Below are positions 1 through 64,000 of a stretch of 64,000 bases of DNA, piece after piece (the first letter of the stretch is position 1; every line of letters begins with the position of its first letter). A program made the position numbers and the translations under genes. The notes beneath the pieces are model-generated. The model was not told where the DNA came from, made no database searches, and worked only from the letters and a program-made list of their open reading frames with translations. Source of the stretch: Bacteroidales bacterium (GTDB lineage Bacteria > Bacteroidota > Bacteroidia > Bacteroidales > F082); the NCBI GenBank assembly GCA_015709215.1, contig JACCQN010000015.1, positions 1-64,000 of the forward strand, given 5' to 3'.

Positions 1-4
1 GTGT

Positions 5-1210
5 TTAAAGTGTCAGATTTAGAAAATCCAGCAGATTGTAATGTTGAATTCCTCGATAAGTATTACCCTTAAAATCGTCCATTGAGACAACAATTTTTGG
101 ATAATTATCTGAGATTTTCTCGAGATTTCCAAATTCTCTTGCAATTGTTTTTTCGTCCTGGAGGAGATAACAAACCTGAATATAAAGTAGTTCGCCGCGT
201 TTGCTGGCTACAAAGTCAATTTCGTTGTTGCCGGTTTGGCCTACCTTTAAGTCGTATTCATTAAATTGAAGATGATGATATACAACATTTTCCATTATTT
301 TGCCAATATCAGCTAACTTAAAGCTGGTTAACGCATTTCGGATGCCTATATCTTCGAAGTAAAACTTTTCGCCAATTTCGAAAAGTCGTTTCCCTGAAAT
401 ATCAAAGCGAGGAACTCGGTGTATCAAAAAAGCATTTGACAGGTGAGCGATGTATTGAATTACTTGAGAAGCTGCAATAGCAGTACGCTGTGATTTTAAG
501 TAAGCGCTTATTTTATTAGCTGAAAACTGTTGCCCGATATTATCAGCTAAAAATAGCGTTAAATTTTCCAGAAATGGAGAGTTCCTGATATCGAAACGCA
601 TAATCACATCCCGAAATAAAACTGTATTGTAGATGCCTTTGAGATAATTGTAAACAATTTCATCCTCAAGCTGCAGGTGTTTCAGATAAGGTAACCCTCC
701 AAATCTGATGTATTGCATCATGGATTCTCTTGTGTTTGTTAGCTCGTTAAATGTTATAAATTCATTGAATGACAAGCTGTTAATTGGGAATTCAATATAC
801 CTTCCACTAAGGTGTGTAGCTAGTTCGCCAGAAAGGATATTGGCATTACTGCCGGTACAATAGATGTCGAATATTGGATTTAACAGCAAACTTCTAAGTG
901 CATTTTCAAAACTCTTAATCTCTTGTATTTCATCGATATAAACCCGGTTTAGAACTCCTTCTTTACTTTTTTTCTGAACGTAATCATTAAGGTCTTCTGC
1001 TGTTTTAATTTTGTCAAAACGCATATCTTCCTTATTGATGTAGATGATATTTGAGGTGGGACTAATTGCTTCTGCGTCTTGCATCAACTGCCTCAAAATG
1101 TAACTTTTACCCACACGTCGTTGTCCGGTTAACACTTTTATCAATTGCTTACCGACAAAAGGTTCTATGCGGTTCATGTATTGAGGGCGTGGAATAATGG
1201 TATTTTCCAT
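5..1210 (-). CDS. AAA ATPase with DUF4143 domain
   Basis: A 401-residue cytoplasmic ATPase of the common prokaryotic AAA_14/DUF4143 family. The N-terminal third holds a P-loop (GQRRVGKS, about residue 29) and a Walker B-like YIDEIQ segment near residue 92. The C-terminal half has the DUF4143 layout, ending in a nuclease-like EIDFV...IQV segment near residues 333-348. Members occur in many copies in Bacteroidota genomes. Their roles are poorly defined, and links to toxin-antitoxin or defence functions are only suggested. It is transcribed alone from a -7 box at 1241-1248. Family call is firm, function unknown. Confidence 0.9.
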   Translation of the reverse strand: MENTIIPRPQYMNRIEPFVGKQLIKVLTGQRRVGKSYILRQLMQDAEAISPTSNIIYINKEDMRFDKIKTAEDLNDYVQKKSKEGVLNRVYIDEIQEIKSFENALRSLLLNPIFDIYCTGSNANILSGELATHLSGRYIEFPINSLSFNEFITFNELTNTRESMMQYIRFGGLPYLKHLQLEDEIVYNYLKGIYNTVLFRDVIMRFDIRNSPFLENLTLFLADNIGQQFSANKISAYLKSQRTAIAASQVIQYIAHLSNAFLIHRVPRFDISGKRLFEIGEKFYFEDIGIRNALTSFKLADIGKIMENVVYHHLQFNEYDLKVGQTGNNEIDFVASKRGELLYIQVCYLLQDEKTIAREFGNLEKISDNYPKIVVSMDDFKGNTYRGIQHYNLLDFLNLTL

Positions 1211-1240
1211 TTTTTATTTTATGTATGCTAAAAATCTATT

Positions 1241-1248
1241 CAAAAGTA
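1241..1248 (-). promoter_or_regulatory. Bacteroidota -7 box for the DUF4143 ATPase
   Basis: On the minus strand the sequence is TACTTTTG, an exact match to the TAnnTTTG -7 consensus of Bacteroidota, about 30 bases before the start codon. No clear -33 TTG was chosen. Confidence 0.5.
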
Positions 1249-1345
1249 ATAAAGTTTAGTTTATACGCAATAAAAATAGAATTTTTTTTAAATTTATAGT
1301 ATATATCCAAATACTTTCACGGATTAGAAGAAAATATAAATCAGA

Positions 1346-2143
1346 TTAAGATACTTTATCAGTGCTTTCGAAAATCTTATCAGCCGATTTGGCGATAAAA
1401 CCTGAATAAAGCTTTCCGCTCTGGTCGGGATATCGACGGGCAAATTCGTAGTAACAGCCCGGGATTTCTTTTTTGCCTTCTGTAAAATCCACTTCAATCA
1501 TTTCGGCGCGGATGCTGGATTGTTCTAGCAGTTCAGCTGGGTTGCCCTTGATTTCTCCGCCCGAATCATTGATGCGGAAGCCGTTATCTTTGAGCAATTG
1601 GTTCACTTTTTCCAGGCTGTTGAATTTTCCCAGTCCGTTCACACTCACTGTGAAGTGGTTTGCACAAAATCCGTTCACATAAAGCCATGCAGCATATTCT
1701 GATTCTTCACGAAGCTTTTCGTAAATATCGTAGGAAGGTGTTCCCCAGCTGCTTCCACTGTAAATCAAATCATCTGATTTCAGCAAAGATTCAGGGATTT
1801 GGTCAACAAGTTTTTTTACTGTTTCCTGCAAAAATGGACTGAAGTCAGCTGTTTTTAGTTGAGAAATAAATACCCTTGGCTGACCTTCCATTTCAAAATG
1901 CTTGGCATAAAGGTGTTTAGTTTCAAAATGGTAATCGCCTTTATAAGTGTAACCGGCTTCCAAAAAAACGCGCGAAAGCACTTCGATATTGATGCGGGGA
2001 TCATCAAAAGTACGAAAGGCAATATGATCGTTTTCAACCTTTTCGCCTTCTTTCACAAAAAGCTCATACACCTTTTGTACCGAAGGGTTCTGCATGGTGT
2101 AATCAGCCCAGAGGCGATCAAAAATCTGATTAACTTTATTCAT
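1346..2143 (-). CDS. DUF1338 protein, 2-oxoadipate dioxygenase/decarboxylase-like
   Basis: A 265-residue protein of the DUF1338 family, whose characterised members (HglS type) are Fe(II)-dependent VOC-fold enzymes that convert 2-oxoadipate to 2-hydroxyglutarate in lysine breakdown. Candidate metal ligands are visible: His in NDHIAFRTF near residue 40, His in NHFTVSV near residue 162, and Glu in YYEFARRYP near residue 232. It starts 10 bases after the lipoate ligase gene on the same strand and is probably cotranscribed with it. The substrate in this organism is inferred from the family only. Confidence 0.85.
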   Translation of the reverse strand: MNKVNQIFDRLWADYTMQNPSVQKVYELFVKEGEKVENDHIAFRTFDDPRINIEVLSRVFLEAGYTYKGDYHFETKHLYAKHFEMEGQPRVFISQLKTADFSPFLQETVKKLVDQIPESLLKSDDLIYSGSSWGTPSYDIYEKLREESEYAAWLYVNGFCANHFTVSVNGLGKFNSLEKVNQLLKDNGFRINDSGGEIKGNPAELLEQSSIRAEMIEVDFTEGKKEIPGCYYEFARRYPDQSGKLYSGFIAKSADKIFESTDKVS

Positions 2144-2153
2144 GTTTTTATTT

Positions 2154-3134
2154 TTAAAAGAGTTGATATAAAATTGATTTGCTAAGTTTTAGATCTGAAT
2201 TAAAGTCAGAAGCCAATTCATTTGCGATTTTAAGCATGGCTTCGGGATGGTGTGGAAGACCCAGCAGTTTTTGCCGGATTTTTTCTGCCAAAACTGTGTC
2301 GTTCGAATTTTCGAAAACAACAGTTGAGATCATGCCTTTGTTTACTTCGATCGTTAGCTGAGCTTTAAAATGGTTCATTTCAAACAGTCGGGTTAACTGA
2401 TAAGAGGGCGAATAGCCATAGTTCCAGGCAGCTGTTTTGTATTTTTGATCAGCGAGATTTTGAATTTCACACATTTGATCTTCAGTGAGTTTTATCGCTT
2501 CTGTAATTGAAAATTTTTCGAAAATGAAAGCTTTCAATTCTTGCTGAAAATTTTCGAAAGAAATGGGTTGAACAAACAGCGGTTTAAGGTTTATGACCAC
2601 GGCCCTGATTGACTGTATCGCTTTAGTTTGAATGGAGTGGGTTTCTTTTTTGAGGCAACGATCAACAGCTTTCAGGTCGGCATCAAAAAGCAGCGTGCCA
2701 TGATGGAGACTTCGGTTTTTGAACACATGCGCTGCATTGCCCGAAAACTTGAGTCCGTTGACAGTAAGATTGCTTTTGCCGGTCATTTCGGCCGGAATAC
2801 CATTGCTGTTCAAATAATCCAATATGGGTTTTGTGAACCGTTGAAAATTGATTTTATCCTCTTGATCCGAGCTGGTGGTAATGAATGAAAAATTCAGGTT
2901 TCCCGGCCCGTGAAACACTGTTCCGCCTCCAGAAATACGACGGATTACCGGTATTTTATTTTCGACCAAACAGGCTGTATTTATTTCGATTACAGGATTT
3001 TGATGCTTTCCTAATATCAAACTGGGAGCGTTTTGCCACAGCATAAAAATATCATGCTTAGTCTGTCGGAGTAAGTATTCCTCAACAGCTAAATTAAACC
3101 ACGGATCACGTGAAGGTTTTTCAAGGAAAAACAT
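2154..3134 (-). CDS. lplA: Lipoate-protein ligase A
   Basis: A 326-residue cytoplasmic enzyme that activates lipoate with ATP and attaches it to lysines of 2-oxoacid dehydrogenase E2 subunits and GcvH. The BPL/LplA catalytic domain has the RRISGGGTVFH signature at about residues 70-80 and the KFSGNA segment near residue 129 that carries the lipoyl-AMP-binding lysine. A C-terminal accessory domain follows, as in full-length LplA. It heads a two-gene operon with the DUF1338 gene and shares a divergent promoter region with bipA. The lpdA gene near 34 kb encodes an E3 that works with lipoylated partners. Confidence 0.93.
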   Translation of the reverse strand: MFFLEKPSRDPWFNLAVEEYLLRQTKHDIFMLWQNAPSLILGKHQNPVIEINTACLVENKIPVIRRISGGGTVFHGPGNLNFSFITTSSDQEDKINFQRFTKPILDYLNSNGIPAEMTGKSNLTVNGLKFSGNAAHVFKNRSLHHGTLLFDADLKAVDRCLKKETHSIQTKAIQSIRAVVINLKPLFVQPISFENFQQELKAFIFEKFSITEAIKLTEDQMCEIQNLADQKYKTAAWNYGYSPSYQLTRLFEMNHFKAQLTIEVNKGMISTVVFENSNDTVLAEKIRQKLLGLPHHPEAMLKIANELASDFNSDLKLSKSILYQLF

Positions 3135-3164
3135 CAGCTAAAACGGTTGCAATGTGATAGTGCG

Positions 3165-3172
3165 CAAAATTA
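3165..3172 (-). promoter_or_regulatory. -7 box for lplA
   Basis: The minus strand reads TAATTTTG, matching TAnnTTTG, about 30 bases before the lplA start. It lies back to back with the bipA promoter. Confidence 0.5.
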
Positions 3173-3206
3173 ATGCTTTTTGTAAGTAGGCTAAAGATTA
3201 ATGACC

Positions 3207-3214
3207 TAATTTTG
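3207..3214 (+). promoter_or_regulatory. -7 box for bipA
   Basis: TAATTTTGCA matches the Bacteroidota -7 box with the frequent trailing CA. It sits about 36 bases before the bipA ATG. A TTTG at 3179-3182 is a possible -33 element, though its spacing of 24 bases is long. Confidence 0.55.
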
Positions 3215-3249
3215 CAGCACTTTTCAAATTCAAAATAGCAAACCCTTAC

Positions 3250-5055
3250 ATGCAGAATATCAGAAACATTGCCATAATTGCTCACGTTGATCATGGCAAA
3301 ACCACCCTTGTTGACCGAATGCTCCATCAGGTAAAACTCTTCAGGGATAATCAGGAAACAGGAGATCTTATCTTAGATAACAACGATCTGGAGCGTGAAC
3401 GCGGCATTACGATTTTATCAAAAAACGTTTCGGTTCGGTATAAAGACGTTAAAATTAATATTATTGACACGCCTGGTCACGCCGATTTTGGTGGTGAGGT
3501 GGAGCGCGTGCTCAATATGGCGGATGGGGTTTTACTTTTGGTAGATGCTTTTGAAGGCCCGATGCCGCAAACGCGTTTTGTGCTGCAAAAAGCTATCGAG
3601 CTTGGGTTGAAGCCTATTGTTGTAGTTAACAAAGTGGACAAACCCAATTGTCGTCCTGATGAAGTGCAGGAAGCCGTTTTCGATTTGATGTTTAACCTTG
3701 GCGCTACGGAGGATCAGTTGAATTTCCCCACTGTTTTTGGCTCATCAAAAAATGGCTGGATGTCGGATCACTGGAATAATGTTACGCAGGATGTCTCCTA
3801 CCTGCTGGATGTGATTATCGAAACCATTCCCAAAGCGCAGTATGTAGAAGGAACACCTCAGATGTTGATCACCTCACTGGATTACAGCTCTTATGTTGGC
3901 CGTATTGCCGTAGGTCGCTTGTCGCGCGGACAGTTGCAGGCTGGTATGACCGTGAGCCTGGTGAAACGTGACGGAGGAATCAGCAAATCAGTGATTAAGG
4001 AGCTTTACACTTTTGAAGGGCTGGGTAAAGAGCGCACAAAGATGATGGTGCATGCCGGTGATCTTATCGCCCTGATGGGGATTGATGATTTTGAAATCGG
4101 CGATACCGTAGCAGATTTTGAAAATCCGGAACCTTTGCCACCCATCAGGATTGATGAGCCAACAATGAGTATGCTGTTCACAATTAACAATTCGCCTTTT
4201 TATGGTAAGGAAGGAAAATATGTTACATCGAGACATTTACGCGACAGATTGATTAAGGAAACTGAAAAAAACCTGGCACTTAGGGTTGAAGATACCGATT
4301 CGCCTGATGCGTTATTGGTTTATGGCCGTGGTATTTTGCACCTTAGTATCCTTATCGAAACCATGCGCCGCGAAGGTTACGAGTTTCAGCTTGGCCAGCC
4401 CCGTGTTATCATAAAAACTATCGACGGAGTAAAACATGAACCTATCGAAAGCCTTACTGTTCAGGTTCCTGAGGATTTTTCGGGCAGGGTTATCGAGCAG
4501 GTAACCATGCGTAAAGGTGAGCTAACGGAGATGACACCGAAAGGCGATCGCATGCATTTGGAGTTTTTGATTCCATCGCGGGGTATTATTGGTTTGCGCA
4601 ATAATTTGCTTACTGCAACAGAAGGGGAGGCCATCATCGCTCACCGTTTCAAAAGTTTTGAACCCTGGAAAGGCGAGCTCAATGCAAAAGTCAATGGAGC
4701 CTTGATTTCGATGGACACAGGAACTGCTATTCCATACGCCATATGGAAGCTGCAGGACAGGGGACGGTTTTTTGTTAATCCCGGCGAGGATGTGTATATG
4801 GGTCAGGTGATTGGCGAAAACAACAGAGCAGGTGATATGGTTATCAATATCAATAAAACCAAAAAACTTAGTAATGTCAGAGCATCCGGTTCGGACGAAA
4901 AAGTGATGATAATCCCGGCTATCAGGTTCTCGTTGGAAGAATATATGGAGTATATCCGTGATGATGAATATCTGGAGGTCACTCCTAGAAGCCTCAGATT
5001 GCGTAAGATATTACTCGATGAGAATGAGCGCAAGCGAGCCGGAAAATCTAATTAA
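3250..5055 (+). CDS. typA: Ribosome-associated GTPase BipA/TypA
   Basis: A 601-residue translational GTPase related to EF-G and LepA, involved in ribosome assembly and stress or cold adaptation. The G1 motif HVDHGKTT is at residues 12-19, G3 DTPGHADFGG near residue 74, and G4 NKVD near residue 128. The EF-G-like domains II, III and V and the BipA-specific C-terminal domain follow, and the length is normal for the family. A small lipoprotein gene starts 11 bases after its stop codon. Confidence 0.97.
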   Translation: MQNIRNIAIIAHVDHGKTTLVDRMLHQVKLFRDNQETGDLILDNNDLERERGITILSKNVSVRYKDVKINIIDTPGHADFGGEVERVLNMADGVLLLVDAFEGPMPQTRFVLQKAIELGLKPIVVVNKVDKPNCRPDEVQEAVFDLMFNLGATEDQLNFPTVFGSSKNGWMSDHWNNVTQDVSYLLDVIIETIPKAQYVEGTPQMLITSLDYSSYVGRIAVGRLSRGQLQAGMTVSLVKRDGGISKSVIKELYTFEGLGKERTKMMVHAGDLIALMGIDDFEIGDTVADFENPEPLPPIRIDEPTMSMLFTINNSPFYGKEGKYVTSRHLRDRLIKETEKNLALRVEDTDSPDALLVYGRGILHLSILIETMRREGYEFQLGQPRVIIKTIDGVKHEPIESLTVQVPEDFSGRVIEQVTMRKGELTEMTPKGDRMHLEFLIPSRGIIGLRNNLLTATEGEAIIAHRFKSFEPWKGELNAKVNGALISMDTGTAIPYAIWKLQDRGRFFVNPGEDVYMGQVIGENNRAGDMVININKTKKLSNVRASGSDEKVMIIPAIRFSLEEYMEYIRDDEYLEVTPRSLRLRKILLDENERKRAGKSN

Positions 5056-5065
5056 AACAAAGATT

Positions 5066-5656
5066 ATGAAGATATTAAAGTCTGTTTCAGTTGTATTTTT
5101 TATGCTAATCGCTATCACCTCCTGTGAAGTGTTAGACCAAATGAGCCAGATGCAACAGCTTGCTTTGTGCGGGTTCAAAGTTACAGGGGTCAACAGGGTG
5201 CATATTGCTGGAATTCAAATGGATGAAAACACGCGTAAAAGTGATTTAGGAGCAGCTCAGATAATGCAATTGACGGCTGCCCTATTTAAACGGGAACTTC
5301 CGGTTGATTTTGATTTGCAGCTCAATATCGATAATCCTAATGATAAAACGGCGGCTATGAATCGGATGGATTATGAATTATTCATAGATAATAAGCAAAT
5401 CCTCGCCGGACAGATGAATAAGACAGTGAGCGTTTTGCCGAAATCCAATTCCAATGTCTCAATGCCCATAGCAATTGATTTGTTTAAAGTTTTGAATAAT
5501 GAAACACAGGATGCACTCGTTAATTTGGCTTTTAAACTTACCGGCGATCAAAGTAATCCGGCAGATATCCTGCTCAAGGTGAAGCCTTATATTCAGGTTG
5601 GAGGAAAAACACTGGCATATCCGGGTTTTTTGGATTTGAAGTACACGCTAAAGTAA
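5066..5656 (+). CDS. Lipoprotein with LEA14/WHy-like domain
   Basis: A 196-residue predicted lipoprotein. The ATG at 5066 is chosen because it begins a signal peptide with lipobox ITSC about 20 residues in. A longer reading from 4958 would overlap bipA. The mature part resembles LEA type 2/WHy domains: a beta-rich segment with LNIDNPNDK and later an SVLP...MPIAIDL pattern. Such proteins are common periplasm-facing lipoproteins in Bacteroidota and have no established function. It lies directly after bipA and may be read from the same transcript. Confidence 0.75.
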   Translation: MKILKSVSVVFFMLIAITSCEVLDQMSQMQQLALCGFKVTGVNRVHIAGIQMDENTRKSDLGAAQIMQLTAALFKRELPVDFDLQLNIDNPNDKTAAMNRMDYELFIDNKQILAGQMNKTVSVLPKSNSNVSMPIAIDLFKVLNNETQDALVNLAFKLTGDQSNPADILLKVKPYIQVGGKTLAYPGFLDLKYTLK

Positions 5657-5660
5657 GCAA

Positions 5661-6719
5661 TCAGGCAATTTTCAAGCGTTTTAAAGGAATAGGAAGTTTA
5701 GTGTAATTCTTATAATTTCCGGTTTTTCGCAATTCTTCATAAAGAGCGAGCACTTTTTCGATCAAATAAGGGGTATTATCCGAATAGGATAATTGCATCT
5801 GTTGGTCAGAATCAATCCAATGCTGAATCTTGTTGAGGTTTTTTTCTTTGAGGTTTTTTATCACAGGAAAACTCAATAATTCTAATGCTTTGGCATTGCA
5901 GAGTTGTTCAAACTGATTTTTCATTGGCATAACCATAAGTTTTTTACCCAGATAAATGGCCTCAGCAGGTGTTTCAAAGCCTGCGCCACATAACACTCCG
6001 GAGCTTTCATTCAAACTTTTCATAAAGCGTTTATTTGAAACAGGAAATATTGTTATGTGATCATTGTATTGTGTGTAAAGGTGGCTTTTCGAAAAGATAT
6101 GCCATTTAACTCCTTTCACCTGATTCAGCTTTCCGGCCAGTTCAAGAGCGTCCCAGGCAGGGAGGTAAACGGTATAATGACCTTTGACGGTTGGTCTTGC
6201 TTTTCTGATTTCAGATCGTATAATAGGAGTGAGGATATTGGCACTATATGCCTGAAAGTGAAATCCTATTCTTTTATGGGCGGGGGCATAATTACGCAAC
6301 ACAAATTTACCAAAAGGATCTGTTTCGTTAGGTATTGGTACGCCTGGTTCCAATAGCGCTGCCTGATGGCTTAATGATACACAGGGGATGTTTTTTAGCA
6401 GGCCAGCCCAGGCAGATATGGGCTCAAAGTCGTTGATAATCAAATCGTAGTTTTCAACAGGAAGGGATTCGTATTCCTTGAACAGCCTCAAAATACTGGC
6501 TTCGTTATAGGTATTCCAGATATCCACGCCGCCATTTTTTCCAAAAGTAAAACTCAATCCTTTAAGGCGATATTTAATTGGATGGTTCAGCTGTATTTCG
6601 GCTTGTGTGCCGCTTAAAAGGATGTCTGTTTGCCCAATCTTATAAAGATGTGGCAGGATTTCATGTGCCCTGCTCAAATGCCCGTTACCGGTGGCTTGTA
6701 TAGCATAAAGGATTCGCAT
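5661..6719 (-). CDS. MurG-like glycosyltransferase family protein
   Basis: A protein of about 352 residues in the GT28-like group that resembles UDP-sugar transferases. The ATG at 6719 gives MRILYAIQATGNGHLSRA, whose glycine-rich start is typical of the acceptor-side Rossmann fold. A start at 6743 would overlap the upstream gene. The C-terminal GAGFETPAEA segment and the MPMKNQFEQ motif fit the nucleotide-sugar-binding half. It follows the LpxH-like phosphoesterase gene by 13 bases. The pair recurs in Bacteroidota and suggests a role in envelope glycolipid metabolism. Substrate unknown. Confidence 0.8.
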   Translation of the reverse strand: MRILYAIQATGNGHLSRAHEILPHLYKIGQTDILLSGTQAEIQLNHPIKYRLKGLSFTFGKNGGVDIWNTYNEASILRLFKEYESLPVENYDLIINDFEPISAWAGLLKNIPCVSLSHQAALLEPGVPIPNETDPFGKFVLRNYAPAHKRIGFHFQAYSANILTPIIRSEIRKARPTVKGHYTVYLPAWDALELAGKLNQVKGVKWHIFSKSHLYTQYNDHITIFPVSNKRFMKSLNESSGVLCGAGFETPAEAIYLGKKLMVMPMKNQFEQLCNAKALELLSFPVIKNLKEKNLNKIQHWIDSDQQMQLSYSDNTPYLIEKVLALYEELRKTGNYKNYTKLPIPLKRLKIA

Positions 6720-6732
6720 AGGGTAGGTGATT

Positions 6733-7581
6733 TTAAGATTCAAACTCTTTCAGCATCATTTTGAATACCTCTTTGTGTTTAAGGTCTTCCAGTGCATCCA
6801 TATCTTTCATTTTACCAGCTTTCTCATTTAATTTAGGTTTAGGATGGAAATAGAGCTGCCATTTCTCATCATTGTATTCCAGAGCTGAAAGGTTTTCGAT
6901 CCAGTCGCCTGAGTTCAGGTATTTAATTTGGCCAAAGTCTGTTGTGATTTGGCGGATCTCAGGCTGATGGATATGGCCGCAAACAATAGCGTCGTATCCT
7001 TTTCGGGATGCCAGTAAAGCAGCTGTTTCTTCAAAATTATTGATATATTTCACAGCTGACTTAACGTTTTCTTTAATTTTTTTTGACAAAGAAACATTTC
7101 CTTTACCAAATAATCTGCTTATGGAGTTGATAGCAACATTCAAAGCAATGAGAGTATCGTATCCTATTGCGCCGGCTTTGGCGAGCCATTTGGAATGTTG
7201 CATAATTACATCAAAAACATCACCATGAAAAAACCACACTTTCTTGCCTGAAAGTTCGAGTACCAAATGATTTACGATATGAAGATTGCCAACACGTGAA
7301 TCGGCAAATTTTCTGAGGACTTCATCGTGGTTTCCGGTGATGTAGTAAACTTTGGTTTTTTTTGATGCCATGCTGAGAATTTCCTTGATCACCTTCATAT
7401 GGGCAGCCGGCCAATAGCGTTTTTTGAATTGCCAAATGTCAATGATATCACCGTTCAGGATTAAAATCCTTGGACGAATACTTTTGAGGTAATTTAGCAA
7501 GGCTTTTGCCTCACAGCCCCTTGTGCCCAAATGGACATCAGATAAAACCACCAATCGAACATTTCTTTGTTGTGTTTTCAT
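6733..7581 (-). CDS. LpxH-like metallophosphoesterase
   Basis: A 282-residue calcineurin-like phosphoesterase resembling UDP-2,3-diacylglucosamine diphosphatase (LpxH/LpxH2), a lipid A pathway enzyme at the cytoplasmic membrane. The metal-binding motifs occur in order: DVHLG near residue 15, GDIID near 44, GNHDE near 82, HGDVFD near 117 and GHIHQ near 200. It is the first gene of a two-gene operon with the glycosyltransferase. Whether it is the housekeeping LpxH or a paralogue cannot be decided here. Confidence 0.85.
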   Translation of the reverse strand: MKTQQRNVRLVVLSDVHLGTRGCEAKALLNYLKSIRPRILILNGDIIDIWQFKKRYWPAAHMKVIKEILSMASKKTKVYYITGNHDEVLRKFADSRVGNLHIVNHLVLELSGKKVWFFHGDVFDVIMQHSKWLAKAGAIGYDTLIALNVAINSISRLFGKGNVSLSKKIKENVKSAVKYINNFEETAALLASRKGYDAIVCGHIHQPEIRQITTDFGQIKYLNSGDWIENLSALEYNDEKWQLYFHPKPKLNEKAGKMKDMDALEDLKHKEVFKMMLKEFES

Positions 7582-7714
7582 CAGCCCAATCTAAACTATT
7601 GAGCAAAGAAAGTTCAAATACCGCTCCTTGGTTTTAGGTGAATATAAATTCTTTGATAAGGTAAGGTTAAGTCCGAAAGAGCGATTAATTCAAATAAAAA
7701 ACTTATAATCAGAT

Positions 7715-9058
7715 TTAAGCAGCGTGTGTTTTTACAACAGATTTTGTTTTCCAACGTCCAGTACGGTAATAAATATAGGAAAAAACTGCCCCAATTCCCC
7801 AAGCTACCGGAATGCCCCACCAAATTCCTTTGACACCAAAATGCTGCGATAAAAACCACGAAGCCGGAATCCGGATTACCCACAAGGCAAAAATGGAGAT
7901 AAACATCGGTATTAAAGTATCACCTGCACCTCTCAAAACACCATTGATTACAAACATGGCCGAGAACAGGATATAGAAAGCACTCACAATGTACAAATAA
8001 TCTTTTCCGGCTTCAACCACAGCCTGGTCAGAGGTAAATATAAACATAATTTGTTCTGCAAAAATCCAGGCAATAATTGTTACTCCCAGGGTGATCAGCG
8101 TAGTTATGCGCAAAGTTGCCAGCAAACCGTTACGAACTCTTTCGGGCTTATTAGCTCCGATATTTTGCCCTACGAAAGAAGAGAGTGCTGCACTAAAATT
8201 CATCGCCGGAAGGGATGCAAAAGAATCAATGCGCATCGCTACGGCATATGCTGCAATTACAGTGGTACCAAACATATTCACCACTTTGTACAGCGTTAGC
8301 ATTCCCACGGCTACAAATGTCTGCTGAAAACCTGTTGGTAATCCGATTTTCAAACTTTTCACAAAAATTTCCCTATTAAAACGAAGCCGTAAAAGATTAA
8401 AATGTATTGTTTTATGAAAATTATTCAAGTAAATAATGATCGAGATAAAAGCTCCTGCCTGTGAAATAATAGTAGCGTAAGCCACACCTGAAATGCCCCA
8501 CTTAAAAACAATCACAAAGAGCAGGTCGAGCAAAATATTCATAACAGTTGCAATGACCAAAAAATAAAGTGGTGTTTTGGAATCTCCCAATCCGCGAAGA
8601 ATAGCGCTTGTGCCTTGAAAACCGAAGAAGAAAATAAAACCGTAAGCATATACATTAAAATATTCAACTGCTTGTGGGATAACGGATTCAGGTAAGTCAA
8701 TCAACCTAAAAATAAAAGAGCTGCCCAGATTTCCGACAATGCTTAGCAAAACAGAACCTCCAAAAATGAAAAGATACATCGTTTCGATGGCTTGTTGTAT
8801 CTTAGTAATATTGCGGGCGCCATAGTATTGTGCAATGATTATTGTGGTTCCTGTTGTAATACCAATGATTAATGAAATCAAGGTAAAAATCAAAGGAAAA
8901 CTTGCTCCCACTGCTGCCAAAGCTTCATTGCCCAAATAGCGTCCTATAATAATGCTGTCGATGATATTATATAGCTGATGGAAAACATTGCCTATCAGCA
9001 TTGGGACAGTAAACATGAGTATTACCTTGCCTTCTTTGCCTGTTGTCAGGTCGCGCAT
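7715..9058 (-). CDS. MATE family efflux transporter
   Basis: A 447-residue inner-membrane protein with about 12 predicted helices in two similar halves, typical of MATE/NorM/DinF multidrug or toxin exporters driven by Na+ or H+. The N-terminal segment LTTGKEGKVILMFTVPMLIGN and the repeated QNIGANKPERVRNG and YYGARNITKIQQ segments mark the family. It is transcribed alone from a -7 box at 9085-9092. The substrate cannot be predicted. Confidence 0.93.
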   Translation of the reverse strand: MRDLTTGKEGKVILMFTVPMLIGNVFHQLYNIIDSIIIGRYLGNEALAAVGASFPLIFTLISLIIGITTGTTIIIAQYYGARNITKIQQAIETMYLFIFGGSVLLSIVGNLGSSFIFRLIDLPESVIPQAVEYFNVYAYGFIFFFGFQGTSAILRGLGDSKTPLYFLVIATVMNILLDLLFVIVFKWGISGVAYATIISQAGAFISIIIYLNNFHKTIHFNLLRLRFNREIFVKSLKIGLPTGFQQTFVAVGMLTLYKVVNMFGTTVIAAYAVAMRIDSFASLPAMNFSAALSSFVGQNIGANKPERVRNGLLATLRITTLITLGVTIIAWIFAEQIMFIFTSDQAVVEAGKDYLYIVSAFYILFSAMFVINGVLRGAGDTLIPMFISIFALWVIRIPASWFLSQHFGVKGIWWGIPVAWGIGAVFSYIYYRTGRWKTKSVVKTHAA

Positions 9059-9084
9059 ATGCCGTAGTTTTCAAAAAGTGGATG

Positions 9085-9092
9085 CAAAAGTA
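9085..9092 (-). promoter_or_regulatory. -7 box for the MATE gene
   Basis: The minus strand reads TACTTTTGCA, an exact TAnnTTTG match with trailing CA, 26 bases before the start codon. Confidence 0.55.
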
Positions 9093-9158
9093 AACAATAT
9101 TGAACAGCAGCAGGATTTGCATGCACTGAACAATGCAAGCATGAGCCTGATTTTGTTG

Positions 9159-9166
9159 TAATTTTG
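9159..9166 (+). promoter_or_regulatory. -7 box for the RNase P RNA
   Basis: TAATTTTG lies six bases before the first base of the P1 helix of the RNA gene, which is the expected distance to a transcription start. Confidence 0.6.
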
Positions 9167-9171
9167 CTGAG

Positions 9172-9560
9172 GTAAATCCGGGTAGTCGCTGCATGCAAAT
9201 GCGGAGGAAAGTCGGGACAGCACAGGGCGCCATACTTCCTAACGGGAAGGGCTTGAAGCAGAAATGCATCAGGTACAGCAAGTGCCACAGAAAACAAACC
9301 GCCCTGCCTCAGGGCAGGGTAAGGGTGAAAACGTGAGGTAAGAGCTCACGCCTTGTCCGGGCGACCGGGCAGGTGGGTAAACCTTATGGGCTGCAAGGCC
9401 AAATATACCGGCAATTCGGTTCACCGATCAAGGGCTGCCCGTCCGGTGCCGGTGGGTAGGCCGCTGGAGGCTGGTAGCAATGCCAGTCCAAGATAAATGA
9501 CTGCCGGATCAGAAAAATGAGCATCTTCTGATTGCACAGAATCCCGCTTACAGGATTTAC
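9172..9560 (+). ncRNA. rnpB: RNase P RNA (bacterial type A)
   Basis: This is the catalytic RNA of RNase P, which trims the 5' leaders of tRNAs. The conserved GAGGAAAGTCGGGACA core is at about 9203-9218, the GTGAAAACGTGAGGTAAGAG block near 9327, and the ACAGAATCCCGCTTACAGG 3' core at about 9536-9554. The ends pair perfectly: GTAAATCC at 9172-9179 with GGATTTAC at 9553-9560, forming helix P1 and setting the borders. A promoter box precedes it and a hairpin terminator follows. About 390 nt is normal for Bacteroidota. Confidence 0.95.
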
Positions 9561-9568
9561 AAAGCTCA

Positions 9569-9598
9569 AGGCTGCAATGCACACATTGCAGCCTTTTT
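9569..9598 (+). terminator. Rho-independent terminator of rnpB
   Basis: AGGCTGCAATG at 9569-9579 pairs perfectly with CATTGCAGCCT at 9584-9594 around a four-base loop, and a short T tract follows. Confidence 0.85.
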
Positions 9599-9710
9599 GC
9601 AATATTTGCCAAACTAAGGCGTTTGCCACAATAAGTGTTACACTTGAAGTGATTAACAAAATTCAAGCCTTCAGATATGAATTCTCATCACTCTTTTTTC
9701 GTCGAAATCG

Positions 9711-9720
9711 TATCTTCGCA
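9711..9720 (+). promoter_or_regulatory. Likely -7 box for the TPR/barrel operon
   Basis: TATCTTCGCA is one base from TAnnTTTGCA. It lies 20 bases before the ATG at 9740, so the start would be downstream of it and not at 9677. Confidence 0.4.
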
Positions 9721-9739
9721 AACGAAAAAATACCTCAAT

Positions 9740-12700
9740 ATGCTGTATCGATTTTTTCTGCTCATTTTTGCAGTAATATTCCTTTTGCCAATGCATGCTC
9801 ATGCTCAAAAATCCTTGGCAGACTGGAATCCTCAACAGTCCTTTCAAGAGGGAAAAGAGTTTTTTAAGAACAAACAATTTGGGGCAGCCCAAAAACTTTT
9901 TGCACAGTTGATTGGAGATTTGGATGATCCTAATAGCCAGCTCTTTATCAGCTCGCGTTTTTACGAAGCTGCCAGTTCTTATTACCTTGGCGAAGATGAT
10001 GCTGCGGTTTTGATTACACGATTTACGGATGATTATCCCGGAAGTAGCTGGATGTCGGTTGTGAGTTTTTTTAAAGGTAGTTTACTTTTTGACGACAGGA
10101 AATATGAAGAGGCAATTATAGCTTTTGAAAATACCGATCATCATAGGCTTACTCCAGATCAGCAGCATGAAATGAACTACAAAATGGCATATGCTTTGCT
10201 TCAGAATGAAGAAATCGATAAGGCTTTGGTTTTGTTCGAAAAAGTTTATGACGAAAATGGCCGATATTCCAATGATGCTGCATACTACAAAGCGCATATT
10301 CATTACCTGCGCAATGAGGACGAACAAGCCTTGAAATTATTTAACAGCATTGCGAATGATCGAACCTATCGCAAACAGATTCCGCTTTATGTTTTGCAGA
10401 TTCGTTACCGGAATGGCGAGCTTGATGAAGTGTTGAAGCTGGGTGAGGAAGCATACAAGGAAGCTGATTATCGGCGCAAACCCGAAATAGCTAAAATGCT
10501 TGCAGACGCCTGGTATGCCGAAGGAGATTACGAGAAAGCACTTCAGTATTATGAAGTTTATGAGCGTCAAAACAGGCGGAAACTTGGCCGTGAAGATCAT
10601 TATCAGATTGGTGTGAGCAAAATGAACGCTGGCCAAATGCAGGCTGCTATTCGTAACTTCGAACAGGTTGGGCCGCCCGACGATAGCCTGCAACAATATG
10701 CTTCTTACAATTTAGCAGCTTGTTATGTGGAAACAGGGCAAACAAAATTTGCCAAGAATGCCTTTTTGGCGGCCTATAAGGCTGGTTATGACAATCAAAT
10801 CAGCGAAGATGCCTTGTTTAACTATGCCAAGCTAAGTTTGGCGGCAGGTGCAGATCCTTTCAGTGAAGCAGCAAAACTGCTTCAGGAGTTTATTGCCTTG
10901 CATCCTGATTCGGAGCGTATTGAAGAAGCCGAGCGTTTGGTGATACACTTATACCTGGCAGCAAAAGACTATGATAAAGCACTTGCAAGGCTCGAAAAGC
11001 TGGGTTCGCGCGATCCGGAGATGCTCGAGATTTACGATCAGCTGAGTTATTCACTGGCTATTCAATTGTTTAACCAGGGTGAGATTCAACAAGCAGCAGA
11101 ATATTTTAGCAGGATAGCTCAACAGAGTACGCAACCGCTTCGCCGTGCCGAAGCAACATATTGGCTTGCAGAAACCTTTTATTACCAAAAAAACTATTGG
11201 GGAGCCGAAAAATATTTCAAAGAATTTTTAGGTATGAGCCAAGCCCGAAAACTGGATATTTTCCCTATGGCTTCTTATAATCTGGGTTATAATTACTTCA
11301 GCAAAAAGGACTATCAGGCTGCTTTGCCTTCTTTCAGACAATTTGTTGCATCGCCATATCTTGCTAAGCCTGATCTGCAATATGATGCCATGCTTCGGAT
11401 TGGCGATTGTCATTTTATGCTCAAGCAATATCAGGCTGCCATTGACGCTTACGAAAAGGTGGATCAGGCCTCAAAGCCGGGTGGCGATTATGCTCTTTAT
11501 CAGGCTGGTTTGGCTTATGGTGCAATGGGACAGTCCAATCAAAAAATCGCGCGGCTCGAGAAGCTCATTCAGCGCTATCCACAATCGTCATCCTACGATC
11601 TGGCTTTATATGAAATTGGCTCTACGCATCTTGTTTCGGGTGATAGCAGATCTGCAATTAATAGTTTCGACAGACTTGTACGCGAAAAACCAAGATCAAA
11701 TTTTGCCCGACAGGCACTGATGAAAACAGGGATGATTTATTATAATAACAATCAGAATGAACAGGCGCTTACGAGTTTAAAACAGGTTGTGAATCGCTAT
11801 TCGGGTACAAATGAATCGCGCGAAGCGCTCAGTCTTCTCAGGAGTATTTACATGGAAATGAATAATCTACAGGCATATTTTAAATTTACTGAAGAGATGG
11901 GTGTAGGGCAGGTTAGCAGCTCGCAGCAGGATTCGCTGGCTTTTGTTACGGCAGAGCAATTTTATCAGCAGCAGCGGTGTGATCAGGCTGCACAGGCACT
12001 CGATAATTATTTTCGTCAGTTTCCGGAGGGAGCATTCCTTTTGCAGGCTCACCATTATGCAGCTCAATGTGCTATAAGAAGCGGTAATCAGCAGCAGGCA
12101 CTTAATCATTTGGTTTTTATTATTGAGTTTGCTGATAATCCCTATACCGATGAATCTCTTTTGGCTGCTGCACGAATTGAATATGACCGAACAGGATATG
12201 AAAATGCTGCCAGTTATTACAGCCGCCTGATTGAACTTACGGATAAAAGTGCTATAAAAAGAGAAGCACTTGAAGGAGGCATGAAAAGTAATTATTTCAA
12301 TAATAACTATCAGGCGGCTGTGCGACTTGCTCAGTTGTTGCAGCAATCTGCCGATATTCTGCCACAGCAGCGACTGGAGGCAGATTATATTCTTGGTAAA
12401 TCTTTTATGGCGATGCAGCAACCAGACAAAGCCATCGCACCTTTACAATTGGTCATCGAAGCCGATCAGGGTAGTTACGGGGCTGAAGCGGCCTACCTGT
12501 TGGCTGAAGCGCATTTCTTAATGGGGCAATATGGTCTTGCCGAAGAACGCATTTTTGCCAATGCAGATCGCTATCCATCGTTTGAGTTTTGGCTGGCAAA
12601 AGGTTATATTTTGCTGGCGGATATCTATGCTACTCATGATAATGTTTTCCAGGCCAGGGAAACACTCAAAAGTATCATTGATAATTACAGTGGTGAGGAT

Positions 12701-12754
12701 TTGAAAGCAGTTGCGCGTGAAAAATTGGAAGCCCTTGAAAAGGTGGGGGATTAG
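9740..12754 (+). CDS. Large secreted TPR protein
   Basis: About 1004 residues. The ATG at 9740 is preferred over 9677 because it begins directly with a signal peptide (FFLLIFAVIFLLPMHAHAQ) and because the likely promoter lies between the two. The mature protein is almost entirely tetratricopeptide repeats, with many A...YY.G...A...Y and YPQSS/YPGSS units as in TolA-binding (YbgF/CpoB) type repeats. It is followed after three bases by a TonB-receptor-like barrel gene, and the pair probably works in outer-membrane assembly or transport. No precise function is known. Confidence 0.85.
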   Translation: MLYRFFLLIFAVIFLLPMHAHAQKSLADWNPQQSFQEGKEFFKNKQFGAAQKLFAQLIGDLDDPNSQLFISSRFYEAASSYYLGEDDAAVLITRFTDDYPGSSWMSVVSFFKGSLLFDDRKYEEAIIAFENTDHHRLTPDQQHEMNYKMAYALLQNEEIDKALVLFEKVYDENGRYSNDAAYYKAHIHYLRNEDEQALKLFNSIANDRTYRKQIPLYVLQIRYRNGELDEVLKLGEEAYKEADYRRKPEIAKMLADAWYAEGDYEKALQYYEVYERQNRRKLGREDHYQIGVSKMNAGQMQAAIRNFEQVGPPDDSLQQYASYNLAACYVETGQTKFAKNAFLAAYKAGYDNQISEDALFNYAKLSLAAGADPFSEAAKLLQEFIALHPDSERIEEAERLVIHLYLAAKDYDKALARLEKLGSRDPEMLEIYDQLSYSLAIQLFNQGEIQQAAEYFSRIAQQSTQPLRRAEATYWLAETFYYQKNYWGAEKYFKEFLGMSQARKLDIFPMASYNLGYNYFSKKDYQAALPSFRQFVASPYLAKPDLQYDAMLRIGDCHFMLKQYQAAIDAYEKVDQASKPGGDYALYQAGLAYGAMGQSNQKIARLEKLIQRYPQSSSYDLALYEIGSTHLVSGDSRSAINSFDRLVREKPRSNFARQALMKTGMIYYNNNQNEQALTSLKQVVNRYSGTNESREALSLLRSIYMEMNNLQAYFKFTEEMGVGQVSSSQQDSLAFVTAEQFYQQQRCDQAAQALDNYFRQFPEGAFLLQAHHYAAQCAIRSGNQQQALNHLVFIIEFADNPYTDESLLAAARIEYDRTGYENAASYYSRLIELTDKSAIKREALEGGMKSNYFNNNYQAAVRLAQLLQQSADILPQQRLEADYILGKSFMAMQQPDKAIAPLQLVIEADQGSYGAEAAYLLAEAHFLMGQYGLAEERIFANADRYPSFEFWLAKGYILLADIYATHDNVFQARETLKSIIDNYSGEDLKAVAREKLEALEKVGD

Positions 12755-12757
12755 GTA

Positions 12758-14440
12758 ATGAAAGTAAAAATGATTAAACATATGCGATTAGCAACACTCA
12801 TTGGTGCGTTTTTTTTCGGAATTCTTGCTATGCTTAGCGCACAAACGCATCAGGAAAGGGTAACTATCGAAGGAGCATTCCAGCCTTCTATCAGAGACTT
12901 TGAAAAACAGTTTGTAATGCCTCAAACACCTGAAAATACTTTTCCGCCGCCTGATACTACAATCAGCAGGCTGGAACGGGTTATTGGTCATCGCGCTGAG
13001 CTTGAATTACTAAGCCCGCTGGCTTTCAGGTCGGGGCGTAAAGCTGAAGGTTATTCCAACTTCCTGATGGCAGGGTTGGGAAGTCGTCTTTCTCCGCTTT
13101 TTCTTTATGGCCATAGCTCTGCACTGTCTCGGGATACAAGGTTTGGACTCACCCTTGCACATCAGTCAACATGGACCGAACTGACTGATTACGCACCTTC
13201 TGACTATATGAATAACGACTTTGGTATATCGCTTGATCATAATTTTTCTGATCATCAGCTTAGCACAAATCTAACTTATCAGATGGATGCTTACCGTTAT
13301 TATGGTTTTAAGCCGGTTGATTACCCAAACACATTTTTCGACAAACAGGATTTGAAACAGACCTATCAAAACATCGGCTTTACAGCAGATTTGATAAGTA
13401 CCAGGCAACGTCTTGGCTATTTGAATCACATTATTGAAGTGGATTACCATTATTTTTTCAATAATGATCAAACCAAGGAACATCAGATTAAGCTTGATGG
13501 TGATTTTTCGATGCAGTTCGACTGGTTCGATTTTGAAGGAGAACAGGTAATCGGGATTGAAGCCGGAGGAGATTTTTATCACAACAATGATTCCTTGCAG
13601 TCAGGATCGCATATTTTAGCTTCTGCATTGCCCTATTTGCGTCTTAAAGGTAGTTTTTACCAGCTCAAGCTTGGGTTACGAATAAATTATCAGCCTGATC
13701 TGAATACAGCTTTTTGGTGGTACCCTGTTATTCGTGGGAATCTTTACCTGCTTGATAAAAAACTGGAATTTTATGCCGGGACAGATGGTGGCATCAAACG
13801 CATCAATTACCTTGATCTTACCGAAAATAATCCATGGATCAATCCAATTGTACCATTGGGTTGGGAAAATCAGCGATTTAGCTTTGATGCGGGAGTGCGG
13901 GCAGCTTTGTCATCCAGCCTCGATTTGCATGCCGGCGTTCGTTTTGAAGAAACTTCCAATAGCCCGTTTTACGTCATTGATACCCTCATGCCTTTTCAAA
14001 ACAGCTTTACACTTGTTTATGATGGCATGAATCACTTCAGTTTTTTGGCAGAAGCAGCCTGGAAACCTACCGAAAAATGGCAGCTAGAAGCATCTTTAAC
14101 CTGGAATCAATACACTACCGATTCGCTGCCCGAAGCATGGCACAAGCCAGCTTTTATATTTAACCTGGATGCCTATTGGACTGCCTGGAAAAATTTGACA
14201 CTAAACGGCGGAATGCTGCTCAGGGGAAGCCAGCAGGTGCCCGTTTACACTAATGGAGTTGAATCGGCGACAACGCTTGATGGCATTACAGACATTTATC
14301 TGGGAGCAGATTATTTCTTTTCGCCGGCATTAACGGCATATGCAAAATTCGATAACCTGCTTAATCAAAAGTATTTACTTTATCAAAATTATCCTGCTTA
14401 CGGCCTTGAATTCAGAGCCGGTATCAAAGTTCGTTTTTAA
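12758..14440 (+). CDS. Outer-membrane beta-barrel, TonB-receptor-like
   Basis: A 560-residue secreted protein with a signal peptide ending near LSAQ (starts at 12758, 12770 or 12782 are all possible). The rest is rich in alternating aromatic strands, and the C-terminus has the TonB-receptor form NLLNQKYLLYQNYPAYGLEFRAGIKVRF-like ending in Phe. There is no evident plug domain, so this is a barrel related to, but shorter than, classical TonB receptors. It is coupled to the TPR gene upstream. Substrate unknown. Confidence 0.75.
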   Translation: MKVKMIKHMRLATLIGAFFFGILAMLSAQTHQERVTIEGAFQPSIRDFEKQFVMPQTPENTFPPPDTTISRLERVIGHRAELELLSPLAFRSGRKAEGYSNFLMAGLGSRLSPLFLYGHSSALSRDTRFGLTLAHQSTWTELTDYAPSDYMNNDFGISLDHNFSDHQLSTNLTYQMDAYRYYGFKPVDYPNTFFDKQDLKQTYQNIGFTADLISTRQRLGYLNHIIEVDYHYFFNNDQTKEHQIKLDGDFSMQFDWFDFEGEQVIGIEAGGDFYHNNDSLQSGSHILASALPYLRLKGSFYQLKLGLRINYQPDLNTAFWWYPVIRGNLYLLDKKLEFYAGTDGGIKRINYLDLTENNPWINPIVPLGWENQRFSFDAGVRAALSSSLDLHAGVRFEETSNSPFYVIDTLMPFQNSFTLVYDGMNHFSFLAEAAWKPTEKWQLEASLTWNQYTTDSLPEAWHKPAFIFNLDAYWTAWKNLTLNGGMLLRGSQQVPVYTNGVESATTLDGITDIYLGADYFFSPALTAYAKFDNLLNQKYLLYQNYPAYGLEFRAGIKVRF

Positions 14441-14561
14441 ATGAAAAGGCCTAAATCTTTTCTTGTCGATTACGATCTCAGGCAGTAAAAAACACCCGAA
14501 ATTGTTAATAACTTAGCTGGATTTGAGCATATTACTCGGGCTTTTGTAAGCTTAAAAATTG

Positions 14562-16568
<2,007 letters not shown>

Positions 16569-16593
16569 TAGTTGCTTTTTATAGCATTAAATG

Positions 16594-16626
16594 ATCCCTG
16601 CCGGTTTTCTGGTGGGGATTTTTTCT
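16594..16626 (+). terminator. Rho-independent terminator of gyrB
   Basis: ATCCCTGCC at 16594-16602 pairs with GGTGGGGAT at 16611-16619 (two wobble pairs), followed by a T-rich run. Confidence 0.75.
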
Positions 16627-16727
16627 TTTTTTAAGAACAAAATAATTTTCGTATTTTTGACCGATAGTAATTGAAAATCAATCGTATATGTTTAGGTAAG
16701 AAGTCAGCATTTTAAAATCGTCAGCAT

Positions 16728-17329
16728 ATGAAGTTTTTTTAGTGCGATTCTATTTGTTCACGGATTGATTCACTTAATAGGTTTTTTGAAAGGATTTTTC
16801 CCTGACCTCGTTGCAAAACAGCATTCGAGCGTGTTTTATGATAGGGGTTGTTTTATGGTTGACTACAGCTTTGATTTTAATTGCTGCAGGGATTTTGTCC
16901 TTAGAGCGAAAGTCTGTTCGGTTTCGCTTGGAAATGGTACAGGGTAGAAAATAAATGAGGGTACTTTGCAAAGATTTTTGGGCGAGATAGTTTGGTTTGC
17001 CAATGCAGCGCTTAGTAATTATATCCTTTGAAAATCTATTAGTTATAGCTCAGCCGAAGCAGTTATGGAGTATAATGGAACGAGGGCTCGTGGGGTGTTT
17101 TATTTTGATAAGAAGGTGAAGTTTACACGTTATGAAGCCATACGTTATATGGGTAATAAACCTGATGCAAAAAAATATCTTTGGGACATAAAGGCTACAC
17201 AACACAGTGTTTTTATGGAATTAATGTTCCTTCGAAGTGCGAAACCATCTGGATGAAGGTGAATGGAATTGGTGTAAAATTTTGGTAACCCAACTAAATT
17301 TCTTTGATGAAGTCAGTCATAATTATTAG
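16728..17329 (+). pseudogene. Decayed DUF6544-like membrane protein gene
   Basis: A broken gene fills most of the gap between gyrB and moaC. ATG at 16728 gives MKFF and then a stop inside a run of seven T. Shifting frame there gives SAILFVHGLIHLIGFLKGFF, the N-terminal helix style of DUF6544 proteins. Another frame continues with GVVLWLTTALILIAAG, a second helix. Later fragments in changing frames read GTLQRFLGEIVWFANAAL, then SAEAVMEYNGTRARGVFYF and RYEAIRYMG, then GINVPSKCETIW, and finally DEGEWNWCKILV. At least four frameshifts and a large internal deletion are needed. The family name is from memory of its sequence pattern. Confidence 0.6.
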
Positions 17330-17436
17330 TTTATAAGTAGTTTAAAATCAAGTTAGTAAATATATTTTATGTGCTGGTATTCAAGAAAACATACAATACT
17401 GTTTTTATTACCGTTATAAAATAACATTACAAATAC

Positions 17437-17889
17437 ATGGAAAATCTCACACATCTTGATGAACAAGGAAATGCGCGAATGGTTGATGTTGGTGGCAAAG
17501 CCAGCACTTTACGCACAGCGATTGCCGAAGGTTATATAAGGCTTGAAACAGAAACCCGAAAACTGATTCAGGATAAGCTGATGAAAAAGGGCGATGTACT
17601 TACCATAGCTGAAATTGCAGGCGTTCAGGCTGCCAAGCAAACGGCGCAACTGATTCCGCTCTGTCATCCTTTATTGTTGGATAAAATAAAGGTTGTGGCG
17701 CAAATGGATGATCAGGGTATTTATGTGAATTCAGAGGTGAGATGTGTGGGACGTACAGGTGTTGAAATGGAAGCACTTACGGCTGTAAATGTGGCACTGC
17801 TAACCGTTTACGATATGTGTAAAGCTGTGGATAAAAAGATGGTAATGCATGGCATACGTTTGCTTGAAAAAACAAAGGAGCCAATTTAA
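17437..17889 (+). CDS. moaC: Cyclic pyranopterin monophosphate synthase MoaC
   Basis: A 150-residue enzyme of molybdenum cofactor synthesis that converts the MoaA product (3',8-cyclo-GTP) to cyclic pyranopterin monophosphate. Family motifs are clear: MVDVGGK near residue 15, LCHPL near residue 76, [10 protein letters not shown] near 108 and the catalytic lysine region KAVDKKM near 128. Length is normal. No other moa gene is nearby. It is followed after 14 bases by a TPR gene starting with GTG and may be cotranscribed. Confidence 0.96.
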
Positions 17890-17903
17890 TCATTCGAAAA
17901 ATC

Positions 17904-19868
17904 GTGAGTAAATTAAAATTTGCAATATTTGGTATTTTGCTGATTTGCAGCACGTCAGGGATTACTCAAGTCAACTACAGGCATTTTGTTTTAGCTGGAC
18001 GGATCGATCTTTCGGAAGATCGTTTTTTGGATGCGATTCGAAACTTCAATACTGCATTACGTTATAAATCAGATCATTTCGAAGCTTATTTCCTGAGGGG
18101 AGTTGCTAAGTTTAGTTTGAGTGACTATCAGGGGGCTTATGAAGATTTCTCTAAAACACTGGAGATTCATCCTCTTTATGTAAGAGCCTGGCATTATCGT
18201 GGGATCACCAACGACCGATTGAGCAATTACTATGATGCTAAATCGGATTTTGCCCGTGCCCTTGAAATTGATCCTTACAACGCTGATTTGCATTTGGCGA
18301 ACGGAGCAACCAGCATGCATCTGAATGATTTTGAAGATGCAATCAAGTCGTATGACAGGGCTTTGCTCATCGATCCAACCATGTCTAATGCCTATCTGAG
18401 CCGCGGAATAGCCAATCGTTTTCTGGATCAGCTTGATGAGGCTTTAGAAGATATGGACAAAGCCGTTTACCATGACTACTTTAATACGGAAGCCTGGATG
18501 AGGCGCGGAATGATACAACTCGAACTGGAAGCGCCGGAAAAAGCGATGAAGGATTTTAATGAAGCGCTTCGGCTCGACGAACAAAACCCTTTGATATACT
18601 TCCAGCGCGCCATTGCCTTTTTATCGTTGGGAGATACCGCAGCTGCTTTGCGTGATTATGAAATGGTGAACCGATTGGATGAAAGAAATGCCCTGACGTA
18701 TTATAACAGGGCACTTTTACATAGTATTCAAAAGGATTTCGATAAAGCTTTACCGCTCTATGAAGTGGTCACAAAAATTAATCCACAGAATGTTTATGCC
18801 TGGTTTAACAAGGGCATCACACATTTTCAGTTGGAGGAGTTTGAAGATGCCGCCGATGATTTTTCTCGTGCAATTGATCTTTTTCCTGATTTTGCCGGTG
18901 CCTGGATTAATCGCTCTATAGCACGCAAAAAAGCAGGAGATCAAAGCGGAAGCCGAAAAGATTATGACCAGGCAATGGCGATTATTAAAGCACTTAACAA
19001 TGAAGGCGGCAATCCGGATTCCTTGTATGCCCGCTATGCCGATTCCACTTATTTCGACCAGATTTTTGCTTTGGAATCTGATTTTGTGAGTGGCGAGGCC
19101 AGGCAGAGTAGGGTGCAGTTCCGGCAAATTGACATCTTACCTTTTGGATTATTCAGTGTTTTACCAGTTGCTCAGCTTCCTCCCGGAAAAAAACAAACTC
19201 ACGGAGCTTATGTCGATCTTGGCCTTAGCCAGAAAAATGCTGAAATTAAAACTGGTTTTCGTCTGGCTTTCACAGTAACGGAACATGCTTATTTCAAGCT
19301 TATTGATGATACACTCACTGTATCTGGCAATCTTTTACCAAACGATCTTGTTTTGGGCATCAGGTATCAGGAACAAGGAAATTTCAGCAAGGCAATTAAT
19401 GCCTATACCCGTCTTAGCGGTCAGCAGGAGTGGGAATTGTATGCATTGACGAATTTGGTGAATGTGATGGTTGAAAAAGCCGAGCTGGTGCTTGCCGAAG
19501 AGCGTTTTGATCATGCCATGATGATCACCCGGCAAAAGACTATTCCTTCGAAAGAAACAAAAGCTGTTGTTCCGGATTATGCAGAATCGCGGCAGCTGAT
19601 GCAACAAATCCTGAACAGTTATCCTGAATTTGCTTTTGGCTGGTATAATTTGGGAAATATCCATTTGCAAAACCGTGATTTTCATCCGGCCATTGATGCC
19701 TACAGCGAAGCAATCCGTTACGAGCCCAATCTGGCCGAAGCCTATTACAACAGGGCATTAACGCTGCTTTATCTGGGTGAGCAGGAGCTTGCCTGCAACG
19801 ACCTGAGCAAAGCCGGTGAGCTGGGGCTTGCAGAGGCTTATGCAGTTATTAAGCGCTATTGCATGTAG
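17904..19868 (+). CDS. Secreted TPR-repeat protein
   Basis: A 654-residue protein starting at a GTG codon (GTGAGTAAATTA), followed by a signal peptide (FAIFGILLICSTSGIT). About ten tetratricopeptide repeats occupy residues 25-365, with pattern A.L..DP.....Y..RG......Y..A..DF..A. A middle region of about 150 residues lacks repeats, and two or three more repeats lie near the C-terminus. Proteins of this design are common in Bacteroidota as periplasmic scaffolds. No partner can be named. Confidence 0.85.
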   Translation: MSKLKFAIFGILLICSTSGITQVNYRHFVLAGRIDLSEDRFLDAIRNFNTALRYKSDHFEAYFLRGVAKFSLSDYQGAYEDFSKTLEIHPLYVRAWHYRGITNDRLSNYYDAKSDFARALEIDPYNADLHLANGATSMHLNDFEDAIKSYDRALLIDPTMSNAYLSRGIANRFLDQLDEALEDMDKAVYHDYFNTEAWMRRGMIQLELEAPEKAMKDFNEALRLDEQNPLIYFQRAIAFLSLGDTAAALRDYEMVNRLDERNALTYYNRALLHSIQKDFDKALPLYEVVTKINPQNVYAWFNKGITHFQLEEFEDAADDFSRAIDLFPDFAGAWINRSIARKKAGDQSGSRKDYDQAMAIIKALNNEGGNPDSLYARYADSTYFDQIFALESDFVSGEARQSRVQFRQIDILPFGLFSVLPVAQLPPGKKQTHGAYVDLGLSQKNAEIKTGFRLAFTVTEHAYFKLIDDTLTVSGNLLPNDLVLGIRYQEQGNFSKAINAYTRLSGQQEWELYALTNLVNVMVEKAELVLAEERFDHAMMITRQKTIPSKETKAVVPDYAESRQLMQQILNSYPEFAFGWYNLGNIHLQNRDFHPAIDAYSEAIRYEPNLAEAYYNRALTLLYLGEQELACNDLSKAGELGLAEAYAVIKRYCM

Positions 19869-19978
19869 CAGCTAAGAATGGCATGGGATGTCATAATTTT
19901 TTGGTTCAAACCCTGTATTATATGAAACCCTGACTTTGAGCAGGATAATATTTAGCTTTGCCGAAAAAATTGTTTGTT

Positions 19979-21511
19979 ATGTTTAAGAAGGCAGTTTGTA
20001 ACAATAAGTATTGTTCCCTGTTTTTTTTGGCGTTTTTGGCTGTTTATTTGGTTGTGCTTGGGCAAATTCTGACAAGTTTTTTGCATCCACAGGGAATACA
20101 TTTCATTCGACAAACCGACAGCCTCTCGTTTGCATCCAATTATTTTAGGTTTGAAAATAGGTTCTTTAATCCACAGGTGTATAACCTTAGTAGTGATAGC
20201 GGGAATGCTGCCAATGAGTTTCCTCTTTTATATTATATCGTTTCTTTGTTTTACAAATTGTTTGGAGAGCATGACTTTGTGTTAAGAATACTGAATCTTT
20301 CGATTAGTGTTGCTGGTTTTTATGCTTTATACAAAATTATCGGGAGAATTGTTAGGGATTGTTTTTATACCTTATTTATTACTTTCATTTTGCTGGGTTC
20401 AACAGTGCTCATGTACTATTCTAATAACTACTTGCCTGATCCGGCAGCATTGAGTTTTGCTATAATTGGTTGGTGGGTAATCTTTGAAGGTATTCATTCG
20501 AAGAGTCATACAATTAAATGGCCTCTGGCATTTTTGTTTTTTACACTGTCGTCTTTGATCAAAGTTACCTATTTGATCAATCCTGTTGCTGCTGTTTTGT
20601 CTTATACGATATTTGTGTCTTATAATAAGCATGAGCATAATAGTGCAATTAAGCATGTTAATTTATGGCTGGCTTTTGCGGTCAATTTATTGCTTGTTGC
20701 TTTGTGGTGGTTTGTTTTTGTTAAGGCATATAATAGTTCAAACAATGAGCTCTATTTTTTAACCACAATCCGGCCAATATGGGATATGAGCTCGAATGAA
20801 ATGAATGTTGTGATTGATGCCATAAGAAGCTGGCGAAACGATTATTTTTATTTTAACACCTATTATTTGTTTGGCCTTTTGCTGGCAGGTTTATTTTTCT
20901 TGAAGCGTGAGGATTATTTTTTAATAGCCGTAGCGAGTATCTTGTTGTTGGGTTCTGTTTTCTTTGTATTGATGTTTTTTGCTCAGTTTCGGGATCATGA
21001 CTATTATTTTCTTGTTTTGTTCATCCCTTTAGTTTTTACGTTTGTTCTGTTATTTAAGAGTCTTTTTCGAAGGTTTCGGAGATTTTTTGAATCAGTATAT
21101 TTTAAGGTTTTCTTGTGTCTCTTTTGTTTATTAGCCTTATTTGATACTACTGAGCGGGTAAAAAGCAGATATGATAATGCGAAGGATAAATTTTCGGAAG
21201 TAGGGTTTTTATTGGATGGATATGATAAGGTATTGGATAGTTTGGGGATTTCCAGGTATGCAAATGTTATTGTGTACCCTGATATGACCAGAAATGGCAG
21301 TCTTTATTTCATTAAGCGTAAAGGTTGGACTGTTAGTAATCAGACAGATGATAAAAATAGGGAGATTAATCAGCTTACAGAAAAGGGGGCTGATTATTTA
21401 ATAACACTTAGCCCTGTAAACAGCTTAGATCTGGATACAGTATATTTTGACAACAAAGTCACAGTTTATAGCACAAAAAAACCGCCCCAAGATGAGGCGG
21501 TTCAGCGTTAA
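19979..21511 (+). CDS. GT39-like membrane glycosyltransferase
   Basis: A 510-residue integral membrane protein with about 10-12 hydrophobic helices. The ATG at 19979 is chosen over a TTG at 19958. The first periplasmic loop has GIHFIRQTDSLSFASNYF, matching the acidic-residue region after helix 1 in ArnT/PMT-type (GT39/GT83) polyprenyl-phosphate-sugar transferases. A short soluble C-terminal tail follows. Base composition is richer in T than its neighbours. It stands alone, and its last codons contain the terminator of the convergent MFS gene. Confidence 0.65.
   Translation: MFKKAVCNNKYCSLFFLAFLAVYLVVLGQILTSFLHPQGIHFIRQTDSLSFASNYFRFENRFFNPQVYNLSSDSGNAANEFPLLYYIVSLFYKLFGEHDFVLRILNLSISVAGFYALYKIIGRIVRDCFYTLFITFILLGSTVLMYYSNNYLPDPAALSFAIIGWWVIFEGIHSKSHTIKWPLAFLFFTLSSLIKVTYLINPVAAVLSYTIFVSYNKHEHNSAIKHVNLWLAFAVNLLLVALWWFVFVKAYNSSNNELYFLTTIRPIWDMSSNEMNVVIDAIRSWRNDYFYFNTYYLFGLLLAGLFFLKREDYFLIAVASILLLGSVFFVLMFFAQFRDHDYYFLVLFIPLVFTFVLLFKSLFRRFRRFFESVYFKVFLCLFCLLALFDTTERVKSRYDNAKDKFSEVGFLLDGYDKVLDSLGISRYANVIVYPDMTRNGSLYFIKRKGWTVSNQTDDKNREINQLTEKGADYLITLSPVNSLDLDTVYFDNKVTVYSTKKPPQDEAVQR
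21473..21501 (-). terminator. Terminator of the MFS gene, inside the facing gene
   Basis: Read on the minus strand, ACCGCC (21501-21496) and GGCGGT (21486-21481) form a GC-rich stem followed by a run of T. This is a canonical terminator for the MFS gene ending at 21523. It lies within the last 40 bases of the plus-strand glycosyltransferase coding region. Confidence 0.8.
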
Positions 21512-21522
21512 CAAAACCAGGT

Positions 21523-22941
21523 TTAAATACTTTTTTCCTGATCGATGATAGCTTCTGCTTTTTCAGCAATATTTGGTAATTCGAGACCATAGCCTTTGCG
21601 TTTATCCTCTGCTTTAAGCAGAAGAGCCACAATAATAGCCAATATTCCTGTGCATGCAAATACGATCATCGGTATAGTGTAATCATAAATTGGTTTTCCG
21701 ACGGCATTGGTGCCTACAATACTGTATTTATCCAATATCCAGCCAATAAGTAATGGCATGCCCATTAGGCCCCAGTTTTGTACCCAAAAAATGAGAGCAT
21801 AAGCAGTTCCCAATTGTTTTTCAGGTATTATCTTCGGCACGGAAGGCCACATGGCAGAAGGAACCAATGAAAAGGTTACGCCAAGGAAAAGGATAAGTGC
21901 AATAGCAACGAAATAGTGATTGAAACCGGGGATAGCAAAAAAAGTATGAACCACCAACAGGAAGATCGACCCAAGGAGCATAATGGTAGCGCCATGACCT
22001 TTTCGATCGTATAGGTTGCCAAAAATCGGTGTTAATAAAATTGTTCCTAGAGGAAGCAAGCTTGGAATGGCTCCTGCAAAAGCCGGATCTACTCCGTATT
22101 TATTGATCATCAAGTCGGTAGCGTAATAAAGAAATGGAAAAACACCCGAATAGAACAATACACAAAGCAGTGCGATCAACCAGAATCCTTTGTTTTTGAT
22201 AATGAAAAGAATGTCCCTAACTTTAAATTCTTCTTCCGGATCAGTTTCGTCTTTTATGCCTTCTGATTTTTCGAGCTTGCGATCCATAAAGGTGTACCAG
22301 ATGAATGCAACAAAACCGGCCACGAGCAGGCCAAGACCCAGCATAACAGGAGCAGATATTGCCGGCATCTCATTTGTTCCAAACCAAACAGTAGCCATCG
22401 GGATTGGGAGAGAAAGTGCCAGTGCAGTGCCCATACGCGCAGTGGCCATCTCAAGTCCCATGGCTAAAGCCATCTCCTTTCCTTTAAACCATTTCACAAT
22501 CACTTTCGAAACGGTAATACCTGCTACTTCAACCCCTACACCAAAAATACCGAAGCCAAGCGCCCCAATGGCTATCTGGGCTTTCAGGCCAAAAATATAA
22601 GCATCTGAAGGAATCAGATTTTCGATAGCAGCATATTGGAGTGTTGTTCCTATTATCATGGTAAGGCTGGCACCCAGACCTGTAAAACGAACACCCATTT
22701 TGTCGAGTATGAGTCCACCAAAAATTAGCATCAGGAAGAAAACATTAAACCAGCCATAAGCTGAGTTCCAAATGCCAAAATCGCGGCTTGTCCATTCGAG
22801 ATGTAACTCTAGCAAGGGTTTAAGTGGTGAGATAACATAGTTTATGTAATAACCAGTAAGCATGGTAAACGATACCACGGCCAGCGCTCCCCAGCGTGCG
22901 GCTTTGTTTTCTCTTAACGATTGGGTTAATCTTTCTGTCAT
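21523..22941 (-). CDS. OFA-like major facilitator transporter
   Basis: A 472-residue inner-membrane transporter with 12 predicted helices. It resembles the oxalate/formate antiporter (OFA) branch of MFS: the YYINYVISPLKPLLE first helix, FGGLILDKMGVRFTG after helix 2 (MFS signature loop), and FGNLYDRKGHG after helix 8. A charged central loop (DETDPEEEFKVRD) separates the halves. The gene is single and faces the GT39-like gene. The substrate is probably a small carboxylate by family, but that is inference. Confidence 0.8.
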   Translation of the reverse strand: MTERLTQSLRENKAARWGALAVVSFTMLTGYYINYVISPLKPLLELHLEWTSRDFGIWNSAYGWFNVFFLMLIFGGLILDKMGVRFTGLGASLTMIIGTTLQYAAIENLIPSDAYIFGLKAQIAIGALGFGIFGVGVEVAGITVSKVIVKWFKGKEMALAMGLEMATARMGTALALSLPIPMATVWFGTNEMPAISAPVMLGLGLLVAGFVAFIWYTFMDRKLEKSEGIKDETDPEEEFKVRDILFIIKNKGFWLIALLCVLFYSGVFPFLYYATDLMINKYGVDPAFAGAIPSLLPLGTILLTPIFGNLYDRKGHGATIMLLGSIFLLVVHTFFAIPGFNHYFVAIALILFLGVTFSLVPSAMWPSVPKIIPEKQLGTAYALIFWVQNWGLMGMPLLIGWILDKYSIVGTNAVGKPIYDYTIPMIVFACTGILAIIVALLLKAEDKRKGYGLELPNIAEKAEAIIDQEKSI

Positions 22942-22997
22942 AATGTGTGATTTTAATTAAGGATGGCTAAATTAAAGAAAAATCAATTCTATACAAA

Positions 22998-23639
22998 TCA
23001 CCTGATCGGAACAAGATGTAGAAGTTTTTTGGTTTCAAAAAATTCTCCCTTAAAATCAGGAGCTAACGAAAAAATACGGTATCTATAGTATTTACTGATT
23101 GCTTTAAGTTCTTCTTCCAGTTCGCCGCCTTTCAGGTAGAGGATGCCATTGCGCATACTGTTAATTTGTTTTTTGTGTATTTTATTGCGTGTCCATTGCA
23201 CAAAAGTATCCAAACGTGTAACTGCACGACTGACAATAAAATCAAAGCTTTGACTCAACTGCTCTGCCCTGATTTGCTGCACTTCAACATTTTTCAGGTT
23301 GAGGCTTTGGGCGATGGCTTCTACTACTTTTGTTTTTTTGCCAATGCTGTCGATCAGCAAAAAATGAACCTGTGGGAAACGAATTGCCAGCGGTATTCCA
23401 GGGAAGCCGCCACCTGTTCCAACATCCAGAATTTGTGTGCCTGGCTTAAAAGAGATAAAGTGTGCAATCGTCATGCTGTGCAGCACATGTCGCTCATAAA
23501 ATCGATCCATATCCTTTCGCGAAATCACATTTATTTGAGCATTCCATGACGCATAAAGTGGCAGAAGTGCTTCATATTGTTCGCGTTGACGTGAAGAAAG
23601 TTTTGGGAAGTATTCAAATAAAACTTCAGCGGTATCCAT
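22998..23639 (-). CDS. rsmG: 16S rRNA m7G527 methyltransferase RsmG
   Basis: A 213-residue SAM-dependent methyltransferase (GidB) that makes 7-methylguanosine at position 527 of 16S rRNA. The SAM-binding motif ILDVGTGGGFPGIPLAI is near residues 68-84, preceded by YERHVLHS, and the SRAVTRLD motif is near residue 135. Normal length. It is transcribed alone from a -7 box at 23662-23669, divergent from the glucosaminidase gene. Confidence 0.96.
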   Translation of the reverse strand: MDTAEVLFEYFPKLSSRQREQYEALLPLYASWNAQINVISRKDMDRFYERHVLHSMTIAHFISFKPGTQILDVGTGGGFPGIPLAIRFPQVHFLLIDSIGKKTKVVEAIAQSLNLKNVEVQQIRAEQLSQSFDFIVSRAVTRLDTFVQWTRNKIHKKQINSMRNGILYLKGGELEEELKAISKYYRYRIFSLAPDFKGEFFETKKLLHLVPIR

Positions 23640-23661
23640 TTTTTATTATTTCAGTAAGCTG

Positions 23662-23669
23662 CAAATGTA
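23662..23669 (-). promoter_or_regulatory. -7 box for rsmG
   Basis: The minus strand reads TACATTTGCA, an exact TAnnTTTG match with trailing CA, 23 bases before the start codon. Confidence 0.55.
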
Positions 23670-23724
23670 AGTTTTAGACCTATGTTAATAACAATCTTTT
23701 GTGAAAAACTACGTTTTGTAGCCG

Positions 23725-23754
23725 TTGATCGAACTTTAAGGTAGATTACTTTTG
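23725..23754 (+). promoter_or_regulatory. Promoter of the glucosaminidase gene
   Basis: TTG at 23725-23727 and TACTTTTG at 23747-23754 are spaced by 19 bases, the expected -33/-7 layout for Bacteroidota. Transcription should begin near 23761, which places the TTG at 23752 upstream of the RNA. Confidence 0.6.
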
Positions 23755-23769
23755 CACAAAACGAAGGCA

Positions 23770-24738
23770 TTGAGGCATTTTACAGTATTTTTTGGCTTAT
23801 TCCTGGTTGTGTTGTTGTTATCGGTCTCTGAAACCGCTAATGCACAACGGAAATACACTACCGAAGAATACATCAAAACTTACAAGTCTATTGCTATCGA
23901 AAAAATGCGGGAATACAAAATTCCTGCTTCAATCACCTTGGCTCAGGGGATTTTGGAATCCGGAAGCGGAAACAGCAATCTTGCGCGCAAAGCCAATAAT
24001 CATTTCGGAATAAAATGTCATAAAGGCTGGACCGGGCGAACTTATTATTTGGATGATGATGAAAAGAAGGAATGTTTTCGCTCCTATAAAAAAGCAGAAG
24101 AATCTTATCATGATCACTCGCTTTTTTTGACACAAAGAAGCCGTTATGCTGATCTGTTTACGCTTAAGATTACTGATTACAAAGGCTGGGCTAAAGGTTT
24201 AAGCAAGGCTGGTTATGCCACTAATCCACGCTATCCCGAATTGCTGATCCGTATCATCGAACGCTATGATTTGGCTGCTTATGATAAAGAAGCCTTGTCG
24301 GGCACATCATCCCGCCAAAAGAAACCAGCAGAATCCGGAATAAAAGTGACAGAAACACCACCTAAACATAGTGATTTTGTAGTTGTTGATCAGTCTGATC
24401 AAGGACGTTTTATCCACGAAAATAATGGTGTGAGATTAATCTTTGCCAAGTCTGATGATAACATAAATTCATTAGCGAAGGAATTACATATGTACAGCTG
24501 GCAGTTGTATAAATACAACGACCTGCCCAAGAATGCCAGCCTTAAAGAAGGTCAGCTTGTATATGTGCAAAAGAAAAAGCGTAAATCAAAAACCCATCAT
24601 TATCACGCACTGCAAAGCGGAGAAACTTTATGGGATGTTTCACAATTGTATGGTATAAAACTCGATCGTATCTACAAAATGAATGATTGGGATGAAACTT
24701 ACCGACCGGCAATTGGAACAGCAGTTAAGTTGCGTTGA
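23770..24738 (+). CDS. Secreted glucosaminidase with LysM domains
   Basis: A peptidoglycan hydrolase of about 322 residues. No ATG exists before the signal peptide. TTG at 23770 is preferred to TTG at 23752 because the -7 promoter box overlaps the latter. After the signal (FFGLFLVVLLLSVSETANAQ) comes a GH73-like glucosaminidase domain with the catalytic-Glu motif LAQGILESGSGNS and NNHFGIKCH. A C-terminal LysM repeat (HYHALQSGETLWDVSQLYGI) binds peptidoglycan, and a more divergent LysM-like stretch precedes it. Its stop codon abuts that of the facing kinase gene. Confidence 0.87.
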   Translation: MRHFTVFFGLFLVVLLLSVSETANAQRKYTTEEYIKTYKSIAIEKMREYKIPASITLAQGILESGSGNSNLARKANNHFGIKCHKGWTGRTYYLDDDEKKECFRSYKKAEESYHDHSLFLTQRSRYADLFTLKITDYKGWAKGLSKAGYATNPRYPELLIRIIERYDLAAYDKEALSGTSSRQKKPAESGIKVTETPPKHSDFVVVDQSDQGRFIHENNGVRLIFAKSDDNINSLAKELHMYSWQLYKYNDLPKNASLKEGQLVYVQKKKRKSKTHHYHALQSGETLWDVSQLYGIKLDRIYKMNDWDETYRPAIGTAVKLR

Positions 24739-27700
24739 TCAGGCATTTCCAGAGGGAAGCGTGATGGAGAAGGTGCTTCCTTTTCCAATTTCACTTTTTA
24801 CGGAGATACTTCCATAATTGGCTTCGACAAACTCTTTGCATAAAACCAGTCCAAGTCCGGTGCCTTTTTCATTCATTGTGCCAGAACGCTTGAATTGCTC
24901 GTCGATTCTAAAAAGCTTCTCAATATTTTTTTGCTCAATGCCAATGCCATTATCTGTGATAGCTAAAGTAATGGTATCCTGATTTTTTACAGCGCTTATT
25001 TGAATGGTGCCGCCGGTTTGGGTAAATTTTATAGCGTTTGATATCAGGTTTCTTACTACGGTTGAAATTGTCTGATAATCTGCAAGTACATATGTTTTTT
25101 CTGAAAGTTTAGCGTGTATTTGGATTTTTTTTGTTTTGGCTTGTTCAGCTAAAAAGCCTATATTTTCCTGAACCAGTTCGAAGAGATCGAACTCATGTAT
25201 ATTAAGATTGAGCCGGTTTTGCTGACTTCTGGCCCAACTAAGTAAATTTTCGAGAAGCTTATAATTGTCTGTTGCGCTTTTAAACATAGCATCAGCCACT
25301 TCCTTCTTTTCCTCCTGACTAAGCTCGTCGAATTCGGTTTTTAATAATTCGGCAAGGCCTAATAAAACGCCAACAGGATTTTTGAGGTCGTGAGCGATGA
25401 TTGAGAAAAATCTGTCTTTTGTTCGGTTGGCAATTTGTAATTCTTCTTCTGTTTGCTGCCTGATGTCGATCTCCGATTTAAGATTGGAATTCACAACCTG
25501 AAGTTCGTGCGTTCTAAGGTTTATTTCTTTTTCCAAGGCCAGCTTATTCTTTTCCAGATTTCTGATTCTAAGGCGATAAAGTATAAAAAGCAAAATTAAA
25601 GATACAGCGGCAGAAGTGAATATAAACCATTTGGCAGCCCAAAAAGGAGGGGAAATTGAAATAATCAGCTTTGCCGGATTATCGCTCCAGTAATTGTCGT
25701 TATTTGAGGCCTTTACTTCAATCGTAAAAGTTCCAAAGCCCAGATGAATGATTTCGATACTGTTTTTGTTGCCCAACGATTGCCAATCCTGATGGATTTC
25801 TTTTATGCGATAAGCATATTGATTTTTGCGGGGTTTGTAAAAATTTAGTGCAGCAAATTCTAATTTAAAAGCCTGATTATCATAATCTAAAATTACTTCT
25901 TCTGCTTGAGTGATTGGTGGATCAATGATGGCTTTTTTGTTGTTTATAGTCAAACCGGTAAAGATAACTTTTGGAGCTTTAGTGTTGTCTTTCAGAGATA
26001 AAGGATTAAAAATTGTAACACCATTTATTCCGCCAAAATACATCTTGCCGTTTTGATCTACAAATGATGCGCTGCTATTAAATTCATTAGCCTGAAGTCC
26101 GTCTTCGCGATCATAATTTCTGAAGGTTTTTTTGATTGGGTCAAAACAGCTCAAGCCTTCATTTGTGCTGATCCATAAACGGCCAAGCAAATCATTTTCG
26201 ATTCGGTAAACCACATCATTTACCAAACCATTTGAGGTGTTGAAATGAGCGAAGGTTTGTGTGATTTCGTCAAAACGATTCAGGCCGCTTTCAGTTCCGA
26301 TATAAATATCTCCCGACAGGCTTTCGTGCACGCAATATACATTGTTTGAGCTGATGCTTTTGGGGTCTCTTGGATTATTTTTAAATGTTCTGAAGAGCAT
26401 GTCGTCGTTTTTCATATACGCCACCCCTCCGCCAAAGCTTGCCAGCCAGGTGCGTCCTTTCGAATCTTTAAAGATATCTCTTACATGGCCTGCAGGGATC
26501 GATATTTTGTTTTCAGGATCATGCTGAAAGAGTTGGGCTTTGTATGTTTCTGTGTTAAAAAGATTTAGACCGGTTTCGGTGCCAACCCACAATTCATTTT
26601 TACTTTTGGGAAGCAGGCTCAAAACAAAATTGCCTGATATATTATTCTCGATATGTTCCTGATTGTTATCAAAGTTTTGTACGAATAGGCCTTGTTTTTT
26701 GTCTATTAAGATCAAGCCACCGTTTTCGCGTCCTACCCATAGCAGGTTTTCGTTTTGCATATCAGGACACGAAACAAAAGCCACATCGAGTTCGGGATTT
26801 GTCCAAATTATATTTCCTGCTTTGTCAAATGCATTCATGCCGCCATATCCGCCAACGAAAACATTTTGATTTTTGTCAACATAGATCGTTCGAACGCTCC
26901 TGAAATCAAGACCTTTGTTTTGCCCGGGCTGATACATTAGGTGACTAAAGCCTTTACTTACAGGGAAGTAATAATTAAGGCCATAACCATTGCCGCCAAT
27001 CCAAACGCCATCTTTCGAATCTGCGTAAATGGTTTTTAAACCAGAGGAACTTACACCAAATGGGTCATCAGCATTGTATCGTGTGTTGTAAATTTTTCGA
27101 CTGTTAAGGTCGAAAACCTGAAATCCGTATTCTGTTGTTGCCCATATGGCCGTATCGCCAACCAGCGCTATTTGACGGGTGTAGGCCAGTTCGTGAAAAA
27201 TGGGGCCCTGCTCTTCGAAATCAAGTTTTGACAAAAGGTTTTTTTCGCGATCCAGTTTAAGAACAAAATCTCCAAAAGTTGCAACCCAAAGTGTAGAGGT
27301 TTTATCCTTAAGAATGTCAAAGATTGTTCCTTTATTTATTGATGCTGTTAAAATTGACCTTTCATGATCGTAACCAATTGGTGTGAATTTTTCTGACCGG
27401 CCATCATAATGTATCAGCCCACCGAAATCAGTTCCAATCCAAATGTTTTTGCCTTCAGCGAGCAGGCTGTAAATATTCCCGACACGTATCGAGTCAACCA
27501 TTAAATATTGCATATCCAAAAAGCGCATTTCTTTTTCATCAAGATCGATAATTAAAATGCCTTTATCGCTTCCTGCAAGTAATTCGTTGGTTTCGTGATT
27601 TATATCAATACAGAAGATTTTTTCGCCAATATCAATCTCAGCGTTGTTCCGAACATAATCTTGCCATGTGTAAAAGTTTTCTGTTACAGGATCAAGGTAG

Positions 27701-28044
27701 CAGAGGTCATTTCCAAATGTGCCTATCCACAGCCGGCCACTTTTGTCTTGATTGATAGCCAGGATATGGTTGTTTGGAATGCTGTGGGGATCTTCAAAAT
27801 TTCTTCTGAAAACTTTAATTTTGGTACCGTCATAATGATTTAGACCGTCTTTTGTGCCAAACCACATCAAGCCGTTATTGTCTTCGAAGATAGCATTTAT
27901 TGTACCCTGACTTAAACCATCATTTTTCGAGATATGCTCAAATCGATACTCATGCTGGGCGGGCAACGAAACCGAAATTGTAAGGAAAAGAAGTAAAATC
28001 GAATTTTGCCTGAGGTTCTGTATAATATGATGGATGGTTAACAT
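24739..28044 (-). CDS. Propeller-type sensor histidine kinase without receiver
   Basis: About 1101 residues. The ATG at 28044 is preferred to TTG at 28068. A signal segment is followed by some 14 two-component-regulator propeller repeats (for example NNGLMWFGTKDGLNHYD and KSGRLWIGTFGNDL), then a Y_Y_Y domain (about residues 690-790), one transmembrane helix near residue 805, a short coiled coil, a HisKA domain with IIAHDLKNP (phospho-His at about 885), an N-box LISNAIKF and G-boxes DNGIGIE and GTGLGL. It ends there. Unlike classical hybrid regulators of glycan utilisation, it lacks the receiver and AraC domains. The partner regulator is unknown. Confidence 0.9.
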   Translation of the reverse strand: MLTIHHIIQNLRQNSILLLFLTISVSLPAQHEYRFEHISKNDGLSQGTINAIFEDNNGLMWFGTKDGLNHYDGTKIKVFRRNFEDPHSIPNNHILAINQDKSGRLWIGTFGNDLCYLDPVTENFYTWQDYVRNNAEIDIGEKIFCIDINHETNELLAGSDKGILIIDLDEKEMRFLDMQYLMVDSIRVGNIYSLLAEGKNIWIGTDFGGLIHYDGRSEKFTPIGYDHERSILTASINKGTIFDILKDKTSTLWVATFGDFVLKLDREKNLLSKLDFEEQGPIFHELAYTRQIALVGDTAIWATTEYGFQVFDLNSRKIYNTRYNADDPFGVSSSGLKTIYADSKDGVWIGGNGYGLNYYFPVSKGFSHLMYQPGQNKGLDFRSVRTIYVDKNQNVFVGGYGGMNAFDKAGNIIWTNPELDVAFVSCPDMQNENLLWVGRENGGLILIDKKQGLFVQNFDNNQEHIENNISGNFVLSLLPKSKNELWVGTETGLNLFNTETYKAQLFQHDPENKISIPAGHVRDIFKDSKGRTWLASFGGGVAYMKNDDMLFRTFKNNPRDPKSISSNNVYCVHESLSGDIYIGTESGLNRFDEITQTFAHFNTSNGLVNDVVYRIENDLLGRLWISTNEGLSCFDPIKKTFRNYDREDGLQANEFNSSASFVDQNGKMYFGGINGVTIFNPLSLKDNTKAPKVIFTGLTINNKKAIIDPPITQAEEVILDYDNQAFKLEFAALNFYKPRKNQYAYRIKEIHQDWQSLGNKNSIEIIHLGFGTFTIEVKASNNDNYWSDNPAKLIISISPPFWAAKWFIFTSAAVSLILLFILYRLRIRNLEKNKLALEKEINLRTHELQVVNSNLKSEIDIRQQTEEELQIANRTKDRFFSIIAHDLKNPVGVLLGLAELLKTEFDELSQEEKKEVADAMFKSATDNYKLLENLLSWARSQQNRLNLNIHEFDLFELVQENIGFLAEQAKTKKIQIHAKLSEKTYVLADYQTISTVVRNLISNAIKFTQTGGTIQISAVKNQDTITLAITDNGIGIEQKNIEKLFRIDEQFKRSGTMNEKGTGLGLVLCKEFVEANYGSISVKSEIGKGSTFSITLPSGNA

Positions 28045-28138
28045 CAATCCTTTTTTTATGAAGGTCAACCTAATTAATTTTGTGAGGTTCTACGAAATTA
28101 AGAAAACAATTTGGGTTAAGCGAAAAAAAGAAGTTAAC

Positions 28139-31000
28139 CTATAAATTTTGAGTAGGAAGCTTTTCTTGAAGTTCCATTCTGAGGTATCGTGCAGTATGAC
28201 TTTCAACGTTTAAGGCAACTTCTTCGGGTGTGCCTTCGCAGATAATTCTTCCGCCAGGCGCTCCACCTTCGGGGCCTAAATCAATAATATGATCAGCCAC
28301 TTTGATCACTTCCATGTTGTGTTCTATAATTAAGACGGTATTGCCTTTGTCAACCAGTTTATTTAAAACATCAAGCAGCACTTTAACATCTTCAAAATGA
28401 AGTCCGGTAGTGGGCTCGTCGAGGATATACAGCGTTTTTCCGGTATCTTTTTTCGACAGTTCAGAAGCCAGTTTAACACGCTGGGCTTCGCCTCCTGAAA
28501 TAGTTGTAGAGGCTTGTCCCAGGCTAAGATAGCCCAAGCCGACATCTTTAAGCGTTTTAATTTTATGCACCAGAGAAGGAAGGTTTTCAAAAAACTCAAC
28601 AGCCTGATCAATTGTCATGCTTAATACATCGTTGATCGATTTTCCGCGGTAACGAACCTCAAGGGTTTCGCGGTTGTAGCGTTTGCCCTGACAGGTTTCG
28701 CAGGGCACTGAAACATCGGGCAGAAAATTCATTTCAATAATCCTAATACCAGCGCCTTTGCAATCTTCACAGCGGCCGCCTTTTACATTAAATGAAAAGC
28801 GTCCTGGTTTATATCCGCGGATTTTTGACTCTGGCAATTCTCCATAAAGCTTTCTGATGTCGTCAAAAACCTTGGTATAAGTAGCTGGATTGCTGCGAGG
28901 AGTGCGGCCTATTGGCGACTGGTCAATTTCGATTACTTTGTCGATATGTTCTAGTCCTGAGATAGATTTGTAGGGCAAAGGGGTTTTTACGGATCGGTAA
29001 AAATGTTTGCTCAGGATGGGATAAAGCGTTTCATTTATGAGGCTCGATTTTCCGCTTCCGGAAACTCCGGTTACGCAAATCATTTTTCCAAGCGGGAGCT
29101 TTAAATCAACATTTTTAAGGTTGTGACCTGTTGCTCCTTTAAGCAGGAGGGCCTTATTTTTATGTCCTTCTCTTCTATTTTGGGGGATTTCAATTCGTTT
29201 TTTACCACTCAGATACTGACAGGTGATGCTGCTACAATCCATCAGCTCGCCGGGCTTTCCCTGTCCTACAATTGTTCCGCCATGCACGCCCGCTCCCGGC
29301 CCGATGTCCACTACATGATCAGCAGCCAGGATAGTGTCTTTGTCGTGTTCAACAACAATTACGGAGTTGCCGATATCGCGTAATTGTTTCAAAGATTCGA
29401 TCAATCTGTGGTTATCCCGCTGATGCAATCCTATGCTGGGTTCGTCAAGAATATAGAGTACTCCGGTTAGTTGTGAACCAATTTGTGTTGCCAGTCTGAT
29501 CCGTTGCGATTCGCCGCCCGAAAGAGTATTGGCCGGTCGATTCAGATCAAGGTATTCAATGCCGACATCCAGCAGAAAAGTGATGCGTTTTTCTATTTCC
29601 CTAAGCACCTCTTTGCCGATCAGGAGCTGTTTTTCGCTCAATTTTTGTGGCAGATTTTTTACCCAAGTGGCCAGCTCGCGGATGTCCAAAGCAGCTACTT
29701 CTGCTATATTTTTTTCATCAATCTTAAAGTGGCGTGCCTCTTTTTTCAGACGTGTTCCTTCGCATTGCGGGCAGACCACATGATTCATAAAGCTGCCTGC
29801 CCATCTTCTTATGCCTGGTGAGGCATTTTCATTATTTTGAGCTTCGATAAAATTAATAATACCTTCAAAATTAAGGGTGTAAGTAGTCAATACACCCAGA
29901 TATTCCTTTTTAACGTCAAAACTTTGATTTGCGCCATAGAGGATTACATCAATGGCTTCGTCAGGAATTTCAGCGAGTGGAGTATCCAAAGTGAAACCAT
30001 ATTTAATCCCGATGGCCTCGAGTTGGTTGAAAATCCAATTGTTTTTATATTCCCCGATAGGAGCAAGCCCGCCCTTGCGAATGTTTTTTGAATTGTCGGG
30101 GATGATTTTTTTCAGATCTATTTCTGCAATCTCCCCGAGCCCGTTGCATTTGGGACAAGCACCATAGGGTGAATTAAAAGAAAAGGTGTTGGGCTCCGGC
30201 TCGTCATATGAAAGACCAGTTGTCGGACACATCAACAAACGACTGAAATAGCGCAATTCATTGGTGTCCTGATCCAAAATCTGAAGCAGTCCTTTGCCTT
30301 GTTTGAGAGCAGTTTGAATCGTTTGCGCAAGTCGTGTAGTACTTTTGTCGTTTACTTCAATTCTGTCGATAACAATTTCAATATCATGGGTTTTATAACG
30401 ATCGAGTTGCATGCCGAAACTGATTTCACGCAGTTCGCCATCTACCCGAACACGCAGGTAGCCTGATTGCCGGATTTGCTCGAAAAGTTCGCGATAATGG
30501 CCTTTGCGTGCTCTTACAACAGGAGCCAAAACGTTGATTTTTTTCCCGAAGTATTGTTCTAAAATCAGTTTGCTGATTTGCTCTTCGGAATAGCGCACCA
30601 TTTTTTCGCCTGTATTGTAGGAATATGCGTCTGAGGCACGTGCATACAACAATCTGAAAAAGTCATAAATTTCGGTGATTGTGCCAACAGTGGAGCGCGG
30701 ATTGCGGTTAACAGATTTTTGTTCGATAGAAATCACCGGACTAAGGCCTTTGATTTTGTCCACATCAGGGCGCTCCATACTGCCAATAAACTGGCGAGCA
30801 TAAGCCGAGAAGCTTTCCATATAGCGCCGTTGTCCCTCAGCATAAATGGTGTCGAAAGCCAGTGATGACTTGCCGCTGCCACTTAAGCCGGTGATAACAA
30901 CCAGCTGATTTCGTGGGATTTTAAGGTCAATATTTTTCAGGTTGTGAACCCTGGCGCCGTAAATCTCGAGGTATTTGTCTTCCGAAAAGCTATCCTTCAT
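28139..31000 (-). CDS. uvrA: Excinuclease ABC subunit A
   Basis: A 953-residue damage-sensing ATPase of nucleotide excision repair. Two ABC modules are visible, with P-loops GLSGSGKSS (about residue 38) and GVSGSGKSS (about 648), signatures LSGGESQRIRLA and ISGGEAQRVKLA, and Walker B ILDEPSIGLH and ILDEPTTGLH. Zinc-binding pairs CPKCNGLG, CPQCEGTR, CEDCKGAG and CETCQGKR occur in their usual places. Length is normal. It begins 36 bases after the lytic transglycosylase gene on the same strand. Confidence 0.98.
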   Translation of the reverse strand: MKDSFSEDKYLEIYGARVHNLKNIDLKIPRNQLVVITGLSGSGKSSLAFDTIYAEGQRRYMESFSAYARQFIGSMERPDVDKIKGLSPVISIEQKSVNRNPRSTVGTITEIYDFFRLLYARASDAYSYNTGEKMVRYSEEQISKLILEQYFGKKINVLAPVVRARKGHYRELFEQIRQSGYLRVRVDGELREISFGMQLDRYKTHDIEIVIDRIEVNDKSTTRLAQTIQTALKQGKGLLQILDQDTNELRYFSRLLMCPTTGLSYDEPEPNTFSFNSPYGACPKCNGLGEIAEIDLKKIIPDNSKNIRKGGLAPIGEYKNNWIFNQLEAIGIKYGFTLDTPLAEIPDEAIDVILYGANQSFDVKKEYLGVLTTYTLNFEGIINFIEAQNNENASPGIRRWAGSFMNHVVCPQCEGTRLKKEARHFKIDEKNIAEVAALDIRELATWVKNLPQKLSEKQLLIGKEVLREIEKRITFLLDVGIEYLDLNRPANTLSGGESQRIRLATQIGSQLTGVLYILDEPSIGLHQRDNHRLIESLKQLRDIGNSVIVVEHDKDTILAADHVVDIGPGAGVHGGTIVGQGKPGELMDCSSITCQYLSGKKRIEIPQNRREGHKNKALLLKGATGHNLKNVDLKLPLGKMICVTGVSGSGKSSLINETLYPILSKHFYRSVKTPLPYKSISGLEHIDKVIEIDQSPIGRTPRSNPATYTKVFDDIRKLYGELPESKIRGYKPGRFSFNVKGGRCEDCKGAGIRIIEMNFLPDVSVPCETCQGKRYNRETLEVRYRGKSINDVLSMTIDQAVEFFENLPSLVHKIKTLKDVGLGYLSLGQASTTISGGEAQRVKLASELSKKDTGKTLYILDEPTTGLHFEDVKVLLDVLNKLVDKGNTVLIIEHNMEVIKVADHIIDLGPEGGAPGGRIICEGTPEEVALNVESHTARYLRMELQEKLPTQNL

Positions 31001-31036
31001 GTGTTTGTTTCAAAAAAAGCGATGCAAAGTAAGTAA

Positions 31037-32002
31037 TTATTGTTTAAGGTAGCGTTGTTCAAGTTCGTAATGCGTGATATTGAATGGATGGAGTGGCATT
31101 TTTATGGTATAAATCTGTCCTTTTTTCACACGAAGTTGATCACTTCTGAGCCATGGATTGAAATATTTAAGCAGTTTATAACTGATTTGATGATCGTGTG
31201 CGTAATCAGCCCAGCTATTGATGGATTTGTCAATTGTAACAAGCTCAAAGCTAAGTGGTGGATAAAGTTTTTCGACCTGTGGGAAAAAACCATATTGTTC
31301 AGGATTTTCCATAATCATTTTGAGGGCGAGCATTCTGAAGAGATAGCGCTCTGTTTCTTCTGCCATTAGCAAATCAAAATAGGAATCCGCTTTTTGATCC
31401 TGCAGAAAATTATCGATTCTTCGTTTTCCGGCATTATAGGAAGCTGCTACCAGCGTCCATTTGCCGTAGTTTTCGTATGACTTGAGCAGGTATCGGCAGG
31501 CAGCGGCAGTGGCCAGTTCTACGTGATAACGCATATCAACATCATTACTGATTTCGAGGTCGTAATCCTTTGCCGTGCCTTTTAAAAACTGCCAAAACCC
31601 CACAGCTCCGGCAGGAGATTGCACATTGGTGAGGCCGCTTTCGATCATGCTTAAATACTTAAAGTCATCCGGAATGCTATATTGAGCCAGTATAGGTTCA
31701 ATAACCGGGAGCCAGCGGTTGGCACGTTTGAGCAGCAATAGCGTTGAGCTATGCCAATATGTATTTACTATAAGCTCCCTTTCGAGGCTTTCGCGTGTCA
31801 TAAAAAGCTCAACAGGAATGCGTTCGTCTGCAAAATAAATTTCTTCGGGGAGATCGAAGCTGACGATACGGTAATTTTGATCACTTTCGAGCACACTATG
31901 GCCAGTTTGATTTGTTGGTGGCGCAGCCAGATAAAAGAAAAGCCAACCGGATGTGCCAGCTAAAAGGACAAATAAAAGTGCCAGAAATAAATTACGCAAC
32001 AT
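31037..32002 (-). CDS. Membrane-anchored lytic transglycosylase
   Basis: A 321-residue peptidoglycan lyase of the SLT/MltD family. An N-terminal hydrophobic anchor (LFLALLFVLLAGTSGWLFFYLA) is followed by the catalytic domain, with the general-acid Glu in MIESGLTNVQSPAGAVGFWQ (E near residue 118) and the AASYNAGKRRID motif near residue 187. The C-terminal part ends in a single LysM-like region (SYKLLKYFNPWL) and lacks the multiple LysM repeats of MltD. It precedes uvrA closely, so readthrough is possible. Confidence 0.88.
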   Translation of the reverse strand: MLRNLFLALLFVLLAGTSGWLFFYLAAPPTNQTGHSVLESDQNYRIVSFDLPEEIYFADERIPVELFMTRESLERELIVNTYWHSSTLLLLKRANRWLPVIEPILAQYSIPDDFKYLSMIESGLTNVQSPAGAVGFWQFLKGTAKDYDLEISNDVDMRYHVELATAAACRYLLKSYENYGKWTLVAASYNAGKRRIDNFLQDQKADSYFDLLMAEETERYLFRMLALKMIMENPEQYGFFPQVEKLYPPLSFELVTIDKSINSWADYAHDHQISYKLLKYFNPWLRSDQLRVKKGQIYTIKMPLHPFNITHYELEQRYLKQ

Positions 32003-32070
32003 GATGCTGGATTTTGTACAATGATAAACGCCTTACAGCTGTTTCTGTTCAAGAGTCCGACAAATCGATT

Positions 32071-32613
32071 CTAGAAAGGACTGACAAAATCTTTAAAGAG
32101 TGGCGATTGTTGATCTTTTTCAGATAAAACCGGATTGCTGATTCCCCAATCGATATTCAAATCAGGGTCGTTCCAGCGGATACTGCCTTCCGACGCTTTG
32201 TTGTAAACATTTGTGCATTTGTAAAAGAATACGGTGTTGTCTTCTAATGTTATAAAACCATGCGCAAAACCCGGCGGAACCCAATACATCCATTTGTTTG
32301 ATTCAGTAAGCTCAATCGATGCCCACTGCCCATAAGTAGGTGAGTTTTTTCGGATGTCGACAGCCACATCCAGCACTGCTCCTTTCATCACCCGAACAAG
32401 TTTTCCTTGTGCAAAAGGTGGTGCCTGAAAATGCAAACCACGCAAAACACCTTTCATGGATTTGGACTCATTGTCCTGAACAAAGTTTTGATCGATGCCT
32501 TGTTGAATGAATTTTTCCTTGTTGTATGATTCAAAAAAATAGCCTCGCTGATCCTCGAAAACAATGGGTTTTACGATGAGCAGATCAGGGATTTTGGTAG
32601 TTATTATTTCCAT
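32071..32613 (-). CDS. rfbC: dTDP-4-dehydrorhamnose 3,5-epimerase
   Basis: A 180-residue RmlC cupin enzyme that epimerises dTDP-4-keto-6-deoxyglucose at C3 and C5 in dTDP-L-rhamnose synthesis. Motifs: FEDQRGYFFESYN near residue 20, the VLRGLHFQ catalytic His near residue 60, and YWVPPGFAHGF near residue 115. No other rml gene is in the window. Its start codon is only six bases from the octamer array at 32619-32762, so its mRNA leader consists of repeats. Confidence 0.95.
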   Translation of the reverse strand: MEIITTKIPDLLIVKPIVFEDQRGYFFESYNKEKFIQQGIDQNFVQDNESKSMKGVLRGLHFQAPPFAQGKLVRVMKGAVLDVAVDIRKNSPTYGQWASIELTESNKWMYWVPPGFAHGFITLEDNTVFFYKCTNVYNKASEGSIRWNDPDLNIDWGISNPVLSEKDQQSPLFKDFVSPF

Positions 32614-32618
32614 TTTTT

Positions 32619-32762
32619 GAGGGTTTAAGGGTTTAAGAGTTCACGGGTTCACGGGTTTACGGGTTTACGGGTTTACGGGTTTACGGGTTTACGGGTTTAC
32701 GGGTTTAAGGGTTTAAGGGTTTAAGAGTTTACGGGTTTAAGGGTTTAATAGTTAGCGGGTTT
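32619..32762. repeat. Octamer tandem array 1 (18 units)
   Basis: Eighteen consecutive 8-base units fill the space between rfbC and the four-helix-bundle gene. On the plus strand the consensus is ACGGGTTT, with variants AAGGGTTT, AAGAGTTT and ACGGGTTC. Seven successive units from 32651 to 32706 are identical. The array begins six bases before rfbC and runs into the last two bases of the four-helix-bundle stop codon. Spaced GGG triplets on the plus strand could form G-quadruplexes. The same octamer occurs in the opposite orientation at 33271-33398. Confidence 0.97.
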
Positions 32763-33111
32763 AATTGAGTGTTTTCAAGTATTTTATCAGTTTTATTAGT
32801 TTTGATCTTATAACTGATAAGGATTCAGTTAGTTGGGTTGATTGCAGATAATTCAATCTTTCGGTAATAATAAGTTGAGTTTCCAGTTCTGAAAGTGACC
32901 CTAAAGCGATATTGAGAAACTGAAGGAATTGTTGATTACTGTTTCTTGCAGATCCTTCTGCAATATTCGATGGAATAGAAACAGCTGCACGACGCATCTG
33001 ACTTATAAGGCCATATTTTTCTTCATCAGGAAAGGTTTTTGTGATGTTGTATATATCAACCACAAAATCTATAGACAACTGCCATATTTCAAGCTCTTTA
33101 TGTGTAGCCAT
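32761..33111 (-). CDS. Four-helix-bundle protein (23S rRNA intervening-sequence protein family)
   Basis: A 116-residue protein of the S23/IVP four-helix-bundle family (TIGR02436-like). Hallmarks are an N-terminal KELEIWQLSIDF, the central QMRRAAVSIPSNIAEGSAR near residues 39-57, and QFLQFLNIALGSLSELETQL near residues 62-81. Relatives were first found inside intervening sequences of bacterial 23S rRNA, and others act as accessory variability determinants (Avd) in diversity-generating retroelements. No reverse transcriptase or rRNA is seen here. Instead it is free-standing and enclosed by inverted octamer arrays. It probably forms a basic pentamer that binds nucleic acid, by homology. Confidence 0.93.
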   Translation of the reverse strand: MATHKELEIWQLSIDFVVDIYNITKTFPDEEKYGLISQMRRAAVSIPSNIAEGSARNSNQQFLQFLNIALGSLSELETQLIITERLNYLQSTQLTESLSVIRSKLIKLIKYLKTLN

Positions 33112-33240
33112 ATTGTTAAGGCCTTAAATATTATTTGTCTTTATGAATGTTCAGTTATTTTCAAGCGAAGATTAAAATTCCCTTGAAAAATTTTGTCTTC
33201 AAAACCTGATTTATACATTGTAATCTTAAAAATAAAAATT

Positions 33241-33273
33241 CAAAAATAAACGTATAATATCCAGATTTACAAA
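33241..33273 (-). promoter_or_regulatory. Candidate promoter of the four-helix-bundle gene
   Basis: On the minus strand TTTG (33273-33270) and TATTTTTG (33248-33241) are 21 bases apart. The -33 part is made by the border of array 2, so the array supplies half of the promoter. The leader to the start codon is about 125 bases. Confidence 0.45.
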
Positions 33274-33398
33274 CCCTTCAACCCGTAAACTCGTAAACTC
33301 TTAAACCCGTAAACTCGTAAACCCGTAAACCCTTCAACCCGTAAACTCGTAAACCCGTAAACTCTTAAACCCGTGAACCCGTAAACCCATGAACCTCC
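33271..33398. repeat. Octamer tandem array 2 (16 units, inverted)
   Basis: Sixteen 8-base units reading AAACCCGT on the plus strand, with variants AAACTCGT, AAACCCTT, CAACCCGT and GAACCCGT, fill the space from the four-helix-bundle promoter to the lpdA stop codon. This is the reverse complement of the unit in array 1. The two arrays could pair in DNA or RNA, with the small gene in the loop. The units are less uniform than in array 1. Confidence 0.97.
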
Positions 33399-34789
33399 TA
33401 CAAATGAATCACTTCTCCATAGGCATCAGCAGCTGCTTCCATGATAGCTTCTGACATAGTTGGATGTGGATGAACGGTTTTAATGATTTCGTGGCCTGTG
33501 GTTTCCAATTTTCGGGCTGCAACGGCTTCTGCAATCATTTCTGTTACGTTATCGCCGATCATGTGACAGCCCAACCATTCGCCATATTTGGCATCGAAAA
33601 TTACTTTCACAAAACCATCTTTGTTACCTGCTGCACTAGCTTTTCCTGAGGCCGAAAATGGGAATTTACCTACTTTGATTTCATAACCTGCTTCTTTGGC
33701 TTGTTTTTCGGTCATGCCAACTGAGGCAACCTCCGGATTGGTGTAAGTGCAGGATGGGATATTACCATAATCAACAGGATCAGGATTGAGACCTGCAATG
33801 GCTTCCACGCAGGTGATGCCTTCGTGAGAGGCTGTATGTGCCAAAGCCGGGCCGTGAACAATATCTCCAATGGCATAAACACCTTCAACATTTGTGCGAT
33901 AGTACTCATCCACCAAAACTTTTCCTTTTTCAGTTTTCACGCCTGTTTCTTCGAGGCCCAAACCTTCAAGATTTGTAGCGATTCCAACAGCTGAGAGTAC
34001 GATTTCCGCTTCAACAACTTCTTCGCCTTTTTTTGTTTTGATCGTCACTTTACAAACTTCGCCTGAAGTATCAACCTTTTCGACAGAAGAATTGGTCATC
34101 ACTTTCATTTTGGCTTTTTTGAAAGAGCGCTCCAGTTGCTTCGAAACTTCTTCATCTTCAATAGGCAGGATATTCGGCATATATTCAACAAGTGTAACAT
34201 CCACACCCATGCTATTGTAGAAAAAAGCAAACTCAGAGCCAATTGCACCCGAGCCAACAACTACCATAGATTTTGGCATTTTTGGTAAAACCATTGCTTT
34301 ACGGTAGCCAATAATTTTTTCTCCATCAATCGGCAAATTCGGCAATTCACGTGATCGTGCGCCAGTAGCCAGAATGATATGATCGGCTTCGTATTCTGTG
34401 GCTTTGCCATCGACGTCAGTAACGCTTACTTTTTTGCCTTTCAGCAATTTACCAAAGCCGTTGAGCAACTCAATTTTATTTTTTTTGAATAAGTATTGTA
34501 CGCCTTTACTCATGCCTTCTGCCACACCGCGGCTTCGCTTTACAATGCTTTCAAAATCTGGTTTTGGATCACTTTCAAGCGTAATGCCATAATCGGCTGC
34601 ATGTTTCATATAATTGAAAACCTGCGCGCTTTTGAGGAGTGCTTTTGTTGGGATACAGCCCCAGTTGAGGCAGATTCCACCAATTTCAGCCTTTTCGACA
34701 ACGGCTACTTTTTTCCCTAACTGAGAAGCCCTGATAGCAGCTACATAACCTCCCGGGCCGCTGCCTATAACGATCACATCATATTTCAT
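33398..34789 (-). CDS. lpdA: Dihydrolipoyl dehydrogenase (E3)
   Basis: A 463-residue flavoenzyme that reoxidises dihydrolipoyl groups of 2-oxoacid dehydrogenase complexes and the glycine cleavage system with NAD+. The FAD motif GSGPGGY is at residues 9-15, the redox disulfide GGICLNWGCIP at about 37-47, the NAD motif GSGAIGSEFA near 178, and the catalytic HPHPTMSEA dyad near 441. Length is normal. A -7 box lies at 34827-34834. The octamer array abuts its stop codon. Confidence 0.97.
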   Translation of the reverse strand: MKYDVIVIGSGPGGYVAAIRASQLGKKVAVVEKAEIGGICLNWGCIPTKALLKSAQVFNYMKHAADYGITLESDPKPDFESIVKRSRGVAEGMSKGVQYLFKKNKIELLNGFGKLLKGKKVSVTDVDGKATEYEADHIILATGARSRELPNLPIDGEKIIGYRKAMVLPKMPKSMVVVGSGAIGSEFAFFYNSMGVDVTLVEYMPNILPIEDEEVSKQLERSFKKAKMKVMTNSSVEKVDTSGEVCKVTIKTKKGEEVVEAEIVLSAVGIATNLEGLGLEETGVKTEKGKVLVDEYYRTNVEGVYAIGDIVHGPALAHTASHEGITCVEAIAGLNPDPVDYGNIPSCTYTNPEVASVGMTEKQAKEAGYEIKVGKFPFSASGKASAAGNKDGFVKVIFDAKYGEWLGCHMIGDNVTEMIAEAVAARKLETTGHEIIKTVHPHPTMSEAIMEAAADAYGEVIHL

Positions 34790-34826
34790 TGTAGTGAGTT
34801 TTTGTTATTTAGATTGTTTCTGATTG

Positions 34827-34834
34827 CAAAATTA
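34827..34834 (-). promoter_or_regulatory. -7 box for lpdA
   Basis: The minus strand reads TAATTTTGCA, an exact TAnnTTTG match with trailing CA, 38 bases before the start codon. Confidence 0.5.
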
Positions 34835-34996
34835 CAAAAATACTCCGGCATCTTGTTGTTTTATACTGTTGTTGAATAGCTTATTTGATAGCTTTTTTGT
34901 GAGTATCTTAACATCTTTAAAGATTAATTTTATTGGGAAATATTTTTTCTCTCAACATTTTTACGACCTTTGTGAATTCCAAAACAATAACAACCT

Positions 34997-35587
34997 ATGA
35001 AAAAGACACTTATTATTATTGCTATTGTCCTTGTTGTAATCTTTGTGTTTTACAGCTTTTTTAAAGGAACCTATAACACTATGGTTATGAATAGCGAACA
35101 AGTTGATGCTCAATGGGCTCAGGTCGAAAATGTTTATCAGCGGCGTGCCGATCTCATCCCTAATTTGGTGAATACTGTTAAAGGATTTGCGGCGCAGGAG
35201 CAGGAAGTACTAACAGGCGTTGTTGAGGCTCGTGCCAAAGCAACTTCCGTAAATGTGAATGCAGAAAATCTTACAGAAGCTAATTTGCAAGCATTTCAAA
35301 AGGCACAGGAGGGATTGTCAGGAGCCTTATCACGTTTGATGGTGGTGGTTGAGCGTTATCCTGATCTGAAATCAAATCAGAACTTTCTTGAATTGCAGGC
35401 ACAGCTCGAAGGAACAGAAAACCGTATCACAGTCGAACGGATGAAGTTTAACGAGACAACGCGTACCTATAATACCTACATAAAATCTTTTCCTCAAACC
35501 TTGCTTGCCGGTATGTTCGGCTTCGAAGTAAAACCTTATTTTGAGGCTGCAGCAGGTGCTGATGTAGTGCCGGAAGTGTCGTTTTAA
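34997..35587 (+). CDS. lemA: LemA family protein
   Basis: A 196-residue membrane-anchored protein. An N-terminal helix (LIIIAIVLVVIFVFYSFF) is followed by a long helical domain with the family motifs VDAQWAQVENVYQRRADLIPNLV (about residues 36-58) and RYPDLKSNQNF near 117. LemA proteins are widespread and of unclear function, and they often travel with TPM-domain proteins, as here. It is the first gene of a lemA-TPM-TPM operon with gaps of 15 and 0 bases. Confidence 0.93.
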   Translation: MKKTLIIIAIVLVVIFVFYSFFKGTYNTMVMNSEQVDAQWAQVENVYQRRADLIPNLVNTVKGFAAQEQEVLTGVVEARAKATSVNVNAENLTEANLQAFQKAQEGLSGALSRLMVVVERYPDLKSNQNFLELQAQLEGTENRITVERMKFNETTRTYNTYIKSFPQTLLAGMFGFEVKPYFEAAAGADVVPEVSF

Positions 35588-35602
35588 TAAAAACTAATTG
35601 TC

Positions 35603-36040
35603 ATGCCAAATGCACAAAATTTTTTCACGCAGGAAGATAAAGATCGTATTCGTGCTGCCATTTTGAAAGCAGAATTGGACACTTCGGGTGAGATAAGGGT
35701 GCATATCGAGAATCACTGCAAAGGTGAAGTGCTTGATCGTGCTGCATTTTTGTTCGATTACCTTAAAATCAATCAAACCGAACAGCGTAATGGTGTCCTT
35801 TTTTATCTGGCCGTTAAAGACCGACGGTTTGCAATTTTAGGTGATAATGGAATTAATAAAGTGGTTGAGGAATATTTTTGGGAAGAAATCAAACAATTGA
35901 TGTCCGAGCATTTCAAGCTTGGAGATTTTACTACCGGACTTGAGCATGGCATTGAACGTGCAGGTCAGAAACTCAAAAAGCATTTTCCATATCATAGCGA
36001 TGATATCAATGAGTTAAGCGATGAATTATCTTTTGGTTAA
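35603..36040 (+). CDS. TPM-domain protein, cytoplasmic-type
   Basis: A 145-residue protein consisting of one TPM (TLP18.3/Psb32/MOLO-1) domain without signal peptide. Features include TSGEIRVHIENHC near residue 27, the GVLFYLAVKDRRFAILGDNGIN core near residues 64-85, and a conserved GHF-like end (KLGDFTTGLEHGIERAG). Second gene of the lemA operon. In Bacteroidota this soluble TPM protein commonly sits between LemA and a membrane TPM protein. Biochemical role unknown. Confidence 0.85.
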   Translation: MPNAQNFFTQEDKDRIRAAILKAELDTSGEIRVHIENHCKGEVLDRAAFLFDYLKINQTEQRNGVLFYLAVKDRRFAILGDNGINKVVEEYFWEEIKQLMSEHFKLGDFTTGLEHGIERAGQKLKKHFPYHSDDINELSDELSFG

Positions 36041-36829
36041 ATGAAAAAAGTAACAATTTTCACTGGAGTTTTCCTGTTTGCCGTTTTTAGTCTTTTAAAC
36101 TTGAGTGGTTTTGGGCAAATTCCTGCCAAGCCCAATCCTCCCAGATTAGTCAATGATTTCACCGGCACTTTATCAGCGCAGGAATTGCAAATGCTTGAGC
36201 AAAAACTGGTCAATTATAACGATACCACTTCAACGCAATTTCTTGTTGTCTTGGTAAATGATTTGGGTGGCTATGATCCTGCTGATTTTGCTTTCAGATT
36301 GGGCGAGGAGTGGGGCGTTGGGCAGCAACAATACAATAATGGCGCTGTAATTTTAATCAAGCCAAAAACCCAGAAGAGTCGCGGGCAGGCTTTTATTGCT
36401 ACAGGCTATGGTTTGGAAGCACTCATCCCTGATGCACTTTCCAAAAGAATTGTAGATCAGGAGATGATTCCTGAGTTTAAAAATGAGCGCTATTTTGATG
36501 GCATATGGCGTGCTACAGATGTGATGATGGGTTTGGCCTCAGGTGCTTATGCTGCAGACGATTACAATCAGGAACCCTCAGCAGCTTGGTTTGTTCCAAT
36601 TTTGGTGTTTGCAATCATATTTTTCATGATGAAGGCCAGAGGTTCGGCCAATCATATTGGAGGCAAAAGCAACTTGCCTTTTTGGACTGCATTATTTCTT
36701 GCCAGTCAGGCAGGGCGCTCGCATGGAGGCAGTTGGCAGAGCTTTTCTGGTGGCAGAGGTGGTTCGGGTGGCTTTGGCGGCTTTGGTGGCGGAAGTTTTG
36801 GCGGTGGCGGAGCTGGAGGAAGTTGGTAA
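36041..36829 (+). CDS. TPM-domain membrane protein with glycine-rich tail
   Basis: A 262-residue YgcG-type protein. A signal peptide (VFLFAVFSLLNLSGFGQ) precedes a periplasmic TPM domain (about residues 35-170, with FLVVLVNDLGG and GAVILIKPK), then one transmembrane helix (WFVPILVFAIIFFMM) and a C-terminal tail of about 35 residues rich in Gly, Ser and Phe. Its ATG directly follows the previous stop codon, so translation is probably coupled. The poly-Gly tail is typical of the family. Confidence 0.9.
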   Translation: MKKVTIFTGVFLFAVFSLLNLSGFGQIPAKPNPPRLVNDFTGTLSAQELQMLEQKLVNYNDTTSTQFLVVLVNDLGGYDPADFAFRLGEEWGVGQQQYNNGAVILIKPKTQKSRGQAFIATGYGLEALIPDALSKRIVDQEMIPEFKNERYFDGIWRATDVMMGLASGAYAADDYNQEPSAAWFVPILVFAIIFFMMKARGSANHIGGKSNLPFWTALFLASQAGRSHGGSWQSFSGGRGGSGGFGGFGGGSFGGGGAGGSW

Positions 36830-36839
36830 AAGAAGTCTT

Positions 36840-38093
36840 TTATTTGGCTGATTTAGTTTTGGAGATTAAGCTGTTTCTGTATTCCGAAGGCAGTTTTCCC
36901 GAGTATTTCTTAAAGGAAGCAACAAATGATGATCTGCTGTTGAATCCGCAGGTTGAGGATATTCCTTCGATGCTGTAATCATCGTATTCTGGATCATGAA
37001 AAAGCTTGATCACCTTGGCGCAGCGATAATCATTCAAGAAAGTATGGAAATTTTTACCAAACCGCTCATTAATTACTTGCGAAAGGTATTTGGTATTGGT
37101 GTTCAGCATTTCGGCTATATCATCAATTTTAATTTTGGAATCCGTAAAGGGTTCCTTTTGCTTCATCAAAAATAATAGCGAGGCCAGAAGTTCCTCCTTC
37201 AGATTCTCGCACAAACAGGAGGAGCAATATTTTTCTTCCTCCTGATGATGAATATTTGATGATTTAAGTTCTTGTATGTCTTTATCATCTGCTTTCAGAA
37301 AATCTGTTTTTACAAATGGAGAGTTGTCAGTTTCGCACTGGCAATTGTAAAGGTGATTATCCTCAAAACGCACCCCAAAATAGGCTAGTCCAATGTTCAG
37401 ACTTAATAAAGCAGCAATAAATAAGGTACTGCTGAGCTGCTCGCCGGATTCATGAATGAGGGTATGGCCAATTAACAAACCCATCAAAATCAAAAAACTT
37501 ACCGCAAAAATTTGAATGCCGCTGAGGTAAATTTTAATGTCTTTTGAATTGTTTTCAGGTAATTGGTTGTAGAAAATCTTGTATTGTTTCAGGTTGTAAA
37601 TCAGATAGATAAGTAGTTGCAAACTTAAAATTGATTTAACAATGAACTCAATCAGCCAGGTTTGCCTGCCAGGAATATTTTTGAGTAAAAACAAACCATA
37701 AACCGAATCCAGATACTCTACATGATTTGTTATGATCAAAACCCAAAATGGAGTGATCAAGATAAACATCACAAAGGCAGGAACAAAATGTTTCAGGTCG
37801 ATGCTTCTCAATTGAAAATCTTTCACCAAAAGTGATTTGTGATGTAGGTAGAATAGAGGAGTGAGTGTGAGTGATATTGAAAAAACCAGCGGGAAAAGGA
37901 TAAAAAGGGTGGCATTATGCGTGTACAAATGTATATGAGCCAGAAATCCCGTAAGACCCAGATTTAGCATAAAAAATCCAAAAAGCAGTCGCGTAACGCT
38001 TTTCTTTTGAAAATGAAGGTAGAGCATATAAAAGAAAAAGCCAACGGATTGATAGCTGAACATAAGCCAAAGCGAATGATTAAGTACTTCCAT
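36840..38093 (-). CDS. Membrane-bound AraC-type regulator with Cys/His linker
   Basis: A 417-residue protein with seven or eight predicted transmembrane helices in residues 8-242, a soluble linker (about 243-315) and a C-terminal AraC/HTH_18 DNA-binding domain (IDDIAEMLNTNTKYLSQVINERFG, then GISSTCGFNSRSSFVASFKKYSG). The linker has Cys251, Cys253, His282, His283, Cys290, Cys293 and Cys295 (CxC, HH, CxxCxC), which suggests metal or redox sensing at the membrane. It is divergent from the nos cluster across a 412-base regulatory region, so it is the best local candidate for its regulator. Domain call firm, sensing role inferred. Confidence 0.85.
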   Translation of the reverse strand: MEVLNHSLWLMFSYQSVGFFFYMLYLHFQKKSVTRLLFGFFMLNLGLTGFLAHIHLYTHNATLFILFPLVFSISLTLTPLFYLHHKSLLVKDFQLRSIDLKHFVPAFVMFILITPFWVLIITNHVEYLDSVYGLFLLKNIPGRQTWLIEFIVKSILSLQLLIYLIYNLKQYKIFYNQLPENNSKDIKIYLSGIQIFAVSFLILMGLLIGHTLIHESGEQLSSTLFIAALLSLNIGLAYFGVRFEDNHLYNCQCETDNSPFVKTDFLKADDKDIQELKSSNIHHQEEEKYCSSCLCENLKEELLASLLFLMKQKEPFTDSKIKIDDIAEMLNTNTKYLSQVINERFGKNFHTFLNDYRCAKVIKLFHDPEYDDYSIEGISSTCGFNSRSSFVASFKKYSGKLPSEYRNSLISKTKSAK

Positions 38094-38115
38094 ATCAGGC
38101 CCGCTTTCGAATTAT

Positions 38116-38132
38116 TGAACTTAAAAAGTTCA
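38116..38132. promoter_or_regulatory. Inverted repeat before the AraC-type regulator
   Basis: TGAACT and AGTTCA are perfect inverted repeats separated by TAAAA, 23 bases before the regulator start. Possible operator for autoregulation. Confidence 0.4.
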
Positions 38133-38336
38133 TGTTTTTGTGCTAAATAATGATCGCCTTTTTGCTTATTCCTTTTTGCGAACGATCAGCTAACAAATAT
38201 AGTGATTAATTCTTGTTTTTAAACAACATATCATCAAATAAATATGTTAAGCAACACAATATCAGTGAAATAAAAGTAGAAAATAGGTATTGAAATCCTT
38301 GTTTTCTGATATAAATTGGAAGCTAAATCTTGTTCA

Positions 38337-38368
38337 AAAACAGGGAAAGATGTTTAGATTCCTGTTTT
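38337..38368. promoter_or_regulatory. Candidate activator site upstream of nosZ
   Basis: AAAACAGG (38337-38344) and CCTGTTTT (38361-38368) form an inverted repeat that extends imperfectly on both sides (TGTTC...GAAACA). Its centre is about 53 bases before the -7 box at 38406, a usual place for a dimeric activator. Confidence 0.45.
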
Positions 38369-38405
38369 GAAACACCTTTAATTTTTAATCTTTTAAAGTG
38401 CGGTT

Positions 38406-38413
38406 TACTTTTG
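38406..38413 (+). promoter_or_regulatory. -7 box for the nos cluster
   Basis: TACTTTTG is an exact -7 match, about 93 bases before the first nosZ-type start codon. Confidence 0.5.
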
Positions 38414-38505
38414 TTCAGGAAATAACAAAACAAATTGAAAGATTTGCGGATTAATTTCGAACCAAATGAGTAAAAATTCACTTTTTTTAATCAAAAACCA
38501 AAATC

Positions 38506-40755
38506 ATGAAGCATTTTTTTAAAGCTTTAACAGTAGCGCTTGTTAGCCTGTTACTGACGTGTGTGGTGATGTCTGATGCCATGGCACAGCAAACACTGGC
38601 AGACGTTAAAGAGGAACGTAGGCTTAGTGACGAGGATGTTTTGGCCGCTACCAAAACATTTATGCCTCGCGGAGGGCGCGATGAGTACTTTGCTTTCGTT
38701 GGATCGGGTAATTCCGGAACCATGATCGTTTATGGTTTGCCTTCGATGCGCATTTACAAGTATGTGGGTGTGTTTTCACCAGAACCATGGCAAGGCTATG
38801 GATTCGATGATGAAAGTACGCTTGTTATCAAAAAGGGATCGCTCGACAACACCTTATTAAAATATGGTGACATGCGATTTCCGGCACTCAGCGAAACAGA
38901 CGGAAAGTACAATGGGAAATATCTGTTTTATTCAGACGGAGCCAACTCGCGTATTGCGGTGTTGGGTCTCGACGACTTTGAAACCAAACAGGTTTTGATG
39001 CACCCGCTCTTTATTAATGCATTTCCTGGCGTTTCGGTTTCACAAAACAACGAATTTGTATTTCAAACCAGCGAATATCCCACTCCCTGGGATCATCGCG
39101 AAGCTGATGTGGCCACTGAATTTGAAACCAAATTTAAATCAGGGATCACTTCATGGAAATTTGAAGATACGGATGATGCAGCAGGAACAGGTCATCATAT
39201 TGGACGTTTGATCAAAGAAACTTCATTCACACTTGAATTGCCGCCACTTACACTAGGATTTTTTGATGCAGGAAGACTCGAAAGTCATGGTTTACTGGTT
39301 GGTTTGGCTAGTTATCAGAATCAAAACTTTGTTTATGTGTATGATTACCTCAAAGCCAGCGGCCTTGAAACATCTGAAATCAACGAATTTAATGTTATTC
39401 CTTTTGAAAAAGGAAAACAAGCAGGTGCTTTTGCTTTAATCCCAATTGATGAAGCGCCTATGAGCGTGAAAGTTGATCCAACAGGAAAATACTTTATCAC
39501 CGCCTCGAATAAAGCCTTGGTTTTCGATTTTCAAAAAGTGAAAACCGCACTCAGTCAGCAAGCTTTTTCGGGCGAAATATTGGGAATTCCACAGCTGAAT
39601 GCCAGTGAACTACTGCAGGGTCAGCTGGATTTGGGTAACAAAGTTGTAGATCTTGCATTCGACTACCGCCCCGAAATGGTTTATGCTTCCGTTTATAACG
39701 ACAAAAAAATCGTTCGCTGGAATTATGTAACCAGTCAGGTTGATGAAACTTTAGTTTTATCCTTTAAACCTGGCCATTTGATGACACCTCAGGGTAATTC
39801 TGTCGAGCCTCATTCCAACTACCTTACCGTTGTAAATAAGGAAGGCTTGTATGAGAATATGATTAACACAGGTCCTACACGTCCGAGCTACAATCATTTG
39901 ATTGATATTTCTTCTGACAAGATGCGGGATATCTATACCATGACAATTCCGCAGGCCAATATGTACGGCTCGGTAAGTGTTTTGCGCACAACCATTAAGC
40001 CGATCATTCGTTATCCGCTTGGCACGAATACACGTACTGGAGAAATTTCAAGGTTTAAAACTGTTGCCGGTCAGGAAAAGATCGAACGCGAAGGAAATCG
40101 TGTTCACGTTTTCGGCACACTTATCAGGTCGCATATCACACCAGAAATTGTTGAAATAGAAGAAGGAGATGTGGTTACATTCCACCTTACAAATTTGGAA
40201 CGCGCTGAAGATGAAACACATGGTTTCACGGTTTCAACTTACGGTGTGCATGGTAGCTTTGAACCCGGAAAAACAGCCTCACTCACCTTTACGGCTGACA
40301 GAGCAGGTGTATTTCCTTATTACTGTACAGAGTTCTGTTCGGCGCTTCACCTCGAGATGGAAGGTATTCTTTTGGTAAGACCCAAAGGTTATGTGGCTTC
40401 TGGTGATGATAGTGGTGAAATTGAGCTAACTCAGGAACAATTGCTTGAATATAAGAAGAATTATGAAGATAAACTTGTCGTAATCAACGAATTGCAGGAT
40501 GTTATCAATAGTGTGGTCACTTATCTGAAAGAAAATGATTACCAGAAATATCCTTATGTGGAAGCGCTTGTTGTTGATGCACTCGACCAGCTTGAATTGG
40601 CCAAAGTATCAAAAGCCAATTACGAAAGATATGCAGCCGAAGGCAAGTGGAGAGACGCTTTCTTGTGGGCAGAGCAATACTGGCAATATCAGGTTAAAAC
40701 TGCTGATGTTGGATTAAGAGCCAAAAAGTTGTTGTCTGAACAAATCAGCATGTAA
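38506..40755 (+). CDS. NosZ paralogue with CuA site but no CuZ site
   Basis: A 749-residue protein with a Sec signal (cleavage after AMA near residue 27). It is homologous over its length to the next gene and to clade II NosZ. The C-terminal cupredoxin domain has all CuA ligands: His572 (ETHGF) and Cys607, Glu609, Cys611, His615 and Met618 in YYCTEFCSALHLEM. In the beta-propeller the catalytic CuZ ligands are mostly lost: the DTHH pair is Arg124-Phe125, and further positions are Phe173, Met319, Asp382 and about Tyr487. Only His424 remains. A helical tail of about 120 residues follows CuA. Likely an electron-transfer subunit that partners the next protein. Catalysis alone is improbable. Confidence 0.85.
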   Translation: MKHFFKALTVALVSLLLTCVVMSDAMAQQTLADVKEERRLSDEDVLAATKTFMPRGGRDEYFAFVGSGNSGTMIVYGLPSMRIYKYVGVFSPEPWQGYGFDDESTLVIKKGSLDNTLLKYGDMRFPALSETDGKYNGKYLFYSDGANSRIAVLGLDDFETKQVLMHPLFINAFPGVSVSQNNEFVFQTSEYPTPWDHREADVATEFETKFKSGITSWKFEDTDDAAGTGHHIGRLIKETSFTLELPPLTLGFFDAGRLESHGLLVGLASYQNQNFVYVYDYLKASGLETSEINEFNVIPFEKGKQAGAFALIPIDEAPMSVKVDPTGKYFITASNKALVFDFQKVKTALSQQAFSGEILGIPQLNASELLQGQLDLGNKVVDLAFDYRPEMVYASVYNDKKIVRWNYVTSQVDETLVLSFKPGHLMTPQGNSVEPHSNYLTVVNKEGLYENMINTGPTRPSYNHLIDISSDKMRDIYTMTIPQANMYGSVSVLRTTIKPIIRYPLGTNTRTGEISRFKTVAGQEKIEREGNRVHVFGTLIRSHITPEIVEIEEGDVVTFHLTNLERAEDETHGFTVSTYGVHGSFEPGKTASLTFTADRAGVFPYYCTEFCSALHLEMEGILLVRPKGYVASGDDSGEIELTQEQLLEYKKNYEDKLVVINELQDVINSVVTYLKENDYQKYPYVEALVVDALDQLELAKVSKANYERYAAEGKWRDAFLWAEQYWQYQVKTADVGLRAKKLLSEQISM

Positions 40756-40783
40756 TTTAATAATCACCAAGAAATTTTGTGTT

Positions 40784-43168
40784 ATGAAAAAATATAATCC
40801 ATACACCACTCCTGGTCTTCTGATGACAGTTATGGTCGTTGCTGCAATGGCGTTTTTTACGGCTTGCGACACTCAAGGAGACAAAGCAAAGTCTGGCGTT
40901 ACAGGAGCGCCATACGGAGACGAGTCATTAAATGACATCGTGAAGCGCCGTGGTTTAAATGCAGACGATGTTTTGTCTGCTGCTAAAACCTATACCCCTG
41001 ATAACCTGAAAGATGAGTATATTGCCATGAACTCTGGAGGACAAGCCGGAAACATGATTCTTTATACCGTTCCTTCGATGAGAATAGTAAAATATGTACC
41101 AACTTCATCCAGACAACCTGTAAATGGATTTGGCTATAGCAAAGAAAGCTCCGAAATTTTGCGTTCGGGCTATATCGACGGACAGGTAATTGATTGGGGT
41201 GATACACACCATCCGGGCTTTTCCGAAACAAATGGAAACTATGATGGGAAATGGGCCGTGATAAATGATAAAGCCAATCCACGTGTTTTTGTTATCTCGC
41301 TCAAAGATTGGGAACTTAAGCAAACGGTTAACAACCCAATTTTCAGGAGTAATCACGGTGGTTGCTTCTTTACGCCAAACTCTGAATATATTGGCGAGGC
41401 CTGTCAGTATCCTGCACCATTAGACAGAAAATACTATCCGCTTACTGAGAAAAACTTCAGGAAATACTGGCGGGGTGGTTTGACATACTGGAAATTTAAT
41501 AATGACATAGGTCGTATCGAAGAAGATAAATCCTTCACCATCGAGTTTCCTCCTTATACACAGGACTTAACTGATATGGGTAAGAATGCCAGTGATGGCT
41601 GGTCTTTTACAAATTCATTCTGTACAGAGATGTATTATGGTGGAATTGAAAGTGGCCGCCCGCCTTTCGAAGCTGGTTGCTCTTCGCGCGATGTTGACTA
41701 CCTGCATGTAGTAAACTGGAAAAAAGCTGAACAATTGGTGAACCAGGGAAACTATAAAATGGTTAATGGTCATAAGGTTATTCCGATTGAGGTGGCCACT
41801 GCCAACAATATTTTCTTCCTGATTCCAGAGCCTAAATCACCTCACGGTGTGGATGTTAGCCCCGATGGAAAATATATTGTTGTAGCTGGTAAACTCGATT
41901 CACATGCCTGGGTTTATTCTTGGGATAAGATTACAAAGGCTATCAAAGAGAAAAACTTTGAAGGTACTGACGAATTTGGTGTGCCAATTATTTCACTCGA
42001 AACAGCACTTCATGGTAGTGTAGAAGTTGGTTTGGGACCTTTGCATAATCAATATGATGATGAACCAGGCGTTATTTATACTTCAATTTATGTGGATTCT
42101 CGCATCACCAAGTGGGACTATATCAACCTGAAAGTGCTTGATTATGTATCTTCACATTACAATGTTGGTCACCTTGTTTCGGCTCATGGCGATGCTGTTA
42201 ACCCTCATGGTAAATATCTGATTTCACTCAATAAATTGTCTATCGACCGTTTCAATCCGGTAGGTCCTTTGCATCCGCAAAATCACCAGCTGATCGATAT
42301 CGATGCTGATAAGATGACAATCCTTTACGACTTACCTATTCCAATGGGAGAGCCTCACTATACTGCGCTTATTAGGGATGATAATTTTGAGTCGTTCGAA
42401 ACCTATGAAACAGGTACTAATATTTATACGATGGAGAAATCGCCTTATTTTACTGACTTAGGTTCAGAACGAGTTGAAACAAAAGGGAATAAGGTGCATG
42501 TTTACGCTACTATTAATGATGGAAAGGTGAAACCCGGCAACATTACCATAGATCAGGGTAAAGATGTTGAAATTCACATTACCAACCACGGACAAACCAA
42601 ACTTGATCATTATGTGTATGAAATTGCAGCCTATGATCAGATGTATCGCTGGAGACCAGGCGAAACTGCCACTTTGGAATTCAAGGCCGAAAGAGCTGGG
42701 ATGTATCCACTTTTGCTCGATCATTTTCATAGTGCTGATGGCAGAGCATTGCAAGGTTATCTGACAGTAAATCATGTAGAAGCCGCTGAAAGCGAACGCT
42801 TATTGGCTTATTCAAAACGTGTTCAGGCAGATATGCAGATGCAGGCCTTCCAGCCATCCGCTATCGAAATGAAAAACCTGCTCGAAGGTGAAATGGAATT
42901 CCTGAATTATGGATGTAATGCTTGTCACAAATTTGGAGAAGACTTTAACGGCCCTGACCTCTTGATGGTTGATAAACGCCGCACTGATGACTGGCTAAAA
43001 TCCTGGATTATGAATCCTGAAGAACATTTTGATGAAGCAGACATTGAAGCCATGCGTCAGCGCTATAAACTGGCCATGCCTAATCAAAATGTTTCTGAAG
43101 AGGATGTTGCTAAAATTATTACTTACCTTAAACTCCGTACTAATCAATACTTAACTGAACAACAATAG
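40784..43168 (+). CDS. nosZ: NosZ with CuZ site, heme c domain and no CuA site
   Basis: A 794-residue N2O reductase homologue of clade II type, predicted lipoprotein (lipobox FTAC, Cys28). The propeller keeps all seven CuZ histidines: His142-His143 (DTHH), His191 (SNHGG), His354 (SPHG), His421 (PLHNQ), His463 (VGHL) and His525 (EPHY). The cupredoxin region is present, but the CuA ligands are replaced: Leu645, His647, His649, Gly653 and Leu656 stand where the partner has Cys, Glu, Cys, His and Met. A C-terminal class I cytochrome c domain has CNACH (711-715) and Met765. It should reduce N2O at CuZ with electrons from its own heme or from CuA of the preceding protein. Confidence 0.88.
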   Translation: MKKYNPYTTPGLLMTVMVVAAMAFFTACDTQGDKAKSGVTGAPYGDESLNDIVKRRGLNADDVLSAAKTYTPDNLKDEYIAMNSGGQAGNMILYTVPSMRIVKYVPTSSRQPVNGFGYSKESSEILRSGYIDGQVIDWGDTHHPGFSETNGNYDGKWAVINDKANPRVFVISLKDWELKQTVNNPIFRSNHGGCFFTPNSEYIGEACQYPAPLDRKYYPLTEKNFRKYWRGGLTYWKFNNDIGRIEEDKSFTIEFPPYTQDLTDMGKNASDGWSFTNSFCTEMYYGGIESGRPPFEAGCSSRDVDYLHVVNWKKAEQLVNQGNYKMVNGHKVIPIEVATANNIFFLIPEPKSPHGVDVSPDGKYIVVAGKLDSHAWVYSWDKITKAIKEKNFEGTDEFGVPIISLETALHGSVEVGLGPLHNQYDDEPGVIYTSIYVDSRITKWDYINLKVLDYVSSHYNVGHLVSAHGDAVNPHGKYLISLNKLSIDRFNPVGPLHPQNHQLIDIDADKMTILYDLPIPMGEPHYTALIRDDNFESFETYETGTNIYTMEKSPYFTDLGSERVETKGNKVHVYATINDGKVKPGNITIDQGKDVEIHITNHGQTKLDHYVYEIAAYDQMYRWRPGETATLEFKAERAGMYPLLLDHFHSADGRALQGYLTVNHVEAAESERLLAYSKRVQADMQMQAFQPSAIEMKNLLEGEMEFLNYGCNACHKFGEDFNGPDLLMVDKRRTDDWLKSWIMNPEEHFDEADIEAMRQRYKLAMPNQNVSEEDVAKIITYLKLRTNQYLTEQQ

Positions 43169-43176
43169 GTAAATTA

Positions 43177-43205
43177 ACCGGGAGAAAAACTATTTTTCTC
43201 CCGGT
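43177..43205 (+). promoter_or_regulatory. Perfect intercistronic hairpin after nosZ
   Basis: ACCGGGAGAAAAA and TTTTTCTCCCGGT pair over 13 bases around a three-base loop. No T run follows the stem, so an mRNA-stabilising or processing role is more likely than termination. Confidence 0.7.
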
Positions 43206-43213
43206 AAATACCT

Positions 43214-43221
43214 TAACTTTG
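43214..43221 (+). promoter_or_regulatory. Internal -7 box before the cytochrome c gene
   Basis: TAACTTTG is an exact -7 match, about 45 bases before the cytochrome start, just after the hairpin. Confidence 0.45.
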
Positions 43222-43265
43222 GCAGCGTTTAATTTAACTAACATTAACTTCTAACTTTTTTAAAA

Positions 43266-43625
43266 ATGAAAAGAAAATTCATTGCTCTATTCGGAGGATT
43301 ACTCTTTACTGTAATGCTCAGCAGCTGTGGCGGCGGTGGTGGAAAAACTGCTGATCTGGCCAATGGTGAAACAATCTATAACAAAGCATGTATAGCTTGT
43401 CACTTAAAAGGTGTAGCCGGTGCTGCTGCTCTTGATGATACTCCCCGTTGGGAAGAACTTGCTGCCAAAGGTATGACTACACTCGTGCAACATGCCAATT
43501 CCGGATACACCGGAAATTATGGCGTTATGCCCGAAAAAGGAACCTGTATGGATTGCTCCGAACAGGATCTTTACGATGCCATCAGTTTTATGTTTAGTAA
43601 AGCCGGTGTTGAACCAAAGCAATAA
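43266..43625 (+). CDS. Small cytochrome c lipoprotein, c5-like
   Basis: A 119-residue predicted lipoprotein (lipobox SSC near residue 21, then a Gly-rich linker). It has one class I heme c domain with CIACH near residue 42-46 and the distal Met in GVMPEKGTCMDCSEQDL. The CxxC pair after this Met is typical of cytochrome c5. It lies directly after the NosZ pair and probably carries electrons to it from alternative complex III or NosGH. That role is inferred from position. Confidence 0.88.
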   Translation: MKRKFIALFGGLLFTVMLSSCGGGGGKTADLANGETIYNKACIACHLKGVAGAAALDDTPRWEELAAKGMTTLVQHANSGYTGNYGVMPEKGTCMDCSEQDLYDAISFMFSKAGVEPKQ

Positions 43626-43643
43626 ATAAAGAAAACAAGTATC

Positions 43644-44423
43644 ATGAAGTCAAAGACCTACATCATTTTTGCAATCATTGGTGTCATTTTTGTTGGCATT
43701 ACTTATTTCACACCGATATGGGGAGTAGCTCTGCAAAGTATTCAATATCCTAAATCCATGTATCCGAAGGGAATCCGTATCAACTTTAAGTTTAATGGGG
43801 TTTACAACGGCTGCGAAGGAGTGAAGGAAAGAGAAGAATTGGCAACAAACGAAGGTGCAGATTGCCTAATGGAAATGAATGCCATCAATCACTACATCGG
43901 TATGTATCCGATTGTGCAAGGCAGGAATAATCCTCCATCATTGGATCATCCAAGTTTTTATGTGTTCGATACTCAGAGAGATGCAGAAGGACATGATGTA
44001 TATGATCCGGCAACTGGACAGAAAATTAAGATTGATGTAACGCCAACTACACTTAAGGTTTTGAATACCATAATGACCTATACGCCTTATATTTTTGTGT
44101 TGTTTATTCTTTTGGGGTTGTATTTTATCGCAACACCAAAGAAACTCAATCTGGTAGCAGGTTTAATTCCTGCTTTAGTGCCTTTTTATTTTCTGTTTGT
44201 GTATATGTATTACCTGTATTGGTATGGCCATAACCTGGGATTGCATGGCGGCGGAGCCTTTGCTGGCATCAAACCGTTTATGCCAACCGTATTTGGGGAA
44301 GGAAAAGTAGCTCAGTTTACTACTGAATCATATCCTTACTATGGTTTTTACATTGCGCTGGCAGCTTTTGTTTTCATGATACTGGCGATTCTTTTGAAAC
44401 GTAAATCACTTCGAACAGCATAA
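43644..44423 (+). CDS. NosB-like membrane protein
   Basis: A 259-residue membrane protein with one N-terminal helix (residues 6-27), a periplasmic loop of about 110 residues, and three C-terminal helices (about 138-160, 168-192, 234-253). The loop has a conserved-looking FNGVYNGCEGVKERE...DCLMEMNAINHYIGMYP segment with two Cys. Its place between nosZ and nosD matches nosB of epsilonproteobacterial and other clade II nos clusters. The family link is by position and topology, and the function of NosB is unknown. Confidence 0.65.
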   Translation: MKSKTYIIFAIIGVIFVGITYFTPIWGVALQSIQYPKSMYPKGIRINFKFNGVYNGCEGVKEREELATNEGADCLMEMNAINHYIGMYPIVQGRNNPPSLDHPSFYVFDTQRDAEGHDVYDPATGQKIKIDVTPTTLKVLNTIMTYTPYIFVLFILLGLYFIATPKKLNLVAGLIPALVPFYFLFVYMYYLYWYGHNLGLHGGGAFAGIKPFMPTVFGEGKVAQFTTESYPYYGFYIALAAFVFMILAILLKRKSLRTA

Positions 44424-44431
44424 ATATTATT

Positions 44432-44463
44432 AGCCGGGGGGACTAATACCCCCGGCTTATTTT
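44432..44463 (+). terminator. GC-rich hairpin with T-rich tail before nosD
   Basis: AGCCGGGGG and CCCCCGGCT form a nine-pair stem around an eight-base loop, followed by TTATTTT. It ends four bases before the nosD start codon and may attenuate or stabilise the operon transcript. Confidence 0.65.
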
Positions 44464-44467
44464 AAAA

Positions 44468-45781
44468 ATGAAAAAGCTTGAATTTCTCATAGGATTGTTT
44501 CTGATTTCTCTTTTTGCGCCGGCTTTGGCTCAGGAAGGATTACAGTTTGGACCTGCCATCAAAATTGAAGGCTATTCTGATAGAAGTAATCCGATTCCGC
44601 TTCAGGAAATTATTGATCGTACACCTCCCGGAAAATATGTTGCTCTTGAGCCTGGATTTTATACTGGCCCTGTAAAAATTACACGTAATGCTATAACACT
44701 TGATGGCGAAGGAAAAGTAACGATTTCTGGTCTGGGTAAGTCATCGGTAATTTTTATGGAGACCAATAATGTAGTTCTCAAAAATCTCCATATTATCGAA
44801 TCAGGAGGATCGCATGATAAGATTGATTGCGGGGTAAAAATCATTGGAAATCATAATGTTGTAACAAACTGTTTGATTGAAGAATGTCTTTTTGGGGTGG
44901 ATATTTTTCAGTCGGAGCATAATTTAATCGAGTACAACGAAATCACTTCACTTTCAAAACGAAGCATGGCCCTCAAAGGAGATGCCATTCGTTTGTGGTA
45001 TTCAAAAAATAACCTCATCAAAGGAAATTATTGGCACAATGTGCGCGATATGGTTGTTTGGTATTCATCCGAAAACACTTTTGAAGCCAACAAAGGTGTC
45101 GGAAACCGCTATAGCATCCACTTTATGTATGCGCACAATAACAGGATTAACGACAATTATTTTTATGAAAATTCGGTTGGCGTCTTCCTCATGTACAGCG
45201 AAATGACTGTAATGACGGGCAATACCATCATGCACTCGAATGGTGTGAGTGGGATGTGCCTGGGAATGAAGGAAACTTCTTCAAATCAGATTTTGCATAA
45301 TCGTTTTATTTACTCTGCCGAGGGTATTCACGTTGATGTTTCACCTTTTGTCCCTGAAAAGACGAACACAGTGATGTATAACGAAATAGCTTTTTGTAGC
45401 GTAGGAATTAAATTTCACACCAATCAGGAAGGCAACCTATACAAGCATAATTATTTTCATAACAACCTGGTTCAGGTTGAAGCGGAAGGAAAAACAGCTA
45501 ATTTGAACCGTTGGCAGGAGAACTATTTTGATGATTATCAGGGATTTGATAAAGATGGCGATAATCTTGGCGATACGCCCTATACCTTGTTTGCTTATGT
45601 TGAACATCTTTGGTCGTTTAACCGTGATTTGAAATATTTTTATGGTTCGCCCCTTTTGCTGATACTTGATTTTTTGGAAAGATTGGCTCCTTTTTCTGAG
45701 CCAAAATTAGTTTTACGTGATAAAACACCAATTTTTAAATGGGATGAGGAGTTGGACGAAAAAATGAAAGATCAGTTATGA
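44468..45781 (+). CDS. nosD: Nitrous oxide reductase maturation protein NosD
   Basis: A 437-residue periplasmic beta-helix (CASH/NosD) protein with a signal peptide (IGLFLISLFAPALAQ). Parallel repeats with N.I..N and H.N.I.DNYFY patterns run from about residue 70 to 370. NosD works with the NosFY ABC transporter in supplying sulfur for assembly of the CuZ cluster. The final part has the usual PLLLILDFLERLAPFSEPKL segment. Its stop overlaps the next start (ATGA), so the small downstream gene is translationally coupled. Confidence 0.95.
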   Translation: MKKLEFLIGLFLISLFAPALAQEGLQFGPAIKIEGYSDRSNPIPLQEIIDRTPPGKYVALEPGFYTGPVKITRNAITLDGEGKVTISGLGKSSVIFMETNNVVLKNLHIIESGGSHDKIDCGVKIIGNHNVVTNCLIEECLFGVDIFQSEHNLIEYNEITSLSKRSMALKGDAIRLWYSKNNLIKGNYWHNVRDMVVWYSSENTFEANKGVGNRYSIHFMYAHNNRINDNYFYENSVGVFLMYSEMTVMTGNTIMHSNGVSGMCLGMKETSSNQILHNRFIYSAEGIHVDVSPFVPEKTNTVMYNEIAFCSVGIKFHTNQEGNLYKHNYFHNNLVQVEAEGKTANLNRWQENYFDDYQGFDKDGDNLGDTPYTLFAYVEHLWSFNRDLKYFYGSPLLLILDFLERLAPFSEPKLVLRDKTPIFKWDEELDEKMKDQL

Positions 45782-46179
45782 AAAAACGCCTGATTGCTTC
45801 TTTATTACTCAGTTTGCACCTGGCATTTGTTTTACTGCCGGAGGTGCAAATCTGGCAGTACCTGTACTTGATTTCAGGCATGGAGCAATCACAGGCGTTA
45901 AATTTTTCGAATGACCAGGAAAGACCTTTAACAGGTGATATCACTTATCTTTCGGCACTGATAAAACGCTCAGGAGAAGAGCATGAAAATAATGAAAAAA
46001 AAACCGATATCCCTGAAACAACGATAAGTCATACGGGCTTAATTTATTTGCCTGTCGAAACAAACATAAACATCATCATATCAAAACAGCTTGGTAGTAA
46101 GTACTTTCATTATGCTACTAACCTCATTTTTTATCCTAAAAAAGTAAATACACCTCCGCCAAAAGTAACTTTTTCGTGA
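45778..46179 (+). CDS. Small secreted protein of unknown function
   Basis: A 133-residue protein not recognised as any family. It has a signal peptide or N-terminal helix (RLIASLLLSLHLAFVLLPE), a polar middle, and a Pro-rich end (NTPPPKVTF). No Cys is present and there are only four His. It overlaps nosD by four bases and precedes the copper TonB receptor, resembling in position the short secreted proteins that often come just before metal receptor genes in Bacteroidota (DUF6660 type). Any link to copper is inference from context. Confidence 0.6.
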   Translation: MKKRLIASLLLSLHLAFVLLPEVQIWQYLYLISGMEQSQALNFSNDQERPLTGDITYLSALIKRSGEEHENNEKKTDIPETTISHTGLIYLPVETNINIIISKQLGSKYFHYATNLIFYPKKVNTPPPKVTFS

Positions 46180-46273
46180 AGCTGCCACTTGCCTCTCTCA
46201 GAAAGGCTTGGGCAGTCGAATGCATTACAAAACCTCGAATGAGGTATTAGTTTTACCATAAAAAGTTACTATC

Positions 46274-48343
46274 ATGTACAAAACAATAACAAAAATCATC
46301 GTATCGGCTGCGATCTTGGCTTTGGCAACTGTTTCGCACGCTCAAACAGATACTTTAGTGCTGGAAGAAATTCTTATTTCGGCAAAGAGTCCGTTAAACC
46401 TCACACAAACAAAAATCGCAGGACGCACCATTCAGGTTGAGAATCCTCACGACGGCGGCGCAATGTTTATCAATCAGGCTGGTTTTGGGGTCGAAAAGCG
46501 CGGCAATTATGGCATGGAACCTGTTTTGAGAGGTTTTAAATACAGCCAGCTCAATGTGCTGATTGACGGAGGTGTGCACAGTACAAATGCTTGTCCAAAC
46601 CGCATGGATCCTACAATTGCGCAGGTAGCACCCGAAGAGATTGAAAAAATCGAAGTAATCAAAGGGCCTTTTAGCGTAAGGTATGGTGCTTCCTTGGGCG
46701 GTATCATCAATATTGTAAACCGTAAGCCTGATCGTTCAATAGATCAGCATGTTGCAGGAAGTGTGGAAGCTGGATACCAATCCAATGGCGGAAATTATTA
46801 CACCAATCTTTTTGTTCAAACCGTATTGAATAAGTTCGACTTCTCGCTCAATGCGGGCTATAAGGACTATGGCAATTACGAAAGCGGATCGGGGCAGGAG
46901 ATTGCTTCTTCCTTTTCGCGTTTTGGCTATGCCATGAAAATGGGCTATCAGTTTACGCAAAGCCAGCGGCTTCAGCTAACCTGGCGTCAAAGTATGGCCA
47001 AGGATGTGCTTTATGCCGGTCTTCCGATGGATGCCGATAAAGACAATAGCAGTATCCTTTCGCTGGATTATGCTTACACAAATATCAGTCCCTTGCTCAA
47101 ATCCTTTAAGATCAAAGCGTATGGAAGTTATGTAGATCATGAAATGAGTAATACGCTGAGGCCAGCATACAAAGCTGTGCATGCTGTTTCGCCTGTTACT
47201 GCTCAGGTATTTGGAGGAAGAACAGAGTTTGGTTTACAAACGGCTTCCAATAATTTGCTTTATGCAGGAATTGATTATAAACATATTGGCAAAGACGGAG
47301 GAAGAGATCGGCTGGTGTTTAAGAATACCTGTACCGGTCAGGAATTTGATCCGCCAAAGTATTTCTTTGATAAAACATGGCAGGATTCCAATCATGATGA
47401 TTTGGGATTATTCCTCGAAAATAAGAGGGATATCAATGAAAATCTGGTTTGGACGCTGGGTTTGCGATCTGATTATATAAGCTATAGTATCAATGATCCG
47501 GCAGCTGGATTTCTGGAGCAATACAACAATGAAATTCAACCCGACGATCGTTTTGATATTTCTGCTACGACTTCACTCACCTGGTTTTTGCCAAAAGGAT
47601 TTAACCTTTATTTTGCTGCAGCAAGAGCTACACGTTCACCAGAGCTTACTGAATTGTTTATCAATCATTTGAGTGTTGGAATGGATGCTTATGAATACAT
47701 TGGTAATCCTGATTTGAAATCGGAAGTGAATTATCAAATTGATGCTCGTGTAGAAAAGAATATCAAAGGATTAACGATTTTCACTGATGTTTTCTATTCT
47801 TATGTTCAGGATTATATCACAGCAGCTGTTGATACAACGATTCCAAGGATTTATAATGCATGTATGGATCCCAAATTTACCAAACAATTCAGAAATGCTG
47901 ATGAGGTTTTCCTCACAGGATTTGAAGCTGGATTCGATTGGAAATTTGCCGAAAACTGGCATTATAATCTTTCTGCCTCTTACACTTATGGGCAGAATGT
48001 TAGCTGGGATGAGCCTTTGGCAGAAATTACGCCTTTGACGTTTCAAACAGCACTAGGCTATCAGTCCGATCTGTTTAATGCTGAAATTCATGGACGCATT
48101 GTGGACGAGCAGGATAGGATAGCAGCTTCATTTAATGAATCAAGGACGCCTGGTTTTGTTGTTTTTGACTTTTATGCCGATTACACCGCTTTTGGTTCTC
48201 TTGAAGTAATGTTTAGTGTACGTAATATCTTCAATAAGAACTATGTGGAGCACTTGAGCCGTGCCTATAAAGCTATGGATATTCAAAGCTTGTATTTCGA
48301 ACCCGGAAGGAGTTTTAATATTGGTTTGAAATATTCTTTTTAG
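46274..48343 (+). CDS. nosA: TonB-dependent copper receptor, NosA/OprC-like
   Basis: A 689-residue outer-membrane receptor. After the signal peptide (ends near AQT) comes a plug domain with NMEPVLRGF-like RG motif and the sequence NACPNRMDP, giving Cys107 and Met111. His289 and Met291 follow in DHEMSN. OprC/NosA binds copper with a CxxxM pair in the plug and an HxM pair in a barrel loop, so both halves of that site are present. A TonB-receptor barrel with C-terminal Phe completes it. NosA imports copper for N2O reductase, which fits its place in the cluster. Confidence 0.88.
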   Translation: MYKTITKIIVSAAILALATVSHAQTDTLVLEEILISAKSPLNLTQTKIAGRTIQVENPHDGGAMFINQAGFGVEKRGNYGMEPVLRGFKYSQLNVLIDGGVHSTNACPNRMDPTIAQVAPEEIEKIEVIKGPFSVRYGASLGGIINIVNRKPDRSIDQHVAGSVEAGYQSNGGNYYTNLFVQTVLNKFDFSLNAGYKDYGNYESGSGQEIASSFSRFGYAMKMGYQFTQSQRLQLTWRQSMAKDVLYAGLPMDADKDNSSILSLDYAYTNISPLLKSFKIKAYGSYVDHEMSNTLRPAYKAVHAVSPVTAQVFGGRTEFGLQTASNNLLYAGIDYKHIGKDGGRDRLVFKNTCTGQEFDPPKYFFDKTWQDSNHDDLGLFLENKRDINENLVWTLGLRSDYISYSINDPAAGFLEQYNNEIQPDDRFDISATTSLTWFLPKGFNLYFAAARATRSPELTELFINHLSVGMDAYEYIGNPDLKSEVNYQIDARVEKNIKGLTIFTDVFYSYVQDYITAAVDTTIPRIYNACMDPKFTKQFRNADEVFLTGFEAGFDWKFAENWHYNLSASYTYGQNVSWDEPLAEITPLTFQTALGYQSDLFNAEIHGRIVDEQDRIAASFNESRTPGFVVFDFYADYTAFGSLEVMFSVRNIFNKNYVEHLSRAYKAMDIQSLYFEPGRSFNIGLKYSF

Positions 48344-48353
48344 GATGATAGTA

Positions 48354-48379
48354 GCCGGAGCAGATCAATCTGCTCCGGC
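48354..48379 (+). promoter_or_regulatory. Perfect hairpin between nosA and nosG
   Basis: GCCGGAGCAGA and TCTGCTCCGGC pair over 11 bases around TCAA, without a T tract. Likely an mRNA processing or stabilising element. Confidence 0.65.
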
Positions 48380-48411
48380 AATAAGCAATATAAAATGTAA
48401 ATACCAAAACC

Positions 48412-49227
48412 ATGGAAAAGGAAAAAAATAGCCTGAATCGTCGGGAGTTTTTCAAAGGTGGAATTGCTGCTGCCGGCACCTTGGCAGTAGTTGGAACAGC
48501 CACTTTTCTTCTCGATAAAAATGCTGCGCAGTCAATGCCGCGTGAAGATTTTCTGAGACCACCCGGAGCCATTTCCGAAGAGGACTTTTTGTATGGATGC
48601 ATCAAATGTGGCCTTTGTGTTCAAATTTGTCCGGTGCAAGCCATAAAACTTGCTGGTGCTGGCGAGGGTCTTGGGTTTGGTACACCTTATATTGCGCCGC
48701 GCGTTCAAGCTTGTGATTTTTCGTGTGATGCCCTGCAATGCGTTGAAACTTGCCCGACAGCCGTTCTTGATTTCAGACCCTTTAAGGAAGAAGGTGTTCG
48801 TGCTGTTGAAAAGGCTGCTGCAGAGCCAGGGGCTGATTTGTCAACGGTGAATCCTTTTGAAGTGCAAAAGGTGGCCATGAAAGAAGCTGTAAGGATGGGT
48901 AAGGCACATGTGAACAGAAATACATGTCTGGCGCACAAGGGAGAAGGTTTTAAGGGTAACCCGCGGGAAGATAATTTTGAGGGCGTACATCGGTCCCCCG
49001 GAAAAAATGAAGTGTCGGCAAGCCCTTTGAGAGATAGAATTTTCGATCGTGAGGTTTGTGATCTTTGTATTACGGAATGTCCGATAGGCGAAAAAGCCAT
49101 TATACAAAGACGCAGCAGGAGTGGGAAAAAACTTGTGCCGCATGTGCTTGACGGCTGCACAGGATGTGGTGTTTGCCAGATGGTTTGTCCTACCGCTGAA
49201 CCCAGTATTGTTGTTGAACCCTTCTAA
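48412..49227 (+). CDS. nosG: Ferredoxin-type protein NosG
   Basis: A 271-residue periplasmic iron-sulfur protein of the NapG/NosG type with a Tat-type signal (NRREFFKGG). Four 4Fe-4S clusters are indicated by CIKCGLCVQICP (near residue 63), CDFSCDALQCVETCP (near 103), CDLCITECP (near 219) and CTGCGVCQMVCP (near 248). With NosH it forms a quinol-linked electron pathway toward the periplasm in clade II nos systems, replacing NosR. The nosH gene follows after 11 bases. Confidence 0.93.
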   Translation: MEKEKNSLNRREFFKGGIAAAGTLAVVGTATFLLDKNAAQSMPREDFLRPPGAISEEDFLYGCIKCGLCVQICPVQAIKLAGAGEGLGFGTPYIAPRVQACDFSCDALQCVETCPTAVLDFRPFKEEGVRAVEKAAAEPGADLSTVNPFEVQKVAMKEAVRMGKAHVNRNTCLAHKGEGFKGNPREDNFEGVHRSPGKNEVSASPLRDRIFDREVCDLCITECPIGEKAIIQRRSRSGKKLVPHVLDGCTGCGVCQMVCPTAEPSIVVEPF

Positions 49228-49238
49228 TTCCTAAAGAC

Positions 49239-50186
49239 ATGGCATCTGATTATTTTTCCAACGCAAAGAAAAAAAGCCCGCTCACTCCCAAGGCAGTCGA
49301 GCAAATGCCACATAGTTTGGCAGGCTTGAGTTATAAAGAATGGCGCGACTCCAAAAAGAAAAACCATAAAATGCGTAATATTCGCTGGGCGTTTTTGCTT
49401 TTTATGAATCTGCTTTTTGTGGCGTCTTTCTATCTGGATCTGTCCGTTTTGGAGGGCTCATTAAGCGGTTCACGACTGATCGGCTTTTACCTGATGGATC
49501 CTTATAATGCCCTGCAACTGCTTGCAGTTTCATCTACAACAGGTTATTTGGCCATGCTCACCATGAATTTTTGGATTGGGCTTTTCACCATTCTCATCTT
49601 TTGGTTTATTTTGGGTGGTCGTTCTTTTTGTTCCTGGATGTGTCCTTATCATTTTTTAGCCGAATGGGCCGAAAAAGTTCATAACTATTTGGTTAAGAAG
49701 AAGAAAATCAAGGAAAGAACCTACCACATCGGCTTGCGCTTTGTCTTTTTAGTTGGCTTTTTGCTTTTGGCTGTATTGACAAAAAACCTGGTTTTTGAAA
49801 ACCTGAATGTAGTTGGAATTATTTCAAAAGCAATGATTTATGGCCCGAGTCTTTTGTTGCTTTGGGTGCTTGCCATTATCCTTTTCGAAGTTTTTGTGAG
49901 CCGCAGGTTTTGGTGTCGCTATGTGTGCCCGATTGGTGCTACGTACAGCATGGTTGGTAAACTTTCGCCTGTGGCAGTCAAATTTGAACATGATAAATGT
50001 GGGTATTGCCTTGAATGCCAGAAAGTATGTTTGGTTCCACACGAATTATGGTTTGTAAAACGGGGCGCAGCTACTCAGGATGTACATTTTGTTGGATCCG
50101 ATTGCACCCGATGTGGCTTGTGTGTGGATGTTTGCCCGGGAAATGCTTTAACCTATTCAGTAAGAGGAGCTTCTTCTCTTCTGTAA
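49239..50186 (+). CDS. nosH: Membrane ferredoxin protein NosH
   Basis: A 315-residue NapH/NosH-type quinol dehydrogenase component. Four transmembrane helices lie between residues 47 and 225, with the cytoplasmic CxxxCP motifs CSWMCP (near 131) and CRYVCP (near 227). Two 4Fe-4S motifs follow at the C-terminus: CGYCLECQKVCLVP and CTRCGLCVDVCP. It is expected to take electrons from menaquinol and pass them to NosG. An N-terminal cytoplasmic extension of about 45 residues precedes the first helix. Confidence 0.93.
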   Translation: MASDYFSNAKKKSPLTPKAVEQMPHSLAGLSYKEWRDSKKKNHKMRNIRWAFLLFMNLLFVASFYLDLSVLEGSLSGSRLIGFYLMDPYNALQLLAVSSTTGYLAMLTMNFWIGLFTILIFWFILGGRSFCSWMCPYHFLAEWAEKVHNYLVKKKKIKERTYHIGLRFVFLVGFLLLAVLTKNLVFENLNVVGIISKAMIYGPSLLLLWVLAIILFEVFVSRRFWCRYVCPIGATYSMVGKLSPVAVKFEHDKCGYCLECQKVCLVPHELWFVKRGAATQDVHFVGSDCTRCGLCVDVCPGNALTYSVRGASSLL

Positions 50187-50196
50187 ATAATTTTAA

Positions 50197-50868
50197 ATGA
50201 TGACTCAACAATTCAATAATCATATCATTCAAATTGAGAATCTCTCAAAAAGATTCAAGCGACAACAAGTTATTGATTCGCTGTCAGTCGATTTTTTAAG
50301 CGATCAGCGTATTGCGCTTATCGGGCAGAACGGAGCTGGGAAAACAACCTTAATTCGTTGTATTCTTGGGCAATATAATTTTGAAGGGAAGCTTGAAGTT
50401 TTAGGCCTTAATCCCAGAAAGGATCGCAGGGAAATTTTACAGCAGATTGGTTTTGTGCCTCAAACACCCCCTCCAATAAAACTGACTGTGAATGAGTTAA
50501 TGCATTTTTTTGAACGAATTACAAAAACAGATGCCTCAGCCTTTAAACGCATTAGCAGTCAGCTTGGATTGGAAATTGATCAAAACTTGCACAAGCCGTT
50601 TTACAAGCTTTCGGGCGGGATGAAACAAAAATTGCTGATAAGTTTTGCCTTGGGACGCAAAGTGAAAATTTTATTGCTCGATGAACCTTCTGCAAATCTT
50701 GATCCGCAAGCCCGTGAAATACTCTTTGCACAATTAAAAGATTACAGCAAGAACACCCTGATGATTCTGAGTAGTCACCGTATGGACGAAATAAAAGATC
50801 TCGTAAATCGTGTGATCGAAATGGACTTGGGAAAGATAGTTTTGGATAATTTATTAACAGAAAAATAA
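50197..50868 (+). CDS. nosF: ABC transporter ATPase NosF
   Basis: A 223-residue ATPase of the NosDFY transporter. Walker A is GQNGAGKTT near residue 47, the signature is KLSGGMKQK near 145, Walker B is ILLLDEPSANLD near 167, and the H-loop is SSHR near 198. It is shorter than typical NosF by lacking a long C-terminal extension. nosL and nosY follow at once, so the ATPase and permease genes are separated by nosL. Confidence 0.92.
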   Translation: MMTQQFNNHIIQIENLSKRFKRQQVIDSLSVDFLSDQRIALIGQNGAGKTTLIRCILGQYNFEGKLEVLGLNPRKDRREILQQIGFVPQTPPPIKLTVNELMHFFERITKTDASAFKRISSQLGLEIDQNLHKPFYKLSGGMKQKLLISFALGRKVKILLLDEPSANLDPQAREILFAQLKDYSKNTLMILSSHRMDEIKDLVNRVIEMDLGKIVLDNLLTEK

Positions 50869-50874
50869 GGAATT

Positions 50875-51345
50875 ATGAAAAAGATAATGTTTTTTATGGT
50901 AGCGGTTTTTGCCTTTTCGATGTGTGTTCGCAATGCAGATCAAAGTCCGCGCGAAATTAATTTCGATCGTGACATTTGTGTCAACTGCCTGATGGGATTG
51001 GCTGATGCCAAGTTTTCGGCTCAATCCATTAATATGCGCAATGAGGTTTTATGGTATGACGATTTGGGCTGTTTGATTGAATATATGGACAGCCCCGACT
51101 GGGAAAAATATGGTGGCGATGAAGCGGTTTCATATATTGCAGATGCCGAAACCGGCGAATGGATTAGGGTAGAAGAGGCCTGGTATTCCTATGGTGTTGC
51201 CACACCGATGGGCTATGGTTATGCAGCCCACAAGCAAAAATCTGATACTTCTTTCAATTTTGAGACTACGGCTCAGCGCATTCGCGATGGCATTAGTATG
51301 CGGGAGGATTTCTTGAAACAGAAAAAAATGCTTCATCACGAATAA
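50875..51345 (+). CDS. nosL: Copper chaperone lipoprotein NosL
   Basis: A 156-residue NosL-family Cu(I) chaperone for N2O reductase. Signal peptide with a lipobox-like FSMC near residue 17. The metal-binding region CVNCLMGLADAKFSAQ has Cys35, Cys38 and Met40. The family motif TPMGYGYAAH occurs near residue 109. It should deliver copper for the CuZ cluster at the membrane. Placed between nosF and nosY. Confidence 0.93.
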   Translation: MKKIMFFMVAVFAFSMCVRNADQSPREINFDRDICVNCLMGLADAKFSAQSINMRNEVLWYDDLGCLIEYMDSPDWEKYGGDEAVSYIADAETGEWIRVEEAWYSYGVATPMGYGYAAHKQKSDTSFNFETTAQRIRDGISMREDFLKQKKMLHHE

Positions 51346-51388
51346 TTGACAACAAACATTTTTTTTTGACAGCTAAAATTGGCTCATT

Positions 51389-52237
51389 ATGCAACGCAAT
51401 ATTTTTACACATTCCAGCCTCGTACAAATCATGAATGCTGATATCCGGCAAAACCTCCGCTCAAAGTGGTTTTGGACTTACAGCGTTCTTTTTGGTGGTT
51501 TTGTGGCGGTGATGTTTTCTACTGGGATTACTGAGTCTCAAATTATTGGATTTGTTGGGCTTAGCCGATTGATGGTGACTTTTATGCAGGTAAGTATGGT
51601 GATTTTGCCAATTTATGTGCTCATTACAACTGTTCGTTCGGTGGTAGGCGATCGCGAATCGAATGTAATGGAATACATGCTTTCGCTACCGGTTTCCTTT
51701 TCGGGATATTTTTGGGGAAAGTTCAGCGCAAAATTTCTGGTTACTTACATTCCGGTTTTTTTTGCTTTGCTTGGTGCTGCTGTTTGGGGAAGTATCACAC
51801 AGCTTGATGTGCCTTGGGATTTATTCATGCTTTATAGCGCTTTGCTGGCTGCAATGATATTTTGCTTTCTTGGGATCAGCATGTTTATTTCGGCTGTTTC
51901 GCATTCACAAGACTTAGCCATAAGTACTGCATTTATTTTATGGCTGCTGTTGGTCGCTTTTCTGGATCTTATCCTGATGGGTTTACTCTTGAAATTGCGT
52001 CTGGATGCCGCTACAGTGATCGGTTTTGGTATGCTTAACCCATTGCAGGTATTTCGAACAGCTGTTTTGGTTTTGTTTGATCCGGAGTTAACCGTCATGG
52101 GCGCTGCATCTTACTTTATTCTGGATACCGTGAGCAGGGGATGGTTTATAGTTTTTGCCATTTTCTATCCTATCGCTTTGGGCGGGTTGTTTGGTTGGTT
52201 TGGTAGTTACTTCTTCAAAACAAGAGATATCATTTGA
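51389..52237 (+). CDS. nosY: ABC transporter permease NosY
   Basis: A 282-residue inner-membrane permease with six predicted helices, of the NosY/ABC-2 type. The N-terminal MNADIRQNLRSKWFW amphipathic segment and the DRESNVMEYMLSLPVS segment after helix 2 are characteristic. It forms a transporter with NosF that works with periplasmic NosD in CuZ assembly. Its stop codon overlaps the next start by one base (TGATG). Confidence 0.9.
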   Translation: MQRNIFTHSSLVQIMNADIRQNLRSKWFWTYSVLFGGFVAVMFSTGITESQIIGFVGLSRLMVTFMQVSMVILPIYVLITTVRSVVGDRESNVMEYMLSLPVSFSGYFWGKFSAKFLVTYIPVFFALLGAAVWGSITQLDVPWDLFMLYSALLAAMIFCFLGISMFISAVSHSQDLAISTAFILWLLLVAFLDLILMGLLLKLRLDAATVIGFGMLNPLQVFRTAVLVLFDPELTVMGAASYFILDTVSRGWFIVFAIFYPIALGGLFGWFGSYFFKTRDII

Positions 52238-53166
52238 TGAAGCAGAGTGGAATTTTAGCAGTTTTGGGCATTGTTGTTTTTCTCACAGCTTGCAGCAGTC
52301 AGTCGCCTTACAATGCCCACCAGGATTTGTTTGCAGGAGTTGCTGATACCACTGAATTACTGCCTTTGCCAACTTCCACCACGCCAGATTACCGCATTAA
52401 CCTGATCAACGAGGAAGTTATGCTTCCTGCCGGTCAAAAGCGGCATAAGGGTATTGAGGCTGTTCCGCAGGATTTTGATGATTTTCGTTTCAATAATCTG
52501 GATGGTGTGCAATGGCAAAATGTTTCTGTAAAATATGGTGATTTCCGTGGTGTAAGTTTCAGGACCGCAATAGCTAATGGGAGTAATTTTTCGCATGCTG
52601 ATTTTCGCCTGGCAGATTTGAGATGGTCAGCTTTCAATCATACTATCATGCGAAATTGCAATTTTGCCCAGGCTGTACTTTTTCGCACTGCGATGAATGA
52701 AGCGCAGTTAGATTCTTCTGATTTCAGGGGATCGAATATGTTCGGCGTAAAAGGACATCGATCTTCGTTCAGGTATGCTGATTTTTCAAATGCTTTGATG
52801 AAGGAATCAGAATTGACAGATGCCGATTTCTCAAATAGCAAAGCCATTAAGGTGAAATTTATTATTACTGTGTTTGCGGGATCCCGATTCGATTCGGCTG
52901 ATTATAGTTACTCCGATTTTACGGGAGCAGGGCTGGAAGAATGCAGTTTTGTGCATTCACGGCTTCATGGTGTAAATTTTAAGGGTGCGCACTTGCAGGA
53001 GGCTAGCTTCGTGGGTGCTGATTTGAAAGATGCAGCATTTTTTGCAGCAGAACTGGTTGATACGGATTTTACAGATGCGATAAATATTCCGGAAGATTTG
53101 TTGCCGTTTATTGGGGAAGATGGAAAAGCTACAGGAGTTGTTTTTAGTGTAAATCCTGATGAATGA
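52237..53166 (+). CDS. Pentapeptide-repeat lipoprotein
   Basis: A 309-residue predicted lipoprotein (lipobox LTAC near residue 16). The ATG at 52237 is chosen over TTG at 52234. From about residue 80 to 285 it shows pentapeptide repeats of the A(D/N)LxX or (S/A)DFxx form, such as SHADFRLADLRWSAF and SFRYADFSNALMKES, which fold into a right-handed quadrilateral beta helix. It overlaps nosY by one base and the YceI gene by four, so it belongs to the nos transcript. Not a standard nos gene. Role unknown. Confidence 0.82.
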   Translation: MKQSGILAVLGIVVFLTACSSQSPYNAHQDLFAGVADTTELLPLPTSTTPDYRINLINEEVMLPAGQKRHKGIEAVPQDFDDFRFNNLDGVQWQNVSVKYGDFRGVSFRTAIANGSNFSHADFRLADLRWSAFNHTIMRNCNFAQAVLFRTAMNEAQLDSSDFRGSNMFGVKGHRSSFRYADFSNALMKESELTDADFSNSKAIKVKFIITVFAGSRFDSADYSYSDFTGAGLEECSFVHSRLHGVNFKGAHLQEASFVGADLKDAAFFAAELVDTDFTDAINIPEDLLPFIGEDGKATGVVFSVNPDE

Positions 53167-53816
53167 GAAAATTAAGGATTATAATAGGGTTGGTAGTGAT
53201 GCTGATGGATTTTTGCCTGACGCAAACTGTAAGTGGTCAAAAAAATAATGACACCTTATTATATAGAGTCGATGTGGATCAGAGCTTACTCAAATGGCGT
53301 GCAGATAACCACTGGGGAACCTTAAAATTTAAATCCGGAATAGTTGGCGTTGCAGAAGGGGAGCTTGCAAAGGCTGATTTTACAATGATCATGGATAGTG
53401 TAAGGAATTCCGATATTGATTACGATTTGATGCGAAGCGTTCTCGAAAATACCATTAAGTCTCAGGAACTGCTTCATGCAGGAAAATTTCCTTTCAGCTT
53501 TTTTGATTTGTGCTGCACCGAAAAACTTGCTTCTGATAGCCTTATGCTAAAAGGCGATCTTACACTCAAGGGTATTCCGGCTTGTATTAGTTTTAAGTCA
53601 TATGTAAAATGGGACGATCAAATATTTGAAGCACAAACAGATACTATTTCGATTGACAGAACTGACTGGGGTATTTTTGCGATGTCGAAAAATTATGGTG
53701 GAGGAGACGAGTCCTATATTGTAAGCGATACGATCTATGTGCAAGTTGAACTAAAAGCGAATCGCGTGCCAGAAGAACATCTTTTGGAGAGCAACAAAAA
53801 TAGCCTTGAGAAATAG
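53163..53816 (+). CDS. YceI family periplasmic protein
   Basis: A 217-residue secreted protein with a signal peptide ending near VSGQ, and a YceI-like lipocalin fold. Markers are DQSLLKWRADNHWGTLKFKSG at the start, the middle DLTLKGI segment, and DRTDWGIFAMSKN near the end, which is close to the family D R..FGI.Y..G pattern. YceI proteins bind isoprenoid lipids such as quinones. It overlaps the pentapeptide gene (ATGA) and ends the nos operon. A quinone-related role is inference. Confidence 0.85.
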   Translation: MRKLRIIIGLVVMLMDFCLTQTVSGQKNNDTLLYRVDVDQSLLKWRADNHWGTLKFKSGIVGVAEGELAKADFTMIMDSVRNSDIDYDLMRSVLENTIKSQELLHAGKFPFSFFDLCCTEKLASDSLMLKGDLTLKGIPACISFKSYVKWDDQIFEAQTDTISIDRTDWGIFAMSKNYGGGDESYIVSDTIYVQVELKANRVPEEHLLESNKNSLEK

Positions 53817-53888
53817 TAACAAATACTTAAAAAAAAATGCGATGCATAGAAAAGCTTAAATATTTTGGTAAGGAAATACTAAAATTCC

Positions 53889-53917
53889 TTGATCAAATCA
53901 ATTTTTTAATAAATTTG
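53889..53917 (+). promoter_or_regulatory. Promoter of the act operon
   Basis: TTG at 53889-53891 and TAAATTTG at 53910-53917 are 18 bases apart, a good -33/-7 pair. The leader to actA is about 80 bases. The operon thus need not depend on the nos promoter. Confidence 0.55.
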
Positions 53918-54003
53918 TCCAGCGTTAAAGTGAAAGCTTATCGCATGACCAAAATTACAACATAATTAACCGTTTTGATTCTACAACCATCAGGAAATCT
54001 ATT

Positions 54004-55212
54004 ATGACGCACTCAATCATTACCTTGCAGGGAAACCTTCAAAAAATGATGGTTCTAGGCTTATTGGGATTGTTATTATTGCCTTTTAATTTTATAAAAG
54101 CGCAAACCCCTGAAGCTTTAAAGAACTATCAACAATGTAAGGCCTGTCACAACCTCGAAGGCCCCGAATTATTAGGCCCAAATTTAACTGGCGTAACACA
54201 AAGAAGAGATACTGCCTGGCTGATTCGTTTTATTCGTAACAGTCAGGAGGTTATTGCTTCCGGAGATGAGTATGCTGTTGCTTTGTTCGAGAAGTATAAC
54301 AAAATTCCGATGCCACCGCACGATCTTACTGATGAGCAAATCATCGACATTCTTGCTCTGATAGAAAACGGTGGTCAGGTTGCTGATGAGTACCTGGCTC
54401 AGATGGAGGCTGAAGCGGACAAAGGTGCTACGGAAGATGCTGCCAGAGCTGCCGAACTTCGCGACAAAGAGCTTAAAATGGCTGAGCTCGAGCGGGATGC
54501 AAATCGTAATTTTGGTACTACCTTTATCATTACCTTGATAATTTTTCTTGTCACCCTGATAGATCTATTTGTAACTAAGGTGATAAAGGCAACTTTTGTT
54601 CACAAAACAGTGGTGCTTATTGCCTTGGTAATCATTGGTGAAGTGGTTTATAAGGAAGCTTCTGCGTTGGGTCGTCAGCATTATTACCAACCTGAGCAGC
54701 CCATTTGGTTTTCGCATGAGATACATGCCACCCAGAATAAAATTGATTGTCTCTACTGCCATTCCTCAGCTGAGGATAGCAAAAGTGCCGGAATTCCTTC
54801 GATAAATGTGTGTATGAACTGCCATAATCAGGTACGCGAAGGAAAAGTTACAGGCACAGCCGAAATCGACAAAATTCACGAAGCGTGGAATAGTGGCAAG
54901 CCCGTTGAATGGGTGCGCGTGCACAACCTGCCTGATCATGTGTATTTTAATCATGCTCAACATGTTAACTCAGGTAAGTTGGATTGTGCCGAATGCCATG
55001 GCGAAGTAGAAAAAATGGATGTCGTGATGCAAGTTGAAGACCTCAGTATGGGATGGTGCCTGGAATGTCACCGTACAACTGAAGTACAGTTTGCAAATAA
55101 CGAATTCTTTAAGTCGTATGAATTAATGCATGAGCAGTTCAAAAATGGTGAAGTCAAAAAAGTGACTGCCGATATGCTAGGTGGTGGCGATTGTATGAAA
55201 TGTCACTATTAA
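54004..55212 (+). CDS. actA: Alternative complex III subunit A, six-heme cytochrome
   Basis: A 402-residue multiheme cytochrome of ACIII. After a signal peptide comes a class I heme domain with CKACH (near residue 44). Then a charged coiled segment and two transmembrane helices (about 180-215) precede a cytochrome c3-like region with CLYCH, CMNCH, CAECH, CLECH and CMKCH. That makes six heme sites, one more than the five of the canonical ActA core, because of the fused N-terminal domain. First gene of the act operon. Confidence 0.92.
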   Translation: MTHSIITLQGNLQKMMVLGLLGLLLLPFNFIKAQTPEALKNYQQCKACHNLEGPELLGPNLTGVTQRRDTAWLIRFIRNSQEVIASGDEYAVALFEKYNKIPMPPHDLTDEQIIDILALIENGGQVADEYLAQMEAEADKGATEDAARAAELRDKELKMAELERDANRNFGTTFIITLIIFLVTLIDLFVTKVIKATFVHKTVVLIALVIIGEVVYKEASALGRQHYYQPEQPIWFSHEIHATQNKIDCLYCHSSAEDSKSAGIPSINVCMNCHNQVREGKVTGTAEIDKIHEAWNSGKPVEWVRVHNLPDHVYFNHAQHVNSGKLDCAECHGEVEKMDVVMQVEDLSMGWCLECHRTTEVQFANNEFFKSYELMHEQFKNGEVKKVTADMLGGGDCMKCHY

Positions 55213-55238
55213 TTCACTAACCTGATAAGAGATCCCAT

Positions 55239-58211
55239 ATGGAACAAAAATATTTCAGAAGCATCGAAGAACTGAAAATTGATATCCGGCCCGAAGCAGA
55301 AAACAAACCTGCCGGCGACCGACAGTTTATCTTCGAAATGCAGCAGGAGTTGAAAAAATCTACAACTGCATCACGACGTGATTTCCTTAAGCTTTTTGGT
55401 TTTACTGTTGCCTCTGCAGCCATTGCAAGCAGTTGCGAACAGCCCGTGCGTAAAGCCATTCCGCTGTTAATACAGCCCGAAGAGATTGTACCTGGCAAAG
55501 CAAGCTATTATGCTTCCACCTTTTTTGATGGCATAGATTATTGTCCTGTTGTAGTAAAAGTGCGTGACGGACGTCCCATTAAAATAGAAGGAAATAAAGC
55601 TTCTTCGCTTACCAAAGGCGGAACCAATGCACGCACTCAGGCAGCGGTTTTGGGCTTATATGATAACTCCCGCTACAGAGAACCTCAGTCTGGCGGGAAT
55701 GCAGCCAGCTGGCAGGAAGTAGATCAGGCAATTATCAGCCAGCTCAACGCGATAAAAAATAAAGGTGGAAAAATCGTTGTGCTTTCGGCAACTGTGATAA
55801 GCCCTTCGACCAAAGCTGTGATAAATGAGTTTTTAACCCAGTACCCGGGCGAGCATATCACTTACGATGTATTGTCGGCCAGTGCGATGCGCGAAGCCAA
55901 TCAACTTAGCTTTGGTAAGGCCTTTTTGCCTTCCTATCACTTTGATAAAGCCGAAGTAATTGTAAGCTTTGATGCTGACTTTTTGGGAAGCTGGCTCACT
56001 CCTGTTGAGTTTACAAAACAATACAGCATAAATCGCAAGCTTACTGACGGTAAAAAGAAAATGTCGCGTCACATTCACCTCGAAGGTGCGATGTCAGTAA
56101 CTGGTTCAAATGCTGATAAACGTATTCAGTTGCATCCGGCTTTGGAAAAACAAACTGTTGCGGCTTTGTTTAACGAATTACAAAAGCTTGCTGGCGAATC
56201 TGGTACAAAACAAATTGATAGTCCTGCCGATGTGAAGGCTATTGCAAAAGAATTGTACAGCAAAAGAGGTAAAGCCCTTGTTGTTGCCGGAAGCAATGAT
56301 CCCGAAACCCAGCTAATGATCAATGGTATTAATCAGTTGCTGCAAAGTTATGGCAATACGATTGATACTGCAGTTCATTTGAATATCCGTCAGGCCGACG
56401 ACAGAAAACTTCAGCAAATGATAGCTGATATGAACGCCGGCAAAATTGATGGAATCTTTCTTTATGATGTGAATCCTGCTTACGATTTTCCTGAAAAGGA
56501 TAAATTCATCACAGGATTGAGCAAAGTTGGACTTAGAGTTGCCATGCCGGTACTTGAAGAAGAAACAGCGCCTCTTGCTGATTTTATTTGTCCTGATCAT
56601 CATTTTCTGGAAAGCTGGAATGATGCAGAAATCAAAACGGGATATTATTCACTTGCCCAGCCGGCGATTCGCCCCATCTTTAATACGCGTCAGGCGCAAC
56701 AGAGCTTCCTGAAATGGATGGGTAGTGATCTTGATTTCAGAACGTATATTCAGAAATATTGGGAAAATAACCTTTTTGCACAAGGCGATAACCTTACTTT
56801 TACCGGTTTCTGGAATAGTAAACTACACGATGGCATCTTTGAATCAGGCCGCAAGGAATCTGAAGACTTTGCTTTTGATCAAACAGCAGCACTGGCTGCT
56901 CAGCAAAAGGTTAAAGCTGGTAATGCAGATCAGCTGGCATTGGTGGTATTTCCAACCGTTGCCGTTGGAACTGGTAAGCATGCTAACAACCCTTGGTTGC
57001 AAGAACTGCCTGATCCGGTAACTAAAGCTTGTTGGGATAATTATGTGTCGGTTTCACCCAAACTTGCCAATGAATTAGGCTTAAGCGAGTTTGATACCGT
57101 GAATGTGAATAACATAGGTGAATTACCAGTTTTAATTCAACCCGGACAAGAATATAAAACCTTATCAGTAGCACTGGGCTATGGCCGCGAAAAAGCTGGA
57201 ATTCCTGCCACTGGCGTCGGAAAGAATGCATTTGGGCAGATAAGTTTTGTTAACGGACATATGCAATATGTACGTCCTGATGTGACGATGGAACAATTGG
57301 GCGGTACATACGAAGTTGCGCGCACGCAAACCCATCATTCGATGGAAGGACGTGCCATTGTGCGTGAAACCACACTCGCTGATTATATCGAGAATCCTAT
57401 TTCTGGTAATGAGATTCGGGAGGAAATCAAGAAACACCTCAAAACGCTTTATCCCAAGCATCAGTACGATGGTTTCCATTGGGGAATGGCCATCGATTTG
57501 AATAGCTGTACCGGATGTAATGCTTGTGTTGTAGCTTGCTCTGCAGAGAATAATGTTCCGGTGGTGGGTAAGGAACAGGTGTTGATGGCCAGGGAAATGC
57601 ACTGGATTAGAATCGATCGCTATTACAAAGGTGATGAGCACGATCCGGAAGTGGTTCGCCAGCCTGTTACATGTCAGCATTGCGATAATGCTCCTTGTGA
57701 AAATGTTTGTCCTGTAGCTGCTACAACACATAGTAACGAAGGGTTAAACCAAATGGCTTACAACCGCTGTATTGGAACAAGGTATTGCAACAATAACTGT
57801 CCTTACAAAGTTCGTCGTTTCAATTTCTATGATTACAATGGTTCTGACGCATTGAAAGGCAATGAAATGGATCCAACAGAAATGACGACGGATTTAAGGC
57901 GTTTGGTATTAAATCCTGACGTTACAATCAGGGCCAAAGGGGTAATTGAAAAATGTTCATTCTGTGTGCAGCGCATTCAGGAGAAAAAGCTGGAAGCCAA
58001 AACAGAAAACAGGCAGCTGCGTGATGGAGACGTTGTTCCTGCTTGTGCTCAGGCTTGTCCTTCCGAAGCAATTGTATTTGGCAATTTGAATGATAAAAAT
58101 AGCAAGATTGCCAGATATTTTGAAGACGAGCGCAACTACCACTTACTCGAAGAGTTGCACACCTTGCCTTCGGTAGGCTATTTGACCAAAGTAAAAAACA
58201 CAACCGTATAA
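55239..58211 (+). CDS. actB: Alternative complex III subunit B, Mo-enzyme-like/Fe-S fusion
   Basis: A 990-residue periplasmic subunit with a Tat-like signal at residues 46-60 (ASRRDFLKL), placed unusually far from the N-terminus as in the TAT-variant family. The first 700 residues resemble molybdopterin oxidoreductases, without an evident Mo cofactor ligand set. The last 240 hold four cubane-type motifs: CTGCNACVVAC, CQHCDNAPCENVCP, CIGTRYCNNNCP and CSFCVQR with CAQACP. It passes electrons within ACIII. Confidence 0.94.
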   Translation: MEQKYFRSIEELKIDIRPEAENKPAGDRQFIFEMQQELKKSTTASRRDFLKLFGFTVASAAIASSCEQPVRKAIPLLIQPEEIVPGKASYYASTFFDGIDYCPVVVKVRDGRPIKIEGNKASSLTKGGTNARTQAAVLGLYDNSRYREPQSGGNAASWQEVDQAIISQLNAIKNKGGKIVVLSATVISPSTKAVINEFLTQYPGEHITYDVLSASAMREANQLSFGKAFLPSYHFDKAEVIVSFDADFLGSWLTPVEFTKQYSINRKLTDGKKKMSRHIHLEGAMSVTGSNADKRIQLHPALEKQTVAALFNELQKLAGESGTKQIDSPADVKAIAKELYSKRGKALVVAGSNDPETQLMINGINQLLQSYGNTIDTAVHLNIRQADDRKLQQMIADMNAGKIDGIFLYDVNPAYDFPEKDKFITGLSKVGLRVAMPVLEEETAPLADFICPDHHFLESWNDAEIKTGYYSLAQPAIRPIFNTRQAQQSFLKWMGSDLDFRTYIQKYWENNLFAQGDNLTFTGFWNSKLHDGIFESGRKESEDFAFDQTAALAAQQKVKAGNADQLALVVFPTVAVGTGKHANNPWLQELPDPVTKACWDNYVSVSPKLANELGLSEFDTVNVNNIGELPVLIQPGQEYKTLSVALGYGREKAGIPATGVGKNAFGQISFVNGHMQYVRPDVTMEQLGGTYEVARTQTHHSMEGRAIVRETTLADYIENPISGNEIREEIKKHLKTLYPKHQYDGFHWGMAIDLNSCTGCNACVVACSAENNVPVVGKEQVLMAREMHWIRIDRYYKGDEHDPEVVRQPVTCQHCDNAPCENVCPVAATTHSNEGLNQMAYNRCIGTRYCNNNCPYKVRRFNFYDYNGSDALKGNEMDPTEMTTDLRRLVLNPDVTIRAKGVIEKCSFCVQRIQEKKLEAKTENRQLRDGDVVPACAQACPSEAIVFGNLNDKNSKIARYFEDERNYHLLEELHTLPSVGYLTKVKNTTV

Positions 58212-58227
58212 CTAAAATCTTACAGGA

Positions 58228-59598
58228 ATGTACGTATCTCCGATCAGAGAACCACTCATCAGAGGTGAGAAGAACTACAGCCAGGTAACCAAGGATATCC
58301 TGGCTCCCATGGCCGGGAAGCCTTCTATTTATTGGTACCTGGGTATTTCACTTGCGCTAATAGCTTTAGTGTTTGGGGCATGGGCCACTTATCAAACTGT
58401 CTATTATGGTATTGGCACCTGGGGCCTCAACAAAACAGTTGGCTGGGGCTGGGGTATTACCAACTTTGTCTGGTGGGTTGGTATTGGCCATGCCGGTACT
58501 TTTATCTCAGCGATTCTATTGCTTTTCCGTCAGAAATGGCGTACCAGTATCAACCGTTCAGCCGAGGCTATGACACTAATAGCTATTGCCTGTGCCGGGT
58601 TTTTCCCTTTAATTCACATGGGACGTTTGTTGCTGGGCTTCTTTATTTTTCCGTATCCCAATACCAGAGCTTTATGGGTAAACTTTAACTCTCCATTGTT
58701 ATGGGACGTGTTTGCTATTTCTACTTATTTTGCTGTTTCACTCATATTTTGGTATGTGGGTTTGATTCCTGACCTGGGAACCGTTCGTGACAAAGCAAAA
58801 ACAAAAATCCGCAAAGCAATTTATGGTTTTTTAAGCTTTGGTTGGACAGGCTCAGCAAAGCACTGGTCACGTCACGAAACAGTAAGTTTAGTTTTGGCTG
58901 GTTTGGCGGCTCCGCTTGTGCTTTCGGTTCATACTATTGTTAGTTTCGACTTTGCAACCTCTGTTATACCTGGGTGGCATACCACGATTTTTCCACCCTA
59001 TTTTGTTTCGGGTGCGGTGTTCTCCGGCTTTGCAATGGTACTTACCTTGCTTATTGTAGCACGTAAAGCGCTTAATTTGGAGGAATATATTACCGTAAAC
59101 CACATTGAATCAATGAATAAAATAATAATTCTTACTGGTTCAATAGTGGGAATTGCCTATATCACAGAGTTTTTTATGGCTTGGTATTCTGGTGTTGAAT
59201 ATGAACAGTTTACTTTTATGAACAGAGCTTTTGGTCCTTATGCCTGGGCTTACTGGATTATGATGACATGTAATGTGGTTACGCCACAATTGTTTTGGTT
59301 TAAGAAAATCAGAACCAGTCTGACAGCCACATTCATTATTTCCATATTTGTAAATATTGGCATGTGGTTCGAACGTTTTGTGATTGTTGTAACTTCTTTG
59401 CATCGCGACTTTCTGCCTTCAAGCTGGTCAATGTATAGCCCTTCGCTTGTTGAGGTTGGGTTGTATGTAGGTACGATTGGTTTATTCTTTACCTTGTTTT
59501 TGCTTTTTATCAGGGTATTTCCTGTTATTGCAATCGCTGAGGTTAAGAGTGTGTTGAAGTCATCCGGAGATCATCAAAAAACAGCGCATCATGAATAA
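58228..59598 (+). CDS. actC: Alternative complex III subunit C (NrfD-like)
   Basis: A 456-residue integral membrane protein with about ten helices of the NrfD/PsrC family, the quinol-binding core of ACIII. Markers include [15 protein letters not shown] at the start, [16 protein letters not shown] near residue 90, and [31 protein letters not shown] near residues 232-262. It overlaps actD by eight bases. Confidence 0.95.
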
Positions 59599-60103
59599 AG
59601 ATTATATCACCGCTTATTATAATGACGAGGAAGAGCTGTTGAAAGCTGTTCGTCAGCTAAAGGACAAAGGATTGGAAATATTGGATGTACTCACACCTTT
59701 TCCGGTACATGGTTTGGATAAAGCATTAAGAATGAGGCGATCCCGACTGTCAATGGTGGCCTTTTGGGGAGGAGCAGTGGGTGCTGCTTTAGGTTTTTTA
59801 TTTCAGGCCTGGGTGTTCACTAAGGGTTATCCTTTGAACTTTGGAGGTAAGCCTTTCTTTGCTATTCCCTCATTTATGCCTGTAACCTTTGAAATGGCGG
59901 TGCTTTTTGCTGCCTTTTCGATGGTGTTTGCTTTTTTGATTTACTTCAAACTTGGGCCCGGAGCAAAAACGGTAATTCATGATGAACGCATTACAGACGA
60001 CCGTTTTCTGGTAGTGGTAGGCATTCGCAAAGAAAGTAATTATCAGGAAATAGAACAGGCACTGATAGCAACAGGTGCCGAAGGAATAACACATAACGTA
60101 TAG
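59591..60103 (+). CDS. actD: Alternative complex III subunit D (DUF3341)
   Basis: A 170-residue small membrane subunit with two helices (about residues 58-80 and 98-118) between a cytoplasmic ferredoxin-like N-terminus ([19 protein letters not shown]) and a soluble tail ([10 protein letters not shown]). Matches ActD/DUF3341, including the [18 protein letters not shown] segment. Its start overlaps the end of actC. Confidence 0.93.
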
Positions 60104-60113
60104 ATTTTAAGCC

Positions 60114-61292
60114 ATGGAAAATACAACCTTTAAGTTAACAAAAAACCTTAAAATGGCAGGTTTTGCTATGGTGGCCATCGGCTTACTTGCTCTGGTGTAT
60201 GGATGGATTGCCGGATTGGAAGCTAATAGAATTTACGCCAACCTGCACCTGAATAGCTTTTATTTTGTGAGCCTCGGCCTGATAGGATTGTTCTTTGTTG
60301 CCGTTCATGCTATTGCCGAATCGGGCTGGCAGGTAAGCATGCAAAGAGTCGGTGAAGCCATGAGTATGTTTATTCCCGTTGGTGGAATAATAATGCTGAT
60401 AGTTTTCCTTTCGGGCGGCATGCATCATCTGTTTGAATGGACGCACAAGGATCACCTGGATCATATTTTAATCAAGAAAGTGCCCTATCTCAATCAGCCT
60501 TTCTTTTATATTCGTTTTTTTGTGTTTTTTGCCGGCTGGGGGCTTCTGGCCTGGCTGATTCGCAAAACTTCACGTCAGCTTGATATGAATGGAGACATTC
60601 AATATTTTCATAGGTTGAGAAAATACAGTGCATTTTATGTAGTGTTTTTAGCAATCACAAGCGTAGTTTCGTCCTGGGACTGGCTGATGTCAATCGATGC
60701 TCACTGGTTCAGTACTTTGTATGGCTGGTATGTTTTTAGCAGCATGCTTGTTACAGGCTTTTCAGTAATTGTGATTTTCGTCTTTGTTTTACAACGGATG
60801 GGTTATATGAAACATGTAAACGAAGAACATATCCATGATATGGGTAAATATATGTTCGGTTTGAGTATTTTCTGGGCTTACCTCTGGTTTTCACAATACC
60901 TGCTGATCTGGTATGCCAATATTCCTGAGGAGACAATCTACTTTTATGAAAGACTTAATCATTTTGATACCGTATTTTTTTTCAATCTGGTAGTGAATTT
61001 TGTAATTCCTTTCCTGTTGTTGATGCCACGTAATGCGAAAAGAGTTTATTCGGTTGTTATCCCTGTTGCAGTGCTTATTTTCATTGGACACTGGGTTGAT
61101 TTATACCAGTTGATTATGCCGGGTGCTGTGGGGCATGAAGCAGCCGGAATAGGTTTCCTTGAAATAGGCTTAACAATAGGATTCTTAGGTCTCTTTATGT
61201 TAGTCACTTTCTGGGGCTTAAGCAAAGCACCTCTGGTTCCCAAAAATCATCCATTTTACGAAGAGAGTCTTCACTATCATACAAACTATTGA
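60114..61292 (+). CDS. actF: Alternative complex III subunit F (NrfD-like)
   Basis: A 392-residue membrane protein with about ten helices, the second NrfD-like subunit of ACIII (quinol:cytochrome c oxidoreductase membrane subunit). Signature-like segments are FVAVHAIAESGWQVSMQRVGEAM near residue 62, WDWLMSIDAHWFSTLYGWY near residue 188, and FWAYLWFSQYLLIWYANIPEET near residue 245. Here it lies before actE, whereas the usual order in Bacteroidota is actE then actF. Confidence 0.93.
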   Translation: MENTTFKLTKNLKMAGFAMVAIGLLALVYGWIAGLEANRIYANLHLNSFYFVSLGLIGLFFVAVHAIAESGWQVSMQRVGEAMSMFIPVGGIIMLIVFLSGGMHHLFEWTHKDHLDHILIKKVPYLNQPFFYIRFFVFFAGWGLLAWLIRKTSRQLDMNGDIQYFHRLRKYSAFYVVFLAITSVVSSWDWLMSIDAHWFSTLYGWYVFSSMLVTGFSVIVIFVFVLQRMGYMKHVNEEHIHDMGKYMFGLSIFWAYLWFSQYLLIWYANIPEETIYFYERLNHFDTVFFFNLVVNFVIPFLLLMPRNAKRVYSVVIPVAVLIFIGHWVDLYQLIMPGAVGHEAAGIGFLEIGLTIGFLGLFMLVTFWGLSKAPLVPKNHPFYEESLHYHTNY

Positions 61293-61297
61293 TCGCT

Positions 61298-61861
61298 ATG
61301 AAAAATTCAGTTACTTTTTTCATCCTGATATTGTTCGTTGCCGGACTTTCTTCCTGCAATAAGGATCAAAATAATCCGGGATATATTTATTTTCCTGATA
61401 TGCAGTATTCTCAGGCCTACGAGACCTATACAACAAATCCGGTTTTTGCAGACGGATACACTAATCTGCCTCCTGCCGAAGGTACTATTCCACGGGGTTT
61501 TATGCCTTATCCGTATCAGTCAAAATCAGCTGATGAGCAAATTAAAGCCGGACTGGAACTCACCAATCCACTGGAAGCAACTGAAGAAGTAATTGCAGAA
61601 GGCAAAAGACAATACCAAATATTTTGTACACATTGTCATGGCGATGCCGGTCTTGGTGATGGTCATCTTTACACCAGTGGCCTTTTCCCTGCAAAACCTG
61701 CTTCATTGGTTGATGGTCGTGTAAAAGATTTGCCTGATGGCGAGATTTATCATGTGATAACCTTAGGTTCAGTTTCTGGATTGATGGGTGCTCATGGCAG
61801 CCAGGTGCGTCCGGAAAACAGATGGAAAATCATCCATTATGTGCGCAGTATCACAAAATAA
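61298..61861 (+). CDS. actE: Alternative complex III subunit E, monoheme cytochrome c
   Basis: A 187-residue lipoprotein (lipobox SSC near residue 20). The ATG at 61298 gives a clean lipoprotein signal, and an in-frame TTG at 61289 lies inside the actF overlap. The family start of the mature chain, with Pro-rich PRGFMPYPYQ, is followed by a class I heme domain with CTHCH near residue 109 and a Met ligand in SGLMGAHGSQV. It likely passes electrons from ACIII to soluble cytochromes or the terminal reductase. Confidence 0.92.
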   Translation: MKNSVTFFILILFVAGLSSCNKDQNNPGYIYFPDMQYSQAYETYTTNPVFADGYTNLPPAEGTIPRGFMPYPYQSKSADEQIKAGLELTNPLEATEEVIAEGKRQYQIFCTHCHGDAGLGDGHLYTSGLFPAKPASLVDGRVKDLPDGEIYHVITLGSVSGLMGAHGSQVRPENRWKIIHYVRSITK

Positions 61862-61887
61862 GAATTGATAACCGAAAAAATTAGGTA

Positions 61888-61920
61888 AAAGCCTTCTGCT
61901 GAAAATGCGGGAGGCTTTCC
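61888..61920 (+). terminator. Hairpin terminator of the act operon
   Basis: AAAGCCTTCTGC and GCGGGAGGCTTT form a twelve-pair stem (two wobbles) around a seven-base loop. The T tail is short (the stem ends in TTT, then CCTTATCTT). Confidence 0.6.
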
Positions 61921-61933
61921 TTATCTTAAAACT

Positions 61934-62416
61934 ATGAAGATCGAGAAAAATAGAGTTGCCAGCATCTATTACACAGTAAGCGAGAGCGAATCGCAAAAAG
62001 TCCTGCAACTGATTCCGGAAGATCAACCCCAGGAGTTTCTTTTTGGCCATAACCTATTAATTGATGTATTTGAAACTTCCCTTATCGGTTTAAAGGCTGG
62101 CGATGTTTTTCGCTTCGATGCCATAGCTGATCAGGCATATGGCCCTATTGATCCCAGTGCGATTTTTGATTTGCCTCTTAGTACTTTTGCCGAAGAAGAT
62201 GGCCAGGTGGATGATGAGATTGTTCAGGTAGGGCATGTATTTCCGATGGCGGATAAAGAGGGCAACAGGCACTATGGAAAGATTATCCGTAAGATGAAAG
62301 ACAGGGTTACAATGGATTTTAATCATCCCATGGCCGGAAAAAATCTTACTTTTGAAGGGAAGGTAGTAGCTGTAAGAGCTGCTCGTCCGGAAGAGATTCC
62401 ACCACCAGAAAGCTGA
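61934..62416 (+). CDS. SlyD-like FKBP peptidyl-prolyl isomerase
   Basis: A 160-residue cytoplasmic chaperone of the SlyD type. FKBP-fold segments IDVFETSLIGLKAGDVFRF and AYGPID lie near residues 38-70. The insert-in-flap chaperone domain spans roughly residues 71-120, and the NHPMAGKNLTFEGKVVAVR return strand is near residues 129-147. The His-rich nickel tail of E. coli SlyD is absent. Its start is 16 bases after the act terminator. Confidence 0.9.
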   Translation: MKIEKNRVASIYYTVSESESQKVLQLIPEDQPQEFLFGHNLLIDVFETSLIGLKAGDVFRFDAIADQAYGPIDPSAIFDLPLSTFAEEDGQVDDEIVQVGHVFPMADKEGNRHYGKIIRKMKDRVTMDFNHPMAGKNLTFEGKVVAVRAARPEEIPPPES

Positions 62417-62447
62417 TCATTTTATCAATTAAATTATATTATTTGCA

Positions 62448-63098
62448 ATGAAAGTAGTGGTTTTTACGCGGAAAATTCTTGTTGTTATAGCTTTGTTTGC
62501 TTTGATTTATGGCTGCTCCGCTTCAGATCAATCCAAAGCAAATTCGGGAAATAAGGCCGAAACGCCTGCATCAAAACAGGTTTCAGATACTACATTGGAA
62601 GGTTTTCGCTCGCAGGGCAAACTGATTGTAAAAGAAACTTATATAGCTTTAAGTTCTGAGCTGCAAAAGGCAGTTCAGGAAGGTGGTATTCCTCATGCAC
62701 TTACTTTTTGTAATACTGCAGCGCTGCCAGTTACAGATTCCTTAGCAAAGATTTATAATGTTGATATAAAGCGCGTTTCGTTAAAAAACAGAAATCCATT
62801 AAACAAAGCAGATGCTTTTGAAGCAAGTTTGATTGAGACCTTTTCAAAATTGAGCGTTGCCGATCTGTCGCTGGTGAATATGGTGGTGCGGGATGTTGAT
62901 GGCTTTCCAGTATATGCGCAGCCGATTGTTATGGGCGAGAATTGTCTGCCATGCCATGGTAGCATCGAGAAAGATATTGCGCCGGCCAATCTGAGATTAA
63001 TCAGGGATTTGTATCCAGAAGGAAAAGCTGTGGGATACAAGACCGGAGATTTGAGAGGTATTTGGCGAATCCGGTTCAATTCAAAAAGTTCACTTTAA
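62448..63098 (+). CDS. DUF3365 heme lipoprotein
   Basis: A 216-residue predicted lipoprotein (lipobox IYGC near residue 22) of the DUF3365/Tll0287-like family, a PAS-like heme domain. The heme motif CLPCH is near residue 168, and a conserved LTFCNTAA region lies near residue 85. Proteins of this family are suggested to be redox sensors or electron carriers. It overlaps the copper ATPase gene by one base, which suggests work in the same copper or oxidase assembly context. Confidence 0.85.
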   Translation: MKVVVFTRKILVVIALFALIYGCSASDQSKANSGNKAETPASKQVSDTTLEGFRSQGKLIVKETYIALSSELQKAVQEGGIPHALTFCNTAALPVTDSLAKIYNVDIKRVSLKNRNPLNKADAFEASLIETFSKLSVADLSLVNMVVRDVDGFPVYAQPIVMGENCLPCHGSIEKDIAPANLRLIRDLYPEGKAVGYKTGDLRGIWRIRFNSKSSL

Positions 63099-64000
63099 TG
63101 GCCGGACAGGCATGTGTGCATTGTGGTGCCGATTGTGGCAAGCATCCCGTAATCTGGGATGAGAAATCGTTTTGTTGTCACGGCTGCAAAACGGTTTATC
63201 AAATTTTACACGAAAAGGATATGGGCGATTATTACAAGATTCAACCCATGTCGGGGATTCGTGTCGAAACTGAAAGCCACAGCAATAAGTTTGCATTTCT
63301 GGATAATGAAGAACTGAAAGCTCAGCTTCTTGATTTTACGGATGGAAATATTTCAAAGGTGAAGTTTTTTGTGCCCTCCATCCATTGCGCTTCCTGCATT
63401 TGGCTGCTCGAGCATTTGGACTCATTAAATCCGGCAATAAGTTATTCTACAGTGAATTTTCCCCAAAAGGAAGTTTATATCACCTTTCGGAATGATCAGA
63501 TTAGTTTGCGTCAGTTAGCCGAGTTGCTGGCTGCTATCCATTATATCCCGGAGATTACGCTTGATCATCTTGAGAAAAAAGGAAGCATTACCAGTAATAG
63601 AAGTCTTCTGTTGAAAATTGGCATTGCTGCTTTCAGTTTCATGAATATCATGTTGTATAGCTTTCCAGAGTATTTACCCGGAGGCGATCTGCTGGAGCAG
63701 GATTTTAAAGATGTTTTTGGCTGGTTGAGTTTTATCCTGATTTTGCCTGTTGTTTTTTACAGCGCAAATGATTATTTTTTAACTGCTTACAAAGGTCTGA
63801 AGCATAGAATCATTAGCATCGATATACCGATTACACTAGGAATAATGGCTTTGTTTTTCGAGAGCAGTTATGCGGTTTTTAGTGGGAACGGGATTGGCTA
63901 TATGGATTCATTGGCAGGTTTGGTTTTCTTTTTGTTGGTGGGTAAATGGTATCAGGGAAAAACCTACGAAGCACTCTCTTTCGAAAGGGACTACAAGTCC
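63098..64000 (+). CDS. Copper-translocating P-type ATPase, CcoI/FixI-like (partial)
   Basis: The first 301 codons of a heavy-metal P1B-ATPase, open at the window end. The N-terminus has a Cys-rich zinc/copper-binding domain (CVHCGADCGK...FCCHGCK) typical of CcoI/FixI, then an HMA domain with HCASC near residue 97. Three or four transmembrane helices follow. CcoI exports copper for cbb3 oxidase assembly, and ccoNOP commonly lie close by. The ATG at 63098 overlaps the previous stop by one base. Catalytic DKTGT lies beyond the window. Confidence 0.85.
   Translation, partial: MAGQACVHCGADCGKHPVIWDEKSFCCHGCKTVYQILHEKDMGDYYKIQPMSGIRVETESHSNKFAFLDNEELKAQLLDFTDGNISKVKFFVPSIHCASCIWLLEHLDSLNPAISYSTVNFPQKEVYITFRNDQISLRQLAELLAAIHYIPEITLDHLEKKGSITSNRSLLLKIGIAAFSFMNIMLYSFPEYLPGGDLLEQDFKDVFGWLSFILILPVVFYSANDYFLTAYKGLKHRIISIDIPITLGIMALFFESSYAVFSGNGIGYMDSLAGLVFFLLVGKWYQGKTYEALSFERDYKS

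Follow-up and report, generated by a model that had tools for sequence, protein, structure and literature searches.

Adjacent NosZ paralogues with complementary copper ligands in Bacteroidales: a candidate heteromeric nitrous oxide reductase

Two adjacent genes in a Bacteroidales genome encode full-length NosZ paralogues that retain opposite copper sites: the first, NosZ-A, keeps CuA and the second, NosZ-B, keeps CuZ, and this division recurs in every A- and B-type relative that could be read at all ligand positions. We interpret the two genes as encoding paired subunits of a single nitrous oxide reductase that is obligately heteromeric, a reading to which we give a probability of roughly 0.8 and in which the complex, its stoichiometry, its metals, the electron route and the activity are inferred. 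Known NosZ, which removes the greenhouse gas nitrous oxide, forms a head-to-tail dimer, with the CuA of each chain near the CuZ of its partner and far from its own. A mixed pair packed in this way would explain why each chain can lose one site, never both, and why the losses are exactly complementary.

The working enzyme is probably a mixed A:B pair. NosZ-A would provide CuA from its cupredoxin domain, its dead propeller acting only as a scaffold, while NosZ-B, which carries a haem c, would provide the catalytic CuZ site from its propeller and retain a dead cupredoxin in the same scaffolding role. The CuA domain of NosZ-A would lie over the propeller of NosZ-B, giving one live CuA-CuZ pair per A:B dimer, and electrons would pass from a small cytochrome c, or from the haem c of NosZ-B, to the CuA of NosZ-A and then to the CuZ of NosZ-B. 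In its fuller form, which we consider likely, the reading holds that the enzyme has dispensed with half of its active sites, that the obligate A:B partners share a single asymmetric haem c-CuA-CuZ path, that the arrangement arose once, that it occurs in Bacteroidales, Flavobacteriales and Saprospiraceae (by record titles) and replaces the homodimer, and that it leaves each copper site free to evolve its maturation, location and donor docking separately.

Architecture and metal ligands of the pair

The genes lie on contig JACCQN010000015.1 of assembly GCA_015709215.1, from a Bacteroidales bacterium (F082). The window, that is, the whole stretch of DNA analysed, comprises positions 1-64,000 of this contig (64,000 nucleotides, forward strand). 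The two genes and their domains are as follows:

38506-40755, + strand: nosZ-A, full-length NosZ paralogue of 749 aa; CuA ligands kept, CuZ ligands gone
38647-40080, + strand: NosZ-A propeller without a CuZ site (from alignment; domain border approximate)
40081-40383, + strand: NosZ-A cupredoxin with the full CuA set (from alignment to NosZ)
40384-40752, + strand: NosZ-A C-terminal helical extension, a homologue of the C-terminal part of proteobacterial clade II NosZ; three long helices in a weak model
40784-43168, + strand: nosZ-B, full-length NosZ paralogue of 794 aa; seven CuZ histidines kept, CuA gone
40979-42457, + strand: NosZ-B propeller with the CuZ histidine set (from alignment; domain border approximate)
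42458-42772, + strand: NosZ-B cupredoxin without CuA ligands (from alignment to NosZ)
42881-43153, + strand: NosZ-B C-terminal c-type cytochrome domain (borders approximate), CxxCH at residues 711-715

Both frames are open and follow each other head to tail across a gap of 28 bp. The TIGR04246 model covers the full NosZ core of each protein, scoring 467 bits over residues 48-626 of NosZ-A and 692 bits over residues 66-663 of NosZ-B; its curated cut-off of 625 bits is passed by the B of the window and not by the A, which on this measure confines the family to B. In sequence searches, the top matches of both proteins were solved NosZ chains. The N-terminus of NosZ-A was judged by eye to be a Sec-type signal peptide, and its C-terminal extension of 123 residues matched the C-terminus of proteobacterial NosZ in all 33 sequences tested, at 42-53% identity. 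NosZ-B carries a lipoprotein-type signal with Cys28, a residue nearly invariant among B sequences, and a loose lipobox pattern fits 50 of 55 of them. One haem motif is found in 41 of the 54 distinct B sequences and two in 12; the single sequence with none, an ORF of 668 aa, is truncated at a contig end. The B at L090:11661-14375 and other B proteins of about 905 aa have two haem c motifs, and in the L090 protein the match at the second motif is to a cbb3-type cytochrome domain, as though by fusion of a small cytochrome.

Ligand columns were defined on the solved NosZ of Shewanella denitrificans (5i5m). Aligned to this reference, NosZ-A shows at the seven CuZ columns R124, F125, F173, M319, D382, H424 and Y487, and at the CuA columns H572, C607, E609, C611, H615 and M618. 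NosZ-B has H142, H143, H191, H354, H421, H463 and H525 at the CuZ columns and Y610, L645, H647, H649, G653 and L656 at those of CuA. Neither protein combines the seven CuZ histidines with the six CuA positions; the full set exists only in the two jointly. An earlier note, made from the DNA letters alone, had described two adjacent full-length NosZ homologues, the first with six CuA residues and without six of the seven CuZ histidines, the second with all seven histidines and with Leu, His, His, Gly and Leu in place of CuA ligands. The ORFs stand at exactly the coordinates it gave and both span the NosZ core, the alignment to 5i5m bears out both ligand descriptions, and the by-eye alignment on which they rested proved correct at every position named. 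The haem c domain and lipoprotein-type signal of NosZ-B and the helical C-terminal domain of NosZ-A are additional to what that note described.

Of the 238 matched ORFs, 40 lacked one or more of the 13 ligand positions and were left out of the ligand counts, which refer to distinct sequences complete at these positions. All 59 A combine an intact CuA with a destroyed CuZ, all 54 B combine an intact CuZ with a lost CuA, and all 52 ordinary NosZ have both sites intact. The complementary pattern is beyond chance, since it recurs without exception in the 59 distinct A and 54 distinct B sequences. No CuZ histidine remains in 47 of the A sequences and one remains in 12, and none of the 54 B has a cysteine at either CuA cysteine column. 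The replacements follow a pattern: the first three CuZ columns of A hold Arg/Trp, Phe/Tyr and Phe/Tyr (n=59), the fourth is variable (His in two), the fifth is Asp in 59 of 59, the sixth is variable (His in ten) and the seventh is Tyr in 59 of 59. The CuA columns of B hold, in order, Tyr (54/54), Leu/Ile/Phe/Val, a variable residue, mostly His or Asn (48/54), a variable residue and Leu (53/54). The incomplete rows include an A fragment of G043 with His at the first CuZ column and a B of G039, in a sequence with masked bases, with Phe in place of Tyr at the CuA histidine column.

Distribution, pairing and gene neighbourhood

Relatives were sought in the window's family, in samples of its order and phylum, and in one named genome collection. 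A NosZ match was found in 34 of 173 genomes of the family, of which 27 had A, six others had ordinary two-site NosZ and one had a fragment. The order sample yielded matches in 24 of 393 genomes: the window's own, nine more carrying the pair or parts of one, and a further 14 with ordinary NosZ, of which 13 could be read at every ligand position and one as a fragment. In the phylum sample, 128 of 395 genomes matched the B profile; 29 of the 127 non-window genomes were read at the ligand positions and all were ordinary, and the remaining 98 were judged only by score and frame length, their best score being 401.5 bits against 1640 for the B of the window. In the order and phylum samples no genome contributed more than two scored candidates, a limit that did not apply to the TIGR04246 search of 62 genomes described below. 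Among the 80 loci listed from the named collection, out of 550 found, the best 47 were A-type by their readable positions, under record titles of Bacteroidales, Lentimicrobiaceae, Flavobacteriales including Lutibacter, Saprospiraceae, Melioribacteraceae and 'Chlorobiota'. The Chlorobiota labels of L084, L085 and L113 are doubtful, these loci corresponding to G027, G239 and G029, which are elsewhere placed in the window's family or order. Each of these 47 A-type loci (best 47 of the 80 listed) bears a MAG or uncultured mark, and no cultured carrier was identified, which may be why the pair has been overlooked.

In all 45 distinct same-locus pairs B directly follows A on the same strand, and the window's own pair is additional to these. 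In the TIGR04246 search, both A and B were found in 59 of the 62 genomes of this type. The three without a complete pair are truncated at contig ends: in G161 an A accompanies a B fragment, in G221 a B has an A fragment beside it, and in G586 only part of A is seen. All inspected split cases (G029, G161, G221, G239, G435 and G586) are likewise at contig ends. An assembly or binning artefact is ruled out by the recurrence of the pair across many separate assemblies and by G143, a genome whose single contig of 3.27 Mb carries the pair and no other NosZ match. Two A/B pairs on separate contigs were seen in G565 (L095, L097) and in G150 (L065, L066), the latter with a further fragment, and in G580 a second B lies where a contig starts.

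The earlier note had held that its idea would fall if such paralogues were regularly found apart, or if a third, ordinary NosZ with both sites occurred in the same genome, and it had proposed a search for co-occurrence of the two forms without a normal NosZ. Regular separation is contradicted by the adjacency of every same-locus pair and the position of the inspected split cases. On the third NosZ the outcome is mostly in favour of the idea. None was detected in the window genome with two models, its other match being a cupredoxin-like piece of 23.8 bits (G000:C10:10741-10914, model positions 519-576), and the TIGR04246 search found none in 59 of the 62 genomes of this type. An ordinary two-site NosZ does accompany the pair in the other three (G563, G564 and G585), so that in these either the pair is not the sole N2O reductase or the bins are mixed.

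The genes following the pair in the window are listed below:

43266-43625, + strand: small mono-haem cytochrome c of 119 aa, inferred to be a possible electron donor
43644-44423, + strand: membrane protein that follows B in related loci too; NosB-like only in its position, with no match in Pfam or NCBIfam
44468-45781, + strand: nosD (family match)
46274-48343, + strand: TonB-dependent receptor within the nos cluster, possibly for metal uptake (inferred)
48412-49227, + strand: NapG/NosG-like ferredoxin (family match)
49239-50186, + strand: NapH/NosH-like membrane ferredoxin (family match)
50197-50868, + strand: nosF-like ABC ATPase (name from context)
50875-51345, + strand: nosL-like copper chaperone (Pfam NosL 17.1 bits, below the cut-off of 24)
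51389-52237, + strand: nosY-like ABC-2 permease (name from context)

A nos maturation cluster accompanies the pair, with NosD, NosF, NosY, NosL and ferredoxins, the NosL assignment being weak and those of NosF and NosY resting on context. Among related loci, NosD is present in 33 of the 34 pair loci with at least 2.4 kb downstream of B (the exception being L105), and NosG/H/F/L/Y-like genes are usually present where the contig reaches, with exceptions in L048 and in parts of L036 and L038. Embedded in the cluster of the window, at 45778-48343, are a 133-aa ORF and the TonB-dependent receptor, which is matched in many Bacteroidales pair loci and in few of those from Flavobacteriales or Saprospiraceae at 1e-6. 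Downstream of the cluster, positions 54004-61861 hold genes that we take to resemble those of alternative complex III, presumably encoding a multihaem cytochrome, an Fe-S/molybdopterin-like protein, polytopic membrane proteins, a small membrane protein and a mono-haem cytochrome; such a complex could feed quinol electrons to a periplasmic cytochrome c. A 116-aa ORF at 32761-33111, on the - strand, resembles, we assume, the four-helix-bundle S23 family.

Conservation by domain and competing explanations

If NosZ-A lends only CuA and NosZ-B only CuZ, the cupredoxin of the former and the propeller of the latter should be tightly conserved and the other halves loose. Conservation is divided between the domains as the heterodimer idea predicts. 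Mean pairwise identity is 0.900 in the cupredoxin of A, the best-conserved domain of the two core proteins, against 0.656 in its propeller, and 0.658 against 0.756 in the corresponding domains of B; conservation is higher in the cupredoxin than in the propeller for 1711 of 1711 A pairs, against 57 of 1485 B pairs. The same two domains stand at 0.669 and 0.609 in ordinary Bacteroidota NosZ and at 0.778 and 0.788 in ordinary proteobacterial NosZ. At non-ligand columns within four positions of the ligands, the values near CuA and CuZ are 0.977 and 0.732 in A, 0.795 and 0.891 in B, and 0.780 and 0.742 in ordinary NosZ. The B set of these counts (n=55) includes one repeat of the window's own B (L186).

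Residues beyond the ligands are partitioned in a similar manner. The second-shell Glu that stabilises CuZ, likewise named in PMC8301774, is replaced by Asn in all 59 A and retained in all 55 B and all 81 ordinary NosZ, and the Lys that partners this Glu is present in all, A included. The CuA-to-CuZ electron route described in the accessible part of PMC8301774 passes Phe614 (Marinobacter numbering); Phe occupies the corresponding position in all 59 A and all 81 ordinary NosZ, and in 2 of the 55 B. Distances among A and among B sequences are correlated (Mantel r 0.84, with none of 2000 permutations as high), a result that linkage and common descent alone could equally produce. Within the genus, dN/dS ranges from 0 to 0.11 in every comparison with estimable dS, the firmest values coming from the G160 comparisons, and dS is high or undefined in several domains for distant pairs. 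Such low ratios imply that the dead domains are still constrained, as would be expected of scaffolds. A pair of pseudogenes is ruled out, the frames being open and dN/dS at most 0.11 where dS can be estimated.

The heterodimer that the earlier note had proposed is thus supported by reciprocal domain conservation, by the partition of the path residue and by correlated A/B divergence, and the complex remains an inference. There is no direct evidence of an A:B complex, and the structure predictions were of single chains only. The AlphaFold2 models were poor, with mean pLDDT of 60 for A and 51 for B from alignments of 14 and 13 rows, respectively, and a Foldseek search with the weak A model placed NosZ entries at the top with TM of at most 0.39 on the query and rmsd of about 12-13 Å. 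These single-chain models are too weak to support any dimer argument.

The explanation that competes best, although we regard it as unlikely, is that NosZ-B alone is the N2O reductase, its haem c passing electrons directly to CuZ, and that NosZ-A is a separate CuA protein serving as an electron or copper carrier or as an assembly factor. With a haem motif in 53 of 54 distinct sequences, B owns a redox centre that could in principle bypass CuA, and the curated NosZ cut-off is passed by B in most of the 62 genomes and by A in none. This account leaves A to adjoin B in every same-locus pair and to contain, in its CuA domain, the most conserved domain of the pair, complete with the residue bridging CuA and CuZ; moreover, a NosZ-like homodimer of B would, we infer, place a dead cupredoxin over CuZ. 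It is more doubtful still that stable A2 and B2 homodimers dock transiently, or associate as A2B2, with CuA feeding CuZ from outside the NosZ-type interface. Stoichiometry is not fixed by sequence and both chains retain full NosZ length, as this would allow, but the path residue and the columns near CuA are nearly invariant in A, which we infer to be a better fit to the canonical interface. That the pair consists of decaying or repurposed NosZ copies which catalyse another reaction and no longer reduce N2O is very improbable, the long stem branches of A and B (1.14 and 0.74 changes per column) being outweighed by purifying selection on the pair, by the seven CuZ histidines and second-shell Glu and Lys retained in B, and by the nos maturation cluster at nearly all sufficiently long loci.

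Relation to known NosZ forms and origin

The obligately heteromeric reading sets the pair apart from known forms, which have both copper sites in each chain or, in DPANN archaea, consist of a CuA-only protein of unresolved function. Clade II NosZ (TIGR04246) resembles A and B in its full-length propeller and cupredoxin and in the maturation genes common to both, and A and B adjoin the proteobacterial Sec-type NosZ in the tree; clade I and clade II NosZ have two sites per chain, whereas A and B have one each. The Wolinella-type cNosZ has a C-terminal cytochrome c and retains its own CuA. It shares the C-terminal haem c domain with B, which differs in lacking a CuA of its own and in being paired with A. 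Clade III L-NosZ (NF052460) shows only a distant likeness in propeller and cupredoxin, and both proteins miss its cut-off of 700 bits (A 84 bits, B 125 bits); the name L-NosZ is taken from PMC13122619, of which a part was available, and the accessible text of PMC11033732 describes a lactonase-like propeller and a cupredoxin within one protein of that family.

The nearest precedent found is that of the DPANN archaeal NosZ-like proteins from oxygen-deficient zones, which, according to the portion of PMC10936187 available, have the CuA motif and no CuZ site, are shorter, and in most MAGs are surrounded by acyl carrier protein genes, with their function unresolved. The same portion reports a short five-histidine protein directly upstream in two MAGs and absent from the other MAGs. 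The likeness lies in the CuA-only protein, as in A, and in the upstream histidine protein of those two MAGs; the difference, as far as that text allows, is that here both partners are full-length and stand together in a nos cluster. In the accessible part of PMC11409646, 15 sludge MAGs have two clade II nosZ, none of them within 45 genes of each other, so these are not A/B pairs. The earlier note knew of no described N2O reductase of this kind, and no description of a split NosZ pair was found in the open full-text papers searched in PubMed Central, a scope that takes in no preprints and little of the subscription literature.

No enzyme other than NosZ is known to convert N2O to N2, as stated in the available part of PMC13122619. 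The division of its two sites between two full-length proteins, if true, would be a natural separation-of-function experiment, in which assembly, mutation and measurement could address CuA or CuZ singly in native partners. Surveys with the curated model would count B as an ordinary nosZ and miss A. As described in the accessible part of PMC9188126, the pipeline used there removed sequences without the full ligand set; with curated-model calls and ligand filtering of this kind, organisms reducing N2O by the A/B pair could be misread or lost.

In the tree, A and B each form one fully supported clade (100* in both cases), and the two fall in a starred group with proteobacterial NosZ, apart from ordinary Bacteroidota NosZ. 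This group lies within clade II, apart from the clade I outgroup (represented by one row). The quick free tree did not place A and B together, their separation being weakly supported; a tree constrained to hold A+B as one clade fitted slightly better, by 4.68 log units (p-AU 0.578). On the aligned sequences, A+B as one clade is not rejected and a single duplication is compatible, and the sister relation remains unproven because of the long stem branches. The simplest history would be one duplication of a clade II NosZ related to the proteobacterial forms, after which A would have kept the C-terminal domain and CuA, and B would have kept CuZ and gained haem c, each chain later losing the site it no longer needed. 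Five loci of another family of the phylum (L187-L191) each have a single ordinary NosZ (668-695 aa) that scores 707-721 bits against the B profile, far above other ordinary NosZ, and in the tree L187 branches just outside the group of A, B and proteobacterial NosZ.
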